Below are positions 1 to 64,000 of a stretch of DNA of 64,000 nt, piece after piece (position 1 is the stretch's first letter; each line of letters starts with the position of its first letter). The DNA lies in contig NZ_CP097263.1 of assembly GCF_028622115.1 (NCBI RefSeq), positions 4,960,001-5,024,000 of the forward strand, given 5' to 3'. The position numbers were made by a program, and so were the translations under genes. A model generated the notes under the pieces. It did no database searches. It worked only from the letters and a program-made list of their open reading frames with translations, and was not told where the DNA came from. This stretch comes from Kutzneria chonburiensis (GTDB lineage: Bacteria; Actinomycetota; Actinomycetes; Mycobacteriales; Pseudonocardiaceae).

Positions 1-1943
1 TGATTACCCCTGCGGGAACCGTAAGAGTTGAACTCCGGTATGCCTCTTACAGTCAGGTAGCGACCGGCCGGGGAGTCGGCCGGGATGCCGCCGACCGGCG
101 AGATGTGGTCCGTGCTGACGTCGTCGCCCAGCGCCACCAGTACGCGGGCGTTGCGGAGTTCGGCCGTCAGGGGCTTGCCGTCGACGTAGGCCGGCGGCCG
201 GATGTAGGTGGAATCGGGGTCCCAGGCGAAGACTTCGCCGGTCTGGGCCGGGATGCTCGCCCAGCCGTCGGGCGCGGCGATCGGCACCGTGAAGACCTCG
301 GGCTTGAGGCACTCCTCGGCCAGCGCCGCCAGCTCTTGCGAGCTCGGCCAGATGTCGCGCAGGAACACCGGCTCGCCGTCGCTGCCGATGCCCAGCGGCT
401 CCGCCTCCAGGTCGATCCGCACGTGACCGACCAGCGCCAACGCCACGACCAGGGCCGGCGAGGCGAGGTAGCCCGCGCGGACCTGCGGATGCACCCGGCC
501 TTCGAAGTTCCGGTTCCCGCTGAGCACCGCCGCCGCGACCAGCCCGTCGCGATCGACCGCCTCCGCGATCTCCGGGTGCAGGGCCCCGCTGCCGCCGTTG
601 CAGGTCATGCAGCCGTAGCCCGCGATGTGGAAGCCGAGCGTCTCCAGGTCGTCGAGCAGACCGGTGTCCTTGAGGTAGCGGGTCACGGCCAGTGATCCCG
701 GCGACAGGCTGGTCTTGACGTGCTTCGGCACCGTCAGTCCGCGCTCGACCGCCCGCCGGGCCAGCAACCCCGCAGCCAGCATGGCCTGCGGATTGGACGT
801 GCTGGTGCACGAGGTGATCGACGCGATGGCCAGGTCGCCGTCACGCGAACCGGGTTCGCGGTCGAGCCGGGCGGCGAAGGAATCCGGCAGGTCGGACAGG
901 TCGATGCGCTGGTCGGGGCGGCTGGGGCCGGCCAGGCTGGGGCGCACTGTGCCGAGGTCGAACTCGATGAGCCGGCCGAAGCGGGGTTCCGCGCCGGTCC
1001 GCAGCAGACCCTGCTCGCGACAGTAGCGCTCGACGCGCTGCACCTCGTCCGAGGGGCGGCCGGTCTCGCGGAGATAGCGAAGGGTCTCCTCGTCGACCGG
1101 GAAGAAGCCGGTCATGGCACCGTATTCCGGGGCCATGTTGGCGATGGTGCAGCGGTCCTGGGCGGAGAGCTGGGCCAGGCCGGGGCCGGTGAACTCGACC
1201 AGCAGGCCGCGTACGTTCTCCTTGCGCAGCAACTGGGTCAGGGTCAACACCACGTCGGTAGGGCCGACACCGGGTTTGATGGCGCCGGTCAGCCGGACGC
1301 CGACGACCGGCGGGATCTTGATCGGGTGGGCCAGGCCCACCAGGAGCGCCTCGGCCTCCAGGCCGCCGACGCCCCAACCCAGGACGCCGAGGCCGTTGAC
1401 CATGGTGGTGTGGCTGTCGGTGCCGATCACGCTGTCGGGGAAGGATTCCCCGTCCTCGGTGGCGACGACGGTGGCCAACCGCTCCAGGTTGACCTGGTGC
1501 ACGATGCCCTGGCCGGGCGGGATGACCCGCAACCGGTCGAACGCCCGCTCGGCCCACTTGAGGAAGGCGTAGCGCTCCCCGTTCCGGGAAAGCTCCAGGG
1601 ATTCGTTGCGGGACAAGGCATCTGGCCGGCCAGCGAAGTCGGTCTGGACGGAGTGGTCGACAACGACGTCCACCGGCAGGGCCGGGTTGACCCGTGCCGG
1701 CTGGTCGACGCGGTCACGGAGTGCCGCCAGGTCGACGAGCAGCGGAATACCGGTGTAGTCCTGCACGAGGATCCGCGCCGGCCGGAACTCCATCTCCAGG
1801 TCCGGGTCCTCGCCGGCGGCCAGCCGCTTGACCAGCAGAGCCGCCTTGTCGGTGTCACCGTTGCGCAGCAACGACTCGGCGAGCACCCGTCCGCAATACG
1901 GGACAGAACTCAAGTCAGAAGTGAACTCCGGCAGACTGATCAT
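1..1943 (-). CDS. AcnA-type aconitase/isomerase, 3' end beyond window
   Basis: This is an aconitase-superfamily hydro-lyase, which would isomerise a citrate-like tricarboxylic acid through a [4Fe-4S] cluster in the cytoplasm. About 647 residues are visible and the frame is still open at the window edge; family members run near 900. Family landmarks are in order: QDYTG (about 61-65), DHSVQ (about 96-100), IGTDSHTT (about 173-180), the cluster cysteine in TSCTSTSNP (about 379), two more in GYGCMTCNGG (about 445 and 448), and FNSYGSRRGN at the edge. The ATG at 1943 overlaps the stop of the ACP-citrate synthase gene as ATGA, so the two are probably translationally coupled. The central motif has S where housekeeping enzymes usually have N (TSCTNTSNP), and the setting is a small biosynthetic operon. 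I infer a pathway-specific paralogue, like the isomerase of phosphinothricin biosynthesis, rather than the TCA enzyme. The substrate is unknown. Confidence 0.9.
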   Translation of the reverse strand, partial: MISLPEFTSDLSSVPYCGRVLAESLLRNGDTDKAALLVKRLAAGEDPDLEMEFRPARILVQDYTGIPLLVDLAALRDRVDQPARVNPALPVDVVVDHSVQTDFAGRPDALSRNESLELSRNGERYAFLKWAERAFDRLRVIPPGQGIVHQVNLERLATVVATEDGESFPDSVIGTDSHTTMVNGLGVLGWGVGGLEAEALLVGLAHPIKIPPVVGVRLTGAIKPGVGPTDVVLTLTQLLRKENVRGLLVEFTGPGLAQLSAQDRCTIANMAPEYGAMTGFFPVDEETLRYLRETGRPSDEVQRVERYCREQGLLRTGAEPRFGRLIEFDLGTVRPSLAGPSRPDQRIDLSDLPDSFAARLDREPGSRDGDLAIASITSCTSTSNPQAMLAAGLLARRAVERGLTVPKHVKTSLSPGSLAVTRYLKDTGLLDDLETLGFHIAGYGCMTCNGGSGALHPEIAEAVDRDGLVAAAVLSGNRNFEGRVHPQVRAGYLASPALVVALALVGHVRIDLEAEPLGIGSDGEPVFLRDIWPSSQELAALAEECLKPEVFTVPIAAPDGWASIPAQTGEVFAWDPDSTYIRPPAYVDGKPLTAELRNARVLVALGDDVSTDHISPVGGIPADSPAGRYLTVRGIPEFNSYGSRRGN

Positions 1944-3310
1944 TCCGCGGCCCCGGGGTACACCCGGGCGCGCGGGCCCGTGTAGTCCAGCAGCGGGCGG
2001 ATGAGCACGTTGTTGGCGTGCTGCTCCAGGCCCTGCGCCACCCACCCCGCGGTCCGGCCGACGACGAACAGCGCCACGGCGAGGTCGTCGGGCAGTCCGA
2101 GCAGGCGATAGGCGAGGCCGGCGTACAGGTCGACGTTCGGGGCCACGCCGTGCCGGCTGTAGGGCCGCATGGCCCGCGCGACGGCGTCGAGGATCTCCAA
2201 GCCGCTGCGGTCGCCGCGCTCCTCGCTCAGCTCGACCACGGTCTCGCGCAGGTGGCGTACTCGCGGGTCCTCGGTGCGATACACCCGGTGCCCGAAACCC
2301 ATCACCGGCTCGCCGCGGCCGAACCGCTGCGCCACATAGGTTTCGGCGTTCTCCGGCGTACCGACCTCGTCGACCAGCAGCGCCGCACGCTCGGCCGCGC
2401 CGCCGTGCACGGAACCGGCGAAGGTGGCGATGGCGGCCGTGACGGCGGCGGTCATGCTCGACCGGCTGCCGATGGCGATACGGGCGGTGAAGGCCGACGC
2501 GTTGGAGCTGTGATCGGCGTGCACGATGAAGCCCTTGTTGAGGAACCGCACCGCCGCCGGGCTCGGCCGTTCGCCCAGCAGCACGGTGAGGAATGCCTCG
2601 GCGTAGCTGCTGTCCTCGGCCGGCACCAACGGTTCCCGGCCACTCCGGAACGCGTGGTGCGCGGCGACGATCATCGGAATCTTGGCCACCAGGGCGATTC
2701 CGGCGTCGCGGGCCTGGGCATAGCTCTCGTCGACGCCGGGCGAGCGGGGCTGACCGTACGCGCCGAGCGCCGACACGCAGGTACGCAGCGCCTCGACCGG
2801 GTGCGCGTGGGCCAGCGAGCGGACGAGGTCCAGCACCGGCGCGGGCAGTTCCCGTTGCGCGCGCAGCTCCTTCTCGAACACGTTCAGCTCGTCGGCGTCC
2901 GGCAGCTCGCCGTTGATCAGCAGATAAGCGACCTCCTCGAAGGTCGCGTTGCGGGCCAGGTCGTGGATGCTGTAGCCGCGATACTCCAGCACGCCCTCGG
3001 CCCCGTCGATACGGGTGATCGACGTGTGATCGAAGGCGACACCCTCCAGTCCACGATGGACAGTGCTCTCCGGCCGAGCCTCGCGCTCCACGGTTCCGCC
3101 ACCGATGAATTCCCTGATCGCTTCGACCGACCGCAGCTCGATCGTCAGGTCGTCATCGATACTGACGCCGTACTCCCGTTCCAGCGCCACCATCAGCGCG
3201 ACGTGGGCCAACGAGTCCCACTCGTGCACCGACTGGTACTCCAGCTCGCCGGTGACCGACGACTCGTCGATCTTGAGCGTGTCGGCGATGACGTGCTCGA
3301 CGGTGTTCAT
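1940..3310 (-). CDS. acyl carrier protein - citrate synthase fusion
   Basis: A 456-residue protein. Residues 1-75 form an acyl carrier domain with the phosphopantetheine serine at about 33 (WDSLAHV). From about 90 to the end it is a citrate synthase. The synthase catalytic residues look intact: His in VHADHSSNAS, His in SVHGGAAERA, Asp in NVDLYAG, plus GFGHRVYRTEDPR and the RTAGW helix. Ordinary citrate synthases use acyl-CoA; the fused carrier suggests the nucleophilic acyl group is delivered on the carrier arm and condensed with oxaloacetate or another 2-oxo acid. The start ATG has GAGG about 5 bases upstream. The gene follows the adenylation enzyme and overlaps the aconitase by 4 bases. 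The open frame continues upstream of the ATG, but that part is an out-of-frame reading of the adenylation gene. The domain assignment is certain; the carrier-bound condensation is inference. Confidence 0.92.
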   Translation of the reverse strand: MNTVEHVIADTLKIDESSVTGELEYQSVHEWDSLAHVALMVALEREYGVSIDDDLTIELRSVEAIREFIGGGTVEREARPESTVHRGLEGVAFDHTSITRIDGAEGVLEYRGYSIHDLARNATFEEVAYLLINGELPDADELNVFEKELRAQRELPAPVLDLVRSLAHAHPVEALRTCVSALGAYGQPRSPGVDESYAQARDAGIALVAKIPMIVAAHHAFRSGREPLVPAEDSSYAEAFLTVLLGERPSPAAVRFLNKGFIVHADHSSNASAFTARIAIGSRSSMTAAVTAAIATFAGSVHGGAAERAALLVDEVGTPENAETYVAQRFGRGEPVMGFGHRVYRTEDPRVRHLRETVVELSEERGDRSGLEILDAVARAMRPYSRHGVAPNVDLYAGLAYRLLGLPDDLAVALFVVGRTAGWVAQGLEQHANNVLIRPLLDYTGPRARVYPGAAE

Positions 3311-4859
3311 GATCCCCTCGGTTCCCCAACCAGGCCCGCAGCGCGCCGCGGTCGACCTTTCCGTTGCTGTTGACCGGCATCTCGTCGATGACGTGCACCG
3401 ACCTCGGCACCATGTACGCCGGCAGGCTGGCCGCCACCGCGTCGGCGAGGCCGGTCGTCCCGGTGCCCGAGACCACGGCGGTGATCGTGTCGGCGTCCGG
3501 CCACACCAGGCACACCGCCTCGGCGCAGCCGCTGCGCCGCAGCACGGCCTCGATCTCGCCGAGCTCGATGCGGTAGCCGCCGATCTTGACCTGCTGGTCG
3601 TTCCGTCCGATGTAGACGAACTCGTCATGCTGCCGGCGGACCAGATCCCCGGTCCGGTAGTAGATCCGACCGTCACGCGAGAAGTACCGCTGCGCGGTCT
3701 GCTCCGGCGCCTGCCAGTAGCCCGGCGTGGTCTGCGGGCCGGCGACGCACAGCTCGCCCGTCTCCCCCTCGGCCACCGGAACGAGATTCTCGTCCACCAC
3801 CAACGAATGCAGGCCCGGGTACAGCTGCCCGATCGGCACGTTGTCGTGCACACAGCGCGCCGGGCTGGTCACCGGATCCCAGCGGTGCACCGAGCAGGCG
3901 ATGGTCAGCTCGGTCGGCCCGTACAGGTTCTCCACCACCGAATTCGGCGCCGCCTCCTGCCAGGCCCGGGCGATCCCGGCCGGCAGCGCCTCGCCGCAGA
4001 ACAGGCTCCAGCGCAGCGTCGGCATCCGGCCCGGCGTCAGCGCGCCCCGCTTGTCGAGCACCATTGCCACCGACGGCACCGAGAACCACACGCTGATCTC
4101 GTTGCGCTGCAAGTACTTGAACGGGGCCAGCAGCTCGATCGGGTCCATCGCGCACACCCGGGCCCCGTTCTCCCAGGCCATGAACAGGTCGAAGACCGAA
4201 AGATCGAAGGTCTGATCGAAGGTCTGGGTGAACCGGTCCTCGGGGGTGATGCGGTACCGCTCCTGGTTGACGTCCACAAAGGACCGCACATTGCCGTGCG
4301 TGACCGGAACACCCTTGGGCGTGCCGGTGCTGCCGGAGGTGAACAGCAGATAGGCGATGTCGTCCGGCAACACCGGAACCGGCTCGGACAGCGTTGCTGC
4401 CGCCGCGAGATCCGTCGCGGTCAGCAGCGGCGCGTCCAGGCCATCCGGGAGACGGGAGCCGGGCGCGAGCACGAGCGGCTTGCGGCGCAGGCCGTGCAGC
4501 AGCTCCGGCAGCTGAGCCATGGAGGCATCGTCCACGACGATCGCGTCCAGGTCGGCCCGCTCGAGCATGGTCCGGGTCCGCTCCAGCGGAAACTTCCGGT
4601 TCAGCGGCACGAACGCCGCCCCGGCCAACAGCGCGGCCAGCACGCCGGCGTAGGACGCCTCGCTGCGGTGCGCGAAGACGCCGACCCGCTTGGGCGCGGT
4701 GGCGCCGTCCAGCAGGCGGGCGGCCCAGCGGCGGGCCGTGTCATCGAGCTCGGCATAGGTGTGATCACGCTTGCCGATGGTCAGCGCCACGTGGTCGGGA
4801 CGGGTGGCGGCGTGTGCGAGGAAGCCCGCGCCCAGGCTTCGGTTGAGTGCGATGGTCAT
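3153..4859 (-). CDS. stand-alone amino-acid adenylation enzyme
   Basis: An ANL-superfamily adenylation protein of NRPS type, 568 residues as read. It would activate an acid as the AMP ester and load it on a carrier, most likely the ACP encoded next. Core motifs: A3 LLFTSGSTGTPKG (171-183), NLYGPTE (about 311-317), YRTGDL (about 401-406), GRNDQQVKIGGYR (about 418-430) and the A10 lysine in NSNGK (about 501). The Asp that normally binds a substrate alpha-amino group is present in TFDLSVFDLF (about 219), so an amino acid is likelier than a fatty acid. No condensation or carrier domain is attached. The A domain is complete by about residue 512, yet the frame runs on 157 bases into the ACP gene with compositionally meaningless sequence. 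One extra G in the GGGG run near 3315 would give a stop overlapping the ACP start as ATGA, so the true end is probably about 3307. Substrate not assigned. Confidence 0.9.
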   Translation of the reverse strand: MTIALNRSLGAGFLAHAATRPDHVALTIGKRDHTYAELDDTARRWAARLLDGATAPKRVGVFAHRSEASYAGVLAALLAGAAFVPLNRKFPLERTRTMLERADLDAIVVDDASMAQLPELLHGLRRKPLVLAPGSRLPDGLDAPLLTATDLAAAATLSEPVPVLPDDIAYLLFTSGSTGTPKGVPVTHGNVRSFVDVNQERYRITPEDRFTQTFDQTFDLSVFDLFMAWENGARVCAMDPIELLAPFKYLQRNEISVWFSVPSVAMVLDKRGALTPGRMPTLRWSLFCGEALPAGIARAWQEAAPNSVVENLYGPTELTIACSVHRWDPVTSPARCVHDNVPIGQLYPGLHSLVVDENLVPVAEGETGELCVAGPQTTPGYWQAPEQTAQRYFSRDGRIYYRTGDLVRRQHDEFVYIGRNDQQVKIGGYRIELGEIEAVLRRSGCAEAVCLVWPDADTITAVVSGTGTTGLADAVAASLPAYMVPRSVHVIDEMPVNSNGKVDRGALRAWLGNRGDHEHRRARHRRHAQDRRVVGHRRAGVPVGARVGLVGPRRADGGAGTGVRRQYR

Positions 4860-5182
4860 CGTGATCCGAACGTCTCGTCGCTGCGGTGGACCAGAAAACG
4901 AGTGGTGCTCACCAGTGCGTGTCGTCGGTCATGTCGTCGGCCCCCTCCGCCCGGGGCCGGTCCCCGCGCCCTGCCAGTTCACCCGGACGCCCTATCGAAA
5001 GCCCTCTCGGCCGCACAGTGCCGCCCCATAGCGGATGAGAAGGATTTGAGAAGGGTGCTCGACGTCCGCTCGAGGGCCCGTAAAGAGGCACACCCGTGAC
5101 CGCCGTTGTCGATTGACAGTACGCGGGCCGGGCTAAGTAGAGTCGCGAACGCGCTGGTCGTGCGCGCATTCGGGGGGACGTC
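4860..5182. promoter_or_regulatory. divergent promoter region, adenylation operon / SARP gene
   Basis: A 323-base gap between divergent genes with no convincing coding sequence. On the plus strand TTGACA (5113-5118) is followed by TAAGTA (5134-5139, 15-base spacer) and the overlapping TAGAGT (5138-5143, 19-base spacer), giving a plausible vegetative promoter about 40 bases upstream of the SARP start. A run of G lies just ahead of that start at 5172-5177. SARP proteins commonly bind direct heptamer repeats in such regions; I could not define a clear pair by eye. Confidence 0.5.
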
Positions 5183-8113
5183 ATGAGAGTAAGGCTGCTG
5201 GGGCCGGTCGAGCTGACCGCCGATCAGCATCCGCTCGACCTCGGCGGGCCGCGGCAACGGGTGGCGCTGGCCGTGCTGGGGCTCAACGTGAACCGGGTCA
5301 CCTCGGTCGACCACTTGATCGACGCCATCTGGGGCGAGGCCCCGCCGCCGACCGCGCGGGCCCAGATCCAGGTCTGCATCTCCTCACTGCGCAAGCGCTT
5401 CGGCGAAGCCGGCCGTCCTGACGCGATCAAGACCCGGTCACCCGGCTATGTGCTCGAACTCGATTCGTCCGAGGTGGACAGCCTGGAGTTCGGCGAGCTG
5501 GTGGCCGTCGCCCAGCAGGACGCCGAGGCCGGCCGGACCGCCGCCGCGGCGGCAACTTTGCGTACCGCCCTCGGCTTGTGGCGCGGGCCGGCGTTGGACG
5601 GCGTGACCAGCGATCTGCTGCGGCACGAGGCCACCGTGCTCAACGACCGGCGGCTGACCGTGCTGGAGGAGCGGTTCCGGCTGGACCTGCTGCTGGGCCG
5701 GCACGAGGAGGCCAATGCCGAGCTGCCGGCGCTGATCGGCGTGCATCCGCTGCGGGAACGCCTGTACGGCCTGCTGATGGTGGCGCTGTACCGGTCCGGG
5801 CGGCAGGCCGAGGCGCTGGAGGTGTTCCAGCGGGCGCGGGCCCTGCTGGTCGAGGAGATCGGCATCGAGCCCGGCCCCGAGCTGTGCGAGCTGGAACACG
5901 CCATCCTGAATCGTTCCCCGGCACTGGACCTGGCCCCGGTCGACCTGGCCGCGCCGGAGCCCGAAACCCGGGTGACACCACGGCAGCTGCCCACCACCAT
6001 CGGCGATTTCACCGGCCGGGACGGGCTTCTCGACGAGATCCGGCGGCTGGTCGGGGCCGAGGCCGGGCTGGCGGTGCCGATCGTGGCCATCTCCGGGCGC
6101 GGCGGCGTCGGCAAGTCGGCACTGGCCATCCACGCCGCGCACGAGCTGGGCCAGCACTTCCCGGACGGGCACCTGTACGTGGACCTGCACGCGCCGGAAT
6201 CCGACGACCGGACACCGGCGCTGCTGGCCCGGTTCCTGCGAGCCCTTGGCGTACCGGCAACTTCGGTGCCGGACGGGGCCGAGGAGCGGGCGGAGCTGTA
6301 CCGCAGCCGGCTGGCCGACAAGCGGGTGCTCCTGGTGCTGGACGGCGTCCGTGACGAGGCCCAGGTGTGGCCGCTGCTGCCCGGCAGCCCGACCTGCGCG
6401 GTGATCGCCACCAGCCGGTCCCGGCTGAGCGGCGTGCCCGGGGCTTTGTGTTTGGACGTGGGCGTTTTCTCGCCGGACGGCGGGTTGGAGCTGCTGGGGC
6501 GGATCATCGGCGCGGACCGCGTGCAGGCCGAGCCGGAGGCCGCGGCCGAGCTGGTCGCGCTGTGTGACGGGCTGCCGCTGGCCCTGCGGATCGCCGGCGC
6601 AAGGCTGGCGTCACGGGCGCACTGGCGGATCGACGGCTTGGTGCGACGGCTGCGTGACGAGCAGCGCCGGCTGGACGAGCTGAGCCATCGCGGGCTGGAG
6701 ATCCGGTCCAACATCGGGCTCACCTACCAGGCGCTGCCCTCGGTCGCCCAACGGCTGTTCCGGCTGTTTTCCCTTGTCCAGGCCCCGGATTCGCCGGCAT
6801 GGGTGGCCGCGGCGCTGCTGGACGTGGATCTGGCGACCGCCGAGGACATCCTGGACGCCCTCGTCGAGGCGCAGGCCATGGAAACCGTGCAGTACCCCGA
6901 TTCGCCCCATCCGCGTTACCGGTTCCACGAGCTGATCCGGGCCTATGCGCGGGAACAGCTGCTGGACGTCGAGTCCACAGTGGACCGCGATGCCGCGTTG
7001 GCGCGGATGCTCGGCGGCTGGATGGCGTTGGCCGAGGAGGCGCATCGGCGGGAGTACGGCGGCGACTACACCGTGATCCACGGCACCGCCGCCCGGTGGC
7101 GGCTGCCGGCCGAGGTGTCTGCGGAGATCATCGGCACGCCCATGACGTGGTGGGACAGCGAACGGCATGCCCTGGTCGCGGCCGTGCGGCAGGCCGCTGA
7201 GGCCGGCATGGACGAGCTGTGCTGGGATCTGGCACTGACCTCCGTGACCTTGTTCGAAGCCAAGGGATATTTCGACGACTGGCGGGAGACCGCCTGTCAT
7301 GCCCTCGGGGCTTCCTCGGAGGCCGGCAACCGCACCGGAACCGCGGCCGCGCAGTATTCCCTTGGCACGCTGCACATGTTCCAGACGCGGACCGCCGAGG
7401 CGGCCAACTGTTTCCGGGCCGCGCTGATGTTGTTCGAGGCCGTCGGCAACATGCACGGCCAGGCGCTGGTGCTGCGCAACGCCGCCCACGTCGACGGCAT
7501 TCGCGGCGACAACGAGGCCATGCTGGCCAAGTACGACGAGGCGCTGGAGATCATGCCGCTGGTCGGGGACCGGATCGGCGAGGCCCACATCCAGCGCAGC
7601 CTGGCCGGCTGGTGGCTCGGCCAGGGGCAGACCACCCGCGCTCGCGGCCTGCTGGAGCAGGCGCTGAGCATTTCCCGGCAGGAACACTGCCTGCGCGTCG
7701 AAGCCCAGGTCCTGCACCGGTTTGCCGAGCTGCACGTGGCCGTCGAACGCTTCGATCTCGCCCGGGAGGCGCTGCACCGGGTGCTACGCATCGTGCGCAA
7801 CATCGGCGACCAGATCGGCGAGGCCTATGCCGTGTACGGGCTCGGCGTTGTGCGGCAACGGGAAGGGCGGCTGGACGCCGCGGCCACCACCATGGCCCAT
7901 GCGCTGGATCTGTCCCGCCGGCTCGGCGAACGTCTGGTGGAGGCCCGATCCCGCTACGCCCTGGGCGAGATCGCCTTGCTGCGGGCCGACTTCATGCTCG
8001 CGTCGACCCATTTGCAGGCCGCCAGAACGCTGTTCGCGGCGCTGGGCTCCACGGTGTGGCTCGATCGCACCCTCGGCCTGCTCGACGAGGTGGAGGTGGG
8101 TGTGCCCAGCTGA
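5183..8113 (+). CDS. AfsR/SARP-family transcriptional regulator
   Basis: A 976-residue large SARP. The order is an OmpR-like winged-helix DNA-binding domain (about 1-95, MRVRLLGPVEL), a bacterial transcriptional activation domain (about 95-245), an NB-ARC/STAND ATPase with P-loop GRGGVGKSA (about 305-313), and a C-terminal TPR array (from about 720). Proteins of this layout activate pathway genes in actinobacterial antibiotic clusters. The ATG at 5183 follows a G-rich ribosome site. It is divergent from the adenylation/ACP-citrate synthase/aconitase operon and is followed 78 bases later by an ornithine-cyclodeaminase-like gene. I infer that it controls this small locus. The family call is secure, the target is inference. 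Confidence 0.93.
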   Translation: MRVRLLGPVELTADQHPLDLGGPRQRVALAVLGLNVNRVTSVDHLIDAIWGEAPPPTARAQIQVCISSLRKRFGEAGRPDAIKTRSPGYVLELDSSEVDSLEFGELVAVAQQDAEAGRTAAAAATLRTALGLWRGPALDGVTSDLLRHEATVLNDRRLTVLEERFRLDLLLGRHEEANAELPALIGVHPLRERLYGLLMVALYRSGRQAEALEVFQRARALLVEEIGIEPGPELCELEHAILNRSPALDLAPVDLAAPEPETRVTPRQLPTTIGDFTGRDGLLDEIRRLVGAEAGLAVPIVAISGRGGVGKSALAIHAAHELGQHFPDGHLYVDLHAPESDDRTPALLARFLRALGVPATSVPDGAEERAELYRSRLADKRVLLVLDGVRDEAQVWPLLPGSPTCAVIATSRSRLSGVPGALCLDVGVFSPDGGLELLGRIIGADRVQAEPEAAAELVALCDGLPLALRIAGARLASRAHWRIDGLVRRLRDEQRRLDELSHRGLEIRSNIGLTYQALPSVAQRLFRLFSLVQAPDSPAWVAAALLDVDLATAEDILDALVEAQAMETVQYPDSPHPRYRFHELIRAYAREQLLDVESTVDRDAALARMLGGWMALAEEAHRREYGGDYTVIHGTAARWRLPAEVSAEIIGTPMTWWDSERHALVAAVRQAAEAGMDELCWDLALTSVTLFEAKGYFDDWRETACHALGASSEAGNRTGTAAAQYSLGTLHMFQTRTAEAANCFRAALMLFEAVGNMHGQALVLRNAAHVDGIRGDNEAMLAKYDEALEIMPLVGDRIGEAHIQRSLAGWWLGQGQTTRARGLLEQALSISRQEHCLRVEAQVLHRFAELHVAVERFDLAREALHRVLRIVRNIGDQIGEAYAVYGLGVVRQREGRLDAAATTMAHALDLSRRLGERLVEARSRYALGEIALLRADFMLASTHLQAARTLFAALGSTVWLDRTLGLLDEVEVGVPS

Positions 8114-8191
8114 TTTGGCCGACGAGAAGCGCTTCGAAAGCGTGCCGCTGTTCCATGGCCCCAGTGATCGTTGAGTTCGGAGGGGCATCGG

Positions 8192-9091
8192 ATGAGTGGC
8201 TTCGTGCGGCAGCTCGGTTCTGACGAGCTGCTCCGCGCCCTCGACGAGATCGACCTCGTCGACGTGCTGGCCACCGAGCTCAGCGGCCGTGTCACCGATC
8301 CCGGCGCCGACCGCAGCGGCGGGTGGACGCTCGACACCGCCCGCTCCCGCAGCTCCGGGGCCGAGCTCGCCGTGCTGTCCGCGCCCGACGCCGACACCCG
8401 ATTCGCCCTGCCCAGCGCCCATCTGCGGGCCTGCCGCTGCGCCGCCCTCACCACGTTGGCCTCTCAGCTGCTGCTGTCCCCCGGCGTTGTCACGGTCACT
8501 GTGCTGGGCTCCGGCTTTCCCGCCCATGTGCAGTCCGCCGTGCTCGGGCGGCTGCTGCCCGACGTCAGCCATGTGGCCGTGCACTCCGGCGTCGCCACTC
8601 CCCGCCTGGCCAGGCAGTTCGCCGCCGCCAGCATCGGGCTGTCCGTCGCCCCCACCGCCGACGACGCCGTTTTCGGCGCCACCCTGGTCGTCGTCACCGG
8701 CGACGAGCCGCCCGTGCTCCGCTCCACCCGGCTCGCCCGTGGCGCCGTCGTCGTCAACGCCAGCGGGCGCGAGCTGCCCGCCCCTTTCGTCGACTGCGTC
8801 AGCTCCGTCTACGTCGACGACCTTTCCCTGCTGGCGTCCCACCCTCGCCGCTATCTCACGCCCGAGGCCCCGCGCCGCCTGCTGCCGCGATACCACCGCG
8901 TCGAGGCCGATCTGGCCCAGGTCCTCACCGAGGTCGACGCCGGTCGTAGCCACCGCGACGACGTGCTGCTCGTCGAACTGCTCAGCACCGACCGCCTCGA
9001 CGCCTACCTCGCGCTGCGCGTCTATCAGGCCGTCATCGAACTCGGCCTCGGCCACGTGCTGGCGACGGACATCATGGCCTTCGCCACCTAG
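8192..9091 (+). CDS. ornithine cyclodeaminase / mu-crystallin family protein
   Basis: A 299-residue member of the OCD/mu-crystallin family, NAD(P)-binding enzymes that include ornithine cyclodeaminase, alanine dehydrogenase and N-carboxyalkyl amino-acid dehydrogenases such as SbnB. The dinucleotide-binding stretch is VTVLGSGFPAHVQ (about 100-112), followed by the Rossmann pattern to about residue 200. The ATG at 8192 was chosen because GGAGGGG lies 8 bases upstream; an earlier in-frame TTG at 8171 has no such site. The C-terminus overlaps the convergent HExxH gene by 4 bases. The N-terminal substrate domain is divergent, so the substrate cannot be read. Because it follows the SARP gene, it may make or reduce an amino-acid intermediate for the neighbouring locus. 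Confidence 0.8.
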   Translation: MSGFVRQLGSDELLRALDEIDLVDVLATELSGRVTDPGADRSGGWTLDTARSRSSGAELAVLSAPDADTRFALPSAHLRACRCAALTTLASQLLLSPGVVTVTVLGSGFPAHVQSAVLGRLLPDVSHVAVHSGVATPRLARQFAAASIGLSVAPTADDAVFGATLVVVTGDEPPVLRSTRLARGAVVVNASGRELPAPFVDCVSSVYVDDLSLLASHPRRYLTPEAPRRLLPRYHRVEADLAQVLTEVDAGRSHRDDVLLVELLSTDRLDAYLALRVYQAVIELGLGHVLATDIMAFAT

Positions 9092-10893
9092 TTCACGATT
9101 CGGCCGATCCAGTCCGCGAGCTGCACGGGATCGGTTGCGCGGACGTGACGGTGCACGGCCCGTACGAGCTCGGGACGTGACAGCAGGGCCCGGCCGGCGG
9201 CGCTCCGTCCGTAGCCGCGACAGGCCAGGCCGAGGCCGACCCAAGCGCTTGCGTGGTCGGGATCGTCGGCGAGTTGGGCCCGGTAGCGGTCGATGGCCTC
9301 GGTATAGCGCTCGGAGACGTAGGCGATGTCCGCGGGGGTCGCCTCCGGGACGTCAGCCCACGCGGCCTCGCGATCGACAGGGGCCGTGGTGATGCCGAGG
9401 CGAATCATGTCGGTACGGGCCGGCGACCACGCGCCGTCGGGTACCGGGGTCGGGCCGGTGCTGCCGGCCAGGTCGATACTCGACGGGCGGCGCTCGCCCG
9501 AGGACCAGGCGGCGGCGAGCACGGCAACGGTCTCGGGCGACGGGCGCATGTGCCGGATCCGCCACATGGCTCGATGGTCGGCGGCCACGGCGGCGGCGAG
9601 TTCCGCCTCGGCAGCAGGCACGGGCTCCTCCTGCCACGGCCGCAGCCGCTCGATAACGCCGTCAAGGAAGCGCCGGCCGGCGTCGGTGAGCCCGTGGTCG
9701 TGACGCAAGGTGCGGGCGGTGCGCCAGGTGGCGGCGCGGGCCAGCGCGAACTCGAACGCCGCCCTCCGCCGCGTGGACCGGTCCCCGTCACGCAGCACGG
9801 AACGCCAGAATTCGGTGACCCCGAAGAAGGCGTAAACTCCTTGCAGTACACCGGAAAGCGGCCGTGGATCGTCCCGCCACGGCGCGTAGATCCGCTCCTC
9901 GGGGTCGTCGCTGCGCAGGTTCGCCAGGTGCAGCAGGCCGCTGAGCCGGATGTGCTGGAACTCGTGCACCAGGGTGGCGGCCAGTGACAGCGGTTCCTCG
10001 GGCCGGCTGACCACGGCACTGCCGAACGCCTCGCCGGTGGACGCGCTGGGCAGCCGGAACGGGATCATCGGCCGCGGCACGATGCAGTCCAGCCCGGCCG
10101 ACATGGTCGCGGCCCGCTCGGGCAGCCGGGCCAGCAGCACCTGCCACGCCTCGGACAGCAGCGACTGCCACTTGGTCACGGCGTCGTCGTCGAGTCGCTG
10201 CGGCAGCACCGGTTCGTAGAGGCCGCGGTACGGGTCGACGTCGTCGAGGCGTACCGACAGCCGCACATCGGCCGGCACCGTGAGCCGCCGGATCCCCCAC
10301 CAACCCGGTGCGTCCGTCGACAGGTCCGCCGGCAGCACCAGGCGGGTGTTCGTGGCGCTGATCGCCACCCGCCCGGCACGGACCCGAACCCTGGCAACGG
10401 AATGAGGCGAGGTCGCCGCCACGTGCGCGACACCCAGCGTCGGCAGTGCGGCGAAGCCGCTCCACACCGGCACAGTGGCCTCGAAATCGAGCTTCGCTCG
10501 GATTGCCGCCGCCGCGGCGATGGCGTGCACATGGCCGAGGTGCGCCCATGCCGGGCCGACACCGGCGATTCCGTTACGCAGCAACCTCGTCGTGTAACCG
10601 GCCCAGCTGCCCGTGTACGGATGGTCGATGACGGCGTCCAGCTCGCCCGGCGCCCGGCGCTGGACCCGGGCCAGCAGCTCCCACGCGTCCTCCCACGACG
10701 GCAGCGGCCCGCACAGCTCCGGCTCCTTGGCCACCTGGTCGGCCAGCGCCCGCATCAGCAGCAGGCGCCGGCTCCGCTCGGCCCGGCGCAGCACCCGCAC
10801 CACCGCCGCGCCGCCGCCACCGCGGGCCAACTCGTCGAAATCGGCCCAGGACAGGCGATGCGGCTGGAGCTCCCCGTCGTGTTCGGTGGCCAC
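9088..10893 (-). CDS. HExxH-type peptide hydroxylase (RiPP maturase candidate)
   Basis: A 601-residue protein with a metal-binding HEFQH motif at about 310-314 inside LVHEFQHIRLSG. It matches the actinobacterial family annotated as HExxH-motif peptide-modification proteins or alpha-ketoglutarate-HExxH peptide beta-hydroxylases, often next to FxSxx-COOH-type precursor peptides. The middle region has the typical long substrate-binding segment; the C-terminal part (about 520-601) looks TPR-like (ASAWVGLGLACRGYG). It starts at GTG 10893, 6 bases after a 61-residue peptide gene, so the two form a precursor/maturase pair. No radical SAM maturase is visible in the window. The precise modification is inference from the family. 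Confidence 0.75.
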   Translation of the reverse strand: MATEHDGELQPHRLSWADFDELARGGGGAAVVRVLRRAERSRRLLLMRALADQVAKEPELCGPLPSWEDAWELLARVQRRAPGELDAVIDHPYTGSWAGYTTRLLRNGIAGVGPAWAHLGHVHAIAAAAAIRAKLDFEATVPVWSGFAALPTLGVAHVAATSPHSVARVRVRAGRVAISATNTRLVLPADLSTDAPGWWGIRRLTVPADVRLSVRLDDVDPYRGLYEPVLPQRLDDDAVTKWQSLLSEAWQVLLARLPERAATMSAGLDCIVPRPMIPFRLPSASTGEAFGSAVVSRPEEPLSLAATLVHEFQHIRLSGLLHLANLRSDDPEERIYAPWRDDPRPLSGVLQGVYAFFGVTEFWRSVLRDGDRSTRRRAAFEFALARAATWRTARTLRHDHGLTDAGRRFLDGVIERLRPWQEEPVPAAEAELAAAVAADHRAMWRIRHMRPSPETVAVLAAAWSSGERRPSSIDLAGSTGPTPVPDGAWSPARTDMIRLGITTAPVDREAAWADVPEATPADIAYVSERYTEAIDRYRAQLADDPDHASAWVGLGLACRGYGRSAAGRALLSRPELVRAVHRHVRATDPVQLADWIGRIVN

Positions 10894-10899
10894 CCGGGG

Positions 10900-11085
10900 T
10901 CAGTCCCTCGACCCGGCGCAGTTCACCTCGGCGACGCCCTCGTGCGCGCTGCGCGCGACCACGTGCCGAAGGGACCGGACCACGGCCGCGTCCCGCGAGG
11001 TGCGCAGCTCGGCCAGCGGCATCCCGCCGACATCGACCAACTCGGTGTCCACATGCGATTCGCTATGACTCACGGGTGAACTCAT
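10900..11085 (-). CDS. FxsA-like RiPP precursor peptide candidate
   Basis: A 61-residue peptide just upstream of the HExxH protein. The middle resembles the leader of FxSxx-COOH precursors: an acidic D-V-x-G-M-P-L-A-E-L stretch (about 18-27), then a D-x-x-V-V-x-S-L-R-x-V helix (about 32-43). Classical precursors end in Phe-x-Ser-x-x; this one ends NCAGSRD with no Phe, so any core differs. It contains one cysteine. The ATG at 11085 has GAGG 12 bases upstream, which is rather far. It and the hydroxylase are divergent from a Crp/Fnr gene. It could be a diverged precursor or a non-peptide accessory; the adjacency argues for the former. Confidence 0.6.
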   Translation of the reverse strand: MSSPVSHSESHVDTELVDVGGMPLAELRTSRDAAVVRSLRHVVARSAHEGVAEVNCAGSRD

Positions 11086-11342
11086 GATGGCGGATTACCT
11101 CTCTGTCGGCAGTCCTCCAGAACAGTCTCGCGCCTCCGGCCACAATTGTGAAGGGTGCCCAGGTGAACACGGGCGATGCCGGCAGATGCACGTGCGCCGG
11201 CCTGTCCCGTGATCACCGTCCGAATCCCGGATATGCGGGAACCAGTGCGATATCCGTTCGGCCGTATAGACAGGCCGCTGCGCCAAAGGGATGATGTGCG
11301 CGAAGCCGGTCGACCCGCCGGTGCCGGCGCGGAGGTGCGGAA

Positions 11343-12008
11343 TTGGGGGCCGGTCGACCGTTTCGACTCGACCACGACGCCGTGCTGGCGCTGGGCGTGC
11401 GCCGCCGCTGGGCCGCCGGCAGCACGCTGTTCCTGGCCGGCGAGCGCTCCGACCACGTGCTGCTGCTGGAAAGCGGCCGTGTGAAGGTGGCGTCGGCGGC
11501 GCCGACCGGGCGGCAGGTGGTGCTGGCCATCCGCGGCGCCGGCGACCTGCTCGGCGAGTTCTCCGCCATCGACGGGCGACCGCGTTCGGCCACCGTGACC
11601 GCGATTTCGGAGGTCACCGCGATCCAGCTTTCCGGCGCCGCGTTCCGTCAGCTGCTCATCACCGACGGCGCGACCACGTTCGCCCTGCTCCGCATGGTGG
11701 TCGAGCGGCTGCGAGAGGCCGACATACACCGTCTCGAATTCGGCGCCTACCTGAGCCAGCAGCGTATTGCGCTGCTGTTGCTCGACTATGCGGAAAGATA
11801 CGGCCAGAAAGGCGAGGAAACCGGAGTCACGATTTCCATCGCGCTTTCCCAGGCCGAACTGGCCCAGGCGGTCGGCGCATCGCGGGAGGCGGTGACCCGC
11901 ACGCTGAAGCAGCTTCGGGAACGCGGCGTGGTGCGTACGGCCAGGCGGCGCATCGAACTGCTCCAGCCCGACGTGCTGCGGTCGCTGGCCTCGGAGCCCG
12001 GAGACTGA
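11343..12008 (+). CDS. Crp/Fnr-family transcriptional regulator
   Basis: A 221-residue regulator with an N-terminal cyclic-nucleotide-binding beta-barrel (about 15-125, with GDLLGEFSAIDGRPRSATVTA as the phosphate-binding cassette region) and a C-terminal winged helix (about 145-210, recognition helix around SREAVTRTLKQL). The cassette keeps the G-E and R-S-A residues typical of cAMP-binding members. I chose TTG 11343 because GGAGGT lies 6 bases upstream. It is divergent from the precursor/hydroxylase pair and convergent with the STAND-TPR gene. A cyclase-like domain in the VMAP protein nearby offers a possible but unproven source of the ligand. Confidence 0.88.
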   Translation: MGAGRPFRLDHDAVLALGVRRRWAAGSTLFLAGERSDHVLLLESGRVKVASAAPTGRQVVLAIRGAGDLLGEFSAIDGRPRSATVTAISEVTAIQLSGAAFRQLLITDGATTFALLRMVVERLREADIHRLEFGAYLSQQRIALLLLDYAERYGQKGEETGVTISIALSQAELAQAVGASREAVTRTLKQLRERGVVRTARRRIELLQPDVLRSLASEPGD

Positions 12009-12034
12009 GCGCGGCCCGCCGAAACGGGCCGCGC
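12009..12034. terminator. bidirectional hairpin between convergent genes
   Basis: A perfect 10-base stem (GCGCGGCCCG, 12009-12018, with its complement at 12025-12034) and a 6-base loop, directly after the Crp/Fnr stop and just before the end of the STAND-TPR gene. There is no long U tract. Its position suggests it terminates both transcripts. Confidence 0.7.
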
Positions 12035-12042
12035 TCCAGCGG

Positions 12043-15000
12043 TCACAGTGGCAACGGGTCCAGGTCGCAGTTGGCGCGGGTCCTGGTCGACGCGGCCACC
12101 ACGCCGGGGTGTTTGTCGCCCAGCACGCGGCGATAGCGGTTCATCACGTCGACGTACAGCGGGTCCGCCTCCTGCCCGCGGCCAAGCGCCCGCAGGTCGA
12201 ACGTCCGGTTCACCGCCGCGGCCAACGTCGTCGGGTGATCGGCGCCGAGCACTCGTTCCGCCCGGGCCACGACGTCGTTGTCCAGCTTCAGCGCATTCTC
12301 GAACTCGCCGCGCGCGGCCAGATCGCTGGCCAGGTTGATGGCGGCGCCGATGGCGTGCGGCTGGTCCGGGCCGAACATGGTGCGGAACTGCTCGAGCGAA
12401 CGCTCGTCCAGCGTCTGCGCCGCATCCGCGTCGCCCATCAGCCGCAGGGTCACGGCCAGGTCGACCGCCGCCGCAAGCGTGTGCGGGTGGTGCTCGCCCA
12501 GCACTGCGCGGTACCGGCCGAACGTCTCCTCGCCCAGCTGCTGGGCGGCGCTCAGCTCACCGGCGTTGCGCAGGTTGATCGACTGGCCGATGGCGCAGGC
12601 CAGCGTCTGCGGGTGCGAGTCGCCGTACCGAATCCGGTACCGCTGCCAGGCCTGCGTCGACCGTTCCAGCGCGCCGGCGTGATCGCCGTTCTTGCGCAAC
12701 GCCATCGACAGGTGGTGCTGGCGCTGCAAGGTGGCCGCGGTGTCCTCGCCGAACAGCCGCGCGGCCCGCTCGGCCAGCCGCTCCTGTTCGACCGAGGCCC
12801 AGCCGTACTCGCCCAGCTCCATCCGGTCCAGGATCAAGCCGCCCAACACGTTCAGCGTCTGCGCGGCGTCGTAGCCACGCAGTTCCACCTGCCGCTTGTA
12901 CATGTCCTCGTCCAGGACACGCGCCTCGGTGTACTCGCCGACCAGACGCAGGATCACGCCGAGGTCGTGGGCCGCGGACAGGGTGACCGGGTCGTCGTCG
13001 CCGAAGACGCCCTTGGCCTTCTGGTAGACGTCACGGTTCACCGCGAGGGCCCCGCTGAAGTCGCCCTTGGCCCGCCGGTCGACGGCCACCCGGCGCTCGG
13101 CCAGCAGCGTCTCCTCGCTGTCCTCGCCGGACACCCGCCGGTGCAGCGCCAGCGTCCGCTCGTTGATCGGGCTCGCCTCGCCGTACCGGCCGAGCGTCCA
13201 CAGGTAGATCGCCTGCTGGCCCCAGGCCTGCAACAGCTGCGGATCGGTCTCGTCCAGCCGGTTCTGCCAGGTCTCGGTGGCCCGCTTGGCGAGGTTGGCC
13301 GCCTCCTCGTGGTCACCCCACTGGTAGAGGAAGGTCATCAGGTTCAACACCAGCTGGCGGACCCAGCGGTCGTCGCACTCGACGATGTCCGACGCGTAGG
13401 CGTGCGGCAGGATCGCCTGGTAGCGCGGCCACTGGCCGGCCGTGTTCGGGTCGTTCGGATCGAGGTTGGCCAGCAGCTGGTGGGCCCCGTGCTTCATGTC
13501 GGCCCGCCGCTGCGGCGGCATCCGGTCCCGCAACACCAGCTGGACCAGGCGGTGCAGCAGCAGCGTGTCGTTGCGGTGGTCGATCTTGGCCAGGCCGTAG
13601 CGGTTGATGTCCCGGATGGCCCGCCCCAACCGGATCGGGTCGCGCAGCGCGGCGTCCAGCTCCACCGCGATGGACAGCCCGCGCACGCCGGTGAACAGGC
13701 TGCGCGAGATCGGGTCGGGCGCGAAGAACGCGCACACCTGGAGCAGCTGGTGGGCCGCCGGGTTGCGCGATTGCAGCTCGTCGAACGAGACGTTCCAGGC
13801 CGCGGCCAGCGGCACCTCGTAGTCGTCCGGTCGGGTGGTGTCCAGGATCTCGGCCACTTTCTCGTCGAACAGGCGCAGGTACTCCCGCACCGGCATGCCG
13901 GTCTCCGCTCGCCAGGCCGCGGCCTGGGCGATGGCCAGGGGCAGGTCCCCCAGTTTCTGGGCCAGTGCGTCGGCCTGCGCGTCGTCGATCTCCGGGCCGC
14001 GGCGGCGCAACAGCTCCTTGCTCTCGGCCCGGCTGAACACGGCGATCTCCAGTGGCCGGGCCACCCCGGCCCAGTCCGGATTGCGCGAGGTGATCAGGAT
14101 TTCGCCGGGGCCGTTGGACGGGAAGAACGGCCGGACCGCCTCCGGGCTCTCGGCCGAGTCGAACACCAGCAGCCAGCGCCGGTACGGCACGCCGATGCGC
14201 AGCGCCTCCCGTACGGCGGGCACCGCCGTGTGCGCCTCGCGGGCGCCGGGCAGCCGCAGCGCCTGGGCGAGATCGGTGAGGGCGGCCCGGATCTGGGCCG
14301 GCTGGGTGGCCTGGATCCACCACACCAGCTCGTAGTCCTCGAGATGGCGGTAGATGTACTCGGCGGCGATCTGGGTCTTGCCGATGCCGCCCATGCCGTG
14401 CAGCGCGGCCGGCAGGATCGCGGTGGTGCCGCCGGCCGTGAGCCGCCGGCTCAGCTGGCCGAGCAGGTCGTCGCGGCCGGTGAAGATCGGGTTGCGCGGG
14501 GGCACGTCGCCCCAGATGGTGGGCACGTCGTCGGCCCGGGGCGTGTGCGGGGCCGAGACGATCGCCAGCTCCGTGCGCCGTGGCGACGGGTCGGCCGGCG
14601 GCGGCACGGCGACCGGGTCACCGGGCCCGGCCGCTGGCACCGTGTCGGACGCGCTCGTGCTCACTGAACCGATCCTGCCGCCACCCTGGGTTCCCGCGAG
14701 TCCAACCTCCTTCGTGTTGAGGCGGGTTTCGCTCGATCGGGTGTCTTCCACGGCACTCTCCTCCAGTCGGGCGGCGCGGCGCAGGTACGGGCCGCTCAGG
14801 GCCCGCAGCACGGTGCGGTCCAGCGGATGCTCGGCGGTGGGTTCGGGGGCGTTGGCCGGATCGCCGATGATCTCGGCGAGAGACGTGAGTACCGAGTGGT
14901 GCTCGGCGACGGTGCGGACGACATGGGCCGTGTCCGTGCGGCGCGCACCGGACAGCAGCACCTCGCGCACGGCGGTGGACGCGAACTCGAACGACGTCGT

Positions 15001-16311
15001 CTGCCAGGAGTCCGGGCCGCTGGGCCGCAGCAGGCCGCTGTCGAGCACTTCGGCCAGATGCGCCGGGCCGGATTCGGGGACCAGCTCGGCCTGCACGGTG
15101 CGCGCGACGTCCAGATTCACCGGAACCGCCGCGAGCAGCGTGGCCAGCCGGTACGAGAGTGGGGACGCCCGGCCGAGAAACCGGGTCACCAGTTCGTGCG
15201 CCGACGGCGGGGCGACCGGCTCGTCCTCGGCGACGGCGGGCCGGGACTTGGTCCTGGCCAGCATGACCATCGCCTTCGCGGGCCGCGACCGAGCGCCGGT
15301 GAACAGCGCGGCGCAGCTCGCCATCCACCGTGGCATCAGCTCGAAAACCGGGATCGGCACCGCGTCGGCGGTGTCGGCCGCCGCCTGTTCCGGATCCACC
15401 CAGGCGTCGTCGAGCGTGACCTGCCAGCCGCGGTTGGGCGCGAGCGGCCGCGGCGGCAGCACGTCCGCGTGACGCAGTCCCAGCCGGCTGCGCGACCACA
15501 TCCGTTGCGGCAGCATGTGAACGAGCGCCACCGGCATCACCGCGGCCCAGTGCGCGAGCATCGCGGCGACCCGCCCCTGCCGCCACGCCGCGCCGACGCC
15601 GTCGGTCAGCACCAGCACGATCCGGCGGCCGGAGAAGTCGACGACCTCGCCGGGGCCGTGGGCCGGGGTGTCGGCCCCGGACCGCAGCACCGGTTCCCCT
15701 GTTGCGTCAAGGAAGCAGTGGTGGACGGATCGGAACGCGCCGAGCTGCTCCACCACGGCGGTGAAGGCCCGCACGGTCGGCCGCCACAGCACCATGGACG
15801 GGCTCATGTCGACCACCAGCGTCAGATCCAGCCATCGGGTCTGGACCGGCTTGGTGATCGGCAGCCACACGCCGCTCTGTGCCGCCCGTTCGGCCGTTTC
15901 CTCTTCGTCGAGCTCGATCTCGTCCGGGCGCGGCGACGGCACCCGGCGCTTGAACGGCCGGAGCGCGCGGATCATGTCCGCCGGGGTCCACGGCAGCGTC
16001 GCGGTGGCACGGAGCTCGCCGCGAACCGGAGTGATCTCCGGTTCCGGCGGACGGCTCTCCGGTTCCGTCCGAGGGACTACCGGGTCCACTGTGGACGGAT
16101 GCGGGGGCGGATCCGTCACAGGCTCGGGCACGGGCCGGGCAGTCGGGGGTGGGCGGTCGGCGGGCGGCGGCTCACCGGCGGCGTCCCGCGGCCGGTGCTG
16201 CCGCTCCCAGAACCGTTGCGTGGCCACGCCGAGCCAGACGGCGTCGGCGAACTCGCGCCAGCTCAACGCATCGCCCGTCCGGCCGGCCGGCCCGTCTACT
16301 GCCCCCGCCAT
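12043..16311 (-). CDS. vWA - STAND NTPase - TPR protein (FxsT-like)
   Basis: A 1422-residue cytoplasmic regulator or effector. The N-terminal part matches the SAV_2336-like domain and includes a von Willebrand A fold with MIDAS motif DMSPS and a later VLTDG. An NB-ARC-type NTPase follows, with P-loop GMGGIGKT (about 650) and Walker B LLVFDSAE. The last 450 or so residues are kinesin-light-chain-like TPRs (repeated G-x-x-H-P-x-T-L units). The arrangement matches the FxSxx-COOH system TPR protein and the vWA component of the vWA-MoxR-VMAP ternary conflict systems described by comparative genomics. The MoxR gene ends 1 base before this start, so they are coupled. It probably recruits or senses partners through the TPRs; the actual trigger is unknown. 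Confidence 0.85.
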   Translation of the reverse strand: MAGAVDGPAGRTGDALSWREFADAVWLGVATQRFWERQHRPRDAAGEPPPADRPPPTARPVPEPVTDPPPHPSTVDPVVPRTEPESRPPEPEITPVRGELRATATLPWTPADMIRALRPFKRRVPSPRPDEIELDEEETAERAAQSGVWLPITKPVQTRWLDLTLVVDMSPSMVLWRPTVRAFTAVVEQLGAFRSVHHCFLDATGEPVLRSGADTPAHGPGEVVDFSGRRIVLVLTDGVGAAWRQGRVAAMLAHWAAVMPVALVHMLPQRMWSRSRLGLRHADVLPPRPLAPNRGWQVTLDDAWVDPEQAAADTADAVPIPVFELMPRWMASCAALFTGARSRPAKAMVMLARTKSRPAVAEDEPVAPPSAHELVTRFLGRASPLSYRLATLLAAVPVNLDVARTVQAELVPESGPAHLAEVLDSGLLRPSGPDSWQTTSFEFASTAVREVLLSGARRTDTAHVVRTVAEHHSVLTSLAEIIGDPANAPEPTAEHPLDRTVLRALSGPYLRRAARLEESAVEDTRSSETRLNTKEVGLAGTQGGGRIGSVSTSASDTVPAAGPGDPVAVPPPADPSPRRTELAIVSAPHTPRADDVPTIWGDVPPRNPIFTGRDDLLGQLSRRLTAGGTTAILPAALHGMGGIGKTQIAAEYIYRHLEDYELVWWIQATQPAQIRAALTDLAQALRLPGAREAHTAVPAVREALRIGVPYRRWLLVFDSAESPEAVRPFFPSNGPGEILITSRNPDWAGVARPLEIAVFSRAESKELLRRRGPEIDDAQADALAQKLGDLPLAIAQAAAWRAETGMPVREYLRLFDEKVAEILDTTRPDDYEVPLAAAWNVSFDELQSRNPAAHQLLQVCAFFAPDPISRSLFTGVRGLSIAVELDAALRDPIRLGRAIRDINRYGLAKIDHRNDTLLLHRLVQLVLRDRMPPQRRADMKHGAHQLLANLDPNDPNTAGQWPRYQAILPHAYASDIVECDDRWVRQLVLNLMTFLYQWGDHEEAANLAKRATETWQNRLDETDPQLLQAWGQQAIYLWTLGRYGEASPINERTLALHRRVSGEDSEETLLAERRVAVDRRAKGDFSGALAVNRDVYQKAKGVFGDDDPVTLSAAHDLGVILRLVGEYTEARVLDEDMYKRQVELRGYDAAQTLNVLGGLILDRMELGEYGWASVEQERLAERAARLFGEDTAATLQRQHHLSMALRKNGDHAGALERSTQAWQRYRIRYGDSHPQTLACAIGQSINLRNAGELSAAQQLGEETFGRYRAVLGEHHPHTLAAAVDLAVTLRLMGDADAAQTLDERSLEQFRTMFGPDQPHAIGAAINLASDLAARGEFENALKLDNDVVARAERVLGADHPTTLAAAVNRTFDLRALGRGQEADPLYVDVMNRYRRVLGDKHPGVVAASTRTRANCDLDPLPL

Positions 16312-16312
16312 C

Positions 16313-17404
16313 TCACGACACCGAGGTCAGTCGCCGCCACAGCGCGTCCAGCAGCCGTGGCCAGGATTCGTCCTGCTCGTCGTAGGCGCCGGAGGTGGCC
16401 AGGAACACCGCGTCCAGCAGCTTGTTGGCCGGCAGGCCGCCGGCCGCCGCACTGCGGTCCACGAACTCCTGGATCAACGCGGCGCGCCGCTCGTCGTCGC
16501 CGGCCCGCAGATGCGCGGCGACCATCGCGGTGAGCTGGTCGATGCCGGGCTCGGCCAGCCGCAGTTGCAGGCAGCGACGGAGGAACGCCTCCGGAAAATC
16601 CCGTTCACCGTTGCTGGTGATGACGACCACCGGGAATTCACGGCACCGCACCCGGCCGCCGTTGATCACGGCCCGCCGGTCCGGATCATCGGTGAACACG
16701 CTGACCTCGGGCGTTCTCTGCTGAACGCGCACCAATTCCGGAATTGAAAACTGCCCGTTCTCGAATATGCCGAGAAGATCGTTGGGCAGATCGACCTCGC
16801 TCTTGTCGAACTCGTCGATCAGAAGCACCCTCGGTGTCACGCTGGGTAGGAATGCGGTCCCCAATGGGCCCAACCGCACGAAGTCCCCGATCGGCGGTTC
16901 CTCGGGCGGGTCGCCGGTTCCCCTGGCGGCCGCGGCGGCCTGCACCCGGTCGATCGGGTCGTACCCGTACAGCCCGTTGCGCAGCGTGGTGCGACTGGAG
17001 ATCGACCACTGCAGGACCCGTCCCAGCCCGAGCTCGCGGGCGATCCGGAAGGCCAGCGTGGACTTCCCGGTGCCCGGCCGGCCGGTCACGATCAGTGGCC
17101 GGCGCAGGTACAGCGCGGCATTGACGGCGTCGACCTCGTGCGGATCGACGTCCCGTTCGGACAGGTGCAGCTCGACGCCGAGCCGGCGCGTCCCCTCCCC
17201 GTCGCCGTCCTGGGGCGGCTCGTCGGAGTCCGGCAGCGGGCCGCCGTCGAAGGTCCGCCAAGGCGGTGGCGGTGGCAGTAGGTCGATCGGTCTAACGTCA
17301 TGCCAGGGTCGCCCGACACCCCGGTAAATCCACCAGTCCGGCGTAGTGAATCGCGGGGTTCGATTACCCGCGGCGACTGCGTCGGGAGTTTGTTGGTCGC
17401 CCAT
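16313..17404 (-). CDS. MoxR-family AAA+ ATPase
   Basis: A 363-residue AAA+ ATPase of the MoxR group, which typically works as a chaperone with a vWA-domain partner. Walker A is GRPGTGKST (about 106-114), Walker B is LLIDEFDK, the sensor-1 region is ITSNGERD and the arginine-finger region is FLRRC. ATG 17404 is preferred over an in-frame ATG 36 bases earlier because GGAGAGG lies 8 bases upstream of it. It sits between the VMAP gene (24 bases upstream) and the vWA-STAND-TPR gene (1 base downstream), the layout of a ternary vWA/MoxR/VMAP operon. Confidence 0.9.
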   Translation of the reverse strand: MGDQQTPDAVAAGNRTPRFTTPDWWIYRGVGRPWHDVRPIDLLPPPPPWRTFDGGPLPDSDEPPQDGDGEGTRRLGVELHLSERDVDPHEVDAVNAALYLRRPLIVTGRPGTGKSTLAFRIARELGLGRVLQWSISSRTTLRNGLYGYDPIDRVQAAAAARGTGDPPEEPPIGDFVRLGPLGTAFLPSVTPRVLLIDEFDKSEVDLPNDLLGIFENGQFSIPELVRVQQRTPEVSVFTDDPDRRAVINGGRVRCREFPVVVITSNGERDFPEAFLRRCLQLRLAEPGIDQLTAMVAAHLRAGDDERRAALIQEFVDRSAAAGGLPANKLLDAVFLATSGAYDEQDESWPRLLDALWRRLTSVS

Positions 17405-17427
17405 TCGGATCGCCTCTCCGCTCGTGA

Positions 17428-19145
17428 TCAACCCGCCCACTCGTCGAGATGGATCACACGGCCGGGGTCATCCCATAGCAGCACCACATCCTCAAGGGCA
17501 GTGTAAAGCACGTTCGTTGATTGATGGTTACGTCTTCTTGCTTTGTGTGTGCTCTCCGGTAACGCCATCAGACCGCCGTCCTCGATGAGTCCGGATACCA
17601 GATCACCAACAGTTTTCGGATCCGCGCCGTTCCGGTGCCAGAGGACGGCCGGCAGGCCCGACCGTAGCGCCGCGAGCAGCTCGTCACCACGGTCCGGCCG
17701 CACCGGCGGCGGCCCGGTCAACACGACCGTGACAACGGCCGGGTCGTCCTGCAGGACCGCGCCCAGCAGGTGCGGCCGGTCCGGATCCGGTGGCTGGGCC
17801 ACGTGCACCCGTCCGCCGGCCGGGTCGGCCGCGAACGCCGTCCAGCGCGTCTTCCAGGCCCGGTGCCACTGGCGCGACATCATTCTTTCGAGTGAGCGCA
17901 CCACCACCGGGTAGTCCAGGGACAGCGGCCGCGGATCACCCGACCGGTGTTCCTTCTGCCAGGCGTGGACCGGCAGGTTGAGCAGGGCGCGGGGCAGCAG
18001 CAGCTCGACCGTCACCGGGCCGTCGTGCCGTTCCCACGCGATCTCCGCGCCGACCACGAGATCGTCGACGTGCTGTTCGAGCTGGTCGACCGCGACCGTC
18101 ACCGGCTCGCCGCAGGCCGGCGGCCAGACCTCCGGATCGTCCTGCCGCCAGTGGAAGAGCAGGACCTGGTCCCGGCTCACGCCGTCGGGCAGCACGGCGA
18201 TCAACAGGTGCAACCGGGATTCCTTGTCCAGCTTCTCGACGACCGGCCGGTTGCCCGACCCGGCCGGCAGCCCGAGCCGGCGGGCCTGGTCCTCGGTCCA
18301 GCGGGCCAGCTGCTCCCCGCGGTCCCGGTCCACGATGCCGGCCAGGAGGCCGAGGAAGACCAATGCCGGCGGGACTCCGTCCGCTCCCGCGTTGAATTCG
18401 GCCAGGTGGCGCACGGAGGCCCAGGCGTCCGAACCAGGGGCGCCGGCGGCACGCCCGGGCCGCTCGCCCGTCCCACCAGCACCGGCAGGTGCGGCACGAA
18501 GACGCCGTCCAGCAGCGGGGCCAGTTGCTCGAGTTCCAGCTGCGGCTGCACGGCTTCCGGCTGCGGCGACTCCGCCACCCGCAGCCACGCGTGCGTCTGG
18601 GTTTGCTTGACGTCGACCGGAATCCGCCGGAACAGGTCCGGCGCCGCGGCCGGATCGGGTTCGATGACGTCACGGTAGAAGGCGTCCGAGGCGATCATGG
18701 CCAGGGCCGCGCCGGTCGCCTTGAGCACGTCTTTCGCCGCCGCCGCTTCGATGATGCGCGCCGCCAGGTTGATCGCCGGGCTGACCTCTCCCGCCGGGCC
18801 GCGCCACACTTCGCCCGCGTGGACCGCCACCCGCAGCTGCATCACCGCCGCCGCCGAGTGCAATGCGTTGTAGCGGCGCAGTTCCGCCACCAGCCGGCTC
18901 CACAGCTGGTCGACCAGCCTGATGTTGAACACGTCGCGCGGGGCGAGGATGAGTTTGCCGTCGCCCCGGTCTTCCACATCGCAGTCCTGCCAGGGGATCC
19001 CCGCGTCGTCGAAGGCCGTGGTCAGCAGTTCCACCAGCCGTTTGTGGATTTCGACCTGGTGCACGCCCCGCCGGTTGGCCGCCGTGAACCCCGCGACGTC
19101 CACGATGACGACCGTCCGATGCTGTGCCTCTGTGTACCCGAGCAC
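17428..19145 (-). CDS. VMAP protein, nucleotide-cyclase-like + VMAP-C, frame-broken
   Basis: Two frames make one protein. From GTG 19145 (GGAGGG 7 bases upstream) about 235 residues encode a class III nucleotide-cyclase-like domain: IVDVAGF with the metal Asp and DRGDGKLI with the second. After about 18450 the coding signal moves to another frame, which runs to 17428 and encodes a VMAP-C-type domain (LLIAVLPDGVSRDQVLLFHW, then a W-rich C-terminal half). Adding one C to the CCCC run near 18437 joins the frames (…ccc cct ggt tcg…) into a protein of about 572 residues. So this is either a sequencing error or a genuine loss of function. VMAP proteins accompany vWA and MoxR partners in proposed NTP-dependent defence systems. 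The first gene of its operon. Confidence 0.75.
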
Positions 19146-19429
19146 CAGAGGTCCCTCCCACGGACCGCCACCTGCCGACCGTCAATGCATCCGATGCCGG
19201 CGCGACCGGGTTAGCCTCCGGCCGCACATGTTGCCAACATGTGACCAACCGCCTTCCGTCCACAGTGGACTCTCCGGCCCTGGTTGCCCCGCTGAGCCAC
19301 TCTGCCCCCTCCCACCCGTCAGTTCTGCGTCATATGACGCACTCGGCCGGGCCTGTTATCGAGCGCGTGCCCCGCACGCACATTCGAGAAACGCCTCAGG
19401 GACAAGGCTTTTTGGTTACGGCGACCCGC

Positions 19430-20002
19430 TCAGCCCTTGGCGGCTGCCTTGGCCGCCTTCTTGAACGCCCGCACCTCACCCAGCGACTTCGCATCGGTCA
19501 CGTCGGCGACGCTGCGGCGAGAACCCTCATCGCCGTAGGCACCCGCGGCCTCTCGCCAGCCTTCCGGCTTCACGCCCATCTGCTTGCCCAGCAGCGCCAA
19601 GAAGATCCGCGCCTTCTGGTCACCGAAACCCGGCAGAGCCGTCAGACGCTTGAGCACCTCGATGCCGTCCGGCTTGCCCTGCTTCCAGATCTTGTCGACC
19701 TTGCCGTCGTAGTTCTCGACCAGGAACTGGGCCAACGTCTGCAGGCGCTTCGCCATGGAACCTGGGAAGCGGTGAATGGCGGGTGGAGTGGAGACGAGGG
19801 CAGCGAACTCGTCGGGGTCGGCCTCGGCGACGGCGTGGACGTCGAACTTGCCCATACGGTCCAGGATGAGCTTCGGCCCCTTGAACGCCTTTTCCATCGG
19901 CACTTGTTGATCTAGCAGCATCCCGAACAAGAGCGCGAGGTAATCACGGGCGAGGAGGGCATCGGCCTCGGGTTCCTGGGCGAGACACACCGTGCGAGTC
20001 AC
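19430..20002 (-). CDS. HhH-GPD-type base-excision repair protein
   Basis: A 190-residue protein of the short actinobacterial HhH-GPD family. It shows the N-terminal helix LALLFGMLLDQQVPMEKAF and the helix-hairpin-helix LTALPGFGDQKARIFLALL (about 137-155), where the hairpin would contact DNA. Related glycosylases remove damaged bases. The C-terminus is Ala/Lys-rich (FKKAAKAAAKG), possibly a nonspecific DNA-binding tail. The start is GTG 20002; no strong ribosome site is visible. It is preceded by 13 bases from the ABC operon end and is read in the same direction. No catalytic Asp after the hairpin can be assigned with confidence. Confidence 0.85.
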   Translation of the reverse strand: MTRTVCLAQEPEADALLARDYLALLFGMLLDQQVPMEKAFKGPKLILDRMGKFDVHAVAEADPDEFAALVSTPPAIHRFPGSMAKRLQTLAQFLVENYDGKVDKIWKQGKPDGIEVLKRLTALPGFGDQKARIFLALLGKQMGVKPEGWREAAGAYGDEGSRRSVADVTDAKSLGEVRAFKKAAKAAAKG

Positions 20003-20015
20003 GGGGCGGAGTCTC

Positions 20016-20888
20016 TCACACCGGCTGAGAGGTCGCCTGGACGTGGCGGGCGGCGCGGAGGTAGCCGACGACCAGGGTTTCCAGGTCGGGCTGGTCGGCG
20101 AGCCAGCCGGGAGGGGCGGGCTCGGCGTCGCGGACGAGGAGGGTGGCCTGGCGTTCGGTGCGGGAGGCGGAAATGACGGAGCCGGTGACGGCGGACTCCT
20201 GGTCGCGGGGGCCGACGAGGACGCGGTGGGCGGCGAGGACGTCCTCGACGTCGCCGGCGAGGCGGACCTGGCCGGCGACCACGAGCAGGAGGTGGTCGCA
20301 GACCTCGCTGAGATCGCTGAGCAGATGGGACGACATGAGCACGGTGGTGCCCCGGTCGGCGACCTCGGTCATGACGATGCGAAGGGTCTCGTCACGGGCC
20401 AGCGGATCGAGGTCGGAGAGGGGCTCGTCGAGCATCAGCACGCGAGGAAGACGGCCGAGGGCGAGGGCGATGGCGACCTGGGTGCGAGCGCCGGCCGAAA
20501 GGGTGCGGACCTTGGCGGAGCGGTCGACGCCGGCGAGCATGTCCAGCACCTCCTCGACCCGGGACTGGGACCACCGCTCGTTCATGCCGGCGACGGCGCG
20601 AATGACCTCGCGGACGGTGAAATCGGGGTAGAGCGGCCGGTTCTGGGCCAGGTAGGCGACGTCGGGATGCATCCGGCCGCGAATGGGCGTGCCATGGACG
20701 GCGATGGCGCCGGCGGTGGGGCGAATGAGGCCGGCGGCCAGGGAAAGCAGGGTGCTCTTGCCGGCGCCGTTGGGACCGACGAGTGCGATGACCCGACCCT
20801 CCGGCAGTGCGAAGGTGCAGTCGGCCAAGGCCTGGACGCGCCCGAAGGACCTGGACAGGCCCTCGGCGCTCAGGGCGGCAACGGTCAT
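20016..20888 (-). CDS. ABC transporter ATP-binding protein (second ATPase)
   Basis: A 290-residue ABC ATPase: Walker A GPNGAGKS (about 38-45), signature-like LSAGARTQVAIALAL in place of LSGGQ, Walker B VLMLDEPL and the switch His in SSHLL. A roughly 80-residue C-terminal extension follows, as in Na+/drug-export-type ATPases. The start at 20888 overlaps the GntR stop as ATGA. It is the last of a four-gene operon (ATPase, permease, GntR, this ATPase), and is a paralogue of the first ATPase, with which it may form a heterodimer. The LSAGA signature suggests possible asymmetry in ATP hydrolysis. Confidence 0.9.
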   Translation of the reverse strand: MTVAALSAEGLSRSFGRVQALADCTFALPEGRVIALVGPNGAGKSTLLSLAAGLIRPTAGAIAVHGTPIRGRMHPDVAYLAQNRPLYPDFTVREVIRAVAGMNERWSQSRVEEVLDMLAGVDRSAKVRTLSAGARTQVAIALALGRLPRVLMLDEPLSDLDPLARDETLRIVMTEVADRGTTVLMSSHLLSDLSEVCDHLLLVVAGQVRLAGDVEDVLAAHRVLVGPRDQESAVTGSVISASRTERQATLLVRDAEPAPPGWLADQPDLETLVVGYLRAARHVQATSQPV

Positions 20889-21277
20889 GACTCTCCGATC
20901 GGGAAACGCTCCGCGCGGACGTCGACGTAGAGGGCATCGACGTCGTCGACACCGAGGCCGGCATGCGCGGCGCGGCCCATCCACTCGGCCAGCTCGGCCC
21001 GCAGCGGGGCGCCACGGTTGCTGGCCGAGCTGGCCAGCGACTTCGTGACGAAGGTGCCCAACCCCCGCCGGGCCTCGACGAGCCCCTCCCGCTCCAGCTC
21101 CCGGTACGCCTTGAGCACGGTGTTCGGGTTGACGGCGGTGGCCTCGACGACCTCACGGGCGGTCGGCAGCCGGTCGCCGGGATTGAGCAGCCCCAGCCGC
21201 ATGGCCTGCTTGGCCTGATGGACGATCTGCAGGTAGGTGGCGACCCCGGAGCGTCGGTCGATCCGGAACTCGATCAC
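20885..21277 (-). CDS. YtrA-subfamily GntR regulator
   Basis: A 130-residue regulator with a winged-helix GntR domain (about 1-75; TYLQIVHQAKQAMRLGLLNPGDRLPTAREV and the recognition helix VNPNTVLKAYRELEREG) and the very short C-terminal helical tail of the YtrA subgroup. The family usually starts with (M/V)IEFRID, so GTG 21277 was chosen over an upstream GTG. Such genes repress their own ABC operon. The perfect palindrome at 23197-23218 upstream of the operon is the obvious candidate operator. Confidence 0.88.
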   Translation of the reverse strand: MIEFRIDRRSGVATYLQIVHQAKQAMRLGLLNPGDRLPTAREVVEATAVNPNTVLKAYRELEREGLVEARRGLGTFVTKSLASSASNRGAPLRAELAEWMGRAAHAGLGVDDVDALYVDVRAERFPIGES

Positions 21278-21313
21278 ACCGCCAGCATAGGCCCCGGGGT
21301 CGGACGGCACGGC

Positions 21314-22297
21314 TCACGCCTGCCGGCGCACGGCCCAGCCGGTGCCGAGCACCAAGACCACGGCGAGGCCCAGGTAGATGGCGGCCTCCACCAGGTGCAC
21401 GGTGCTGGCGGCACTGACCGGGATGACATCGGCGAACCACTTGGCCAGGCCGTGATCGCGGTAGCAGGCGGCGCTGTCGGTGATCGGCGCGGCGTCGCCC
21501 CGCGAGCCGCATTTCCCGATGGCGTCGGCAGCCTTGGCCGTCGGCACGATCGTGCCGTTGGCGTCGAGGTAGCCGCCGAACACCTCGAGCGAACCGCGCT
21601 CGTAGATCGACTGCGACGGGTCGTCGGAGACGATTCGCTGCGCCGGCACGAGGAACTGCTGTGCGGTGGACAAGATGTACCGCAGGACAACGGTCACGCC
21701 GAGCGTCACGGTCATCGCGACCAGGGTTCGCCGGGACGCGGCACCGACGAACATGCCCAGGGTGAAGGCAAACACGGTGTAGGCCAGCGGCGCGAAGCTG
21801 CTGGAGCCGAAGGTGACGTAGAAGTACGGTCCGGAGGCCAGCGGCCCGATCTTGCCGGCGGCGGCGACCCACCACTCGACCAGCAGCTGCACCACGGCCA
21901 CCACGAGCAGCGCCGGCACCGCCGACACCAGCAGCTTGCTGGTCATCCACCGGAGCCGGCTCACCGACTGGGTGAACGCCAGCACGTGGGTACCTTGCTC
22001 GAGTTCACGGGCGAACAGCGGCGCACCGCAGAACAGGCCGATCAGCACGGGCAGCGCCAGCACGAACAGCTGCGCGACCTTCATCCGGTCGAACCAGATG
22101 TCCTGAAAGGACTGTGCGACGTCGTTGCCGCATCCGTTGCCCTGGACGCCACCCGTCACGCAGGCGGTGAGGCCATGGCCGTCCAAATAGGACGTCATCG
22201 AGGCGCGGGCGACGAGCACCACGCCGACGGCGACCACGAGCACACCCAACAGGGTGATCAACTGGGCGCGCTGCTGGCGCCATACGACACGGATCAT
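21314..22297 (-). CDS. ABC transporter permease
   Basis: A 327-residue integral membrane protein with about six hydrophobic segments: one near the N-terminus (LITLLGVLVVAVGVVLVA), one around 85-105 (LFVLALPVLIGLFCGAPLF), several in the middle, and one near the C-terminus (IYLGLAVVLVLGTGWAV). A loop of roughly 90 residues separates the last two. It resembles ABC-2-type permeases of YtrA-regulated operons. It overlaps the first ATPase gene as ATGA. It is the only permease in an operon with two ATPases. The cargo is unknown; relatives export antimicrobial peptides or relieve cell-envelope stress. Confidence 0.85.
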   Translation of the reverse strand: MIRVVWRQQRAQLITLLGVLVVAVGVVLVARASMTSYLDGHGLTACVTGGVQGNGCGNDVAQSFQDIWFDRMKVAQLFVLALPVLIGLFCGAPLFARELEQGTHVLAFTQSVSRLRWMTSKLLVSAVPALLVVAVVQLLVEWWVAAAGKIGPLASGPYFYVTFGSSSFAPLAYTVFAFTLGMFVGAASRRTLVAMTVTLGVTVVLRYILSTAQQFLVPAQRIVSDDPSQSIYERGSLEVFGGYLDANGTIVPTAKAADAIGKCGSRGDAAPITDSAACYRDHGLAKWFADVIPVSAASTVHLVEAAIYLGLAVVLVLGTGWAVRRQA

Positions 22298-23157
22298 GCC
22301 GCCACCTCACGGGCAGCGTCGCGCATGTAGCCCAGGGCGAGGTGCCCGAGCCGGGGTCGCAGTTGCCGCCATCCCGGCGCGTGGCCGGCGAGGGTCACAG
22401 GCACCAGAACCTCCTGTCCATGATCCGTGCGGCGGACGTCGATCACCGCGCTCGCCGGCACCGGCAGCGGGCCCTCGGCCGGTCCGACGAGCAGAACATG
22501 CCGGTCCAACAGGGAATTGACGTCACCGGCGACCCGGACCTGGCCGTCGGCCAGCAGCACCAGGTGATCGCAGACGCCTTCCAGCTCGGCCAGCACGTGC
22601 GAGGACAGCACCGCGGTGATGCCCTCCCGGCGGCTCTCCTCGACCAGGCTGCGCAGCACCGACTCGCGGGCCAGCGGGTCCAGATCGGCCAGCGGTTCGT
22701 CGAGCAGCAGCAGGCGAGGCCGTTTGCCCAGCGCCAAGGCCAGCGCGACCCGGGTCCGCTGGCCGCCGGACAGCGTGCCGACTTTGGCCGTCAGCGGCAC
22801 GTTCGCCCGCCGCACCAGGCCTTCCGCGTACTCCTGATCCCAGGTGGGATTGGTGCGCTGCCCGAACCGCAGTGTCTCGGCCACCCTGAACTGCGCGTAC
22901 AGCGGCTTGTGCTGGGCCAGGAAGGCCACCCCCGGATGCAGTCCGCGGCCGTTCGGCCGGTCGCCGAACACCGAGATCTCCCCCGCGGTCGGCCGGATCA
23001 GGCCCGTGACCAGGCCCATCAGCGTGCTCTTGCCGGCACCGTTGGGGCCGACCAGGGCGACCACCCGGTTCTGCGGGATGACCAGGCCGCAATCCATCAG
23101 TGCCCAGCCCCGCCGGTACTTCTTGCCCAGCCCCTCGGTCAACACCGGGTCCACCAT
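22294..23157 (-). CDS. ABC transporter ATP-binding protein (first ATPase)
   Basis: A 287-residue ABC ATPase with Walker A GPNGAGKST (about 36-44), signature LSGGQRTRVALALAL, Walker B LLLLDEPLADLDPLA and switch His in SSHVLAE. A C-terminal extension of about 75 residues resembles that of the second ATPase. ATG 23157 has AAGGGGAG 5 bases upstream and replaces a longer frame that would run through the operator. First gene of the operon; transcription probably starts near the palindrome at 23197-23218. Confidence 0.92.
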   Translation of the reverse strand: MVDPVLTEGLGKKYRRGWALMDCGLVIPQNRVVALVGPNGAGKSTLMGLVTGLIRPTAGEISVFGDRPNGRGLHPGVAFLAQHKPLYAQFRVAETLRFGQRTNPTWDQEYAEGLVRRANVPLTAKVGTLSGGQRTRVALALALGKRPRLLLLDEPLADLDPLARESVLRSLVEESRREGITAVLSSHVLAELEGVCDHLVLLADGQVRVAGDVNSLLDRHVLLVGPAEGPLPVPASAVIDVRRTDHGQEVLVPVTLAGHAPGWRQLRPRLGHLALGYMRDAAREVAA

Positions 23158-23196
23158 GCCCGCTCCCCTTCGTCGTGTGCCGTCGACGCTACCACG

Positions 23197-23218
23197 TTTC
23201 ACTACTTAAGTAGTGAAA
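23197..23218. promoter_or_regulatory. perfect 22-bp palindromic operator, ABC operon
   Basis: The half site TTTCACTACTT is followed without a spacer by its exact complement, giving a perfect 22-base palindrome centred about 50 bases upstream of the first ATPase start. It is AT-rich in a GC-rich region. The operon encodes its own YtrA-type GntR repressor, so this is its likely autoregulatory site. Confidence 0.75.
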
Positions 23219-23338
23219 GGGGTGAATGGGCACGTCACCGCTCCGTAAGCACCGATCGGGATCACGCGGCTACGGAGAGCTCGTTGCACCGGGCAGAAGG
23301 GTCGGCGCGGCCGGCCCACCGAAGGTGAGGGTGGTTCG

Positions 23339-23815
23339 ATGCGGGCGCTCCTGGCACGGCGCAAGATCGTGGTTCCGGTGGCAGCGGCGGTGATCGTGCT
23401 GGTCGCGGTCGGACTGTGGGCGTTCCAGCCGTGGAAGCTGTTCACCAGCAGCACGGTGCACGAGAAGCTGGCCGACGGCGCGGCGCAGAAGGGGACGTTC
23501 CGGTCGCTGGCGCACCCGACGAGCGGGCAGGCGGAGGTGGTCAGGAATGCGGACGGCAGCTACGCGGTGCAGCTCAGGGACTTCAGCACGAGCGACGGCC
23601 CCGCGGTGCACGTGTGGCTGACGAGCCAGAGCCAGGACGCCGGAGACGCCAAGTTCAAGGAACAGGGCCACCTCGACCTGGGGGCGTTGAAGGCGACCAA
23701 CGGCGACGAGGTCTACGCGGTGCCAGCCGGCACGGACATCGCGCAGTACAAGAGCGTGCTGGTGTGGTGCGACCGGTTCTCGGTCGGTTTCGGGGTGGCG
23801 GGTCTCGGGGCCTAG
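23339..23815 (+). CDS. DM13 domain-containing membrane-anchored protein
   Basis: A 158-residue protein with one N-terminal transmembrane or uncleaved signal segment (about 9-30, IVVPVAAAVIVLVAVGLWAF) and an extracytoplasmic DM13 domain (about 50-155). The domain keeps the expected DGPAVHVWLT, the Y-x-V-P pattern and the VLVWCDRFSVGFG ending with its conserved Cys. DM13 domains are proposed to act in redox or electron transfer. It stands alone, and its stop overlaps that of the convergent XRE-cupin gene by 3 bases. No partner gene is obvious. Confidence 0.85.
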   Translation: MRALLARRKIVVPVAAAVIVLVAVGLWAFQPWKLFTSSTVHEKLADGAAQKGTFRSLAHPTSGQAEVVRNADGSYAVQLRDFSTSDGPAVHVWLTSQSQDAGDAKFKEQGHLDLGALKATNGDEVYAVPAGTDIAQYKSVLVWCDRFSVGFGVAGLGA

Positions 23816-24387
23816 TGGCGGGGCAGGCCGGAGACGGGGTGCCGTGCGGGCGTGGCGGAAGAGGCGATCAACGCCCGCACGGCCCGCTTGGACGGGTTGT
23901 GCAGTGAGTGCACGACGGCCGAGTCGAACTGGAGGGAATCGCCGGGCTTGAGCACGATCTCGTTGCCGCCGAGGCGAACCAGCAGGGAGCCGACCACGGC
24001 GTGCAGCCACTCCTCGCCGGTGTGCTGGGCGTCGTCGGTGCCGGCCCCGGCGGGCAGCTCGACGGTGACGACGGCGATGCCGGCATGGGGCCCGCTGAGC
24101 ACCTCGTACCGGGCGTCGCCGCTCCGGTGCACAGTGGCCTCGCCGGCCCGGACGAGGTGATAGTCCTGCTCGGGCAGGTCCTCGATCAGGGCGCCGATCG
24201 ACACGCCGTAGGCCCGCGCGAGTTGCAGCAGGCTGCCGATGGACGGCTGCCGCTCGCCCTTCTCGATCCGCGACAGGTGCGCGATGGAGATGCCGGTGAG
24301 CTGCGCGAGCTGGGTCAACGTGAGCCCGCGGTCCAGCCGGACCTGCCGCAGCCGGTCAGCCACCAAGCGGTCGATGTCCTCGCCCAT
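23812..24387 (-). CDS. XRE-family regulator with C-terminal cupin
   Basis: A 191-residue regulator: HTH_3 domain at about 12-68 (LTLTQLAQLTGISIAHLSRIEKG) and a cupin barrel at about 110-180 (HTGEEWLHAVVGSLLVRLG, LKPGDSLQFDSAVVHSLHNPS). The cupin probably senses a small metabolite. It lies 11 bases downstream of the class II aldolase gene and is co-transcribed with it. The start codon lies inside a 21-base element (24378-24398) that matches the operator between the aldolase and the SDR at 18 of 21 positions, so it probably represses itself as well as the divergent pair. Confidence 0.9.
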   Translation of the reverse strand: MGEDIDRLVADRLRQVRLDRGLTLTQLAQLTGISIAHLSRIEKGERQPSIGSLLQLARAYGVSIGALIEDLPEQDYHLVRAGEATVHRSGDARYEVLSGPHAGIAVVTVELPAGAGTDDAQHTGEEWLHAVVGSLLVRLGGNEIVLKPGDSLQFDSAVVHSLHNPSKRAVRALIASSATPARHPVSGLPRH

Positions 24388-24398
24388 GAGGCAAAACC
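24378..24398 (-). promoter_or_regulatory. second copy of XRE operator, over its own start
   Basis: On the minus strand this begins GGTTTTGCCTC and ends GGC-G-AGG, matching the 25197-25217 element at 18 of 21 positions. It contains the ATG of the XRE-cupin gene, so binding could block transcription through or translation initiation of the regulator. Confidence 0.5.
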
Positions 24399-25178
24399 CT
24401 ACTGGTCGAGCACGTCGGGCTCGGTGGCCAGCACCAGGTCGGCGAGGATCTGGAAGCTGTGCCGGGCCATGGTGGCGTTGCCGAACTGCCGGTGGGCCAG
24501 GGTGGCTTCGGAGTCGGTCATCACGCGGGGCGTGCCGGCGGCGTCGGCCAGCAGCTGCATCTGGCAGGCGCGGTCCATGGTGATGAACCACCACGCGGCC
24601 TCGGCCACGGAACGGCCGACGGTGAGCAGGCCGTGGTGCCGCAGGATCGCCGCCCGCTGCCGGCCGAGACGGGCGGCGATGCGAGCGCCTTCGGTCTTCT
24701 CCAGCACCAGGCCCTTGTACTCGTCGAACAGGACGTGATCGCCGTAGAAGGCGCACGACTCCTGGATGATCGGGTCCAGGGTCCTGCCCAGTGCGGCGAA
24801 GGCCCGGCCGTGAATGCTGTGCGCATGGGCCACGGCGACGACGTCCGGCCGTGCATTGTGGACGGACGAGTGGATCCAGAAGGCGGCCTTGTTGGTACGG
24901 CGACTGCCTTCGGCGACGCGGCCGTCCTCGTCGATCAGCAGCAGGTCGCCGACCGTGATCCGGGAGAAGTGCACGGCGTACGGGTTGACCCAGAACCGGT
25001 GCGGGAACTCGGGATCCCGCACGGTGATGTGCCCGGCAACGCCCTCGTCGAAGCCGTAGCGGGCGAACAGCCGGAACGCCACGGCCAGGTCGCGCTTGCG
25101 GGCCAGCCGCTCGGCCTCGACCGTCGCCGCCGCGGCCGGAAGTTCGTCCAGATCGAGCTGCATGTCCGAAGTGGTCAC
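24399..25178 (-). CDS. class II aldolase/adducin family protein
   Basis: A 259-residue class II aldolase/adducin-fold protein. It has the N-terminal glycine region FDEGVAGHITVRD (about 43-55), the zinc-ligand pair HAHS (about 118-121, VVAVAHAHSIHG) and the third His in LRHHGLLTVG (about 178-187). The family acts on sugar phosphates or similar by aldol cleavage, decarboxylation or epimerisation. GTG 25178 has GGAGG 7 bases upstream. It is co-transcribed with the XRE-cupin regulator and divergent from an SDR, which suggests a small catabolic module; the substrate cannot be read. Confidence 0.88.
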   Translation of the reverse strand: MTTSDMQLDLDELPAAAATVEAERLARKRDLAVAFRLFARYGFDEGVAGHITVRDPEFPHRFWVNPYAVHFSRITVGDLLLIDEDGRVAEGSRRTNKAAFWIHSSVHNARPDVVAVAHAHSIHGRAFAALGRTLDPIIQESCAFYGDHVLFDEYKGLVLEKTEGARIAARLGRQRAAILRHHGLLTVGRSVAEAAWWFITMDRACQMQLLADAAGTPRVMTDSEATLAHRQFGNATMARHSFQILADLVLATEPDVLDQ

Positions 25179-25196
25179 GTCACAACCTCCCCGTAA

Positions 25197-25217
25197 GGTT
25201 TTGCCTCCTAGGCAAGG
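25197..25217. promoter_or_regulatory. XRE operator in divergent aldolase/SDR promoter
   Basis: Contains the inverted repeat TTGCCT-CCT-AGGCAA (25201-25215). It lies between the class II aldolase and SDR starts. Its 21-base extent matches the element over the XRE-cupin start codon. A half site, GGCAAAC at 25231-25237, lies just downstream on the SDR side. Confidence 0.6.
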
Positions 25218-25245
25218 CTAGCGCCTTAATGGCAAACTGCAAGCC

Positions 25246-25947
25246 ATGGGAACCGCACTACAGGACAAGTCGGCACTGGTCATCGGGCGCGGCAGCGGCA
25301 TCGCCCGGGCGATCGTCGAGGCGGCACGAGCCGAGGGCGCGCAGGTCATCGTGGCCGGCCGCGACGCCGAGAAGCTGCATGACGCCTACGACGGCGAACT
25401 GCGAGCCGAGGCCGTGGACGTCACCGATGAGGCTTCGATCCAGGCCCTGGCCAAGGCCATCGGGCCGGTCGACCACGTGATCACGACGGCGTCGGCCCGG
25501 GCCCGAGGCCTGCTGCCCGACCTGGACCGCGAGTCGCTGCTGAAGTCCTTCGACACCAAGGTGATCGGCCCGGTCATGCTGGCCAAGCACCTGCGCGTCA
25601 ACGAATCCTTCACCCTGTTCTCGGGCGTCGCGGCGTTCAAGCCGGCCGTCGGCTACCTCGGCGTCGCGATCACCAACGGGGCGGCGGACTTCCTCACCCG
25701 CTCGCTGTCGCTGGAGCTGGCCCCGATCCGGGTCAACGCGCTGTCCCCCGGCGTGATCGACACCGGCATCTGGGACGCGCTGGGCGAACAGGGCAAGCAG
25801 GACTACTTCGAGCACTTCCGCACGCACAACCCGGCCCGCCGCATCGGCACCGTGGAGGACATCGCGCAGGCAGCGATCTTCGCGATGACCAACCGCTTCC
25901 TGACCGGCGTCACGCTGCGGGTCGACGGCGGCGAGCCGCTCACCTAG
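25246..25947 (+). CDS. SDR-fold protein lacking the Tyr-Lys catalytic pair
   Basis: A 233-residue short-chain dehydrogenase-like protein. The nucleotide motif is IGRGSGIARAI (about 13-23), then NAG-like region ITTASARA, and the C-terminal SPGVIDTGIWDALG. In the position of the usual Y-x-x-x-K the sequence is V-A-I-T-N (in GYLGVAITNGAADFLT), so both the Tyr and Lys are absent. The active-site Ser in LFSGVAAFKP may remain. Either it uses other residues or it is a binding or regulatory protein. Divergent from the class II aldolase with the XRE operator between them, so it is likely co-regulated. Confidence 0.85.
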   Translation: MGTALQDKSALVIGRGSGIARAIVEAARAEGAQVIVAGRDAEKLHDAYDGELRAEAVDVTDEASIQALAKAIGPVDHVITTASARARGLLPDLDRESLLKSFDTKVIGPVMLAKHLRVNESFTLFSGVAAFKPAVGYLGVAITNGAADFLTRSLSLELAPIRVNALSPGVIDTGIWDALGEQGKQDYFEHFRTHNPARRIGTVEDIAQAAIFAMTNRFLTGVTLRVDGGEPLT

Positions 25948-25969
25948 AGAACCCCGGCGGGAGCGTGGA

Positions 25970-26542
25970 CTAGTGACCCCGGTTCCGGTAGGCGGCGGCC
26001 TTGCTGGTGTTGCCGCAGCGGCTCATCGAGCACCAGCGGCGCGGCCGGCCGCCGGCGCCGTCGAGGAAGATCATCCGACAGACCGGGGAGTCACACGTCC
26101 GCAGCCGGCCTCGGCGGACGGGGTCCAACAGCACGTCGATCGCGTCCCGGGCCAGCAGCGCCGTCAGGTCGGACGCGGTCCAGCGCAGTTCGTGAAGGTC
26201 GGGAACCAGCTGCGGCGCAACACTTCCAGCGGCGGCGTTGACCGCGGCGGGCGAGATCGGCCGGCCGGCCATGGCGTCGGTGACGACGGCGAAGATCTCC
26301 TCGCGCAGCCGGCGCAGCCCGGCCAGCGCGTCGGCGGTGGCCTCACCGTCGGCCAGCGGGTAGCCGATGCCCTCGGCCCAGGTCTTCAGCCTCGTCACGT
26401 CGGTCAGCCGCTCGATGCCGGCACTGGGCCGGCGGCCGATGGTGGCCAGCAGGTTCAGCGACGGCGAGCCCGCGTCGAACCGGAGCTCCCGCAGCTGGGC
26501 GGTGACCCGCACCGGGGGCAGCGTGGTGTCCACGTCACCCAT
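25970..26542 (-). CDS. CGNR zinc-finger transcriptional regulator
   Basis: A 190-residue protein with an N-terminal stress/ABATE-like domain (about 15-140) and a C-terminal CGNR zinc finger (about 145-185). The finger has the C-x4-C pair in CDSPVCRMIF and the second pair in RRWCSMSRCGN. Such proteins are DNA-binding regulators. The ATG follows the MFS stop by 6 bases in the same direction and lies beside a GTAACC-N8-GGTTAC element (26544-26563) that recurs upstream of the MFS gene, implying autoregulation. Confidence 0.88.
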   Translation of the reverse strand: MGDVDTTLPPVRVTAQLRELRFDAGSPSLNLLATIGRRPSAGIERLTDVTRLKTWAEGIGYPLADGEATADALAGLRRLREEIFAVVTDAMAGRPISPAAVNAAAGSVAPQLVPDLHELRWTASDLTALLARDAIDVLLDPVRRGRLRTCDSPVCRMIFLDGAGGRPRRWCSMSRCGNTSKAAAYRNRGH

Positions 26543-26544
26543 AG

Positions 26545-26562
26545 TAACCTATTTCGCGGTTA
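26545..26562. promoter_or_regulatory. TAACC-N8-GGTTA operator before the CGNR gene
   Basis: TAACC (26545-26549), 8 bases, GGTTA (26558-26562). It overlaps the end of the MFS gene and sits 2 bases before the CGNR start. The same half sites with the same spacing occur before the MFS gene. Probable CGNR binding site. Confidence 0.6.
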
Positions 26563-27658
26563 CCGGGACGAGCAGCACGACCACCCCGGCGGCCCCCACG
26601 AACACCACCGTGGCCGGCACGACCATGCTGACCGCCGTGAACAGGTACGGCGCGGCGAAGCCGGCGTAGGCCAGGCAGTAGAACACGGCGGTGACGCCGG
26701 CCAGTTCTTCGGCCGTGGCCAGCGCTTCGACCCGGCTGAGGCCGCCGACCAACAGCATGCCGTAGCCCGAGCCCAGCACGATCGCCGTCGGCACCAGCAG
26801 GATCACCGCGCCGAGGCCAACCGACAGCGCCGCGCAGAGGAAGCCCGCGACCGCCAGGACCAGGCCGAACGTCAGCACCGAGCCGCCGCGGCGCTCCAGC
26901 CGGCGGGCCAGCGGTTGCACCACGAGCCCACTGCCGAGCGTCAGTCCCGCGATCGCGCCGCTGCTGGCGATCGGCACGCCCGGCACCGGCAGCACCGTCG
27001 GCAACACCGCGAAACTCGTGGTCGCAGCGGCGAACACGAGCGGCGCGCTGGGCACCACGCGGCGCAGGAATTCGGGGTGTCGCAGCGCTTTGCCCAGCCG
27101 TGCGCGGCGGGCCGAAGCCGGGCTGGTCTCCGGCGCATTCCAGGACAGCACGGCCGCGATCGCCACCACGACCAGGTGCGCGAGGTAGGGCACGACCGCC
27201 GGCGCCGGCAGCCACTGCGCCAGCACACCCGCCACCAGCGGCCCGCCGCCGAACCCCGCCGACAGCGCCCCCGCCGCCCTCCGCGCTCCCCCGTCCCCCG
27301 ACAGCTCCTTGATCCACGCACTACCCGGGCCGAACGCCGCACCCGAGGCCACGCCCGCGACCAGCCGGCCGATCGCCAGCAGCCAGAGATCGTCCGCGCC
27401 GACGATCAGGATCACCGAGGCCAGCGCCGACAGCACCAGCACCGGCCGCATCACTCCCCGGCGGCCCAGCTTCGCCGACAGCCGGGCACCGACCAGCAGC
27501 GCCGGGATCAGACCGACCACGTACGCCCCGAACACCGCCGCCACCAGCGAGGACGACAGGTGGTCGAGATCGCGGTAGACGATCAGCAGCGGCGAGAACT
27601 GATTGGCGCCCCAGCCCACCGCCAGCACCGCCGCCGCGGCTCGCAGCCATGGCTTCAC
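26549..27658 (-). CDS. MFS transporter
   Basis: A 369-residue major facilitator protein with about 11 to 12 hydrophobic segments and the loop 2-3 motif GARLSAKLGRRG (about 57-68). A central acidic/basic loop around 180-205 separates the halves. The size is a little short for the family (400-450). It starts at GTG 27658 with AAGGAGG 7 bases upstream. It is co-directional with the CGNR regulator 6 bases downstream and has an operator-like repeat about 17 bases upstream. I infer an efflux pump induced when the CGNR protein binds its ligand. Confidence 0.88.
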   Translation of the reverse strand: MKPWLRAAAAVLAVGWGANQFSPLLIVYRDLDHLSSSLVAAVFGAYVVGLIPALLVGARLSAKLGRRGVMRPVLVLSALASVILIVGADDLWLLAIGRLVAGVASGAAFGPGSAWIKELSGDGGARRAAGALSAGFGGGPLVAGVLAQWLPAPAVVPYLAHLVVVAIAAVLSWNAPETSPASARRARLGKALRHPEFLRRVVPSAPLVFAAATTSFAVLPTVLPVPGVPIASSGAIAGLTLGSGLVVQPLARRLERRGGSVLTFGLVLAVAGFLCAALSVGLGAVILLVPTAIVLGSGYGMLLVGGLSRVEALATAEELAGVTAVFYCLAYAGFAAPYLFTAVSMVVPATVVFVGAAGVVVLLVPVTAK

Positions 27659-27674
27659 CGTCGCCCCTCCTTAA

Positions 27675-27692
27675 TAACCGAAATCATGGTTA
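27675..27692. promoter_or_regulatory. TAACC-N8-GGTTA operator before the MFS gene
   Basis: TAACC (27675-27679), 8 bases, GGTTA (27688-27692), directly upstream of the MFS ribosome site and 39 bases from the divergent LuxR gene. It is identical in half sites and spacing to the element at 26545-26562. Confidence 0.6.
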
Positions 27693-27731
27693 CTCAGGTA
27701 CGCTGTCGAGGGCAAGCAGCGGGAGGCGACA

Positions 27732-28325
27732 GTGCTCGGGGTTCACGTGGTGGCGCCGGATGTGATCACGGGCAAGGCCGTGGCGTCGCTGCTGGACGGG
27801 CGGTTCGTGCTGGCGGACCCGGCCGATGTGGCGCTGGTCGTCGACGACCTCTTCCTCCCCTCGACCATGCGTGCGGTCCAGGACACGGCCCGTCTTGACG
27901 TGCCGATCGTGCTGCTGACCCGGGAGGTCCGCCCCGGCGCGCTGCTGGCGCTGGTGGGGCACGGGGTGGTGGCGGTGCTGGACAGGGCGGCGACCAGTGG
28001 TAGCGAGCTGGCCGAGGTGCTTGAAGCGGCGGCGGAAGGCGCGGGAGTGGTGTCGCGGGAGCTGATGGGAGCGCTGCTGAGGCAGGTCCGCGATCTGCAA
28101 AAGATGATCCTGCATCCGTTGGGCTACAACGGAGTCGGTTTGTCGACACGGGAAGTGGCGGTGCTGCGGATGCTGGCCGAAGGCCGCGAGACGCGGCAGA
28201 TCGCCGACGCGCTGTCGTACTCCGAGAGCACCGTGAAGAAAGACCTGCACGAACTGCTCACCCGGTTCGGACTGCGCAACCGCGCCCAAGCGGTGGCCTT
28301 CGCGATCCGGGCGGGCGTGCTGTGA
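27732..28325 (+). CDS. LuxR-family regulator with degenerate receiver-like domain
   Basis: A 197-residue protein. The C-terminal 65 residues are a LuxR/NarL helix-turn-helix (LSTREVAVLRMLAEGRETRQIADALSYSESTVKKDLHEL, about 135-175). The N-terminal 115 residues have a receiver-like alternation but no clear acidic triad or phosphoacceptor Asp. It therefore is probably not phosphorylated by a standard kinase; no kinase gene is adjacent. GTG 27732 has GGGAGG 5 bases upstream. It precedes a ketopantoate-reductase-like gene by 18 bases in the same direction. Confidence 0.85.
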   Translation: MLGVHVVAPDVITGKAVASLLDGRFVLADPADVALVVDDLFLPSTMRAVQDTARLDVPIVLLTREVRPGALLALVGHGVVAVLDRAATSGSELAEVLEAAAEGAGVVSRELMGALLRQVRDLQKMILHPLGYNGVGLSTREVAVLRMLAEGRETRQIADALSYSESTVKKDLHELLTRFGLRNRAQAVAFAIRAGVL

Positions 28326-28343
28326 ACGAACAGAGGAGGGCAC

Positions 28344-29267
28344 ATGCGGATCGCGGTGATGGGCACGGGCGGGGTCGGCGGCTACTTCGGGGCGCGGCTG
28401 GCGGCCGGCGGGCACGAGGTGGCGTTCATCGCCCGCGGCGCGCAGCTGAAAGCGTTGCGGGACAACGGACTCCAGGTGCGGAGCCCGCTGGGCGACCTGC
28501 ACCTGCCCGAGGTCGTGGCGACCGACGATCCGGGTGAGCTCAAGCCGGCGGATCTGGTGCTGTTCGGCGTGAAGCTGTGGGACACCGAGGCCGCGGCCGA
28601 ACAGATCCGGCCGCTGCTGCGCGAAGACACGGCGGTGGTGTCGTTCCAGAACGGTGTGGTCAAGGACGACATCCTGCGACGGGTGCTCGGGCCAGAACAC
28701 GTGCTCGGCGGCGTCTGCTACATCGCGGCGACGATCGCCGAGCCTGGCGTGATCAACCACGCGAACACGTTGCAGCGGCTGGTGTTCGGCGAGTACGACG
28801 GCCAACGGACGCCGAGGGTGGAGGCGTTTCGGGAGGCCGCCGAGGAAAGCGGCATCGACGTCGAGGTGAGCCCGGACATCGCCCGCGCGGTCTGGGAGAA
28901 GTTCGTGTTCCTGGTCGGCTTGTCCGGCACGACCACGCTCGCCCGGACGTCGATCGGCCCGATCCGGGAAAACCCGCGCTCCCGGGCGTTCCTGCGTGAC
29001 GTCATGGGCGAGGTGGTGCAGGTGGCCCGGGCCTCCGGTGTCGAGCTGCCGGCCGACTACGCCGAGGACCGACTGGCCTTTGTGGACACCGTGCCCGAGA
29101 CCATGACGTCCTCGATGCATCACGACCTGGAGCGCGGCAACCGGCTGGAGGTGGCCTGGCTCAGCGGCGACGTCGCCGACCGGGCCCGCGCGCTCGGCCT
29201 GCCGGCGCCGGCGAACCGGGCAATCGCCGACGTGCTGTCCGTACACGCCGACGGCCGGCGCGACTGA
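28344..29267 (+). CDS. 2-dehydropantoate 2-reductase family protein
   Basis: A 307-residue NADPH-dependent reductase of the ApbA/PanE family. It has the nucleotide motif MGTGGVGGYFGARLAAGG (about 6-23), the family FGVKLWDT and SFQNGV (about 100-106) motifs, and the catalytic-lysine region WEKFVFLVG (about 193-201). PanE reduces ketopantoate to pantoate in CoA biosynthesis, but many actinobacterial paralogues act on other 2-oxo acids. It follows the LuxR gene by 18 bases. Whether this is the housekeeping enzyme cannot be judged here. Confidence 0.88.
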   Translation: MRIAVMGTGGVGGYFGARLAAGGHEVAFIARGAQLKALRDNGLQVRSPLGDLHLPEVVATDDPGELKPADLVLFGVKLWDTEAAAEQIRPLLREDTAVVSFQNGVVKDDILRRVLGPEHVLGGVCYIAATIAEPGVINHANTLQRLVFGEYDGQRTPRVEAFREAAEESGIDVEVSPDIARAVWEKFVFLVGLSGTTTLARTSIGPIRENPRSRAFLRDVMGEVVQVARASGVELPADYAEDRLAFVDTVPETMTSSMHHDLERGNRLEVAWLSGDVADRARALGLPAPANRAIADVLSVHADGRRD

Positions 29268-29315
29268 ATCGGGCGAGCAGCAGGACCCGGTTCGTGCCGG
29301 CGGTCGCCGACTTCG

Positions 29316-30131
29316 TCAGCTGACCCGCCACACCCACGTGGTCCGCTCGTACAGCGGACGGAAGCCGGCGCGGAGCATGTTGTGCAGCGAGGAGTTGTGC
29401 TGGCCCGGCTGCTCGGCGCCGGTCTCGGCGACCAGCCACTGGCAGCCCTCGGCCGCCGCCGCGTGCGCCCGGGCGGCCAGCAGCGCCGACTGCGCGCCGC
29501 GACCTCGGGCGTCCGGAAGCGTTGCGGCGCCGAACATGTCGCCACACTCGCCGTTCACGTACAGGCTGGCGATCGCGATGATCCGGTCGCCGTCGAAGGC
29601 CGCGTAGTTGCCCCAGTTCGGCCGGCCGACGGCGGCCGCGCCCATGCCGACCATGCCCTCGTCGGTCATGCCGTACGTGCTCATCATGACCGCCGCCCAC
29701 TCGCCGGCCCGCGTCGGATCGACGAGTTCGACCCGCAGGCCGTCGGCCGGCGCGTCCAGCACGCGGCCGACCTCGTAGCCGAGCTTGACGAACGTGGCCC
29801 CCTCGACCAGCCCCAGCTTGGCCGCGATCGCCACCCAGTCGGCCGGCAGCTCGGACGGCGCGATCAGGACCGACGCCGCCGTCACGCCCTGCTCGCGGTA
29901 GAAGTCGCAGATCTCGGCGACCGCGTCGGCCGTCACGGGTGTGTCGCCACCGAAACCGCCGGCCCGGTTCAGGAAACGGGTGGAGTCGCCGCGGATGGCC
30001 AGCGCCGTGGCCGAGCCGACCCGCTTCACCGCGATTCCCAGCTGCTGCCGCACCGCTTCCGGCGCGCCGCCGACGAAGTCGGCGTAGGCCTGGATCTCGG
30101 TGCGCTCGGCCAGGGCGATGGGCAGTTCCAT
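29316..30131 (-). CDS. GNAT-family N-acetyltransferase
   Basis: A 271-residue protein with a C-terminal GNAT acetyltransferase fold (about 140-271). The acetyl-CoA pyrophosphate-binding loop resembles R-x-x-G-x-A in LPDARGRGAQSALLAAR (about 220-235). The N-terminal half (about 1-130) is a diverged second GNAT-like half. ATG 30131 was chosen over an upstream in-frame start because it fits the family start and clears the promoter. It is a monocistronic unit between the convergent reductase and the catalase terminator. Acceptor unknown. Confidence 0.82.
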   Translation of the reverse strand: MELPIALAERTEIQAYADFVGGAPEAVRQQLGIAVKRVGSATALAIRGDSTRFLNRAGGFGGDTPVTADAVAEICDFYREQGVTAASVLIAPSELPADWVAIAAKLGLVEGATFVKLGYEVGRVLDAPADGLRVELVDPTRAGEWAAVMMSTYGMTDEGMVGMGAAAVGRPNWGNYAAFDGDRIIAIASLYVNGECGDMFGAATLPDARGRGAQSALLAARAHAAAAEGCQWLVAETGAEQPGQHNSSLHNMLRAGFRPLYERTTWVWRVS

Positions 30132-30175
30132 ACCTGACTGTCTAGTTCGGACGGCAGCGCGCGGCAAGGTGAGCG

Positions 30176-30209
30176 GCCCGGACGGCCCGAATACCGTAAC
30201 CGTCCGGGC
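30176..30209 (-). terminator. hairpin after catalase gene
   Basis: A perfect 10-base stem (GCCCGGACGG, 30176-30185, pairing with 30200-30209) with a 14-base loop, 9 bases after the catalase stop. It lacks a U tract, but its position fits a terminator. Confidence 0.55.
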
Positions 30210-30217
30210 AGCACGGG

Positions 30218-31684
30218 TCAGAGGACGCCGATCGCCTCGCAGGCCTTGCGCACGCCGTCACCGTAGGCCGGGTCGGCCTTGGCACAGTTGGCGATGTGCT
30301 TCTCAACGGTCGCCGCGCGGGCGCCCTTGATGGCCCGGGCGGTGTTGTCGAACAGGGCCTGCTGCTGGTCCCCGGTCATCAGCCGGAACAGGTCGCCGGG
30401 CTGCTGGAAGTAGTTGTCGTCGTCGGCCCGGAAGTCGAAGCGGTCGGCCGTGGCGCCGACGGCCTGGGCCGGGTCGGCATACGACGGCTGCTCGGCCCAG
30501 CGGCCGAAGTTGTTGGGCTCGATGCCCGGCACGCCGCCCTGGTTGCCGTCGACGCGCATGGCGCCGTCCCGGTGGTAGGTGTTGACCAGTTCGGCGGCCC
30601 GCGGGTAGTTGACCGGGATCTGGTGGTGGTTCACGCCGACCCGGTAGCGCGCCGCGTCGCCGTAGGAGAACAGGCGGCCCTGGAGCATCCGGTCCGGGCT
30701 GAACGAGATACCCGGCACCAGGTTGGCCGGGGTGAACGCGGCCTGCTCGACATCGGCGAAGTAGTTGTCCGGGTTGCGGTTCAGGGTCAGCTCGCCGACC
30801 TCGATCAGCGGGTAGTCCCGCTTGCTCCACACCTTGGTCAGGTCGAACGGGTGGAACCGGTAGCCGTCGGCGTCGGCCTCGGGCATCACCTGCACGTACA
30901 GTGTCCACTTGGGATGGTCGCCGCGCTCGATCGCCTCGTACAGGTCGCGTCCGTGCGACTCGCGGTCGCCGGCGATGACCTGCCCGGCCTGCTCGTCGGT
31001 CAGGTTCTCGATGCCCTGCTCGGTACGGAAGTGGAACTTGACCCAGTGCCGCTCACCGGCCGCGTTGATCAGGCTGAAGGTGTGCGAGCCGAAGCCGTGC
31101 ATGTGCCGGTAGGACTTGGGGATGCCGCGGTCGCTCATCACGATGGTGACCTGGTGCAGCGCCTCCGGCAGGTTCACCCAGAAGCCCCAGTTGTTCTCCG
31201 GGTCGCGCAGGTTGGTGCGCGGGTCGCGCTTGACCGCGCGGTTGAGGTCCGGGAACTTCAGCGGGTCGCGGAAGAAGAACACCGGGGTGTTGTTGCCGAC
31301 GACGTCCCAGTTGCCTTCCCTGGTGTAGAAGCGCACCGCGAAGCCCCGGATGTCCCGCTCCGCGTCGGCCGCCCCGCGCTCGCCGGCGACCGTGGAGAAG
31401 CGCATGAACAGCTCGCACTCGTTGCCCACCGTGTCGAACAGCGCCGCCTTGGTGTACCGGCTGATGTCGCCCGTCACACGGAACGTGCCGAAGGCTCCGG
31501 AGCCCTTCGCGTGCATGCGGCGCTCCGGGATCACCTCCCGGTCGAAGTGCGCCAGTTTTTCCAGGAACCACAGGTCCTGCAACAGCATCGGCCCCCGCGG
31601 GCCCGCCGTCAGGCTGTTCTGGTTGTCCGCCACCGGCGCGCCGGCCGCCGTCGTCAGCGGCTCGGTGTTCTCGTCGAAAGCCAT
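30218..31684 (-). CDS. monofunctional haem catalase
   Basis: A 488-residue catalase of the small-subunit clade that decomposes hydrogen peroxide. The catalytic His lies in [12 protein letters not shown] (about 57), the Asn in [13 protein letters not shown] (about 130) and the proximal haem Tyr in [14 protein letters not shown] (about 340). The C-terminus lacks the flavodoxin-like domain of large catalases. ATG 31684 has GGGAGG 4 bases upstream; a longer in-frame reading to 32749 is only the antisense frame of the neighbouring hydrolase. An inverted repeat at 31722-31757 in its promoter may bind a peroxide-responsive regulator, though none is adjacent. Confidence 0.95.
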
Positions 31685-31721
31685 CTCGCCTCCCAGGGGT
31701 CTGCGGCCACCCCACCACGTT

Positions 31722-31757
31722 GTCTGGAATGAGTCAAGAAAACGAGCGGATCCAGAC
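31722..31757. promoter_or_regulatory. inverted repeat upstream of catalase
   Basis: GTCTGGA (31722-31728) and its complement TCCAGAC (31751-31757) separated by 22 AT-richer bases, within the 95-base gap before the catalase gene. Candidate operator or attenuator; no matching regulator can be named. Confidence 0.35.
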
Positions 31758-31779
31758 AGGGTGATGTCCTGATGCGTGG

Positions 31780-32889
31780 TCAACTCCCCAAACACCCGTA
31801 AACCGCCTCGACCAGCGCTGCTCGGCGGGGGTCGGTGCGGAGGCCGGGGCCCATGCGGTTGGTGACGTAGGCGAAGCCGACGCCGCGTTCCGGGTCGGCG
31901 AAGCCGGTGCAGCCGCCGAACCCGTCGTGACCGAAGGCCCGCGGACTGGGACCGAAGCCGAGCATGAAACCGAGGCCGAACTCGGCGCCGAGGCCGGCGA
32001 TGAGGTCGGCGCACGGGCCCTGACCGGACCGGCCGAGCTCGATGGTCGGGCGCTGGAGCAGCCGGCCGGAGCCGTCGGCGAGGCAGCCGTAGACGGTGGC
32101 GAGGCCGAAGGCGGTGGCATGGCCGTTGGCGGCGGGCACCTCGGCTACGCGCCAACCGGCCTGGTTGGCCAAGGCAGCGGTGAGCCGAGGGTTGGCGAAA
32201 GCGGCCAAGGCGGCGCACCCGACGGCCGGCAGTGCCGGGATCACGTCGGGCTCGACGGTGGTCGAACAGCGCGGCAGGTCCCCGGCGGACAGCCCGATGT
32301 GCACGTCGGCGTCGAGCGGCCGGGCCACATTGGCCAGCAGGAACTCGCCGACGGTCAGCCCGGTGATCCGGCGGATGACCTCGCCGACGAGGTAGCCGTA
32401 CGAAAGGCTGTAGTGCCCGATGGCTCCACCGGGCTCGAACAACGGCCCCTGCGCGGCCAGCAACCCGATCATCTTCGGCCAGTCGAGCAGGTCGGCATCG
32501 GTGATCGGCTGCTCGAGACCGGTCACGCCGGACCGGTGCGACAGCAGCCACCGCACGGGAATGTGCGCCTTGCCGGCCTTGGCGAACTCCGGCCAGTAGC
32601 GGGCGATCGGCGCGTCCGGCTCCAGGTCGCCACTCTCGATCAGCTGCAACGCGCAGATGGCGAGCAGGCCCTTGGTCGCCGACCACACGTTGGTCAGGGT
32701 CCGCCGGTCCCACGGCGTCGTCCGATCCGGCCCGGTCCAGCCGCCCCACAGGTCGACAACGGGCCGGCCGTCCACCACGACGGCGACGGCCGCGCCGAGC
32801 TCGTCCCGGTGCGCGAAGTTCTGCCGGAACACGTCGGCGACCTGCTCGTATCCCTCGTGGACACGGCCGTCGACCGGGAAGTCAGTCAC
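31780..32889 (-). CDS. serine hydrolase, class C beta-lactamase/esterase family
   Basis: A 369-residue serine beta-lactamase-fold hydrolase. The nucleophile Ser and Lys are in SATKGLL (S-x-x-K, about 72), the YSLSYGY stretch provides the Tyr motif (about 155), and an HDGFGGCTG region (about 325) is the third box, in place of KTG. Members are mainly esterases or D-amino-acid peptidases (EstB-like), seldom true beta-lactamases. There is no signal peptide, so it is cytoplasmic. GTG 32889 is the only sensible start; the ribosome site is weak (GGGG very close to it). It is followed by the catalase gene in the same direction after 95 bases. Confidence 0.88.
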
Positions 32890-33116
32890 GCCCCGATCAT
32901 GCCCGCCACCCGGCCGGCGGCCGGCGGATTTCGCCGGATGGACCGGATTTCCGGCGCGTCCGGCGTGCTCCGCGGCCGACAGCCAACCGACAGGCTGCGC
33001 CAAGGGAACGCCGATGATCGATCGCGATGGTGCGCCGCCGGTCGGCCCGAACGTCCACCCCAACCCCACCGGCTACTGCGTGATGGCTGGGGCGGTGCTG
33101 AAGCAGGCGAAACGCC
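32890..33116. other. intergenic region before serine hydrolase
   Basis: A 227-base stretch with no convincing gene. It would carry the hydrolase promoter on the minus strand; I see no clear -35/-10 pair. It ends at the terminator of the azomycin-like operon. Confidence 0.4.
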
Positions 33117-33146
33117 CTGCGCCGGCACCGCGGGGTGCCGGCGCAG
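33117..33146 (-). terminator. terminator of the nitroimidazole-type operon
   Basis: A perfect 13-base stem (CTGCGCCGGCACC, 33117-33129, pairing with 33134-33146) with a 4-base loop, starting 1 base after the stop of the last gene in the operon. Very stable; no U tract follows. Confidence 0.7.
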
Positions 33147-33147
33147 G

Positions 33148-33846
33148 TCACAGCAGCGAGGCGGCGTGGCCGAGCAGGCGCTCGAACACGGTCGGGTCGT
33201 AGGCACCGATCACCGGATAGCCGACGCCGAACCCGCCGTTCACCCAATCCACCCGTATGCCCGGGTTGGCCTCGTCGGTGCCGTCGGCCAGGAAGACGTG
33301 CGGGCTGCAGTTGACCCGGCCCTCCCGCGCCGCCTCGTACTGGGCCATCACGTCGGCCCGGGCCCGGCCGGTGTCCAGGTCCGCGGCCAGTTCCCCGACG
33401 TCGACGACGGTCGTCTCCTCGGCAACGTCCAGGATCACGTGCCGCTGGCTGATGCAGCGACCCTGGGCCCAGAACGCCTTGCGCAGGGCCAGATCCAGCT
33501 GCTCGCTGGCGTGCCGGCCCTGCCTTTTGGCCGCCTGCACGGCTTCCAGCGGCGGCAGCATGGTCACCGGGTACGTCCAGTCCGGGCCCTGCCACAGCCG
33601 CCAGCCGGCGTCCGGCTCCAGGCCGCCGACCACCGCCACCTCGGAGTCCACGCCGGGCCGCTCGTTCACGGTGCGGTTGAACAACTCCAGCGGGAACGCC
33701 CGGTGGTCGAACCAGATCCGCCCTTCCAGACCGAGCCGGCAGCGGGCCTCGTGCAGCTTGTGCACGGCCAGGTGGGCGAACGAGCAGTTCAGATCGGTGA
33801 ACACGACGATCGTGTCAGGACTGCTGGGGTAGCGGGACTCGTCCAT
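33148..33846 (-). CDS. DsbA-fold (HCCA-isomerase/GST-kappa-like) protein, copy 1
   Basis: A 232-residue DsbA-like thioredoxin-fold protein. In place of the CxxC active site it has a single cysteine, NCSFAH (about 21), close to the FTDLNCS start of the fold, which is more like 2-hydroxychromene-2-carboxylate isomerases and GST kappa than disulfide oxidases. Helical insertion at about 70-160, then RVNCSPHVFLADG and the C-terminal GVGYPVIGAY. No signal peptide, so it is cytoplasmic. It is the last gene of the operon; the ATG has GGAGGT 5 bases upstream and overlaps the permease end by 32 bases. A close paralogue lies at 39035-39709. Possible roles are conjugation or detoxification of the product; the activity is unknown. 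Confidence 0.8.
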   Translation of the reverse strand: MDESRYPSSPDTIVVFTDLNCSFAHLAVHKLHEARCRLGLEGRIWFDHRAFPLELFNRTVNERPGVDSEVAVVGGLEPDAGWRLWQGPDWTYPVTMLPPLEAVQAAKRQGRHASEQLDLALRKAFWAQGRCISQRHVILDVAEETTVVDVGELAADLDTGRARADVMAQYEAAREGRVNCSPHVFLADGTDEANPGIRVDWVNGGFGVGYPVIGAYDPTVFERLLGHAASLL

Positions 33847-35238
33847 CGGACACCTCCGACCAGCGTGAGTTCAGTGCCACGTAAGCGATGGCCGTCGCGG
33901 CGAAGGACGTGAGGCAGCTCAGATCGAGTCCGCCCAACAGCTCCGCGATCGGTCCGATGTAGACTGCGTTGCCGACCGACAGCACGCCGACGATCACGCC
34001 CAGCGCCATCGAGCCGATTGCCCTGGGGTTGTATCCGTTGCGGTACCAGTATCTTCCGCCGCCACCGGTGGCGAACGTGCCGAGGTCGGCCGGGCGGTAG
34101 TCACCCTTGTGGTGCCAGTAGCCGATGATCATCACGGCCGCCCACGGCGACACCGCGACCAGCAGCATGGTCACGAAAGCGGCCATCGAGTCGACCGTGT
34201 CGAACACCATGGTGCCCACGTACAGCAGCACGAAGCCCAGCGCCGACACGAGAATCGTGGCGAAGGCCCGCGACTTGCGCCAGAAGATCGAGTTGGCCGA
34301 CAGGCCGGCCGCGTACACGCACAGCGAGCCCTGCGGGAACGAGCCGACGAAGCCGAACACGATCACCACCACGGCGAACCAGGCCGGCACCGAGTCGGTC
34401 AGCGACTGCACCCACGGCTGGGTCTTGTCGACGAAAACCGTGGTCGCGTAGGCGCCGGCGAGCAGCGCCAGCAGACAGCTCAGCAGCAGCGAGCCGCCGT
34501 TCCACAGCATCAGCTTCGACGCCTTGGTGCCCGACGGGAAGTACCGGCTGTAGTCGCCCTGGAAAGTGGCGTAGGACAACGGAACCGAGGTGGCGACCAG
34601 CGCCGACAGGATCCACGTCGGCCAGAAGCCGCCCAGGGCATAGGAACCGCCGGCGTACTCGGCGGAGAACTGCGGCGCCAGCACGAGAACCAGGCCCAGC
34701 GTCACCAACCCGCCGACCACCGCCGTGATCTTGTACATCGCGATCAGCGTGGCATGGCCGTACACCGCGACCAGGATCACCGCCACCGCCACGACCGGCA
34801 TGGTCAGCGCCAGGGCCGCCAAACCTGTTGGCGTACCGAACATTCGGTGCCCGGCGACCATCACCGCCGTGCCGCCGGTCCACACCGTGATGGCGAAGAA
34901 GCCCAGTCCCACCCCGATGGTGATCACGTTCGTGATCACCCGGCCCTTCACGCCGAAGTGCGCACCGCTGGCGATCGCGTCGTTCGTGCCGGTCCGCAGC
35001 CCGAACAGGGCCACCGGCGCCACCAGGGCGACGCCGAGCAGCAGACCGACGGTGATCGCCGTGACACTGGCCCACCAGCCCAGCCCGAACACCACCGGCA
35101 GCGCGCCGAGCACCACCGTGCCGAAGGAGAACTGCGCGGAATGCCATATCCACAGGAAGTCCGACGGCCGCGAGACGCGCTCCCCTCCGGGATCACGTCA
35201 ATGCCATGGACTTCGAGCTTGCCGGCTCGGTCGCTCAT
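33815..35238 (-). CDS. NCS1-family nucleobase/allantoin permease, frame-broken
   Basis: A permease of the NCS1 (cytosine/purine/uracil/thiamine/allantoin) family with about 12 membrane segments. From ATG 35238 the first 19 or so residues (MSDRAGKLEVHGIDVIPEG) lie in one frame, and the rest (ERVSRPSDFLWIWHSAQFS… to 33815) in another. Adding one base to the GGGG run near 35181-35184 restores a protein of about 474 residues. So either the assembly dropped a base or the gene is inactivated. ATG 35238 overlaps the Rieske stop as ATGA. In a pathway ending in a nitroimidazole an imidazole or purine-like transporter would suit uptake or, less typically, export. Substrate not assigned. Confidence 0.8.
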
Positions 35239-35492
35239 CGCGGCAACTCCCTCACCGGCAGGGCCGGACAGTCGGGCCCGGCCACGCGCTCCCCCGTACC
35301 CAGGTCGAAAGTCGCGAAGTGCAGCGGACAGGTGATCCGCAGCCGCTTCTCGTCCACGTAGCCGTAGCGCAGGCGCCCGCCACGGTGGGGACAGGCGGCC
35401 GGCACGACAATGTGCCGGCCGCCCGCGGACACCAGGACCTCGTCCTCGCCGAGCGGGGTGAGGACGTCCGAGCCGGTCCGGCGGCCGATCAC
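35235..35492 (-). CDS. Rieske [2Fe-2S] ferredoxin
   Basis: An 85-residue Rieske protein with both cluster motifs: C-P-H-R-G-G (about 38-43) and C-P-L-H-F-A-T-F (about 57-64), with the usual C-x-H and C-x2-H ligands. It is a stand-alone ferredoxin, the small electron carrier used by oxygenases. GTG 35492 overlaps the stop of the diiron oxygenase gene as GTGA. It most likely delivers electrons to that oxygenase; its reductase is not encoded in the window. Confidence 0.9.
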   Translation of the reverse strand: MIGRRTGSDVLTPLGEDEVLVSAGGRHIVVPAACPHRGGRLRYGYVDEKRLRITCPLHFATFDLGTGERVAGPDCPALPVRELPR

Positions 35493-36301
35493 GGGGCCAC
35501 CTCGCGGGCCTTGGCCACCGCGGCCTCGGTCGCGGCGGCGGCGATCTCGCTGGTCAGCTCCACGCCGGCCCACACCTTGGCCAGGTCGAGCCCCCGCTCG
35601 GCGTCCAGCTCCATCAGCGCGGTGCGCATCTGCTTGCTGTGGAAGTCATCGATGTACAGGTGCTCTGTGTAGTACTTGTCGTTGCGGACGCCGAGCCGCT
35701 TGGCCGCGGCGGCGTAGCACTTGAAGGCGTACAGCACGCTCGCCTCGAAGTACGCGTACGCGCCGAGGAAGGTCTCCGGCGCGGGCGCGCGCCGGGCCAG
35801 CCAGTGGAACAGGTTGACGTAGGCGTAGCTCTCCTCGTTCCCGTTGTCCACATAGGACTCAAGTTCGGTGCTCATACCCAGTTCGGCCAGCAGTTCCCGG
35901 TACAGCTGGGAATGCGCCTGCTCGACGTTGCCGCAGCCGAGCTCGTCGATCAGCACCCGGAACACCGCCATGCCGGCCCGGTGCGGCAGCCGCGGCACGA
36001 TCGGCAGGTGCGACAACGACTCCACGAGCCCGTCGACCGCGAACTCCCCCACAACAACCTTGAACTGCTCCAGCGTCGCCTGCTCCGCGAGGTACGCCTC
36101 GGCCTGCGAGCCGGCGGCCTCCTCGTCCCGCAACCGCTCCGACAGTGCGGTGAACAACGCCGTGCGACTGGTGAACCGAGGGGCCGACGCGGTCAGTTCG
36201 GAAACCCTGGTGCCGAGCCACTTCTCCTCGATCTCCAGCATCTCGGCGTACTCGTCGGCGGTCGGCACCGACCGGTTGAGCTGGTAGAGCCGGCGCATCA
36301 T
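35489..36301 (-). CDS. rohS: haem-oxygenase-like diiron oxygenase (RohS-like)
   Basis: A 270-residue all-helical protein of the haem-oxygenase-like diiron oxidase (HDO) superfamily, which binds two irons and not haem. Ligand candidates are the acidic residue region at 119-120, Glu127 and His130 (NVEQAHSQLY), Glu186 (YAYFEAS), and the H-x3-D-x2-H motif at His214, Asp218 and His221 (EHLYIDDFH). That motif is typical of the N-oxygenase branch (SznF, RohS). In the azomycin pathway the RohS enzyme oxidises 2-aminoimidazole to 2-nitroimidazole. The start (ATGATG, 36301 or 36298) overlaps the aldolase stop; a Rieske ferredoxin gene follows. The superfamily is secure; the exact substrate rests on the operon. 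The symbol marks homology, not proof. Confidence 0.82.
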   Translation of the reverse strand: MMRRLYQLNRSVPTADEYAEMLEIEEKWLGTRVSELTASAPRFTSRTALFTALSERLRDEEAAGSQAEAYLAEQATLEQFKVVVGEFAVDGLVESLSHLPIVPRLPHRAGMAVFRVLIDELGCGNVEQAHSQLYRELLAELGMSTELESYVDNGNEESYAYVNLFHWLARRAPAPETFLGAYAYFEASVLYAFKCYAAAAKRLGVRNDKYYTEHLYIDDFHSKQMRTALMELDAERGLDLAKVWAGVELTSEIAAAATEAAVAKAREVAP

Positions 36302-37074
36302 GTCGCGACCACCTCGTCGCTGTCGAGCACACCCCGCTGGCGCAGCTCCTGCTTGACCCAGCGGTACCAGTCGTCCTTGAACACGCCGTACTTGACGCAG
36401 GCCTCGTTGATCGCCGACTGCTTGCGTGCCGACGGCTCGGCCAGCATTGCGTTGCACAGCCCCGGTTCCAGGTTGGCCAGCGGTCCGATCAGGCCGGCGA
36501 CGCCGGTCACCTCGGACAGCAGGTTCTCCCAGCCCTCGAACACCGGGATGCTCAGCTCGGCGGCGATCCGACTGGTCAGCTCGGCGTCGCCGCTGGACTC
36601 CTTGATGCCGGCGATGCCCGGCAGCTCGCAGATCCGCAGCAGCGTCTCGACGGCGATATGGTTGCCGGACAACGCCTGCTCGTTGTACAGGAAGATCGGA
36701 ACCTGCACCGCGGCCCGCAGTTCCCGATAGTGGGCCAGGATCGCGTCCTGGCTGACGTCCACGCCGAACGGCGTGGTGACGACCACCGCCGCCACACCGA
36801 GCTCCTCGGCCACCAGCGACCGCTCGATGACGGACCTGGTGTCGGGCAACTGGATCCCCGATAAGACCGGTAAACCGTTGGCGTGTCTCAAGGTGTAGCC
36901 GACCATGTCGAGCCACTGCTGCTCGGACAGCGCCCAGCCCTCGCCCGAGCTCAGCGTCGGCATCAGCCCGGTGACCTCGGCCCGCACCGACTCGATCAGC
37001 CGCTGCACGCCCTTCTCCGCGACCGCGCCACCGTCCATCGGCGTGATCAGCGGCACGATGGTTCCCTTGTGCAT
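36298..37074 (-). CDS. DapA/N-acetylneuraminate-lyase-family aldolase
   Basis: A 258-residue class I aldolase of the dihydrodipicolinate synthase/NAL superfamily. It has the Schiff-base Lys at about 158 (AGIKESSGD), the catalytic Tyr at about 130 (IFLYNEQ), and SSGEGWALS (about 42-50) instead of the standard GTTGE loop, so its pocket differs from DapA. It is slightly short for the family (about 290). In the azomycin pathway a DapA-like enzyme cleaves 4-hydroxy-2-oxoarginine to pyruvate and guanidinoacetaldehyde, which becomes 2-aminoimidazole. ATG 37074 overlaps the upstream gene as ATGA and the HDO gene start overlaps its stop. Role inferred from the operon. Confidence 0.85.
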   Translation of the reverse strand: MHKGTIVPLITPMDGGAVAEKGVQRLIESVRAEVTGLMPTLSSGEGWALSEQQWLDMVGYTLRHANGLPVLSGIQLPDTRSVIERSLVAEELGVAAVVVTTPFGVDVSQDAILAHYRELRAAVQVPIFLYNEQALSGNHIAVETLLRICELPGIAGIKESSGDAELTSRIAAELSIPVFEGWENLLSEVTGVAGLIGPLANLEPGLCNAMLAEPSARKQSAINEACVKYGVFKDDWYRWVKQELRQRGVLDSDEVVAT

Positions 37075-37568
37075 CAACGCTCCTCGAGGAATTCGGTCGG
37101 CACCCGCAGTGCCAGCGACTCGCCGTACATCCGCTCGAGCGGTTCGGGGAAAGCGGTCTCCCCGGCCGCCGACAGCGGCTTCACCGGCAGGTCGGTTCGA
37201 GCCGCCAGCCGCGGGTTCGGGGTGCGCAGCACCGAGCCGGTGGCCAGCACCATGCCCATCAGCAGCCGCTCGGGCATCGGCAGGTCCTTCAGCGCCGGCT
37301 CGTCCAGCGCGGTCCGCACGTCGTCCTCGGTGTAGGCCGGCCGCTCGATCCGCAGCACGGTGTGCAGGTTGTCCATGAACGGGTAGTAGGCGTCCTGGTC
37401 GGCCCGGCCGTAGGTCCACACCAGCGCGTCGCACCGGCCGACCTGCTCCTGGCTCATCAGGACCGAGCCGTCCAGCCGCTCGACGAAGAACGCCTTGCAG
37501 GCCAGGCGGATCGGCTCGTCCGCGCAGTGCATGCCCATGAACAGGGCGGCGTCGATGACCTCACGCAT
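37074..37568 (-). CDS. uncharacterised 164-residue protein of the arginine-oxidase operon
   Basis: I do not recognise a solved family. The protein is 164 residues and soluble, with an early [14 protein letters not shown] (about 6-19), a conserved-looking [22 protein letters not shown] block (about 27-48) and a tyrosine-rich [14 protein letters not shown] (about 54-67). The DxxLFMG start followed by a C-rich patch is faintly like PIN-type folds (it may belong to DUF6190). It overlaps the PLP enzyme end by 8 bases and the aldolase start by 4 bases, so it belongs firmly to the operon. It might be the dehydratase/cyclase that finishes 2-aminoimidazole, or an accessory subunit; I cannot tell. Confidence 0.75.
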
Positions 37569-38739
37569 CGGCGCGCAGCGTCTCACTGATGGCCCGGATC
37601 GCCTGCGTGAACAGGCCGGGGTCGCGGGCAAGGGCCAGCCGCACATAGCGCTCGCCGCGCGCCGGCTCGTTCCAGTAGAAGTAGGTGCCGGGCAGCACGT
37701 ACACGTCCCGCTCCTGAAGCATCTGCTGCAATCGGGTCGCGGTCAGCTCCGGGTCGGTGATCCGGAACCAGGCGACGCTGACGTTGACCACCGGCTCGAT
37801 GTACTCCAGCACCGTGCCGGCCAGACCGGCCCTGGCCACCTCGCGGTTGCGGGAGATGATGTCGCCGACCGAGGCCAGCGAGTCGTCGATGGAGTCCTCG
37901 ATGTAGTGGCTGACCATGTTCAGCACGAACGGGGACACGTTGAGCAGCACGCTGGTGTGCAGGTTGTAGACGTCGTCGTGGATGTCGTCGCTGGCGGTCA
38001 GCATGGCGCACTTGGCGTCCTGGATCGGCCAGGTCTTGCCGGTGTCCTCGATGATCAGGTACGTGACGCCGGACTCCTCGAGCAGCCGGTAGACGTCGAA
38101 CCGGTCCACGTTCTTGTCGGCCAGCGCGAACGAGGCGAAGCACTGGTCGATCAGCAGCGTCTTGCCGTGGTCGACGCAGAACCGCACGATCTGCTCGAAG
38201 CCGGAGCTGCCGTCCTTGAGCAGGCTGAACCCGGTGGGGTTGTTGGGATCCACGATGAACAGGGCGTCGGTGGTCACGGTGGCCTTGAGGCCCTCGTAGA
38301 TGCCGTCCAGGTCGTGCAGCACCGACTCGTCGACGGCGTTGAGCGGCACGTCCATGTTCTTGAGCAGGTCGACCAGGTTGTCGAAGCACGGCTCGATCAG
38401 CGACACCGACATGCCCCGCCGGCGCAGGAACATCGCCGCGACCATGGTGGACACGCTGGCCGCGTAGGACAGCATGGTCTTGCCCAGCTTGGCCGCCGTC
38501 GGCTGCTTGTGCAGGCGGAAGAAGGCGTCGATGAACTTGTGCTCGAAGAAGGACTGCTGGTTGTCCTCCGACTCGTACCACAGCTTGGGCAGCCGGGCGA
38601 CGATGTCCTCCTGGCTGCTGGACTGGTGCTGGTGGGTGTGCGCGTCGGCCAGGTTGAACCGCGTCTTCAGCGCCTGGATCTCGTGCTGGGTCAGGTCGAC
38701 GAGCCGGTTCTCGTCGATGACAACGGCATTGTCCGCCAT
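37561..38739 (-). CDS. rohP: PLP-dependent L-arginine oxidase (MppP/RohP family)
   Basis: A 392-residue fold-type I PLP enzyme that matches the MppP/Ind4/RohP family rather than transaminases. Features are the N-terminal [19 protein letters not shown] (about 16-34) and the block around NLADAH, PCFDN (about 117-121), PNNPTG (165-170), the PLP Asp at about 198, and the Schiff-base Lys at about 235 in EDTGKTWP. These enzymes use O2 to oxidise L-arginine to 2-oxo or 4-hydroxy-2-oxo acids. RohP starts azomycin synthesis. The ATG has AAGGGGAA 3 bases upstream. It is the first gene of a seven-gene operon with an aldolase, HDO oxygenase and Rieske protein. Enzyme family is confident; the choice between oxidase and hydroxylase outcome is not visible. 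Confidence 0.85.
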
Positions 38740-38979
38740 TACTTCCCCTTAGATCGGGTAGCCCAAAGAATTCGGCATGACACCGAGATAAAACGAACGG
38801 GACATCCGTTCGCGAACTCCGATCGCATCGAGCAGCTCGGTTCATCGGAGCTAACGAAAGCCTAGGGCTAACCTGACGGAAACATGGTAACGGCAAGGTA
38901 ACGATACCGAGGTCACGGCCGTTTTCGGGGCCAATTCGCGACGATTCATAAGGGCCAATTCGCCCGTCGCACGCGTACG
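38740..38979. promoter_or_regulatory. promoter region of the arginine-oxidase operon
   Basis: About 240 bases, AT-richer than its surroundings, upstream of the rohP-like gene on the minus strand. It contains no gene. Several short T/A-rich stretches could act as -10 elements, but I cannot choose one. Confidence 0.4.
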
Positions 38980-39011
38980 AAAAAGGGGTGCCACCATGCC
39001 GGTGGCACCCC
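38980..39011 (-). terminator. intrinsic terminator of the second DsbA-fold gene
   Basis: Perfect 11-base stem (GGGGTGCCACC, 38985-38995, pairing with 39001-39011), a 5-base loop, and on the minus strand five U residues (38980-38984 complement). A classical Rho-independent terminator 24 bases after the gene end. Confidence 0.85.
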
Positions 39012-39034
39012 TTGTTCCGTTCGGAGCAGAGTCG

Positions 39035-39709
39035 TCAGAGAGAACGCTTGAGCAGCTCGTCGACCACCGACGGGTCGTCCCCGCCGATCACCGGCCAGCC
39101 GACGCCGTAGTCGCCCTGCCAGCCGACCTCGATGCCCGGGTTGGCGTGGTCGGTCCCGTCCGGCAGGAACAGGTGCGGGCTGCAGTTGACGACGTCGGTA
39201 GCCGACACCGCCGCCTGCTCGGACAGCGCCGTGCGGGCCCGGCCGTCGTTCAGCGACGCCTCGATGTGGCCGGCGTCGATGCCGACCTCGGCGGCGACGT
39301 CGAGGATCACCCGCTGGTTGGTGATGCACCGCGACTGCGCCCAGAAAGCCTTGCGCAGCCCCAGATCCAGCTTCTCGGAGGCGTCGAGGCCCTGCTCCTT
39401 GGCCGCCTGGACGGCCTCCAGCGCCGGCAGGGTCGACGACGGGTAGAGCCAGTCCTTGTCCTGCCACAGCTGCCAGCCGGCGCCCGGCTCGACGCTGGCC
39501 ATCCGGCCGACCTCGCTGTCCGTACCGGTACGCGGACTCGGCGCGTTGTTCAGCAGCTCCAACGGAAAGGCCCGGTGGTCGAACCGGATCTCGTCCTCGA
39601 GGCCGAGTCGTTTCCGGGCCTCGTGCAGGCGGTGAATCGTGATGTGGGCGAACGAGCACCAGATGTCGGAGAAGACGATCACGACACCCTTGGGCGGCGT
39701 CACATCCAT
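39035..39709 (-). CDS. DsbA-fold (HCCA-isomerase-like) protein, copy 2
   Basis: A 224-residue paralogue of the protein at 33148-33846, with the same single-cysteine start of the fold (FSDIWCSFAH), FDHRAFPLELL, a central LRKAFWAQSRCI and the C-terminal VVNCSPHLFLPDG. The two clearly derive from a duplication, with long blocks of near-identical pattern. ATG 39709 has GAGGAG 6 bases upstream. It has its own terminator and is preceded by repeats at 39738-39820, so it is a separate unit on the other side of the rohP promoter. Cytoplasmic. Role unknown; resistance or product modification are possibilities. Confidence 0.8.
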   Translation of the reverse strand: MDVTPPKGVVIVFSDIWCSFAHITIHRLHEARKRLGLEDEIRFDHRAFPLELLNNAPSPRTGTDSEVGRMASVEPGAGWQLWQDKDWLYPSSTLPALEAVQAAKEQGLDASEKLDLGLRKAFWAQSRCITNQRVILDVAAEVGIDAGHIEASLNDGRARTALSEQAAVSATDVVNCSPHLFLPDGTDHANPGIEVGWQGDYGVGWPVIGGDDPSVVDELLKRSL

Positions 39710-39737
39710 GGTCACTCCTCGGGAATCGGATGGCGGC

Positions 39738-39820
39738 CACCTGAGTGGCTCACTTGGCTCCGGGCGGCGCACGTGAGTGGCTCAGGTGGCGTCCAGGGCC
39801 AAATGAGCCACTCAGGTGGG
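39738..39820. repeat. three-copy CTGAGTGGCTCA repeat cluster
   Basis: The core TGAGTGGCTCA occurs at 39742-39752 and 39774-39784, and its complement TGAGCCACTCA at about 39813-39823, with similar flanking CAGGTGG/CACCTG. Two direct copies and one inverted copy may form alternative hairpins. They overlap the 3' end of the metallo-beta-lactamase-fold gene, whose last 20 or so residues they encode. Such palindromic intergenic repeats recur across actinobacterial genomes; I see no mobile gene. Confidence 0.6.
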
Positions 39821-40640
39821 AAAAATCAGGCGCCGGCGGCGGGTAGGGGTCGTTGAACTCGAGGCGGCCGAGCACGGCCTCGGGGTCGATCTCCTCGGGC
39901 GGCAGCACCTGCGGCAGCGACGGGATCCGGGCCATGGCGTCGAGCAGCCGGTCCACCCGCCCTTCCACGGCCGGCCCGTGCGAGCTGAGGATGCGATCGG
40001 CCCCCAGCGCCCGGATCTGGTGCAGCACCACCTCGAACTTGGCCGGGTCGGTCAACGCGACCCACGGGTGGTTGGACCGGTTGAACAGTGAGAAACCCTC
40101 GAAGTACTCGGCCTCGGTGACGTCGTCGACGTCGTTGGCCACGGTCGGCAGCACGGAGCCGAAGCTGTCCGCGCTGAACAGCGTGCGCGAGCCGTGGTCG
40201 TAGGCGGCGAGCGTGGCCGGCGAGTCGAAGGCCGGCGGGCGCAGGATGCTGATCTCACGGTCGCCCGCGGTGAACGAGCTGCCGGGGTTCACCAGCCGCA
40301 GCCGATCGCGCGGCAGGTCCCATTCCTCGGAGAGCCGCACGACCGACAGCTGGCTGGTGACGAGAACCGCGTCGGGCGCCTCCCGCATGATCTGCACGAT
40401 GTTGCCGGAGTGGTCCCGGTCGTCGTGGGTGAGCACCAGCCACCGCAGGTCGGCCGGGTCGACCACGGACCACAGGGTGTCGGCGAAGTCGACGGCGTCG
40501 ATGGGCATCCCGGTGTCGACGAGCACCGGCTCACTGCCCCGGACCAGGTAGCAGTTGACCGGTAACAGGCCGGCGCCGGGAATGGGTAACTGCGACGGCA
40601 GGACGTGCACGTCCTTGGCCGCGACATAGGCCTCACGCAT
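39750..40640 (-). CDS. metallo-beta-lactamase-fold hydrolase
   Basis: A 296-residue MBL-fold protein. The metal motif is T-H-D-D-R-D-H-S-G (about 71-78, a variant of HxHxDH in which the first His is followed by Asp), then later SADSFG (about 160) and LSSHGPAVEG (about 225), consistent with flavodiiron-type (ODP-like) or related MBL hydrolases. Upstream His of the usual H-x-H is retained, the second is replaced by Asp, so metal binding may be altered. The last 20 residues derive from the repeat cluster. It follows the YdcZ transporter gene by 16 bases and is in one operon with it. Substrate unknown. Confidence 0.8.
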   Translation of the reverse strand: MREAYVAAKDVHVLPSQLPIPGAGLLPVNCYLVRGSEPVLVDTGMPIDAVDFADTLWSVVDPADLRWLVLTHDDRDHSGNIVQIMREAPDAVLVTSQLSVVRLSEEWDLPRDRLRLVNPGSSFTAGDREISILRPPAFDSPATLAAYDHGSRTLFSADSFGSVLPTVANDVDDVTEAEYFEGFSLFNRSNHPWVALTDPAKFEVVLHQIRALGADRILSSHGPAVEGRVDRLLDAMARIPSLPQVLPPEEIDPEAVLGRLEFNDPYPPPAPDFSHLSGSFGPGRHLSHSRAPPGAK

Positions 40641-40656
40641 GGGTGGTCTCCGCCGA

Positions 40657-41625
40657 TCAGGTGAACTGGATCAGGACCGAGCCGACGACCAGCAGGCCGA
40701 GGCCCGTGATCCGCGGCGCGGTGAGCTTGCGCCTGACCATCCGGAACAGGCCGAAGCTGTCCACGGTGGCCGAGGAGATCTGCTGCCCGGTGACGGTCAG
40801 CGCGACGGTGCCGGCGGCGCCGATGGCCGGGATGGCCAGGAACGTGACCAGCACGTAGATGGACGCGCAGATGCCGCCGAGCCAGCCCCACCACGGCATC
40901 TCCCGCAGCGGCGCGAACTTGGGCGCGGGCGTCCTGTTCAGCGACCGCAGCACGACCAGCACGATGAAGATGGCCAGCACGGCGACCAGGAAGCTGATCA
41001 TGTCGACGGTGACCGGGTTGCCGACCACCTCGCGCAGCGACGAGTTGATGCCGGCCTGGATGGGCAGCACCGCGCCGCCGACGATGCCGAGCAGGACCCA
41101 GGGGATCTGCCCGGCGCGGGTGCCGGCCGGGGCGCCGGCCGCGCCGACCGACTTGGCCAGCACGGGGGCCTTGGCCGCCGCGCCCTGGCCGCGGATGATC
41201 ACGACGATGCCGGCGAGCAGGGCCAGCACGCCCAGCGCGATGCCGACGCTGACCGGCTTGCGCGGGATGTCGAACAGCCCCAGCAGGTCGATGCTCAGCG
41301 ACGAGATCATCTGGCCGGTCACGAACAGGCCGCCGGCGGCCAGCGCCCCCAGTCTCGGGAACAGCAGGATGCCGCTGGTGATGTAGATCGGGCTGGCCAG
41401 GCCGCCGAGCAGCTGCCACGGCTGGGCGTGCGAGATCTGGGCCAGGCCGCCGAAGCCGCCGACCACGGCGGTGGCCAGCACCAGCACGCCGGCGGCCACC
41501 CCCAGTTGCAGGGTCGACGCGCCGTACGGCGTGCCGACCGCCTTGTTGAGCTGCACGTTCACCGAGGCCTGGATGGCGAGCAGGCCGCCGATGAGCAGTG
41601 CCGAGATCACGAAGATGGCGTCCAT
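40657..41625 (-). CDS. YdcZ/DUF606-family DMT transporter
   Basis: A 322-residue membrane protein built from two repeats of a five-helix YdcZ (DUF606) unit: one starting MDAIFVISALLIGGLLAIQASVN and the other IPWVLLGIVGGAVLPIQAGINSSLR (about 173-197). Each repeat has the Q-x-x-x-N pattern typical of the family. Total about 10 helices. Members belong to the drug/metabolite transporter superfamily; substrates are mostly unknown. It is divergent from the TetR gene with a palindrome between them and upstream of the MBL-fold gene, so it looks like a TetR-controlled export/detoxification unit. Confidence 0.85.
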   Translation of the reverse strand: MDAIFVISALLIGGLLAIQASVNVQLNKAVGTPYGASTLQLGVAAGVLVLATAVVGGFGGLAQISHAQPWQLLGGLASPIYITSGILLFPRLGALAAGGLFVTGQMISSLSIDLLGLFDIPRKPVSVGIALGVLALLAGIVVIIRGQGAAAKAPVLAKSVGAAGAPAGTRAGQIPWVLLGIVGGAVLPIQAGINSSLREVVGNPVTVDMISFLVAVLAIFIVLVVLRSLNRTPAPKFAPLREMPWWGWLGGICASIYVLVTFLAIPAIGAAGTVALTVTGQQISSATVDSFGLFRMVRRKLTAPRITGLGLLVVGSVLIQFT

Positions 41626-41687
41626 CCCCTACCTCACCGCTAAGTGGACACTGTGACCGGTTATGGGAGTGACGATAGACTAGAAGC

Positions 41688-41700
41688 GGACACGATGTCC
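41688..41700. promoter_or_regulatory. GGACA-N3-TGTCC operator, TetR/YdcZ promoter
   Basis: Inverted repeat GGACA-CGA-TGTCC lies 32 bases before the TetR start and between divergent genes. A related half site, GTGGACA, occurs at 41644-41650 nearer the transporter. Likely TetR binding sites. Confidence 0.55.
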
Positions 41701-41731
41701 AGTTACCGGCGACTGGGTTAAGGTGACGACC

Positions 41732-42352
41732 ATGCCGAGCAGGACTCACCCCTTCGACCTGCCGATCGTGGGCTCCGACGGGCTGCCGGCCCGCCCGGTC
41801 GAGCGGGCCGACGCGGCGCGCAACCGGGCGAAGGTGCTGGCCGCGGCCGAGCGGCTGTTCGCCGAGGCCGGCACGGACAGCGTCACCATGGACGAGATCG
41901 CCAAGGCCGCCGGCATCGGCCGCGCCACCCTCTACCGGCGCTATCCGGACACCCGGTCCATCGCGCTGGCCCTGCTGGACGAGCACGAGCGGGCGCTCCA
42001 GGCGAAGATCATCCTGGGCGCGCCGCCGCTGGGCCCGGGCGTGCCGCCGGCGCAGCGGCTGGCCGCCTTCCTCGGCGCGATGGTCGACCTGCTCGAAGGA
42101 CACCTGCACCTGGCGCTGGGCGCGGAGACCGGGCACGCCCGGTACACCACCGGCGCGTACGCCTTCTGGCGTTCGCACGTCCGGCTGCTGCTCACCGAGG
42201 CCGGCGCGAGCGACCCCGACACCCTGTGCGACATGGTGCTGGCGCCACTGGCCCCGGAGATCTACTGGTACCAGCGGCACACCCGAGGCCATTCGGTCGC
42301 GGAAATCGTGAGCGCATTGCACCTGCTGGCCGCGCGCACTGCCGCGTCCTGA
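41732..42352 (+). CDS. TetR-family transcriptional regulator
   Basis: A 206-residue TetR regulator. The N-terminal DNA-binding helix-turn-helix runs about 30-75 (VLAAAERLFAEAG, then VTMDEIAKAAGIGRATLYRRYP). The C-terminal ligand domain has an aromatic-rich part near the end (IYWYQRHTRGHS). ATG 41732 has AAGG 8 bases upstream; an earlier GTG at 41723 is also in frame. Divergent from the transporter/MBL operon, with an operator in between, so it is the likely repressor of that operon. Ligand unknown. Confidence 0.88.
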   Translation: MPSRTHPFDLPIVGSDGLPARPVERADAARNRAKVLAAAERLFAEAGTDSVTMDEIAKAAGIGRATLYRRYPDTRSIALALLDEHERALQAKIILGAPPLGPGVPPAQRLAAFLGAMVDLLEGHLHLALGAETGHARYTTGAYAFWRSHVRLLLTEAGASDPDTLCDMVLAPLAPEIYWYQRHTRGHSVAEIVSALHLLAARTAAS

Positions 42353-42582
42353 CCGACGGACCCTGCCGCCTGATGGCGGAAATCCCCGAATAGGCACGTC
42401 GACCTGACGCAGTTCGGGCGGTATGCCCGTCTCCTTGACATGGCGGAGATACGCTGTTTAGCATCCATTCCGCTATTCGCGGCACCTTTTCTGGGGACGA
42501 GGGATTCCGTGAACACATTCCGTGAGCGCTCGCTTCGCCCGCGAAGACCCGGGCCACTCGGGACCAATGTCGGCGGAGGAAT

Positions 42583-43650
42583 ATGTCGGATGGCCGAGAT
42601 TGTCGGGGTCCGCTGATGCAGTGGCTGGAGGACGTGCTGCGGCGGGGCTGGACCTGTCACCGGCCGGCCGTGCACGCCGACGGCCGGACGCTGAGCTACG
42701 CCGAACTGTTGTCGGCCGCCGCCGCGCTGGCCGCGGAGCTGACTGAAACCGTTTCCCACCACCAACTTCAGGCCCTGATCGTGGCCGGGAACAGTGCCGA
42801 GCACCTCGTCGCCGACCTGGCCACGATGATCGCCGGCGCCGCGACCACCGCCCTGCCGCCGGACTCGACGGAAATCCGTCACACAGCCGCCGGTGCGGAC
42901 GTCGTGCTGTGCGACGCCGACGGGCGTGTGGTCGTGGACGGGCTGGGCCTGGACCGTCCGATCAGGACGGTCGACGTCCGCGAAAAGCCTGGCGTGGCCC
43001 GACCCGAGCTGCCCGGGGATACCGACGACGCGCGCAAGGTGGTCGTCTGCCCGCTGGCCGAACGGGAATTCGCCCTGCCCTCCGCCGCGGTCGACGAGAT
43101 GCTGCGGGCCGTACGGCTGCGCGCCCCGACCGGCGTCTGGCGGCGTTACCTCGCGCTGGCCCCGTTGAGTTCGCTCACCGAGCAGACTTTCGTCTATCTG
43201 ACGTTGCAGCATCAGGGAACCGTTCTCCTGAGTAACGCCTTGCACGATGTCTCCGCCGCACAGCTGACCGCGCCGGTCGCCGAGTCGCTGCTTCGGCAGC
43301 ATCCCGAGCTGGACGGCGAGGACCTGTGCCGGGCGCTGTTCGGCCCGACCACGCCGTACCTCGTGTGCTTCGATCCGGTCGCGCCGATCGACGAGCTCAC
43401 CGCGCGCGGCGTGCCGGTGCATCGCGGCTTCGCCATCGGCACGTACCCGATAACGCTGGCGGCGCAAGGGACATCGGGGCACAGCGGCGAGCCGCTCAGC
43501 CACGTGTGGCTCAAGGTCGCCGACGACGGCGAGCTGATGGTCAAGAGCAAGTCCCACCTGATCATGCCGTGGCGGTCGGCCGACGACGGCTGGCTGGGGC
43601 TCGGCGTGCGGGGCAGTCTGGACACGGCCGGCCGCATCCTGGTCGGGTGA
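42583..43650 (+). CDS. truncated ANL-like (adenylate-forming) protein
   Basis: A 355-residue protein that resembles the large N-terminal domain of acyl-CoA synthetases (RPAVHADGRTLSYAELLSAAAALAAELTE) and its final G-x-x-G-x-P/L-x-H-V-x-L-K-x-D-G-E-L stretch. But it has no SGTTGxPKG phosphate loop (A3), the T-G-D motif is replaced by LGVRG, and the C-terminal lid domain is absent. So it is probably not an active ligase. ATG 42583 has GGAGG only 3 bases upstream; ATG 42616 is an alternative. The MocR-like gene follows by 25 bases and is co-transcribed. Function unknown; a binding or sensor role is possible. Confidence 0.7.
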   Translation: MSDGRDCRGPLMQWLEDVLRRGWTCHRPAVHADGRTLSYAELLSAAAALAAELTETVSHHQLQALIVAGNSAEHLVADLATMIAGAATTALPPDSTEIRHTAAGADVVLCDADGRVVVDGLGLDRPIRTVDVREKPGVARPELPGDTDDARKVVVCPLAEREFALPSAAVDEMLRAVRLRAPTGVWRRYLALAPLSSLTEQTFVYLTLQHQGTVLLSNALHDVSAAQLTAPVAESLLRQHPELDGEDLCRALFGPTTPYLVCFDPVAPIDELTARGVPVHRGFAIGTYPITLAAQGTSGHSGEPLSHVWLKVADDGELMVKSKSHLIMPWRSADDGWLGLGVRGSLDTAGRILVG

Positions 43651-43675
43651 CGGCCACTTCTCTTGGGGAGAACAG

Positions 43676-45199
43676 ATGCCCGGGTTACCACCGCGCACGG
43701 TGCTGGACAAGGACGCGGAAACGCCGCTGTACCGCCAGTTGTACGACTGGCTGCGCAAGGACATCGAGTCCGGCCAGCTGCCGGTGGGCAGCCGGCTGCC
43801 GGCCACGCGGGCCATGGCCGAGCGGCTGGGCGTGTCCCGCAACACCGTGCTGGTCGCCTACGAGCACCTGCTGGCCGACGGATACGCCGAAGGCAAGGTC
43901 GGTTCCGGCACCCGGGTGGCCGGCCGCCGCGAGGACGATCGCTCGCCGGCCAAGCCTGAGCGCCGAAGACCGTTGGCGCAACGGCTTTCCGCCGCCGGAC
44001 GGGCCATGCTGCGGGCCGAGCACGAGTTCGGCGGCGTGACCGAGGCCCGCCGGGACCCGACCCGCCCGTTCACGCTGGACGTGCCGGCGCTGGACCTGTT
44101 CCCGACCAAGATCTGGGGCCGGCTGCTGGCGACCAGGGCCGGTCGGGTGGATTCCCTGCTGGCCCAACAGTCGCCGGCCGGCTTCTGGCCGCTGCGCCAG
44201 GAGATCGCCGCCTATCTCGGCCTGCGCTACCGGATCCGCTGCACGCCGGACCAGGTGATCATCACCTCCAGCGCCTGCGCCACCGCCGGCCTGCTGGCCA
44301 AGCTGCTGCTGGCCGAGGGCACCCCGGTCATCGTCGAGGAGCCGTGCCGGCCGGCGATCCGGGCCGCGTTCACCGCCTTCGGCTTTCCCACCTGCCCCAC
44401 GCCGGTCGACGAGCACGGCATGACCGTCGGGGCCTGTGCCGCCCGCTTCCCCGGCGCCCGCCTGGCCGTCACCACCCCGCACAGCCAGTTCCCGTTGGGG
44501 CACATCATGTCCCCGGCGCGGATGGCCGAGCTGCTGGCCTGGGCCGACCGGGTGGACGGCTGGGTGATCGAGGACCACGACGATCCCGGCAGCTGGTCCG
44601 AGCCGTCCGCGCCGACGCCGTGCCGGTTCGACGACGGCGGCCGGGTGATCCACATCGGCGAGTTCGGCCAGGTGTTGTTCCCCGGGCTGCGCATCGCATG
44701 GGCCGTGGTGCCCGAAGAACTGGCCGATGTGGTCACGACCGCCCAGCGTGCCTCGGTCGGGCTGCTGCCCATGCTGGAGCAGGCCGCGCTGGCCGATCTC
44801 ATGTCCACCAACCACTTCATCCGCCACCTGCGGCGGGTCTCCGACGCCTACGGCGAACGCCGCGAGGTGTGCGTCGAGGCCATTCGCTCCTGCCTCGGCG
44901 ACGGCCTGCCGCTCCAGACCTCGGCCCTGGGCACGCATCTCATCCTCGGCCTGCCGCCCGGCCTGTCGGCCGACGAGGTGGTGGCCACCGGCCGGCGGTT
45001 CCGGGTCCGGGCCCATGCCCTGTCCCAGTTCTACGCCAAGCCCTTCGACGTGCCGCAGAGCCTCGTGCTCGGCTTCGGCGCCACGCCGCCGGACGATCTC
45101 CGTGCCGGCGTGCACCGGCTCTGCTCGGTGTTCGCCGAGATCCAGCGGCCGCCGGCCACTCAGTCCACAGTGGACCACTCTCCGTCGGTCACGGTCTAG
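43676..45199 (+). CDS. MocR/PdxR-family regulator without PLP lysine
   Basis: A 507-residue MocR-type regulator: winged-helix GntR domain (about 15-85; LRKDIESGQLPVGSRLPATRAMAERLGVSRNTVLVAYEHL) fused to an aminotransferase fold (about 120-480). The motif that normally holds the PLP lysine (T-F-S-K-x-L-F-P) reads E-F-G-Q-V-L-F-P (about 326-333), so the Lys is Gln, and the usual D-D-Y is H-D-D. PLP could therefore not form the internal aldimine; the domain may bind another ligand. ATG 43676 follows GGGGAGA closely. Probably paired with the truncated ANL-like gene 25 bases upstream. Confidence 0.8.
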   Translation: MPGLPPRTVLDKDAETPLYRQLYDWLRKDIESGQLPVGSRLPATRAMAERLGVSRNTVLVAYEHLLADGYAEGKVGSGTRVAGRREDDRSPAKPERRRPLAQRLSAAGRAMLRAEHEFGGVTEARRDPTRPFTLDVPALDLFPTKIWGRLLATRAGRVDSLLAQQSPAGFWPLRQEIAAYLGLRYRIRCTPDQVIITSSACATAGLLAKLLLAEGTPVIVEEPCRPAIRAAFTAFGFPTCPTPVDEHGMTVGACAARFPGARLAVTTPHSQFPLGHIMSPARMAELLAWADRVDGWVIEDHDDPGSWSEPSAPTPCRFDDGGRVIHIGEFGQVLFPGLRIAWAVVPEELADVVTTAQRASVGLLPMLEQAALADLMSTNHFIRHLRRVSDAYGERREVCVEAIRSCLGDGLPLQTSALGTHLILGLPPGLSADEVVATGRRFRVRAHALSQFYAKPFDVPQSLVLGFGATPPDDLRAGVHRLCSVFAEIQRPPATQSTVDHSPSVTV

Positions 45200-45457
45200 T
45201 CCCGGATTTCCGGGAGTACGCGGCGGATTTCCGTGTTAATGGCGTGGCAGACCCGCTGCGCCCATTCGGTTGAACATCACCTCGGGTCCGCTTTTCCGTG
45301 GTTATCGTGCTTGCGTGTTTTCGGCACCCGTCCGCGAGTGGAGGGCCGCTACGGCGGTCCTCTCACGGTGCGGCGACGAACCCGCGCCGATACTCGACCC
45401 CGTGCCGGAGCCCGTGCCCGAGCCGGAACCCCCGCCGCCGCTCAACGAGGTGATCAG
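45200..45457. other. intergenic region, no confident gene
   Basis: A 258-base gap. It carries a short Pro/Glu-rich reading frame (up to 63 codons, PEPVPEPEPP) that ends overlapping the zinc-ribbon start as ATGA; I cannot say whether it is a leader peptide. No clear promoter is visible by eye. Confidence 0.3.
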
Positions 45458-46963
45458 ATGAAGTGTCAGCAGTGCGGCTGGGACGACCACGGCGACTTCG
45501 CCTTCTGCGAGAACTGCGGGGCCAAACAGGCACCGGCCTCGATGGACACGGCGACGAAGGACGCGACCCGCTACCTGTGCGCGGCGGTGCAGCTCGATCC
45601 CGGGCTCAACGACTCCGCGCTGCGCGGCATTCTCCACGAGGAGCACCGGGCGGTCGCCTCGTCGCCCGGCATCGACCTCGTCACCGTGCTCAAGTACGGA
45701 TTGGCGGCGCGGCAACGACATCTGTTACGCGACGGTGTACTGGGCGCGATCCTGTTCCTCTTCGTGATCGTGTTTCTCGGCTCGCCGGGGACCGCGCTGG
45801 CGTTGCTCGTCCCGTTGGGCCTGTGCGCCTGGCTGACCGTGTTCATCGAATCGATGGTCGCGAACTACAGCGTGGTCGCGGCCGAGCTCTCGCGTGACCG
45901 CTTCGACCCGGCCAAGGCGCCGCAGCCGGTGAACCGGCAGGACCGATTACGGCTGGCCGAGATCGAGGCCCGCGATCGGGGCAATGTCACCGTGTTCGCC
46001 GGCTACTCCCCGTTCGTCGGCTACGGCCGGACCGCCGGCCGGTGGTCGTTCACCCTCGACGTGGCCAAGCCGGCCGAGGACCGCACGCTCGTCGCGTTCA
46101 CCGCGCAGGAACTGCGCGACTTCATCGCGGCCGATGTCGCCCGGCTCGCGCTGCCCGGCGTCGAGGTCGAGAACCGGATGTTCATCAACGGCCTCGATCT
46201 GTTGCACGGCTTCGAACCCGAGGTGCAGAAGGCGGTGTTGCCCGACGAGCTGGCCGCGCCGGTGTCCCGTGTGGACGATGCCGTGTTCGACCGGCTTCAG
46301 GACGATCCGCAGAGCCGGGCCCGGCCGTATCTGGTGCTGCGCATCGGCGGCTGGAGCGGTCAGCTGGTGGTGACGATGTTCCTGCGCTTCGCCCTGCTGC
46401 CGCAGAAGGACGTGCTGTTCGTCGAGGCCAACTACTCCCTGCTGACACCGATCCGGCACGAGTACCTGGCGATCGACCGCCTGTTGCCCCGGCCGACGTG
46501 GCGGCAGGTCAGCCGGCTCGTGTCGGCCAGCCTGGTCAAGACCTTGCCGGCGTTGTTCGGCGGCTTCTTCCGCACGGTCTCCGTGCCGCTGGCCGCGCTC
46601 GGGCGTCCGCGCAAGCTGCGGCGGGAGGCACGGGAGATCACCGAGGACCGCACGTTCAACTACGGCGCCGGGCCGAGCCTTCGGGAGCAGGCCGCCGACG
46701 GCGCGTACCACCGCTACTTCCAGCAGCTCGACCGCGAGATGTACGGCAAGCTGGCCGAGCGGCGCGTGATCGACGCACTGACGCGTTTCCTCGAGGACCA
46801 CGGCGTCGACACCAGCGAGCTCGTCGAGCGCACCACCACGATCCTCAACCACGGCATCTACGTCGCCGGCGACGGCCGTATCGACGCCAAGAGCATCGCC
46901 GTCGGCAGCAACGCCGTGGCCCGCACCATCAACCGCGTGACCGAGGCCGGCCGTAAGGGATGA
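45458..46963 (+). CDS. zinc-ribbon membrane-associated protein
   Basis: A 501-residue protein. It begins with a zinc ribbon (two CxxC pairs: MKCQQCGWDD and FCENCGAKQ, residues 1-22), has two close hydrophobic segments (about 90-125, GAILFLFVIVFLGSPGTALALLVPLGLCAWL), and then a soluble C-terminal region of about 350 residues without a motif I recognise. Its ending (GSNAVARTINRVTEAGRKG) is amphipathic. ATG 45458 has GAGG 7 bases upstream. It contains two TTA codons, rare in GC-rich genomes and in other actinomycetes a mark of bldA control. Function unknown. Confidence 0.8.
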   Translation: MKCQQCGWDDHGDFAFCENCGAKQAPASMDTATKDATRYLCAAVQLDPGLNDSALRGILHEEHRAVASSPGIDLVTVLKYGLAARQRHLLRDGVLGAILFLFVIVFLGSPGTALALLVPLGLCAWLTVFIESMVANYSVVAAELSRDRFDPAKAPQPVNRQDRLRLAEIEARDRGNVTVFAGYSPFVGYGRTAGRWSFTLDVAKPAEDRTLVAFTAQELRDFIAADVARLALPGVEVENRMFINGLDLLHGFEPEVQKAVLPDELAAPVSRVDDAVFDRLQDDPQSRARPYLVLRIGGWSGQLVVTMFLRFALLPQKDVLFVEANYSLLTPIRHEYLAIDRLLPRPTWRQVSRLVSASLVKTLPALFGGFFRTVSVPLAALGRPRKLRREAREITEDRTFNYGAGPSLREQAADGAYHRYFQQLDREMYGKLAERRVIDALTRFLEDHGVDTSELVERTTTILNHGIYVAGDGRIDAKSIAVGSNAVARTINRVTEAGRKG

Positions 46964-46968
46964 CCGGA

Positions 46969-47400
46969 CTAATGGGGCGAAACGAACACGCAGAACGGGT
47001 GGCCGGCCGGGTCGGCGTACACCCGCAGCGGCTCCTGCGGATCCTCGGACCGGTCGAGCAGCATCCGGGCCCCGAGCCGCAGCGCGCTGTCGTGGGCCGC
47101 GTCCAGGGCGTCGACCGTCGGCACCGTGAGATCGAGGTGCAGCTGCTGCGGGTGTTCGCCCTCCGGCCACGTGGCGGCCGGAAGGGCATCTACCTGCTGA
47201 AACGCCAGCTGTGACCCGTTCGGGTTACGCAGCACCAGCCAGTCCCGGCCGTTCGGGTCGGGTTCGCCCGGGGCCGGCGGCTCGTCGCCCTCACGGTAGT
47301 TCAGCCCGAGGAACCGGCGGTAGAACTCGGCCAGCCCGCGGGCGTCAGTGGTGTCCAGCACAACCTGACGGAAATTCGGCACTGTTTCCACACCACGCAC
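46969..47400 (-). CDS. VOC-superfamily (glyoxalase/bleomycin-resistance-like) protein
   Basis: A 143-residue vicinal-oxygen-chelate protein with two beta-alpha-beta repeats: VVLDTTDARGLAEFYRRFLGLNY (about 13-35) and LHLDLTVPTVDALDAAHDSALRLGA (about 87-111). Metal ligand candidates are Asp16 region, His88 and the final Glu/His. Members are glyoxalases, dioxygenases or drug-binding resistance proteins. The start is uncertain: GTG 47400, 47391 or 47382. Stand-alone, convergent with the zinc-ribbon gene. Substrate unknown. Confidence 0.82.
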   Translation of the reverse strand: MRGVETVPNFRQVVLDTTDARGLAEFYRRFLGLNYREGDEPPAPGEPDPNGRDWLVLRNPNGSQLAFQQVDALPAATWPEGEHPQQLHLDLTVPTVDALDAAHDSALRLGARMLLDRSEDPQEPLRVYADPAGHPFCVFVSPH

Positions 47401-47425
47401 CCTGGCACGGTTCTACGCTGCCGTC

Positions 47426-47788
47426 ATGCCGGTCTCCAAGAAAGCCCGCGCCGCGGCCCGCCAGTTCCTCGATCCCGACGACGAGATCCGCTACATCTTC
47501 CCGGCGGACCTGATGCGGATGAGCCCCCGGCCGTCGGTGCTGATCGTGGTGACCCGCAAGGCGGTCAAGGTGCTGTCCACCGGGCGGTGGAGCCGGACCG
47601 CGCCCAAGTCGCTGGAAGCCGAGTACCCACGGCAGACCCGGCTCGGCCCGGTCAACACCCACATGGGCAACACCTTCAAGCTCGGCGGCTTCACCTACGA
47701 GGTGGACGAGGAGTACGTCGCCGTCCTCAACGCCGCCGACCTGGACCGAGCCGGCGACCTCCCGCCCGACCCGCTGCCCGACCTCTAG
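47426..47788 (+). CDS. conserved-looking small hypothetical protein
   Basis: A 120-residue protein rich in Arg and Asp, with a beta-rich core (RPSVLIVVTRKAVKVLSTGRWSR, about 35-57) resembling a PH-like or bacterial "PH domain" fold, and an acidic tail. I see no membrane segment. A TACGCT motif lies 6 bases before the ATG, so the gene is probably leaderless. Convergent with the FtsX-like gene, overlapping by 4 bases. Function unknown. Confidence 0.6.
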   Translation: MPVSKKARAAARQFLDPDDEIRYIFPADLMRMSPRPSVLIVVTRKAVKVLSTGRWSRTAPKSLEAEYPRQTRLGPVNTHMGNTFKLGGFTYEVDEEYVAVLNAADLDRAGDLPPDPLPDL

Positions 47789-50114
47789 TCGACCCGCATG
47801 GCGGTCACCGGGCTCTCCCGGGCGGCGCGGCGGGCGGGGAGGAGGCCGGCGAGCATGGTGAGGGCGACCAGGCCGGCGGCGGTGGCCACCAGGAGCGGCA
47901 CGGGCACGGTGAGCGGGGCGCCGAGGCCGAGGGAGAGCACGGCCAGCCAAGCGTGCGGAATGCCGATGATCAGTCCGAAGAGGACTCCGATCACGCCGTG
48001 CAGGGCGGCTTCCGAGACGGTGATGCCGCCGAGGGCGAGTCGGGTGAGGCCGATGGCCCGCAGCATCCCGGATTCCCGCCGGCGCTCGACCACCGAGAGC
48101 GCGGCGGTGGTGCCGACGCCGACGATGGCGATCAGCAAGGTGAGCCCGAGCACGGCGAGGGCCAAGATCTCCAGCGAGGCGATGAGATCACGCTGCTGTT
48201 CGCGGTACTGCGACAGCACGCTGACCTCGACGCTGGTGCCGAGGCTGGGCGGCGAATTCGTGGTGAGCAAGGCGTTCGTGGGGTGCGCGGACACGCCGAG
48301 CCTGTCCAGGTCGGCGGAGTTGATCACCACGCCGGCGCCGGCCAGCAGCTCGCCGACGACGATGGCGGTGACGTGCACGTGTACCGGGCCGAGGATGATG
48401 GTGTCGCCGAGCTTGAGCTTCAGTCGCTCGGCCTCGCTGGTGGTGATGACCGCCGTGCCGGGACCGACGTCGTCGAGCGAGCCCATGGTGGTCCGTAGGT
48501 CACCGAAGAGCGGCAGCTTGTGTATGTCCACATCGGACACCTTCAGGTTCCAGGGTGCGCCGTTGGCCACCAGGTTCTGTCGGGACAGGCGATATTTCAG
48601 ACCGTTGATCTTGGCCACTACGGCCGCGGGGATCGGCTCGTCCTCCTTGAGCCCGGCCACCTCGACGTCGGCCGGGAAGGCCGCGGCGACCTGGGCGTCG
48701 TTGAACGCCCGCACGGTCTCGCCACCGACGAGCACGCCGGTCAGCAGCCCGGTCCCCAGCGCGACCACCGCCGACACGGCCGCAGCCCGCCGTGGCGCGC
48801 CGCCAACTCCTTGAACGGCAAGGCGAACCGTCGCACCGAGCGGGGCAAGCACCGCGCCGATGCCGCGCAGAACCGGCCGTAGCAACACCGACCCCAGGGC
48901 CAGCAGGGCGCAGAACGTCACCGTGCCGCTGGCGATGGTCAGCAGCAGGAAGTGCAGCACGGCACCGGACGGCCGATAGGCCGCGGCGATGCCGTCACCG
49001 AAGGCCTTGCGCACCAACAATCCCGCCACAGCCAGCAGCACGATCCCAATGGCCACGCGCAGCCGGCTCGCCGTCGACGAGTCACGGTCGGCGTCGGTCG
49101 CCCGCAACGCCTCCAGCGGGGACACGCGGGTCGCCGAGCGGGCGGGAGCCAGTGCGGCGAGCATCGTGACGAGCACCGATGCGGCGACCACGAGCGGCGT
49201 GAACGCCAGCGCCGGCCCGGGACCGCTTACGCCGAGGAGAAACGCCACCAGGTAGCCCGCGCCGACGGCGGTCGCGGTGCCGACGATGCCGGCGGCGAAG
49301 CCGACCAGAGCACCCTCGGCGACGAACGCCCGCACCAACTTCCGTTGCGGCGCACCGACTGCCCGCAGCAGCGCGGTCTGCCGGATCCGTTGCGCGAACA
49401 CGATGCGGAACGTCGAGGTGGCCACCAGCAGCGCGGCGATCACGGCGACGATCACGAAGGCCGTCAGCACCGCGAGCAACGACTCGATCTTGCTGTCCTC
49501 GGCGGCCAGCGCCTCGTCCCGGGCCTGGTCGGCGGTGTGCACGCCAGGCAGCCCCGAAGATCCCTTGATGTCGATACGTTTGAGGTCGGCCGGAGTCACG
49601 GCGAGCAGGTTCGTGTCCGTCAGGTACGCGGCCGGCCCGTCGGCCGACGGCGCCTCGACGATCGCCGTGACCAGCAACGACTTCCCACCCACCGGGACCG
49701 TCGCGCCGATCTTCAGCCCCGACGCCGCCGAGGCGGCGATCTCGTTGCCGTGCTGCGGATACGTCCCCTCGACCACATGAACCCGGCTCAACGGCCCGGA
49801 TCCTGGATCGGCGGTCAGCAGCAAGCGCTTTCCGTTCACGGTCAGCGTGGCGACCATCCGCCCGGCCGCCTCGACCACCCCGGGCGTGTGCCGGATCTTG
49901 TCCAGCTGGCCCGAGGCCGGGCTGCCGTCCGACTCCAGCACTTCGTCCACACCGGACGGAATGGTGGTTATTGTGGACAGTGCGGTGGCCTTGGCGATGT
50001 CGTGGGTCAGCATCGCTGCCGTGGCAAAGAAAGCCGCCACCATGATGGCGACGCCGGTCAACGCCAGCCGGGCCGGTTTGCGCAGCACGCCCCGCAGGTG
50101 AGTAGCGGTGAAGT

Positions 50115-50118
<4 letters not shown>
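47785..50118 (-). CDS. FtsX/MacB-like ABC transporter permease
   Basis: A 777-residue permease with two FtsX-like units: the N-terminal segment (MNFTATHLRGVLRKPARLALTGVAIMVAAFFATAAML), a large extracytoplasmic domain (about 40-205), helices about 205-380, a second extracytoplasmic domain, and the final helices around 690-775. The duplicated layout fits the 800-residue actinobacterial ABC permeases of bacitracin/lantibiotic-type exporters. It overlaps the ATPase gene by 4 bases. Divergent from a two-component system that probably regulates it. Likely peptide or envelope-stress export. Confidence 0.9.
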
Positions 50119-50783
<665 letters not shown>

Positions 50784-50891
50784 ACCTCCAGCCTCGCCGC
50801 CACCCACTGCCCGCGCTTCTGCCCAAGGACCGGTCCGGCTATGACTTTCGGCCGACCTGCGCGGCCGGCCGGAGTGACTACGCTGCACCAC

Positions 50892-52004
50892 ATGCGCTAT
50901 CTGTGGGCACTGTGCTGGCTGGCCGGCGCCGCGCTGCTGCTCACGCTGGGCGCGGTGGACTACGAAGCCGGCACGATCCGTGACGACCCGCTCGGGCTGC
51001 TTCAGCTGGGTTCGGGTCTGCTGGCCTGCCTGGTGGCGCTGGCCGGCCCTGGGCTGGGCCGCATCACGTTGCCGCTGGTCGCGGTGCTGCCGGCCATCTC
51101 GATGGTCGTCGCCACGGTGCTGACCGCGTTGGAAGCAGAGCGGCGGCCGCCGCTGACGTTCGCGGCCACGGTGGCGCTGTGCTGGCTGATCGCGCTGATC
51201 ACCTGGCGGGGTCAGCGGGTGTTGGCGGCGATCACGGTACCGATCCTGGTGGCGGCGGTCGTGTTGCAGCCGCTCCTGCCCAGCACCAGCGGTATCACCG
51301 TGATCGTCGCGCTGGCGCTGGCCTTGGTGCTGGTGGTGTCGATCGCCGCCGGGCTGGCCGCCCGGCTGGTGGGGATCAGCCGGGAGCGGCAGGCGGCGGC
51401 GATCCGGCTGGCCCAACGGGCCGAGTTCGCCCGCGACCTGCACGACTACGTCGGCCACCACGTCACCGGCATCGTGCTGCTGGCCCAAGGGGCACGGGCG
51501 ATGGCGGAGAAGAAGCCGGAACTGGTGGTACCGGCGCTGGAACGGATCGAGCAGGCCGGCACCGAGGCCATGGCGACCATGCGGCGCATGGTCGGGCTGC
51601 TGCGCGAGGCCGATGTCGGCGCGGACTTCAGTCCACCGGCGACGATCGAGGACATCTCCCGGCTGGTCACGGAGTTCGGGCCGGCGGCAACGCTGGAATT
51701 GGACGGCGAGTTCGACGGCATGCCGGCCGAGCTCCAGTCCACTGTGCACAGAATCGTGATGGAGGCGTTGACCAACGTGCGCAAGCATTCCGACGGCACA
51801 CCGGCGGTCCGGGTCTCCCGGTCCGGGCAGTGGGTGCAGGTGCGGGTGGCCGACGACGGCCGGACGCGGCATGCCGGACGCGGCGGTTTCGGGTTGCGGG
51901 GGCTGGCCGAACGCGTCGCCGCGGTGGGTGGCAGCATCAAGGCCGGTCCAGGCGCCGCCGGCGGCTGGGTGGTCGAGGCGAGCCTGCCGGCGGGAGGTCA
52001 CTGA
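50892..52004 (+). CDS. NarL-type sensor histidine kinase
   Basis: A 370-residue kinase. Four to six N-terminal helices (about 1-155) form a membrane sensor without an extracellular domain. The dimerisation helix has the phosphoacceptor His in DLHDYVGHHVTG (about 187) and the C-terminal ATP-binding domain the N-box (VRKHS region) and GRGGFGLRGLAERV (about 330-344). ATG 50892 is chosen from the genome context: TACGCT lies 7 bases upstream, so the mRNA is probably leaderless. It is co-transcribed with its response regulator 1 base downstream and divergent from the ABC exporter. Likely an envelope-stress or antibiotic sensor. Confidence 0.9.
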   Translation: MRYLWALCWLAGAALLLTLGAVDYEAGTIRDDPLGLLQLGSGLLACLVALAGPGLGRITLPLVAVLPAISMVVATVLTALEAERRPPLTFAATVALCWLIALITWRGQRVLAAITVPILVAAVVLQPLLPSTSGITVIVALALALVLVVSIAAGLAARLVGISRERQAAAIRLAQRAEFARDLHDYVGHHVTGIVLLAQGARAMAEKKPELVVPALERIEQAGTEAMATMRRMVGLLREADVGADFSPPATIEDISRLVTEFGPAATLELDGEFDGMPAELQSTVHRIVMEALTNVRKHSDGTPAVRVSRSGQWVQVRVADDGRTRHAGRGGFGLRGLAERVAAVGGSIKAGPGAAGGWVVEASLPAGGH

Positions 52005-52005
52005 C

Positions 52006-52650
52006 GTGCCGATCACGGTTCTGATCGCCGACGACCAGGCGATGATCCGCACCGGGATCGCCATGATCCTGGCCGCCGAGGACGACATCGAGGTCGTCGG
52101 CGAGGCGGTCGACGGCCTGCACGCCGTGGAGCTGGCCGACCGGCTGTCGCCCGACGTGGTGCTGATGGACATCCGAATGCCCAAAATGGACGGTCTACAG
52201 GCGTTGCGGCAGCTGACCAAACCCGGTCGGGTCGCCCCGCCGAAGGTCGTCGTGGTGACCACCTTCGACGACGACGAGTACGTCTACCAGGCCCTGCGCG
52301 GCGGCGCCTACGGCTTCCTGCTCAAGGACTCCGGCTCCGCCCTGCTGGTCGAAGCCGTCCGCGCCGCCGCGGCCGGCGAGGCGCTGGTCAGCCCGGCCAT
52401 CACCGTGAAACTGCTGCGGCAGCTCAGTTCCCCGTCCGGCGCCGCACCCGCCGCCGATCTCTCCGCCCGTGAGCTGGACGTCGTCAAGCTGGTGGCGCGT
52501 GGACTCACCAACACCGAGATCGCCGAGCGGCTGTTCATCTCCGTCGGCACGGTGAAGACGCACCTGGGCAATGTGCAGGCCAAGCTGTCGGCCCGCAACC
52601 GGGTCGAGATCGCGATGTGGGCCTGGCAGTCAGGCGTTGTCGACCGCTGA
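52006..52650 (+). CDS. NarL/LuxR-type response regulator
   Basis: A 214-residue response regulator: receiver domain with the acidic pair in IADDQ (about 8-10), the phosphoacceptor Asp in VVLMDIRMP (about 54) and Lys in FLLKDSG (about 104), and a C-terminal LuxR helix-turn-helix (LTNTEIAERLFISVGTVKTHL). GTG 52006, 1 base after the kinase stop, with GGAGGT 8 bases upstream. Its partner kinase is adjacent. It overlaps the convergent alpha/beta hydrolase by 21 bases. Confidence 0.95.
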   Translation: MPITVLIADDQAMIRTGIAMILAAEDDIEVVGEAVDGLHAVELADRLSPDVVLMDIRMPKMDGLQALRQLTKPGRVAPPKVVVVTTFDDDEYVYQALRGGAYGFLLKDSGSALLVEAVRAAAAGEALVSPAITVKLLRQLSSPSGAAPAADLSARELDVVKLVARGLTNTEIAERLFISVGTVKTHLGNVQAKLSARNRVEIAMWAWQSGVVDR

Positions 52651-53298
52651 CGCGAGCTCGTCCAGCAGCGCGGCGACCTCGACCGGCATGGACACCATGA
52701 GCGAGTGCCCGCTGGGCAGTCGCCGGACCGCGGTGGCGCGCTTGGCCATGATCTCCTGGAACTCCGGCGGGAGCGACTGGTCGCGCTCACACAGCACGTA
52801 GGTGGACGGAATGTCCCGCCACGCCGCGCCGACCTGCTTCTCCCGCCACGCCAACGCGCTTTGCGGCCGCAGCCGCGCCACCGCCTCGCGGGCCAGCTCG
52901 GGCGACACGTCGGAGTACATGGTGCCGATCGGGTCGTCCCGAACCGGGATCATCGTCAGCTCAGGTGGCAGCTCGCGGCCGGCGGTGGACATCAGGGACT
53001 CGCCGGCCTCGATCTGGAACGCCGCCAGGTAGGCCAGGTGCGCGACGTTCGGCGCGCCCACCGCGGCCTGCGACACCGGGATGCCGCCGTAGGAGTGGCC
53101 GACCAGCAGCACCGGGCCGTCGATCGAGTCCACCTTCTCACGGATCACCTTCGCGTCGGCCTCGACGCCGTAGGCCGGACCGGCCATGCTGGGCAGGTCC
53201 ACCACATGCGACGGCCGGCCCAACTCCTTGCGCAGCAGGTCCCAACACCACGAACCGTGCCAGGCCCCGTGCACCAGCACGATCTCCGCTTCGGACAT
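52630..53298 (-). CDS. alpha/beta hydrolase
   Basis: A 222-residue alpha/beta-fold hydrolase of the esterase/lactonase type. It has the oxyanion HGAWHGSW (about 10-17), nucleophile Ser in VGHSYGG (about 75-81) and the catalytic His in LPSGHSLM (about 198-205), with an Asp before it (CERDQSL). The start ATG lies 7 bases after TAGCGT, so the transcript may be leaderless. Stand-alone gene between the two-component system and the lipoprotein. The substrate cannot be read. Confidence 0.88.
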   Translation of the reverse strand: MSEAEIVLVHGAWHGSWCWDLLRKELGRPSHVVDLPSMAGPAYGVEADAKVIREKVDSIDGPVLLVGHSYGGIPVSQAAVGAPNVAHLAYLAAFQIEAGESLMSTAGRELPPELTMIPVRDDPIGTMYSDVSPELAREAVARLRPQSALAWREKQVGAAWRDIPSTYVLCERDQSLPPEFQEIMAKRATAVRRLPSGHSLMVSMPVEVAALLDELASAVDNA

Positions 53299-53380
53299 GA
53301 GGATCACGCTAGGCAGATCCAATCCGCCGCCGCCACCGCATTATCGGCGAACGCCGGGAAATCCTGCGCGATCGGTCGGC

Positions 53381-53767
53381 TCAGTTGTCGGTGTTCTCGG
53401 TGATGTCGGCGTCGCAGCGCACGGAGCCCTTGCCGTCCTTGGTGATCGGGCTGTCCTTCTCCAGCGTGATCGCACAGCTCACCGGCTGGCCGTCGGCGGC
53501 CTTCACCGACACCGTCACGTGGCCGAGACCGGAGGCCAGGATCTTCTGGTGGAACGGCAGGGTCTGCGGGCCGGTGCTCTTCTGCGGCGTGCTCTTCGGG
53601 CTCGTGCCGTCGGAGTTGCCCGGGTACTCGACGGTGACCTCGGCCGAGCCCGACCCGGTGACCTGGAGCGCGACCTCGTAGGTGTAGCTCTTGTGGCTGC
53701 ACCCGCTGAGCAGGCCGGCGCCCACCGCGACCAGAGCGACCGTCGACATCACAGGAATCCTCGTCAT
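53381..53767 (-). CDS. MmpS-like lipoprotein
   Basis: A 128-residue exported protein. Signal peptide about 1-21 with lipobox LLSGC (Cys about 22), then a beta-rich domain of about 100 residues with PVSCAITLEKD, like the periplasmic domain of mycobacterial MmpS proteins. In mycobacteria MmpS partners MmpL transporters; no MmpL gene is here. Monocistronic. A stand-alone MmpS-like lipoprotein is common in non-mycobacterial actinomycetes. Function unknown. Confidence 0.75.
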   Translation of the reverse strand: MTRIPVMSTVALVAVGAGLLSGCSHKSYTYEVALQVTGSGSAEVTVEYPGNSDGTSPKSTPQKSTGPQTLPFHQKILASGLGHVTVSVKAADGQPVSCAITLEKDSPITKDGKGSVRCDADITENTDN

Positions 53768-53844
53768 GTCGGTATCGTCGCCGGTCGCGCCGCCCGGCCG
53801 CCTCTGTCCACGGACGGATCCGGCCTCTGACTTTCGGCCGATCC

Positions 53845-54651
53845 TCAGCCTTTGACCGAACCGCTCAGTCCGCCGACGATACGCCGCTCGGCCAGCACGA
53901 ACACGCCCAGCGCCGGCACCATGGACAGCGTGGTGAAGGCCAGGATCCGGGCCGTGTCCTGGGAGTACTGGGATTGGAAGGTCGCCACGCCCAGCGGCAG
54001 CGTGAAGTGGCTCTGGTCGTTGAACACCAGCAGCGGCAACAGGTACGCGTTCCAGCTGGTCACGAAGGCCAGCACGGTCACGGTGCTCAGCGCCGGCATG
54101 GACAGCGGCAGCAGGATCCGCCAGAAGAAGCCCAGCCGGGACGCACCGTCCAGGATGGCGGCGTCCTCCACCTCCTGCGGGATGGCCAGCATGAACGGCC
54201 GCAGGATGAGGATCGTCACCGGCAGCGAGAACGCCGCTTCCGGCAGCGCCACGCCCAGCGGGTTTTCCAGCAGGCCGACCTGCCGCAGCAGCAGGTAGAG
54301 CGGTAGGGACGCCACGCCCAGCGGGAACAGCAGGCCGATCGTGAACACGCCGTACAGCGCTTCGCGGCCGCGGAACCGGTAGCGGGACAGGGCAAATCCC
54401 GCCATCGAGCCCAGCGCCACGGCCAGCCCGGTGGCGATCACGGCGATCACCGTGCTGTTCCAGAGGAATTCCCAGAACGCCGGCGCACCGAGGATGGCCG
54501 TGTAGTTGTCGGCCACCCACGGACTGGGCCAGCCGACCGGGTTGGCGTTGACCTGGGCCGTCGTGCGGAAGCCGCCGATCACGACGAAGAGCAGCGGGAC
54601 GATGGTGATGCCGGCGACCAGAAGTCCGGCGAGGTAGGCGAGTTTTCTCAT
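53845..54651 (-). CDS. carbohydrate ABC transporter permease, MalG type
   Basis: A 268-residue inner-membrane permease with six helices and the EAA loop AAILDGASRLGFFWRILLPLSMP (about 164-186) that contacts the ATPase. It overlaps the MalF-type permease gene as ATGA. Part of a binding protein/permease/permease operon under LacI control; the ATPase is probably a shared MsiK-like protein elsewhere, since none is encoded here. Confidence 0.92.
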   Translation of the reverse strand: MRKLAYLAGLLVAGITIVPLLFVVIGGFRTTAQVNANPVGWPSPWVADNYTAILGAPAFWEFLWNSTVIAVIATGLAVALGSMAGFALSRYRFRGREALYGVFTIGLLFPLGVASLPLYLLLRQVGLLENPLGVALPEAAFSLPVTILILRPFMLAIPQEVEDAAILDGASRLGFFWRILLPLSMPALSTVTVLAFVTSWNAYLLPLLVFNDQSHFTLPLGVATFQSQYSQDTARILAFTTLSMVPALGVFVLAERRIVGGLSGSVKG

Positions 54652-55526
54652 CCCATCGCCCCCTCGGTGTCCCGGCGCAGCGCGAAGCGCTGGTACACCA
54701 AGGCGAAGGCGAAGCAGATGATGAACAGGACCACCGCGACGGCGCTGCCGTAGCCGAACTCGTAGCGCTTGAAGCCGTGGTCGATGAGGTAGGTGGCCAT
54801 GGTGGTGGAGGCGTTGGCCGGCCCGCCCAGGGTCATGATCCAGACGATGTCGAAGACCTGGAGCGAGCCGATCACGCTGAGGAAGATCCAGATGCGGATG
54901 GTGGGTCCCAGCAAGGGAAGCACGACGCGGCGGACGGCCTGCCCGGCCGACGCTCCGTCGAGGGCGGCGGCCTCGAGGAGCTCGGGGGGAATGCCCTGGA
55001 GGCCGGCGAGCAGCAGGATGATGCCGAAGCCGAGGTACTTCCACGTGATCACGGCGAACAGTGTGAACAGCACCACCTGCGGATCAGCGAGCCACTGGTG
55101 GATGACGCCGTGCAGGCCGAGGAAGGTCAGCGCCTGGTCGGTGAAGCCGCCGGGCTGCAGGATGAGCAGCCAGATCACCGCGGTGGTGGCCTCGGACAGC
55201 ACGTACGGCGCGAACACGATCAGCCGCAGTGCTGCCCGCCCACGGAGCTTTCGGTTGAGCAGCAAGGCAATTGCCACGCTGACCGGCAGCTGCACGACCA
55301 GCGACAACACCACGATCACCAGGTTGTGCCCGACGGCGCCCTGAAAGACGTTGCCGCCCAGCACATCCCAGTAGTTGCCGAGGCCGACGAAGTCGGTCAG
55401 CGCGCCGAAACCCTGCCAGTCGTAGAGGCTGTAGTACGCGGCGACGATGATCGGCACGAGCACGAAGCCGACGAACAGCAGCAGCGCGGGGCCGAGCAGC
55501 AGGGCCAGTTCGAGCCGGCGCCTCAC
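54648..55526 (-). CDS. carbohydrate ABC transporter permease, MalF type
   Basis: A 292-residue permease with six helices and the EAA loop AAALDGASAGQAVRRVVLPLLGP (about 188-210). GTG 55526 overlaps the stop of the binding protein as GTGA and replaces a longer reading that runs through that gene. Partner of the MalG-type permease. Confidence 0.92.
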   Translation of the reverse strand: MRRRLELALLLGPALLLFVGFVLVPIIVAAYYSLYDWQGFGALTDFVGLGNYWDVLGGNVFQGAVGHNLVIVVLSLVVQLPVSVAIALLLNRKLRGRAALRLIVFAPYVLSEATTAVIWLLILQPGGFTDQALTFLGLHGVIHQWLADPQVVLFTLFAVITWKYLGFGIILLLAGLQGIPPELLEAAALDGASAGQAVRRVVLPLLGPTIRIWIFLSVIGSLQVFDIVWIMTLGGPANASTTMATYLIDHGFKRYEFGYGSAVAVVLFIICFAFALVYQRFALRRDTEGAMG

Positions 55527-56785
55527 CTGTCCCCCGTCGCCGCCTGGCCGACCGTTGCCGCGACGCTGGCCGGGGTGCCCTTGCCCGCCACGAAGTTGGC
55601 GATGGCGTCGTCGAGCGCTTGCCCGACACTGGTCGGCAACGCGATGTCCAGGTAGGTCTGGATGTAGGTCGCCTTGCGGCTGAAGTCGAAGACCTGTCGC
55701 AGCGTCGGATCCTTCAGCGCGCTGGCGGCGTCCGGGTTGACCGGCAGGCCGATGCCGGCGGCGGCCAGCTTCGTCTGCACCTCGGCGCCGTCGATGTACT
55801 TCAGGAAGTCCGGGCAGGACGGCGGGGCCGCGGTGGTGCACGAGAAACCGTCGCCGCCGCCCAACGTGACGCCCGGGTCGCCGGCGCCGCCCTCGATCGT
55901 CGGGAACGGGAACCAGCCGAGCTTGCTGGCGAAGTCCTTGTCCTCGGTGAGCGCGGCCATGGTGCCGGGTTCCCAGTCGCCCTGTAACTCCATCGCCGCC
56001 TGCCCGTTGGCCACCATGCCGGCCGAACTGCCGGCGCCCTGCTGGGCCGGGGTGCCGAGGAAGCCCTCCTGGAACGGCTTCCTGGCCAGCAGCGCGGTGA
56101 GGTCGTCGCCGGCCTTGCGCCAGCACGGGTCGTCCAGCTTCTGCGCCTTGATCGACTGCTTGACCACGTCGGTCGAGCACTCGCGGACCGCGAAGTAGTC
56201 CCAGTAGAACGCGTCCGGCCAGCGGTCCTTGCTGCCGATGGCGACCGGCGTGACGCCGGCGGCCCGCAGCTTGTCGATGTCGGTGTAGAAGTCGGCCATG
56301 GTCGCGGGCGGGGTGGTGATCTGCGCTTTCTGGAACAGGTCCTTGCGATACCAGAAGCCGACCACGTGCAGGTCGAAGGGCACGCCGTACTGCTTGCCGT
56401 CGACCTGCCAGCCCTCGGCGGCCTTGCCGAGCGGGCCGATCCAGCTCGACACCGACGAGGTCAGGTCGAGCACCTTGCCGGACTTGATCTGGCTGGCCTC
56501 GCCGCCGCCACCCCACTGCTGGTAGAGGCCGGGCGGCGAGTCGGACTGCAGGGCCAGCGGCACCTTGGTCTGGAACTGCTCGTTCTGGATCGGATCGATG
56601 GAGATCGTGACGTCCGGGTGCGCGGCGTGATAGCCGTCGGCCACCGACTGCCACAGGCTCTTGAGCGGGTCGGAGGTGCCGTTGTGCCACCAGGTGAGCG
56701 CGCCGGAACCGGTGGTTCCCGACGAGCCGCACGCGGCGACGAGCAGCGCCGCGACCACGGCGGCGCACAGCCGGATGCTTCGCAT
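55523..56785 (-). CDS. extracellular sugar-binding lipoprotein
   Basis: A 420-residue ABC-importer solute-binding protein. A signal peptide with lipobox LVAAC (Cys about 19) is followed by the family fold: TWWHNGTSDPLKS (about 31-43), a YGVPFD hinge (about 132-137), and a tail region. It likely binds a beta-glucoside or related oligosaccharide, judging by the GH3 gene next to its regulator. The start is 134 bases from the divergent LacI gene, with an operator in between. Confidence 0.92.
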   Translation of the reverse strand: MRSIRLCAAVVAALLVAACGSSGTTGSGALTWWHNGTSDPLKSLWQSVADGYHAAHPDVTISIDPIQNEQFQTKVPLALQSDSPPGLYQQWGGGGEASQIKSGKVLDLTSSVSSWIGPLGKAAEGWQVDGKQYGVPFDLHVVGFWYRKDLFQKAQITTPPATMADFYTDIDKLRAAGVTPVAIGSKDRWPDAFYWDYFAVRECSTDVVKQSIKAQKLDDPCWRKAGDDLTALLARKPFQEGFLGTPAQQGAGSSAGMVANGQAAMELQGDWEPGTMAALTEDKDFASKLGWFPFPTIEGGAGDPGVTLGGGDGFSCTTAAPPSCPDFLKYIDGAEVQTKLAAAGIGLPVNPDAASALKDPTLRQVFDFSRKATYIQTYLDIALPTSVGQALDDAIANFVAGKGTPASVAATVGQAATGDR

Positions 56786-56880
56786 GACTGGTCCACTCCT
56801 GACGACGTCGGCCGAGCTGGACCGGGCGGCAGAGCCCGAATTGGTGCCTGAGTCTGGAGTGGCCCGGACCTCGTGTCAAT

Positions 56881-56894
56881 CGTTGTCGATAACG
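56881..56894. promoter_or_regulatory. LacI operator, CGTTGTCGATAACG
   Basis: An almost perfect palindrome, CGTT-G-TCGA-T-AACG (one mismatch), 25 bases before the LacI start and between the divergent importer and regulator genes. The central CG fits LacI-type operators. A TAGCGT (56906-56911) just downstream could be the -10 of the regulator gene. Confidence 0.65.
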
Positions 56895-56918
56895 TTTTAC
56901 ACGGGTAGCGTCGGGCCC

Positions 56919-57926
56919 GTGCAGCCAAGCTCACGGGTCACCATCCGGGACGTCGCGGCCGCCGCCGGCGTGTCGGTGGCGACCGTCTCCAAGGTCATCA
57001 ACGACCGCTACGGGGTGTCGGCCGACACCATGGCGCGGGTCCGCGCGGTCATCGCCGAGCTGGGCTACGAGGCCAGCCTGGTGGCGCAGAGCCTGCGCAA
57101 CCACCGGACCAACGTGATCGGCATCCTGGTCGCCGACATCGAGCCGTTCAGCACCGAGCTGCTGCGCGGAGCGGCCGACGCGATCCGGGACACCGGCTAC
57201 GAGCTGGTCGTCTACTCGGCCGGCGGCCGCACCGGCGACAAGCTGGGCTGGGAGCGGCGCTACCTGTCGCGGCTGTCCGGGACCCTGGTCGACGGGGCCG
57301 TGCTGGTCACGCCCAGCGTGCTCGACGTGCGCTTCGACGCCCCGGTGGTGGCCGTCGACCCGCACACCGGCCCGTCCGGGCTGCCGACCGTCGATTCCGA
57401 CAATCTGCGCGGCGCGCGGCTGGCCACCGAGCACCTGCTTTCCTTGGGGCACAGGCGAATCGCCCTGCTGACCGGGCGGGAGGACCTCCAGTCGGCGCGG
57501 CTGCGCGAGCGGGGCTTCCGGGAGGCGATGGCCGACGCGGGCGTGCCGGTGGACGAGGAGCTGGTGCAGCCGGGCGACTACGACGCCGTGGTGTCGGCGG
57601 CGGCAGCAAAGCGGCTTTTGTCGCACCACACGCCACCAACTGCGGTGTTCGCGGCCAATGACACCTCGGCCATGGTCACCGTGGACACGGCCCGGTCGCT
57701 CGGGTTGCGCGTGCCGGAGGACCTGTCGGTGGTCGGCTTCGACAACATCCCGGAGTCGGCGCTGAACTCGCCGCCGCTGACCACCGTGAACCAGCCGATC
57801 AAGATCATGGGCCGGCAGGCGATCGAGATGCTGGTGCGGCTGATGCGCGGCGACGAGCTCGACAAGACGCACGTCACGCTGGACACCCACCTCGTGGTGC
57901 GGGGGTCGGCATGCGCCCCGCGGTAG
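56919..57926 (+). CDS. LacI-family repressor
   Basis: A 335-residue LacI regulator. It begins with the helix-turn-helix (VTIRDVAAAAGVSVATVSKVIN, about 6-27) and hinge, then a periplasmic-binding-like sugar domain (about 62-330). GTG 56919 is chosen because the family starts about 5 residues before the helix-turn-helix, and TAGCGT lies 7 bases upstream, so the mRNA is likely leaderless. It overlaps the GH3 gene by 16 bases (translational coupling) and is divergent from the importer. It should control import and cleavage of the same glycoside. Confidence 0.95.
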   Translation: MQPSSRVTIRDVAAAAGVSVATVSKVINDRYGVSADTMARVRAVIAELGYEASLVAQSLRNHRTNVIGILVADIEPFSTELLRGAADAIRDTGYELVVYSAGGRTGDKLGWERRYLSRLSGTLVDGAVLVTPSVLDVRFDAPVVAVDPHTGPSGLPTVDSDNLRGARLATEHLLSLGHRRIALLTGREDLQSARLRERGFREAMADAGVPVDEELVQPGDYDAVVSAAAAKRLLSHHTPPTAVFAANDTSAMVTVDTARSLGLRVPEDLSVVGFDNIPESALNSPPLTTVNQPIKIMGRQAIEMLVRLMRGDELDKTHVTLDTHLVVRGSACAPR

Positions 57927-60178
57927 AGCCGCCGGACCGGGTCCGCGACCTGCTGGCGCGGATGACCGTCGAGGAGAAAGTGGCCCAGTTGCAGAGCATC
58001 TGGGTCGGCGTGGACGAGGGCGGCGGGGTCGCGCCGCACCAGCACGACATGGCGGTCGAACCGGTCGACTTCGATGCCTCGATCAAGCACGGCATCGGTC
58101 AGCTGACCAGGGCGTTCGGCACGCGGCCGGTGGAACCCAACCTCGGCGCACGAGCCGTGGCACGCAGCCAGCGGCAGATCATGGAGGCCAACCGGTTCGG
58201 CATCCCGGCCATGGTGCACGAGGAGTGCCTCACCGGGCTGACCGCTTGGCAGGCAACGATTTTCCCGTCGCCGCTGTGCTGGGGCGCGACCTTCGACCCT
58301 GTGCTGGTCGAACACATGGGGGCGGCGATCGGGCAGACCATGCGGACGGCCGGCGTGCACCAGGGGCTGGCGCCGGTGCTGGACGTGGTTCGGGACCTGC
58401 GCTGGGGCCGGGTCGAGGAGACCATCGGCGAGGATCCGTTCCTGGTCGGCCTGATCGGCGGTGCCTACGTGCGCGGCCTGGAGTCCGCCGGCGTGGTCGC
58501 CACGTTGAAGCACTTCGCCGGCTATTCGTCGTCACGGGCCGGCCGCAACTTCGGGCCGGTGTCCATCGGCCCGCGTGAGCTGGCCGACGTGCTGCTGCCG
58601 CCGTTCGAGGCGGCGCTGAAGGACGGGGCCCGGTCGGTGATGAACGCCTACACTGACAACGACGGTGTCCCGGCCGCAGCGGACGAATCCCTGCTGACAC
58701 AGCGACTTCGCGACGAGTACGGCTTCGATGGCACGGTCGTGGCCGACTACTTCGCGATCTCTTTCCTCCAGACCCTGCACGGCATCGCGCAGACGGCCGC
58801 CGATGCCGCCGGCCTCGCCTTGCGGGCCGGGATCGACGTCGAGCTGCCGACCGTGAACTGTTACGGCGAACCGCTGTTGGCCGCGATCGACGCCGGCACC
58901 GTCGACATCGGACTGATCGACCGCGCGGTTTCCCGGGTGCTGACCCAGAAATGGCAGCTCGGCCTGCTCGACGACGACTACTCCCCCGAGCCCGACGGCC
59001 CCGTCGACCTCGACCCCGCCGCCTCCCGCGCGCTGGCGCTCGACCTCGCCCGCCAGTCGATCGTGCTGCTACAGAACGATATTCTTCCGCTTTCTCCCGG
59101 CGCGCGGCTCGCCGTGATCGGGCCGCGGGCCGACGAGCGGCACGCCGTGATGGGCTGCTACTCGTTCCCCGTGCATGTCGGCGTGCACCATCCCGATGTG
59201 CCCCTTGGGGTTTCGGCGCCGACCGTGGTGGAAGCGCTGAGTAACGACTACACCGTTACTTACGCCCAGGGCTGCCCCGTGCTCGGCGGCGACGACGCCG
59301 GCATCGCCGAAGCGGTGGCCGCCGCCGAGGATGCCGACTGCTGCGTGGTCGTGCTCGGCGACCGGACCGGCATGTTCGGCGCCGGCACGTCCGGCGAGGG
59401 CTGCGACGTTGCCGACCTGCGACTTCCCGGCCGGCAGGAAGAGCTGCTGGAAGCCGTGCTCGGCACCGGCAAGCCGGTCGTGCTGGTGCTGCTGGTCGGC
59501 CGGCCCTACGAGATCTCCCGGCAGGCGGACCGCCTGGCCGCCATCCTCTGCGGTTTCCTGCCCGGGGAGGAGGGGTCGACCGCGCTCGCCGACGTGCTCA
59601 GCGGGCGGGTCGACCCCTCCGGCCGGCTGCCGGTGAGCTTTCCGCGCACCGGCGCCGGCCACCCTTCCACCTACCTGGCCCCCTCCCTGGGCCGGCGGAC
59701 CGACGTGAGCAGCGTCGATCCGACCCCCCTGTTCCCTTTCGGGCACGGGCTCGGCTACACCCCCGTCACCTGGCTCGACGCCGACTGCTCGCCGTCCTGG
59801 CCCACCGACGGCGTGTGCCGCCTGTCGGTGACCTTGCGCAACGACCACGACCGCCCGGCGACCGAGGTCGTCCAGGTCTACCTGCACGACCCCGTGGCCG
59901 AGGTCGTCCGACCCGTGCAGCAGCTCATCGCCTGCTCCCGTGTCACCCTGCCACCCGGCGGCACCACCCGCGTCGACTTCGACCTGCACGCCGATCTCAC
60001 CTGCTACACCGGACTTTCCGGCCGACGGCAGGTTGATCCCGGCACGGTCGAGCTCCGCATTGGACGGTCCAGTGTGGACATGGTGAGCACACTGTCCCTC
60101 GAGCTCACCGGCCCACGCCGGTACGTCGGCTTCGACCGGGTGCTGCGGCCGACTCAGGTGGCGATGCCGATCGCCTGA
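57911..60178 (+). CDS. GH3 beta-glucosidase
   Basis: A 755-residue family 3 glycoside hydrolase. The (beta/alpha)8 domain (about 1-330) holds KHFAGY (about 198-203) and the nucleophile Asp at about 279 in VVADYF. The alpha/beta sandwich (about 360-580) follows, with TGMFGAGTSGEG, and a C-terminal fibronectin III-like domain from about 640. No signal peptide, so it is cytoplasmic and cleaves sugars brought in by the neighbouring importer. Its ATG lies within the end of the LacI gene. Beta-glucosidase or beta-xylosidase specificity is not resolvable from the sequence alone. Confidence 0.93.
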   Translation: MRPAVEPPDRVRDLLARMTVEEKVAQLQSIWVGVDEGGGVAPHQHDMAVEPVDFDASIKHGIGQLTRAFGTRPVEPNLGARAVARSQRQIMEANRFGIPAMVHEECLTGLTAWQATIFPSPLCWGATFDPVLVEHMGAAIGQTMRTAGVHQGLAPVLDVVRDLRWGRVEETIGEDPFLVGLIGGAYVRGLESAGVVATLKHFAGYSSSRAGRNFGPVSIGPRELADVLLPPFEAALKDGARSVMNAYTDNDGVPAAADESLLTQRLRDEYGFDGTVVADYFAISFLQTLHGIAQTAADAAGLALRAGIDVELPTVNCYGEPLLAAIDAGTVDIGLIDRAVSRVLTQKWQLGLLDDDYSPEPDGPVDLDPAASRALALDLARQSIVLLQNDILPLSPGARLAVIGPRADERHAVMGCYSFPVHVGVHHPDVPLGVSAPTVVEALSNDYTVTYAQGCPVLGGDDAGIAEAVAAAEDADCCVVVLGDRTGMFGAGTSGEGCDVADLRLPGRQEELLEAVLGTGKPVVLVLLVGRPYEISRQADRLAAILCGFLPGEEGSTALADVLSGRVDPSGRLPVSFPRTGAGHPSTYLAPSLGRRTDVSSVDPTPLFPFGHGLGYTPVTWLDADCSPSWPTDGVCRLSVTLRNDHDRPATEVVQVYLHDPVAEVVRPVQQLIACSRVTLPPGGTTRVDFDLHADLTCYTGLSGRRQVDPGTVELRIGRSSVDMVSTLSLELTGPRRYVGFDRVLRPTQVAMPIA

Positions 60179-60819
60179 CCGAAGGTCGCCCGGTCGGCGA
60201 TCGAGGCCAGCATGAAATGGGCGACATCGGCCCGCGGGATGAACGCGCCGCCGCGGAGGTTCTGGTCGATCGCGGTGCGGTAATGCCCGGTCAGCGGCTT
60301 GTCGGTGAGCCGCGGCGGCCGGACGGAGGTCCAGTCGAGGCCGCTGGCCCGCAGCAGGTCCTCCATCACGGCCAGGTCCAGGTAGTGGTCGTAGAAGGCC
60401 CGCCGCACGAGCGGCGTGAGCACGTTGCGCATGATCACGCCCTCGCCGGCATCGTGCCGCGGCGGATGCGGCCGGTCCGGCGACGGCGTGGTCGACACCG
60501 GCGCGGCGCTCACCACGCTCAGCCGGCGCGCCCCGGTCGCCCGCATCGCCGCCAGTAGAGACCGGGTGCCGGCCGAGGTGATCCCGGCCAGCTTCGCGTT
60601 GCGGGGGCCGAGGCCGGACAGCACGGCGTCGGCCCCGTCGACCGCCTTCTCCAGGTCGGACGGATCCGCGTCGGACAGGTCGACCCGGACCGTGCGCACC
60701 TCCATCGACACCCTGCTCGGATCACGGACCACCGCCGTGACCTCGTGCCCCGCCGCCAGCGCCTGGTCGACCAGGCACCGCCCGATGCCGCCCGTCGCCG
60801 CCACCACCGTGATTCTCAT
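60154..60819 (-). CDS. NAD(P)H-binding atypical SDR (NmrA-like)
   Basis: A 221-residue protein with a Rossmann motif V-A-A-T-G-G-I-G (about 6-13) and the region VLSGLGPRNAKLAG. It lacks a clear Tyr-x3-Lys; the family includes flavin reductases, epimerases and NmrA-type redox sensors. The first ATG is 60819. Its 3' end overlaps the GH3 gene end by 25 bases on the other strand. Cytoplasmic. Function unknown. Confidence 0.85.
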   Translation of the reverse strand: MRITVVAATGGIGRCLVDQALAAGHEVTAVVRDPSRVSMEVRTVRVDLSDADPSDLEKAVDGADAVLSGLGPRNAKLAGITSAGTRSLLAAMRATGARRLSVVSAAPVSTTPSPDRPHPPRHDAGEGVIMRNVLTPLVRRAFYDHYLDLAVMEDLLRASGLDWTSVRPPRLTDKPLTGHYRTAIDQNLRGGAFIPRADVAHFMLASIADRATFGQAIGIAT

Positions 60820-60884
60820 TCGGCCCACCCCCGAAACGTTGTCTGTACCGCTATGACGAGTGGGCCGCCGAAAACCTGACAGGC

Positions 60885-61355
60885 TCAGCCACCCATCGGC
60901 GCGCCGGTCTCGACGAACGTCTTCAGGTCGCTGAGCAGGTACGGCCAGCCGCCACCGGCGTCCTGGACGTCGCCGCTGGTCATGGCGGCGGTCAGCGGCG
61001 CGTCGGTGGTCTCGTGGGTGACGGTCAGGCGGGTGGAGCCGTACTGCTCCTCCAGCTCCCAGGTGAGCGTGCCGGCGGCCTCGGCGGCGATCTCGGGACT
61101 GAAATTGGCGTGCCAGGTCTGGACCAGGCGGCGCGGCGGATCGCACTCGATCACCTCGCCGTCGATGACCACCTCGGGCGCGCCGTGGTCGAGCATCTCC
61201 TTGCTGGCCAGCGCCCGGAACGCGCCACCAACTCGGAGTTCGTACTCGCTGACGCAACGATAGGCGTACTTGTCGTTGAATTCCGGCTGGGTGATGGCGT
61301 CCCACACCTGCTGCGGCTTCGCGTTGATGAACACCCGGTTGACCTGCACGCTCAT
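60885..61355 (-). CDS. AHSA1/SRPBCC-family protein
   Basis: A 156-residue START/SRPBCC-fold protein (VFINAKPQQVWDAITQPE … GTLTWELEEQYGSTRLTVTHET) with a large hydrophobic cavity. Such proteins are common partners of ArsR-type regulators in actinomycetes, and here the ArsR gene lies 3 bases upstream in the same operon. The ATG has GAGGAG 7 bases upstream. The ligand is unknown. Confidence 0.88.
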   Translation of the reverse strand: MSVQVNRVFINAKPQQVWDAITQPEFNDKYAYRCVSEYELRVGGAFRALASKEMLDHGAPEVVIDGEVIECDPPRRLVQTWHANFSPEIAAEAAGTLTWELEEQYGSTRLTVTHETTDAPLTAAMTSGDVQDAGGGWPYLLSDLKTFVETGAPMGG

Positions 61356-61358
61356 GGT

Positions 61359-61682
61359 TCACTCCTCGCTTTCGAGCTGGGCCTTCAGTTCGGTGAGCGC
61401 CGTGATGCGGGGCTCGGTGTACTTGTCGATCCAGCGGTCGTGGATGAGACGGATCGGGACGGGATTGAGGTGGTGATGCTTCTCCCGGCCGACCCGACGC
61501 GTGACGACGAGCCCGGCCTCCTCCAGCACCTTGAGGTGCTTGGCCACGCCGAACCGGCTCATCGCCAGCTCGCCTTCCAGCTCGGACTGGGTCTGCCCGT
61601 CACGGACGAACAGCAGGTCGAGCAGGAAGCGGCGAGTCGGGTCGGCGAGCGCCTTGAACACGCGGTCGTCGTCCTCGGTCAC
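61359..61682 (-). CDS. ArsR-family HTH regulator
   Basis: A 107-residue winged-helix repressor: VFKALADPTRRFLLDLLF, then the helix-turn-helix QSELEGELAMSRFGVAKHLKVLEEAGLV. It lacks the CxC metal motif, so it is not a classical metal sensor. GTG 61682 was chosen because a longer frame would start inside the palindrome at 61697-61712, and TATTCT lies 7 bases upstream of the GTG (leaderless). It autoregulates and controls the SRPBCC gene downstream. Confidence 0.9.
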   Translation of the reverse strand: MTEDDDRVFKALADPTRRFLLDLLFVRDGQTQSELEGELAMSRFGVAKHLKVLEEAGLVVTRRVGREKHHHLNPVPIRLIHDRWIDKYTEPRITALTELKAQLESEE

Positions 61683-61696
61683 ATGAACGAGAATAG

Positions 61697-61712
61697 GTGA
61701 CCAAATGGTCAC
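61697..61712. promoter_or_regulatory. palindromic ArsR operator GTGACC-N4-GGTCAC
   Basis: A perfect 6-base inverted repeat with 4-base spacer just upstream of the TATTCT of the ArsR gene. The position over the promoter suggests autorepression. Confidence 0.7.
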
Positions 61713-61884
61713 ATGTCAACGCCCCCCACCCCCGCGAGTCCCGCTTACCGACACACCGAAATCCGTTCTCAGACACTTTCGAATGTCACATGCGCGTCAT
61801 ACTTGCCGCTCAGCGGCACATCCGGACCGCATGTGCCAGTCGGGTGGGCCGGGGCTGAGTGCATTGGCCGCACTGCCCGGGACA

Positions 61885-62244
61885 ATGCCTCACATGATGT
61901 GTCCTTGTGGGCTCAACGCCCTCTACGACGACTGCTGCGGGCGCTTCCACCGGGGCGGCAACGCGCCGACGGCGGAGCTGCTGATGCGCTCCCGCTACGC
62001 GGCGTTCGTCGTGGGCGACAGCAAGTACCTGCTGCGCACGTGGCACAGCACGACGAAGCCCCGCCGACTCACGCTGGACGACACGGAGTGGACGGGGCTG
62101 TCGATCGTCGACCGCGACAAGGGCGGCCTGTTCGACAAGGAAGGCGTCGTGGAGTTCGACGCCTCCTATGTCGGCGGTGTCCTGCATGAACGCAGCCGCT
62201 TCGTGCGGGAGGACGGCAAGTGGGTGTACCTGAACCCGGTCTAG
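61885..62244 (+). CDS. YchJ/UPF0225-family SEC-C protein
   Basis: A 119-residue protein of the YchJ type. It has an N-terminal SEC-C-like zinc motif (CPCG and DDCCGRFH, about 6-21) and the domain C-terminal GKWVYLNPV (the last residues). The family is structurally NTF2-like and its function is not established. The start is one of ATG 61885, 61894 or 61897; the first is listed. It overlaps the convergent lipoxygenase gene by 4 bases. No obvious partner. Confidence 0.8.
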   Translation: MPHMMCPCGLNALYDDCCGRFHRGGNAPTAELLMRSRYAAFVVGDSKYLLRTWHSTTKPRRLTLDDTEWTGLSIVDRDKGGLFDKEGVVEFDASYVGGVLHERSRFVREDGKWVYLNPV

Positions 62245-63968
62245 ATATTGGTGCTGTTGGGGATCAGTGACGGCTGAAGGTAGGTGTAGGCCCGGGACCG
62301 ACGGCGGTTGCGGGTCGTGATCTCGTCCTCCACGGCGGCCAGGTCGGCGCGGAAACGCTTGTGCGAGGCGGAAACGGCGCTGTCGGCGAAGTCGGAGCCG
62401 TAGTCGCCGAGCGTGCCGTGGTGCACCGACCCGAGGAAGGTCATCACGCAGAACTGCTGCACGGCGACGTCCAGCGGCGGCAGGTTGGCCAGCCAGTCGG
62501 CCTCGCCGTGCCCCAATCCCTTGGGCTCCTCGGTGTAGCCGGCCAGGGGGTTGGCCGGCAGGAACGCCATGTGGTCGGCCTGCGTGAAGTTCACCGCCGC
62601 GTGCTGCGGCCCGGCCGTCCAGATGACCATGGTCAGGATCTCGACGAGATCGTTGCGGTCCAGGATCTGCCCGGGCGTCGCCCCGAAGTCGCGCACCTGC
62701 CCGCCGTCGGCCGAGGCCACCTCGGCCGCCCAGGCCTGGAGCTCGAAGTCGCCGGCAACGTCCACATCGGACTTGTAGTAGCCGCCGACGAAGTCGCTGA
62801 CCCAGCGGTAGATGGAGTTCCACACCAGCAGGCCGTCGTCCCGGTACGGGTGGTGCGGCAACGCCGAAACACTGTCCGTGCCGGCGGCGGCCAGTTTCGT
62901 CGGCAGGTAGTTGTCGCGGAACGACCGCTTGGCCCGCTGCTCGGCCAGCCACGGGTAGGTGCTCTTCAGGTCGGAGCCGATCAGGTACTCCACCGCCCGC
63001 CCGGGCTGGATCAGCAGCTCGACGGCCAGCTTGTTGATCGACATGGTGCCTTCGAAGTGCCGCCGCAGCAGCACCGCCACCGGGTGGTTGGCCGCGAGGT
63101 TGCGCACGGCCGCGATCAGCACCGGTTCACTCATCAGATGGGTGAAACCCAGGTGTGTCAACACTTCGTGGTACGTGTTGTGCGCGGCCAGCACGCAGTT
63201 GCGGGCCAGCTTCCACGAATAGCCGTCGGCCGGCGTGTAGATGTCCCGACCGGCCGGGTCCTGTCCACATTGGATCGCGAACGGCTTGAGCGGACCGCCG
63301 CCGCGCGGCACCACGAACGCGACCATCGGCGCGTACATGTACTTGGGCGACTGCGGATGGGTGCCATTGTCCAAAGCGGACATTGCCTCGTAGTCGATCC
63401 AGTACACCCGGCCGGCCGCGACGGCCTGGTCCAGGTCCTCACCCAGGTGGGCGGTGGTGAGCGGGAACTTGCCCGGCACGCGGTCCATCCGCACCAGCCG
63501 GGTCGGGTCCGGCCCGGCCACCATGACCTCGGCGAAGTACTCGTCCGACTCGAAGTCGGCGGTCGCCGGCGGCTGCTCGACGCGGGCGAACACGTCCTGG
63601 AATGCCTTGATCGTCTTGTCGGCGTGGTCGCCGGTGACGCCGCCGGGCAGCGGCATGAAGTACTCGACGATGCCGCCCATGTCGCCGGCCCGCACCATGG
63701 TGGCCAGCTTGTGCGGGGCCAGCGGCTGGAGGTCGTTGACGAAGTTCCACTTGCCCTGGCGCTTGAGCCGCAGCAGGTTCAGCCGCAGCTCCTCCTGCTT
63801 GGCCAGCGCCTTGAGCTGCCAGGCCGCGACCGGCTCGTGGTCGGCGCCGAGCGTGGAGGACACCGGGAACCCGAAGTCCATGGTGTAGCGGTACTCGTTC
63901 CGCACGGCGGCGAGCTGGTCGGCCCGCTCGCCGCGCGGATCGAACTGGGAGATGAGGTACTCGGGCAA
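62241..63968 (-). CDS. lipoxygenase family protein
   Basis: A 575-residue lipoxygenase, which would oxygenate polyunsaturated fatty acids with non-haem iron. The iron-binding helix is NTYHEVLTHLGFTHLMSEP (about 263-281), followed by the HPVAVLL block; the distal ligands lie in AGPQHAAVNF (about 452-461), and the protein ends with Ile (PNSTNI), the expected C-terminal iron ligand. It lacks the PLAT/beta-barrel domain of plant and animal enzymes, as usual for bacterial forms, and no signal peptide is evident. TTG 63968 has GAGGAG 8 bases upstream. The region upstream is cut by the window edge, so the operon context is partly unseen. Confidence 0.9.
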   Translation of the reverse strand: MPEYLISQFDPRGERADQLAAVRNEYRYTMDFGFPVSSTLGADHEPVAAWQLKALAKQEELRLNLLRLKRQGKWNFVNDLQPLAPHKLATMVRAGDMGGIVEYFMPLPGGVTGDHADKTIKAFQDVFARVEQPPATADFESDEYFAEVMVAGPDPTRLVRMDRVPGKFPLTTAHLGEDLDQAVAAGRVYWIDYEAMSALDNGTHPQSPKYMYAPMVAFVVPRGGGPLKPFAIQCGQDPAGRDIYTPADGYSWKLARNCVLAAHNTYHEVLTHLGFTHLMSEPVLIAAVRNLAANHPVAVLLRRHFEGTMSINKLAVELLIQPGRAVEYLIGSDLKSTYPWLAEQRAKRSFRDNYLPTKLAAAGTDSVSALPHHPYRDDGLLVWNSIYRWVSDFVGGYYKSDVDVAGDFELQAWAAEVASADGGQVRDFGATPGQILDRNDLVEILTMVIWTAGPQHAAVNFTQADHMAFLPANPLAGYTEEPKGLGHGEADWLANLPPLDVAVQQFCVMTFLGSVHHGTLGDYGSDFADSAVSASHKRFRADLAAVEDEITTRNRRRSRAYTYLQPSLIPNSTNI

Positions 63969-64000
63969 CGCGGTTACTCCTCGGCTGGCGCAGCGGCTAC

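Follow-up and report, generated by a model that had tools for sequence, protein, structure and literature searches.

The left end of the window (the whole analyzed stretch, 64,000 nucleotides of the Kutzneria chonburiensis genome) carries part of a minus-strand operon in which a carrier domain and a complete citrate synthase are joined in one polypeptide. This 456-aa fusion (1943..3310, minus strand) begins with the carrier (ACP) domain (residues 4-68; 3107..3301), which scores 22.5 bits against PF00550, barely above the cut-off of 20.8, and has its phosphopantetheine serine at Ser33 (3212-3214). The citrate synthase domain follows (residues 87-451; 1958..3052; PF00285 and TIGR01800), with PF00285 covering residues 87-439 at 365 bits against a cut-off of 27 and with His302, His341, and Asp394 as catalytic residues. 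Its best NCBIfam synthase model, TIGR01800 (2-methylcitrate/citrate synthase II), scores 377 bits, below the cut-off of 421; judged by these profile matches, the domain is a divergent member of the citrate synthase family and none of its named types. To our knowledge, citrate synthases are acyl-CoA enzymes.

Upstream of the fusion lies a stand-alone, NRPS-type adenylation enzyme (ORF 3153-4859, minus strand, with homology over ~3318-4859) that scores 343 bits against TIGR01733 (cut-off 317). Downstream is an AcnA-type aconitase, whose N-terminal part lies in the window (1..1943, minus strand); its start at 1943 forms an ATGA overlap with the stop of the fusion gene, and the gene continues beyond the left window edge (817 aa in L008, scoring 994 bits against TIGR01341, cut-off 945). 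The operon reaches ~9 kb left of the window, where ten more genes lie beyond the aconitase; eight of them share its strand and two have the opposite orientation. A decarboxylating dehydrogenase had been anticipated in this direction; the candidate located there is a D-2-hydroxyacid dehydrogenase rather than an isocitrate dehydrogenase, and it was not found in the Streptantibioticus silvisoli region. Among NCBIfam models, the enolase-superfamily protein of the operon scores highest with N-acetyl-D-Glu racemase and L-Ala-D/L-Glu epimerase, in each case falling far short of the cut-off, and its best solved match is labeled a muconate cycloisomerase, with dipeptide epimerases next. A Pfam scan of 13 cluster proteins recognized no aminotransferase; the amino group therefore probably enters with a substrate.

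Two further genes had been read as signs of a biosynthetic role, and they fared differently. The SARP-type regulator (5183..8113, plus strand; PF03704 [BTAD], 152 bits) is divergent from the operon and is a possible pathway regulator: a relative with 41% identity over nearly the whole length is encoded ~8 kb away from the MFS gene in the Streptomyces sp. TRM49041 cluster, although no match was found in the other cluster regions searched. The ornithine-cyclodeaminase-like protein (8171-9091) is weakly supported as such by PF02423 (26.8 bits, cut-off 24), and a tblastn search of the eight regions at E 1e-4 gave no match to it; it is probably not part of the pathway.

We located ACP-citrate synthase fusions at eight loci in total: in the Kutzneria genome, in S. 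silvisoli, in four Streptomyces-group genomes, in Dactylosporangium fulvum, and on a Vibrio tubiashii plasmid. This recurrence rules out a sequencing or assembly error as the origin of the fusion, and with it the alternative raised in the initial annotation that corrected sequence would yield two separate proteins. In a tree, a branch with support 100/100 separates the eight fusions from 42 free-standing synthase rows. A fusion-specific DNA pattern, which detects only fusions with the given codons and linker lengths, gave 16 matches in the genome contig collection, of which 3 are true fusions; these, together with the conserved operon, indicate that the fusion is not due to chance. Two other long plasmid matches of the fusion, in Anoxybacillus (query 28-451) and Thermomicrobium (53-451), were set aside, being annotated as free synthases of ordinary length, and no further core gene has a relative within 12 kb of the free synthase on S. 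clavuligerus pSCL4. The cluster is rare, and its hosts are several soil bacteria and one marine Vibrio.

The neighbors of the fusion are conserved as well. At seven of the eight loci, across two phyla, the fusion occurs with an aconitase, DUF6025, an enolase-superfamily protein, a luciferase-type monooxygenase, and one or more ATP-grasp ligases. In D. fulvum, the adenylation enzyme, carrier, and synthase form a single 999-aa polypeptide, the strongest sign that the three act together; at the remaining seven loci the fusion shares its cluster with an adenylation gene. The D. fulvum region yielded no aconitase, DUF6025, or enolase-type match, so the later steps are not everywhere tied to the fusion.

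Both halves of the fusion appear catalytically intact, as had been proposed. The carrier serine, within EWDSL (DSM in Vibrio), is found in 8/8 fusions and is invariant across a four-row alignment, and His302, His341, and Asp394 together with Arg350, Arg419, and Arg438 are likewise kept in all eight. The spacing of these residues is identical to that of the His/His/Asp triad and citrate-binding arginines of MsCS in the available text of its report (PMC6386500), and a triad of the same kind is described for PrpC in the portion available of PMC9765439. The fusion thus has the fold, catalytic His/His/Asp, and oxaloacetate-binding arginines in common with type II citrate/2-methylcitrate synthases (PrpC, CitZ), and differs from them in its N-terminal ACP, its own tree group, and several substitutions. 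Ser269, near a catalytic residue, is present in all eight fusions and is Phe, Met, or Gln in 42/42 free-standing rows; Leu395, adjoining catalytic Asp394, is likewise common to the fusions and is Phe or Tyr in every free row. These two changes are what an altered acyl pocket might need. Position 306 is Ala or Ile in the fusions, unlike the residues of the 42 free rows, and position 220 is Ala or Leu in the eight fusions and Arg (38/42), Lys (3), or Ser (1) in the free rows. Structure prediction from the fusion's sequence alone gave a model too poor for use (mean pLDDT 36.7).

As the initial annotation held, the adenylation enzyme keeps the amino-recognizing aspartate: Asp219 and the catalytic lysine, Lys501, are invariant in 4/4 aligned enzymes. 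Its predicted pocket (Asp219, Leu220, Cys288) is invariant in these four actinobacterial enzymes and identical in the Vibrio enzyme, at 39% identity overall, and it aligns with the Asp/Leu/Cys pockets of AlmE and DltA, stand-alone adenylation enzymes that activate glycine and D-alanine, respectively. In the accessible part of a review (PMC11253843), the Leu and Cys positions are proposed to restrict AlmE to glycine and, in DltA, to fit D-alanine and not L-alanine. The likely substrate, on this pocket comparison, is glycine, with D-alanine less likely. AlmE and DltA pass their aminoacyl group to a cell-surface polymer, unlike the C-C bond formation that we propose here.

We favor, with confidence slightly above even, a reading of the operon as a carrier-tethered variant of the first TCA-cycle steps. 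The adenylation enzyme would activate a small amino acid (glycine most likely, D-alanine with lower probability) and load it onto the phosphopantetheine arm of the synthase-fused ACP. The synthase domain would abstract a proton from the alpha carbon of this aminoacyl thioester and add that carbon to oxaloacetate, and hydrolysis would free 2-aminocitrate (3-carboxy-3-hydroxyglutamate), forming a C-C bond to glycine without PLP. The aconitase could then convert 2-aminocitrate to an aminoisocitrate-like acid. The resulting glutamate-like acid may be modified by the D-2-hydroxyacid dehydrogenase, an FMN monooxygenase with its flavin reductase, DUF6025, and the enolase-superfamily protein before ATP-grasp ligases couple it to further amino acids and the small peptide, probably an antimetabolite, leaves the cell through an MFS pump. 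This core order of activation, ACP loading, condensation with oxaloacetate, and isomerization had been suggested at the outset, and the central idea is strengthened by the single D. fulvum chain, the gene set common to Actinomycetota and Vibrio, and the glycine/D-alanine-type pocket. Still, we infer the carrier-tethered TCA-like pathway from sequence, and with it every chemical step (loading and condensation included), the order of the steps from the aconitase onward, and the product class.

The same route could run on D-alanine and yield a quaternary 2-methyl-2-aminocitrate. We regard this as unlikely, even though the Leu/Cys pair is common to DltA and AlmE, the DltA models are the best NCBIfam matches to the adenylation enzyme after the general one, and the closest model for the synthase is 2-methylcitrate/citrate synthase II. 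The pocket aligns better with AlmE (96 bits) than with DltA (63 bits), and deprotonation of a substituted alpha carbon to give a quaternary center would presumably be harder. The Pfam scan of 13 cluster proteins recognized no alanine racemase, although D-alanine would still be available from primary metabolism.

Next in probability, and also rather improbable, is that the synthase makes citrate or an alkylcitrate from an ordinary acyl-CoA, the ACP-bound amino acid serves a separate step, and the fusion merely co-localizes the two. The synthase domain has the fold and catalytic residues of acyl-CoA citrate synthases, free-standing members of this fold take acyl-CoA as substrate, and BolR, a citrate synthase homolog likewise recruited into a natural-product cluster (bolagladin), was shown to use acetyl-CoA and is a proposed maker of a fatty-acid starter, with no carrier fusion mentioned in the available text (PMC7756342). 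Against this stand the D. fulvum chain, the Ser269 and Leu395 changes, the further citrate synthases that the Kutzneria genome encodes besides the fusion, and the cluster proteins themselves: among the 13 scanned, no condensation domain that would use a carrier-bound amino acid was recognized.

The closest solved structures to the adenylation enzyme are 8k4r, which we take to be VinM, and IdnL7, raising the alternative that it forms an amide on an amine already borne by an ACP and loads no ACP itself. In the accessible part of PMC11284099, VinM ligates amino acids to such an amine, forming the amide on 3AIB-VinL, a beta-aminoacyl-ACP, and tells amine-bearing from empty ACP. The pocket residues differ, however: the Cys/Ala/Thr set of IdnL7 (C217, A285, T318), said to be conserved in VinM-type enzymes, is replaced here by Leu220, Cys288, and Ala321, and no second ACP-loading enzyme was recognized among the cluster proteins scanned, which makes this alternative very unlikely. 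Least credible is that the synthase domain chiefly breaks down a citrate-like thioester, as an ACP-dependent lyase or hydrolase; despite weak matches to citryl-CoA lyase models and an RraA-type aldolase encoded nearby, the lyase models reach 109 bits against 377 for the synthase model, and the synthase catalytic residues are all there.

Under the preferred glycine reading, the fusion would be an aminocitrate synthase, to which we give an even chance: an enzyme that accepts a glycine thioester on its own fused carrier and, without PLP, links the alpha carbon of glycine to oxaloacetate by a C-C bond, part of a portable adenylation-ACP-synthase unit that occurs in two kinds of cluster, has spread between Actinomycetota and Vibrio, and gives access, by a TCA-like route, to new tricarboxylic amino acids. 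Condensing oxaloacetate with a carrier-bound amino acid, probably glycine, would be new chemistry for a citrate synthase; it would link NRPS logic to central-metabolism chemistry and offer a thioester route, in place of a PLP route, to C-C bonds at glycine. Our literature searches found no description of a cluster with a carrier-fused citrate synthase.

The phosphinothricin pathway offers a parallel, in that phosphinomethylmalate synthase and an isomerase catalyze citrate-synthase-like and aconitase-like steps toward a glutamate analog in a peptide. That pathway uses acetyl-CoA and a phosphinate and is not known to involve a carrier fusion, and the present cluster has no phosphonate enzymes among the 13 proteins put to Pfam, which sets it apart from phosphinothricin-type clusters. 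The carbon skeleton of alahopcin would presumably fit the pathway product; an alahopcin-type cyclic hydroxamate stays speculation, since no source of a second nitrogen was seen. Neither the beta-lactone nor the azaserine pathway, as described in the available parts of PMC11427300 and PMC10445470, matched as a model.

If correct, our reading would mark a family of uncharacterized clusters, likely making glutamate-like antimetabolites, for which either the fusion or DUF6025 can serve as a search handle. DUF6025, still without an assigned function, would itself gain a pathway context. No PDB entry matches it at E values up to 1. A scan of the genome contig collection for it returned no match, even though Streptomyces sp. 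TRM49041 and S. silvisoli contigs in that collection carry it at 64-70% identity; the scan is therefore insensitive, and a miss means little.

The carrier and citrate synthase domains lie in one 456-aa protein encoded on the minus strand (window 1943–3310), with the carrier at residues 4–68 and the synthase at residues 87–451. The aconitase start overlaps the end of this gene as ATGA at window 1943, and the aconitase gene extends past the left window edge. On the other side, the adenylation ORF (3153–4859, minus strand) lacks a stop codon where one would be expected and continues, in a different frame, for about 160 nt within the ACP gene (3153–3316); either the two genes truly overlap or there is an indel close to a G-run. 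The adenylation ORF stops before the ACP start in five actinobacterial relatives, giving two separate ORFs, and is fused in frame in D. fulvum. There, adenylation enzyme, ACP and citrate synthase form a single 999-aa ORF, 62% (adenylation enzyme) and 56% (ACP-synthase) identical to the Kutzneria proteins. This one-chain protein is our best evidence that the adenylation enzyme would serve this carrier and the carrier this synthase. Its neighbors (together with it at L080 2275–8646) encode two radical-SAM-like proteins, one over and one under the Pfam cut-off, and, by sequence reading only and with no Pfam match, an amidinotransferase-like and an ATP-grasp-like protein. These genes suggest a different product, made by a different cluster with the same adenylation-ACP-synthase unit. 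Because the unit occurs as one chain in this differing cluster, it looks like a movable one.

Fusions of this kind are rare. Some synthase match was found in 297 of 298 genomes of the order, and among the matches listed the top-scoring free-standing synthases were 39–41% identical. Only the match in the Kutzneria chonburiensis genome itself, among those listed, covered the ACP domain; the others began at residue 58 or later of the fusion. Six other genomes of the genus yielded no match covering both parts, again among the matches listed. The ACP part was matched in 1 of 300 genomes of the family of D. fulvum at E 1e-13, namely D. fulvum. Among plasmids, 270 records matched the fusion at E 1e-5, mostly via the synthase part among the matches listed; two Vibrio tubiashii records alone among the best 10 covered both domains, and when the Vibrio protein was the query, at E 1e-60, these two records were the only matches. 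A fusion-specific DNA pattern run over a genome contig collection returned 16 stretches (3 true fusions and 13 noise). The operon protein DUF6025 exceeded its cut-off in 1/298 genomes of the order and 1/396 of the phylum, the Kutzneria genome being the match in both, and in 4/392 genomes in the genus of Streptomyces sp. TRM49041; an insensitive scan of the contig collection for DUF6025 gave no match.

Alignment with solved enzymes places Asp219, Leu220, Phe223 and Cys288 in the adenylation pocket, along with Ala321 inside a YGPTELTIA stretch, and the pocket residues of the Vibrio enzyme are identical. The pocket Asp, Leu and Cys are shared with AlmE (Gly) and DltA (D-Ala). According to a review (PMC11253843), L248 and C316 of AlmE are proposed to exclude residues other than Gly, and L198 and C269 of DltA are proposed to contact the D-methyl group, with C269 clashing with L-Ala. 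IdnL7, whose substrates are Gly, L-Ala and L-Ser, instead has Cys, Ala and Thr at these positions, reportedly conserved in VinM-type enzymes, and the Kutzneria enzyme differs from it. PDB 8k4r, which has Cys where the others have Asp, is presumably the cysteine variant of VinM described in PMC11284099.

Catalytic and oxaloacetate residues are intact in the fused synthases, with H302/H341/R350/D394/R419/R438 spaced exactly as H214/H253/R262/D307/R332/R351 in the MsCS numbering of PMC6386500. We compared the eight fusions with 42 free-standing synthase rows (loci L004, L005, L015–L043, L046–L052, L072–L074 and L086; L005 and L052 represent one gene, and the set comprises only those free synthases that were listed with a locus). 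Ser269 and Leu395 are constant in the fusions and occur in none of the 42 free rows, and position 306 is Ala or Ile in the fusions and Asn (34) or Pro (8) in the free rows. We infer that these changes may suit an amino substituent. In a tree of the same 50 rows, all eight fusions fall to one side of a branch with support of 100/100. The program warned of long branches meeting, that of the Vibrio fusion included, so the Vibrio row has an uncertain position; a single origin of the fusions would be compatible with the tree rather than proved by it. Separately, eight free rows from the genus Kutzneria (L004, L005/L052 and L047–L051, seven distinct genes) carry Glu in place of the catalytic Asp and Pro at the Asn306 position, and several of these synthases adjoin a second, divergent synthase-like gene.

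The source genome is a single 10.4-Mb contig, and we traced the operon leftwards in L008, the stretch overlapping the left window edge (C1:4942001–4962000, the window being C1:4960001–5024000; window position equals L008 position minus 18000; gene starts are approximate). The minus-strand series continues from the aconitase (to L008 17490) with DUF6025 (about 16111–17484; PF19490, 572 bits) and an enolase-superfamily (MR/MLE) protein (about 15131–16117) whose best NCBIfam model, the N-acetyl-D-Glu racemase DgcA, scores 171 bits, far under its cut-off of 400. Next are a D-2-hydroxyacid dehydrogenase (14182–15129), an NtaA/DmoA-family FMN monooxygenase (about 12835–14151; TIGR03860, 603 bits, cut-off 280) and a flavin reductase (about 12362–12844; PF01613). 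A first ATP-grasp protein (11127–12359) has weak ATP-grasp matches only, the top one 19 bits and under cut-off; a second, a ligase with a LAL_C2 domain (9892 to about 11163), is followed by an MFS gene (8657–9877), whose end lies about 9.3 kb outside the left window edge. Beyond this gene, on the plus strand, lie genes for an RraA-type aldolase (about 7885–8499) and a YCF48-like BNR-repeat protein (5237–7891). Both have relatives in TRM49041 and its congeners G890 and G976; in S. silvisoli the RraA relative is complete and the YCF48 relative is cut at the edge of the fetched region.

We compared eight fusion loci: that of Kutzneria, S. silvisoli (G686), TRM49041 (G684), three further genomes of the TRM49041 genus (G890, G933 and G976), D. 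fulvum (G685) and V. tubiashii (plasmid p251). Regions of 35–41 kb around the fusion or DUF6025 gene were searched, so that more distant genes would escape, and counts include the Kutzneria locus. The adenylation enzyme and fusion occur in 8/8 loci. Seven have aconitase, DUF6025, the enolase-type protein, the monooxygenase and one or more ATP-grasp proteins, D. fulvum being the exception (its ATP-grasp match is weak and 17 kb off, its 38% monooxygenase match about 15 kb off). The dehydrogenase is present in 6/8, with none found in the S. silvisoli or D. fulvum regions searched, and the second ATP-grasp protein in 6/8, with none found in those of G933 or D. fulvum. MFS genes were found by homology in six loci, plus an annotated one in V. 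tubiashii. Flavin reductase relatives are present in five other actinobacterial clusters; the D. fulvum match is weaker and 12 kb off, and the Vibrio region searched gave no match. The V. tubiashii plasmid carries the whole cluster (L085 14936–29126). Its gene order is unlike the others, so the conserved feature is the gene set, not the layout. Core proteins are 54–83% identical to those of Kutzneria in the actinobacterial loci and 30–42% in Vibrio, except the monooxygenase at 67%, a value that would fit either a strongly constrained protein or a gene transferred separately. The S. silvisoli and TRM49041 clusters (L075 4321–10036; L078 13651–17531) also encode a second monooxygenase (72–74% identical to the Kutzneria one), a further ATP-grasp protein and, as read from its start, a ketopantoate-reductase-like protein, suggesting a longer or additional product.

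For the pathway, gene content alone is established. Joining glycine to oxaloacetate by citrate synthase chemistry would make aminocitrate the first product. From knowledge of their families, aided by a look at the nearest solved relatives, the dehydrogenase could act on an aminoisocitrate and the enolase-type protein could epimerize a glutamate-like residue; the monooxygenase, being of NtaA type, could act beside the nitrogen of a polycarboxylate. Searches of the openly licensed (CC0, CC BY, CC BY-SA) PubMed Central literature on the synthase-carrier-aconitase combination, aminocitrate/alahopcin or DUF6025 turned up no account of the system, going by the items listed; the aminocitrate/alahopcin papers found there concern a synthetic phosphonic isostere of aminocitrate in one case and inhibitors in the other. 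A sequence search found no solved relative of DUF6025. Four members (Kutzneria, S. silvisoli, TRM49041 and Vibrio) share invariant His, Asp and Cys residues, and for this reason DUF6025 may be an enzyme.
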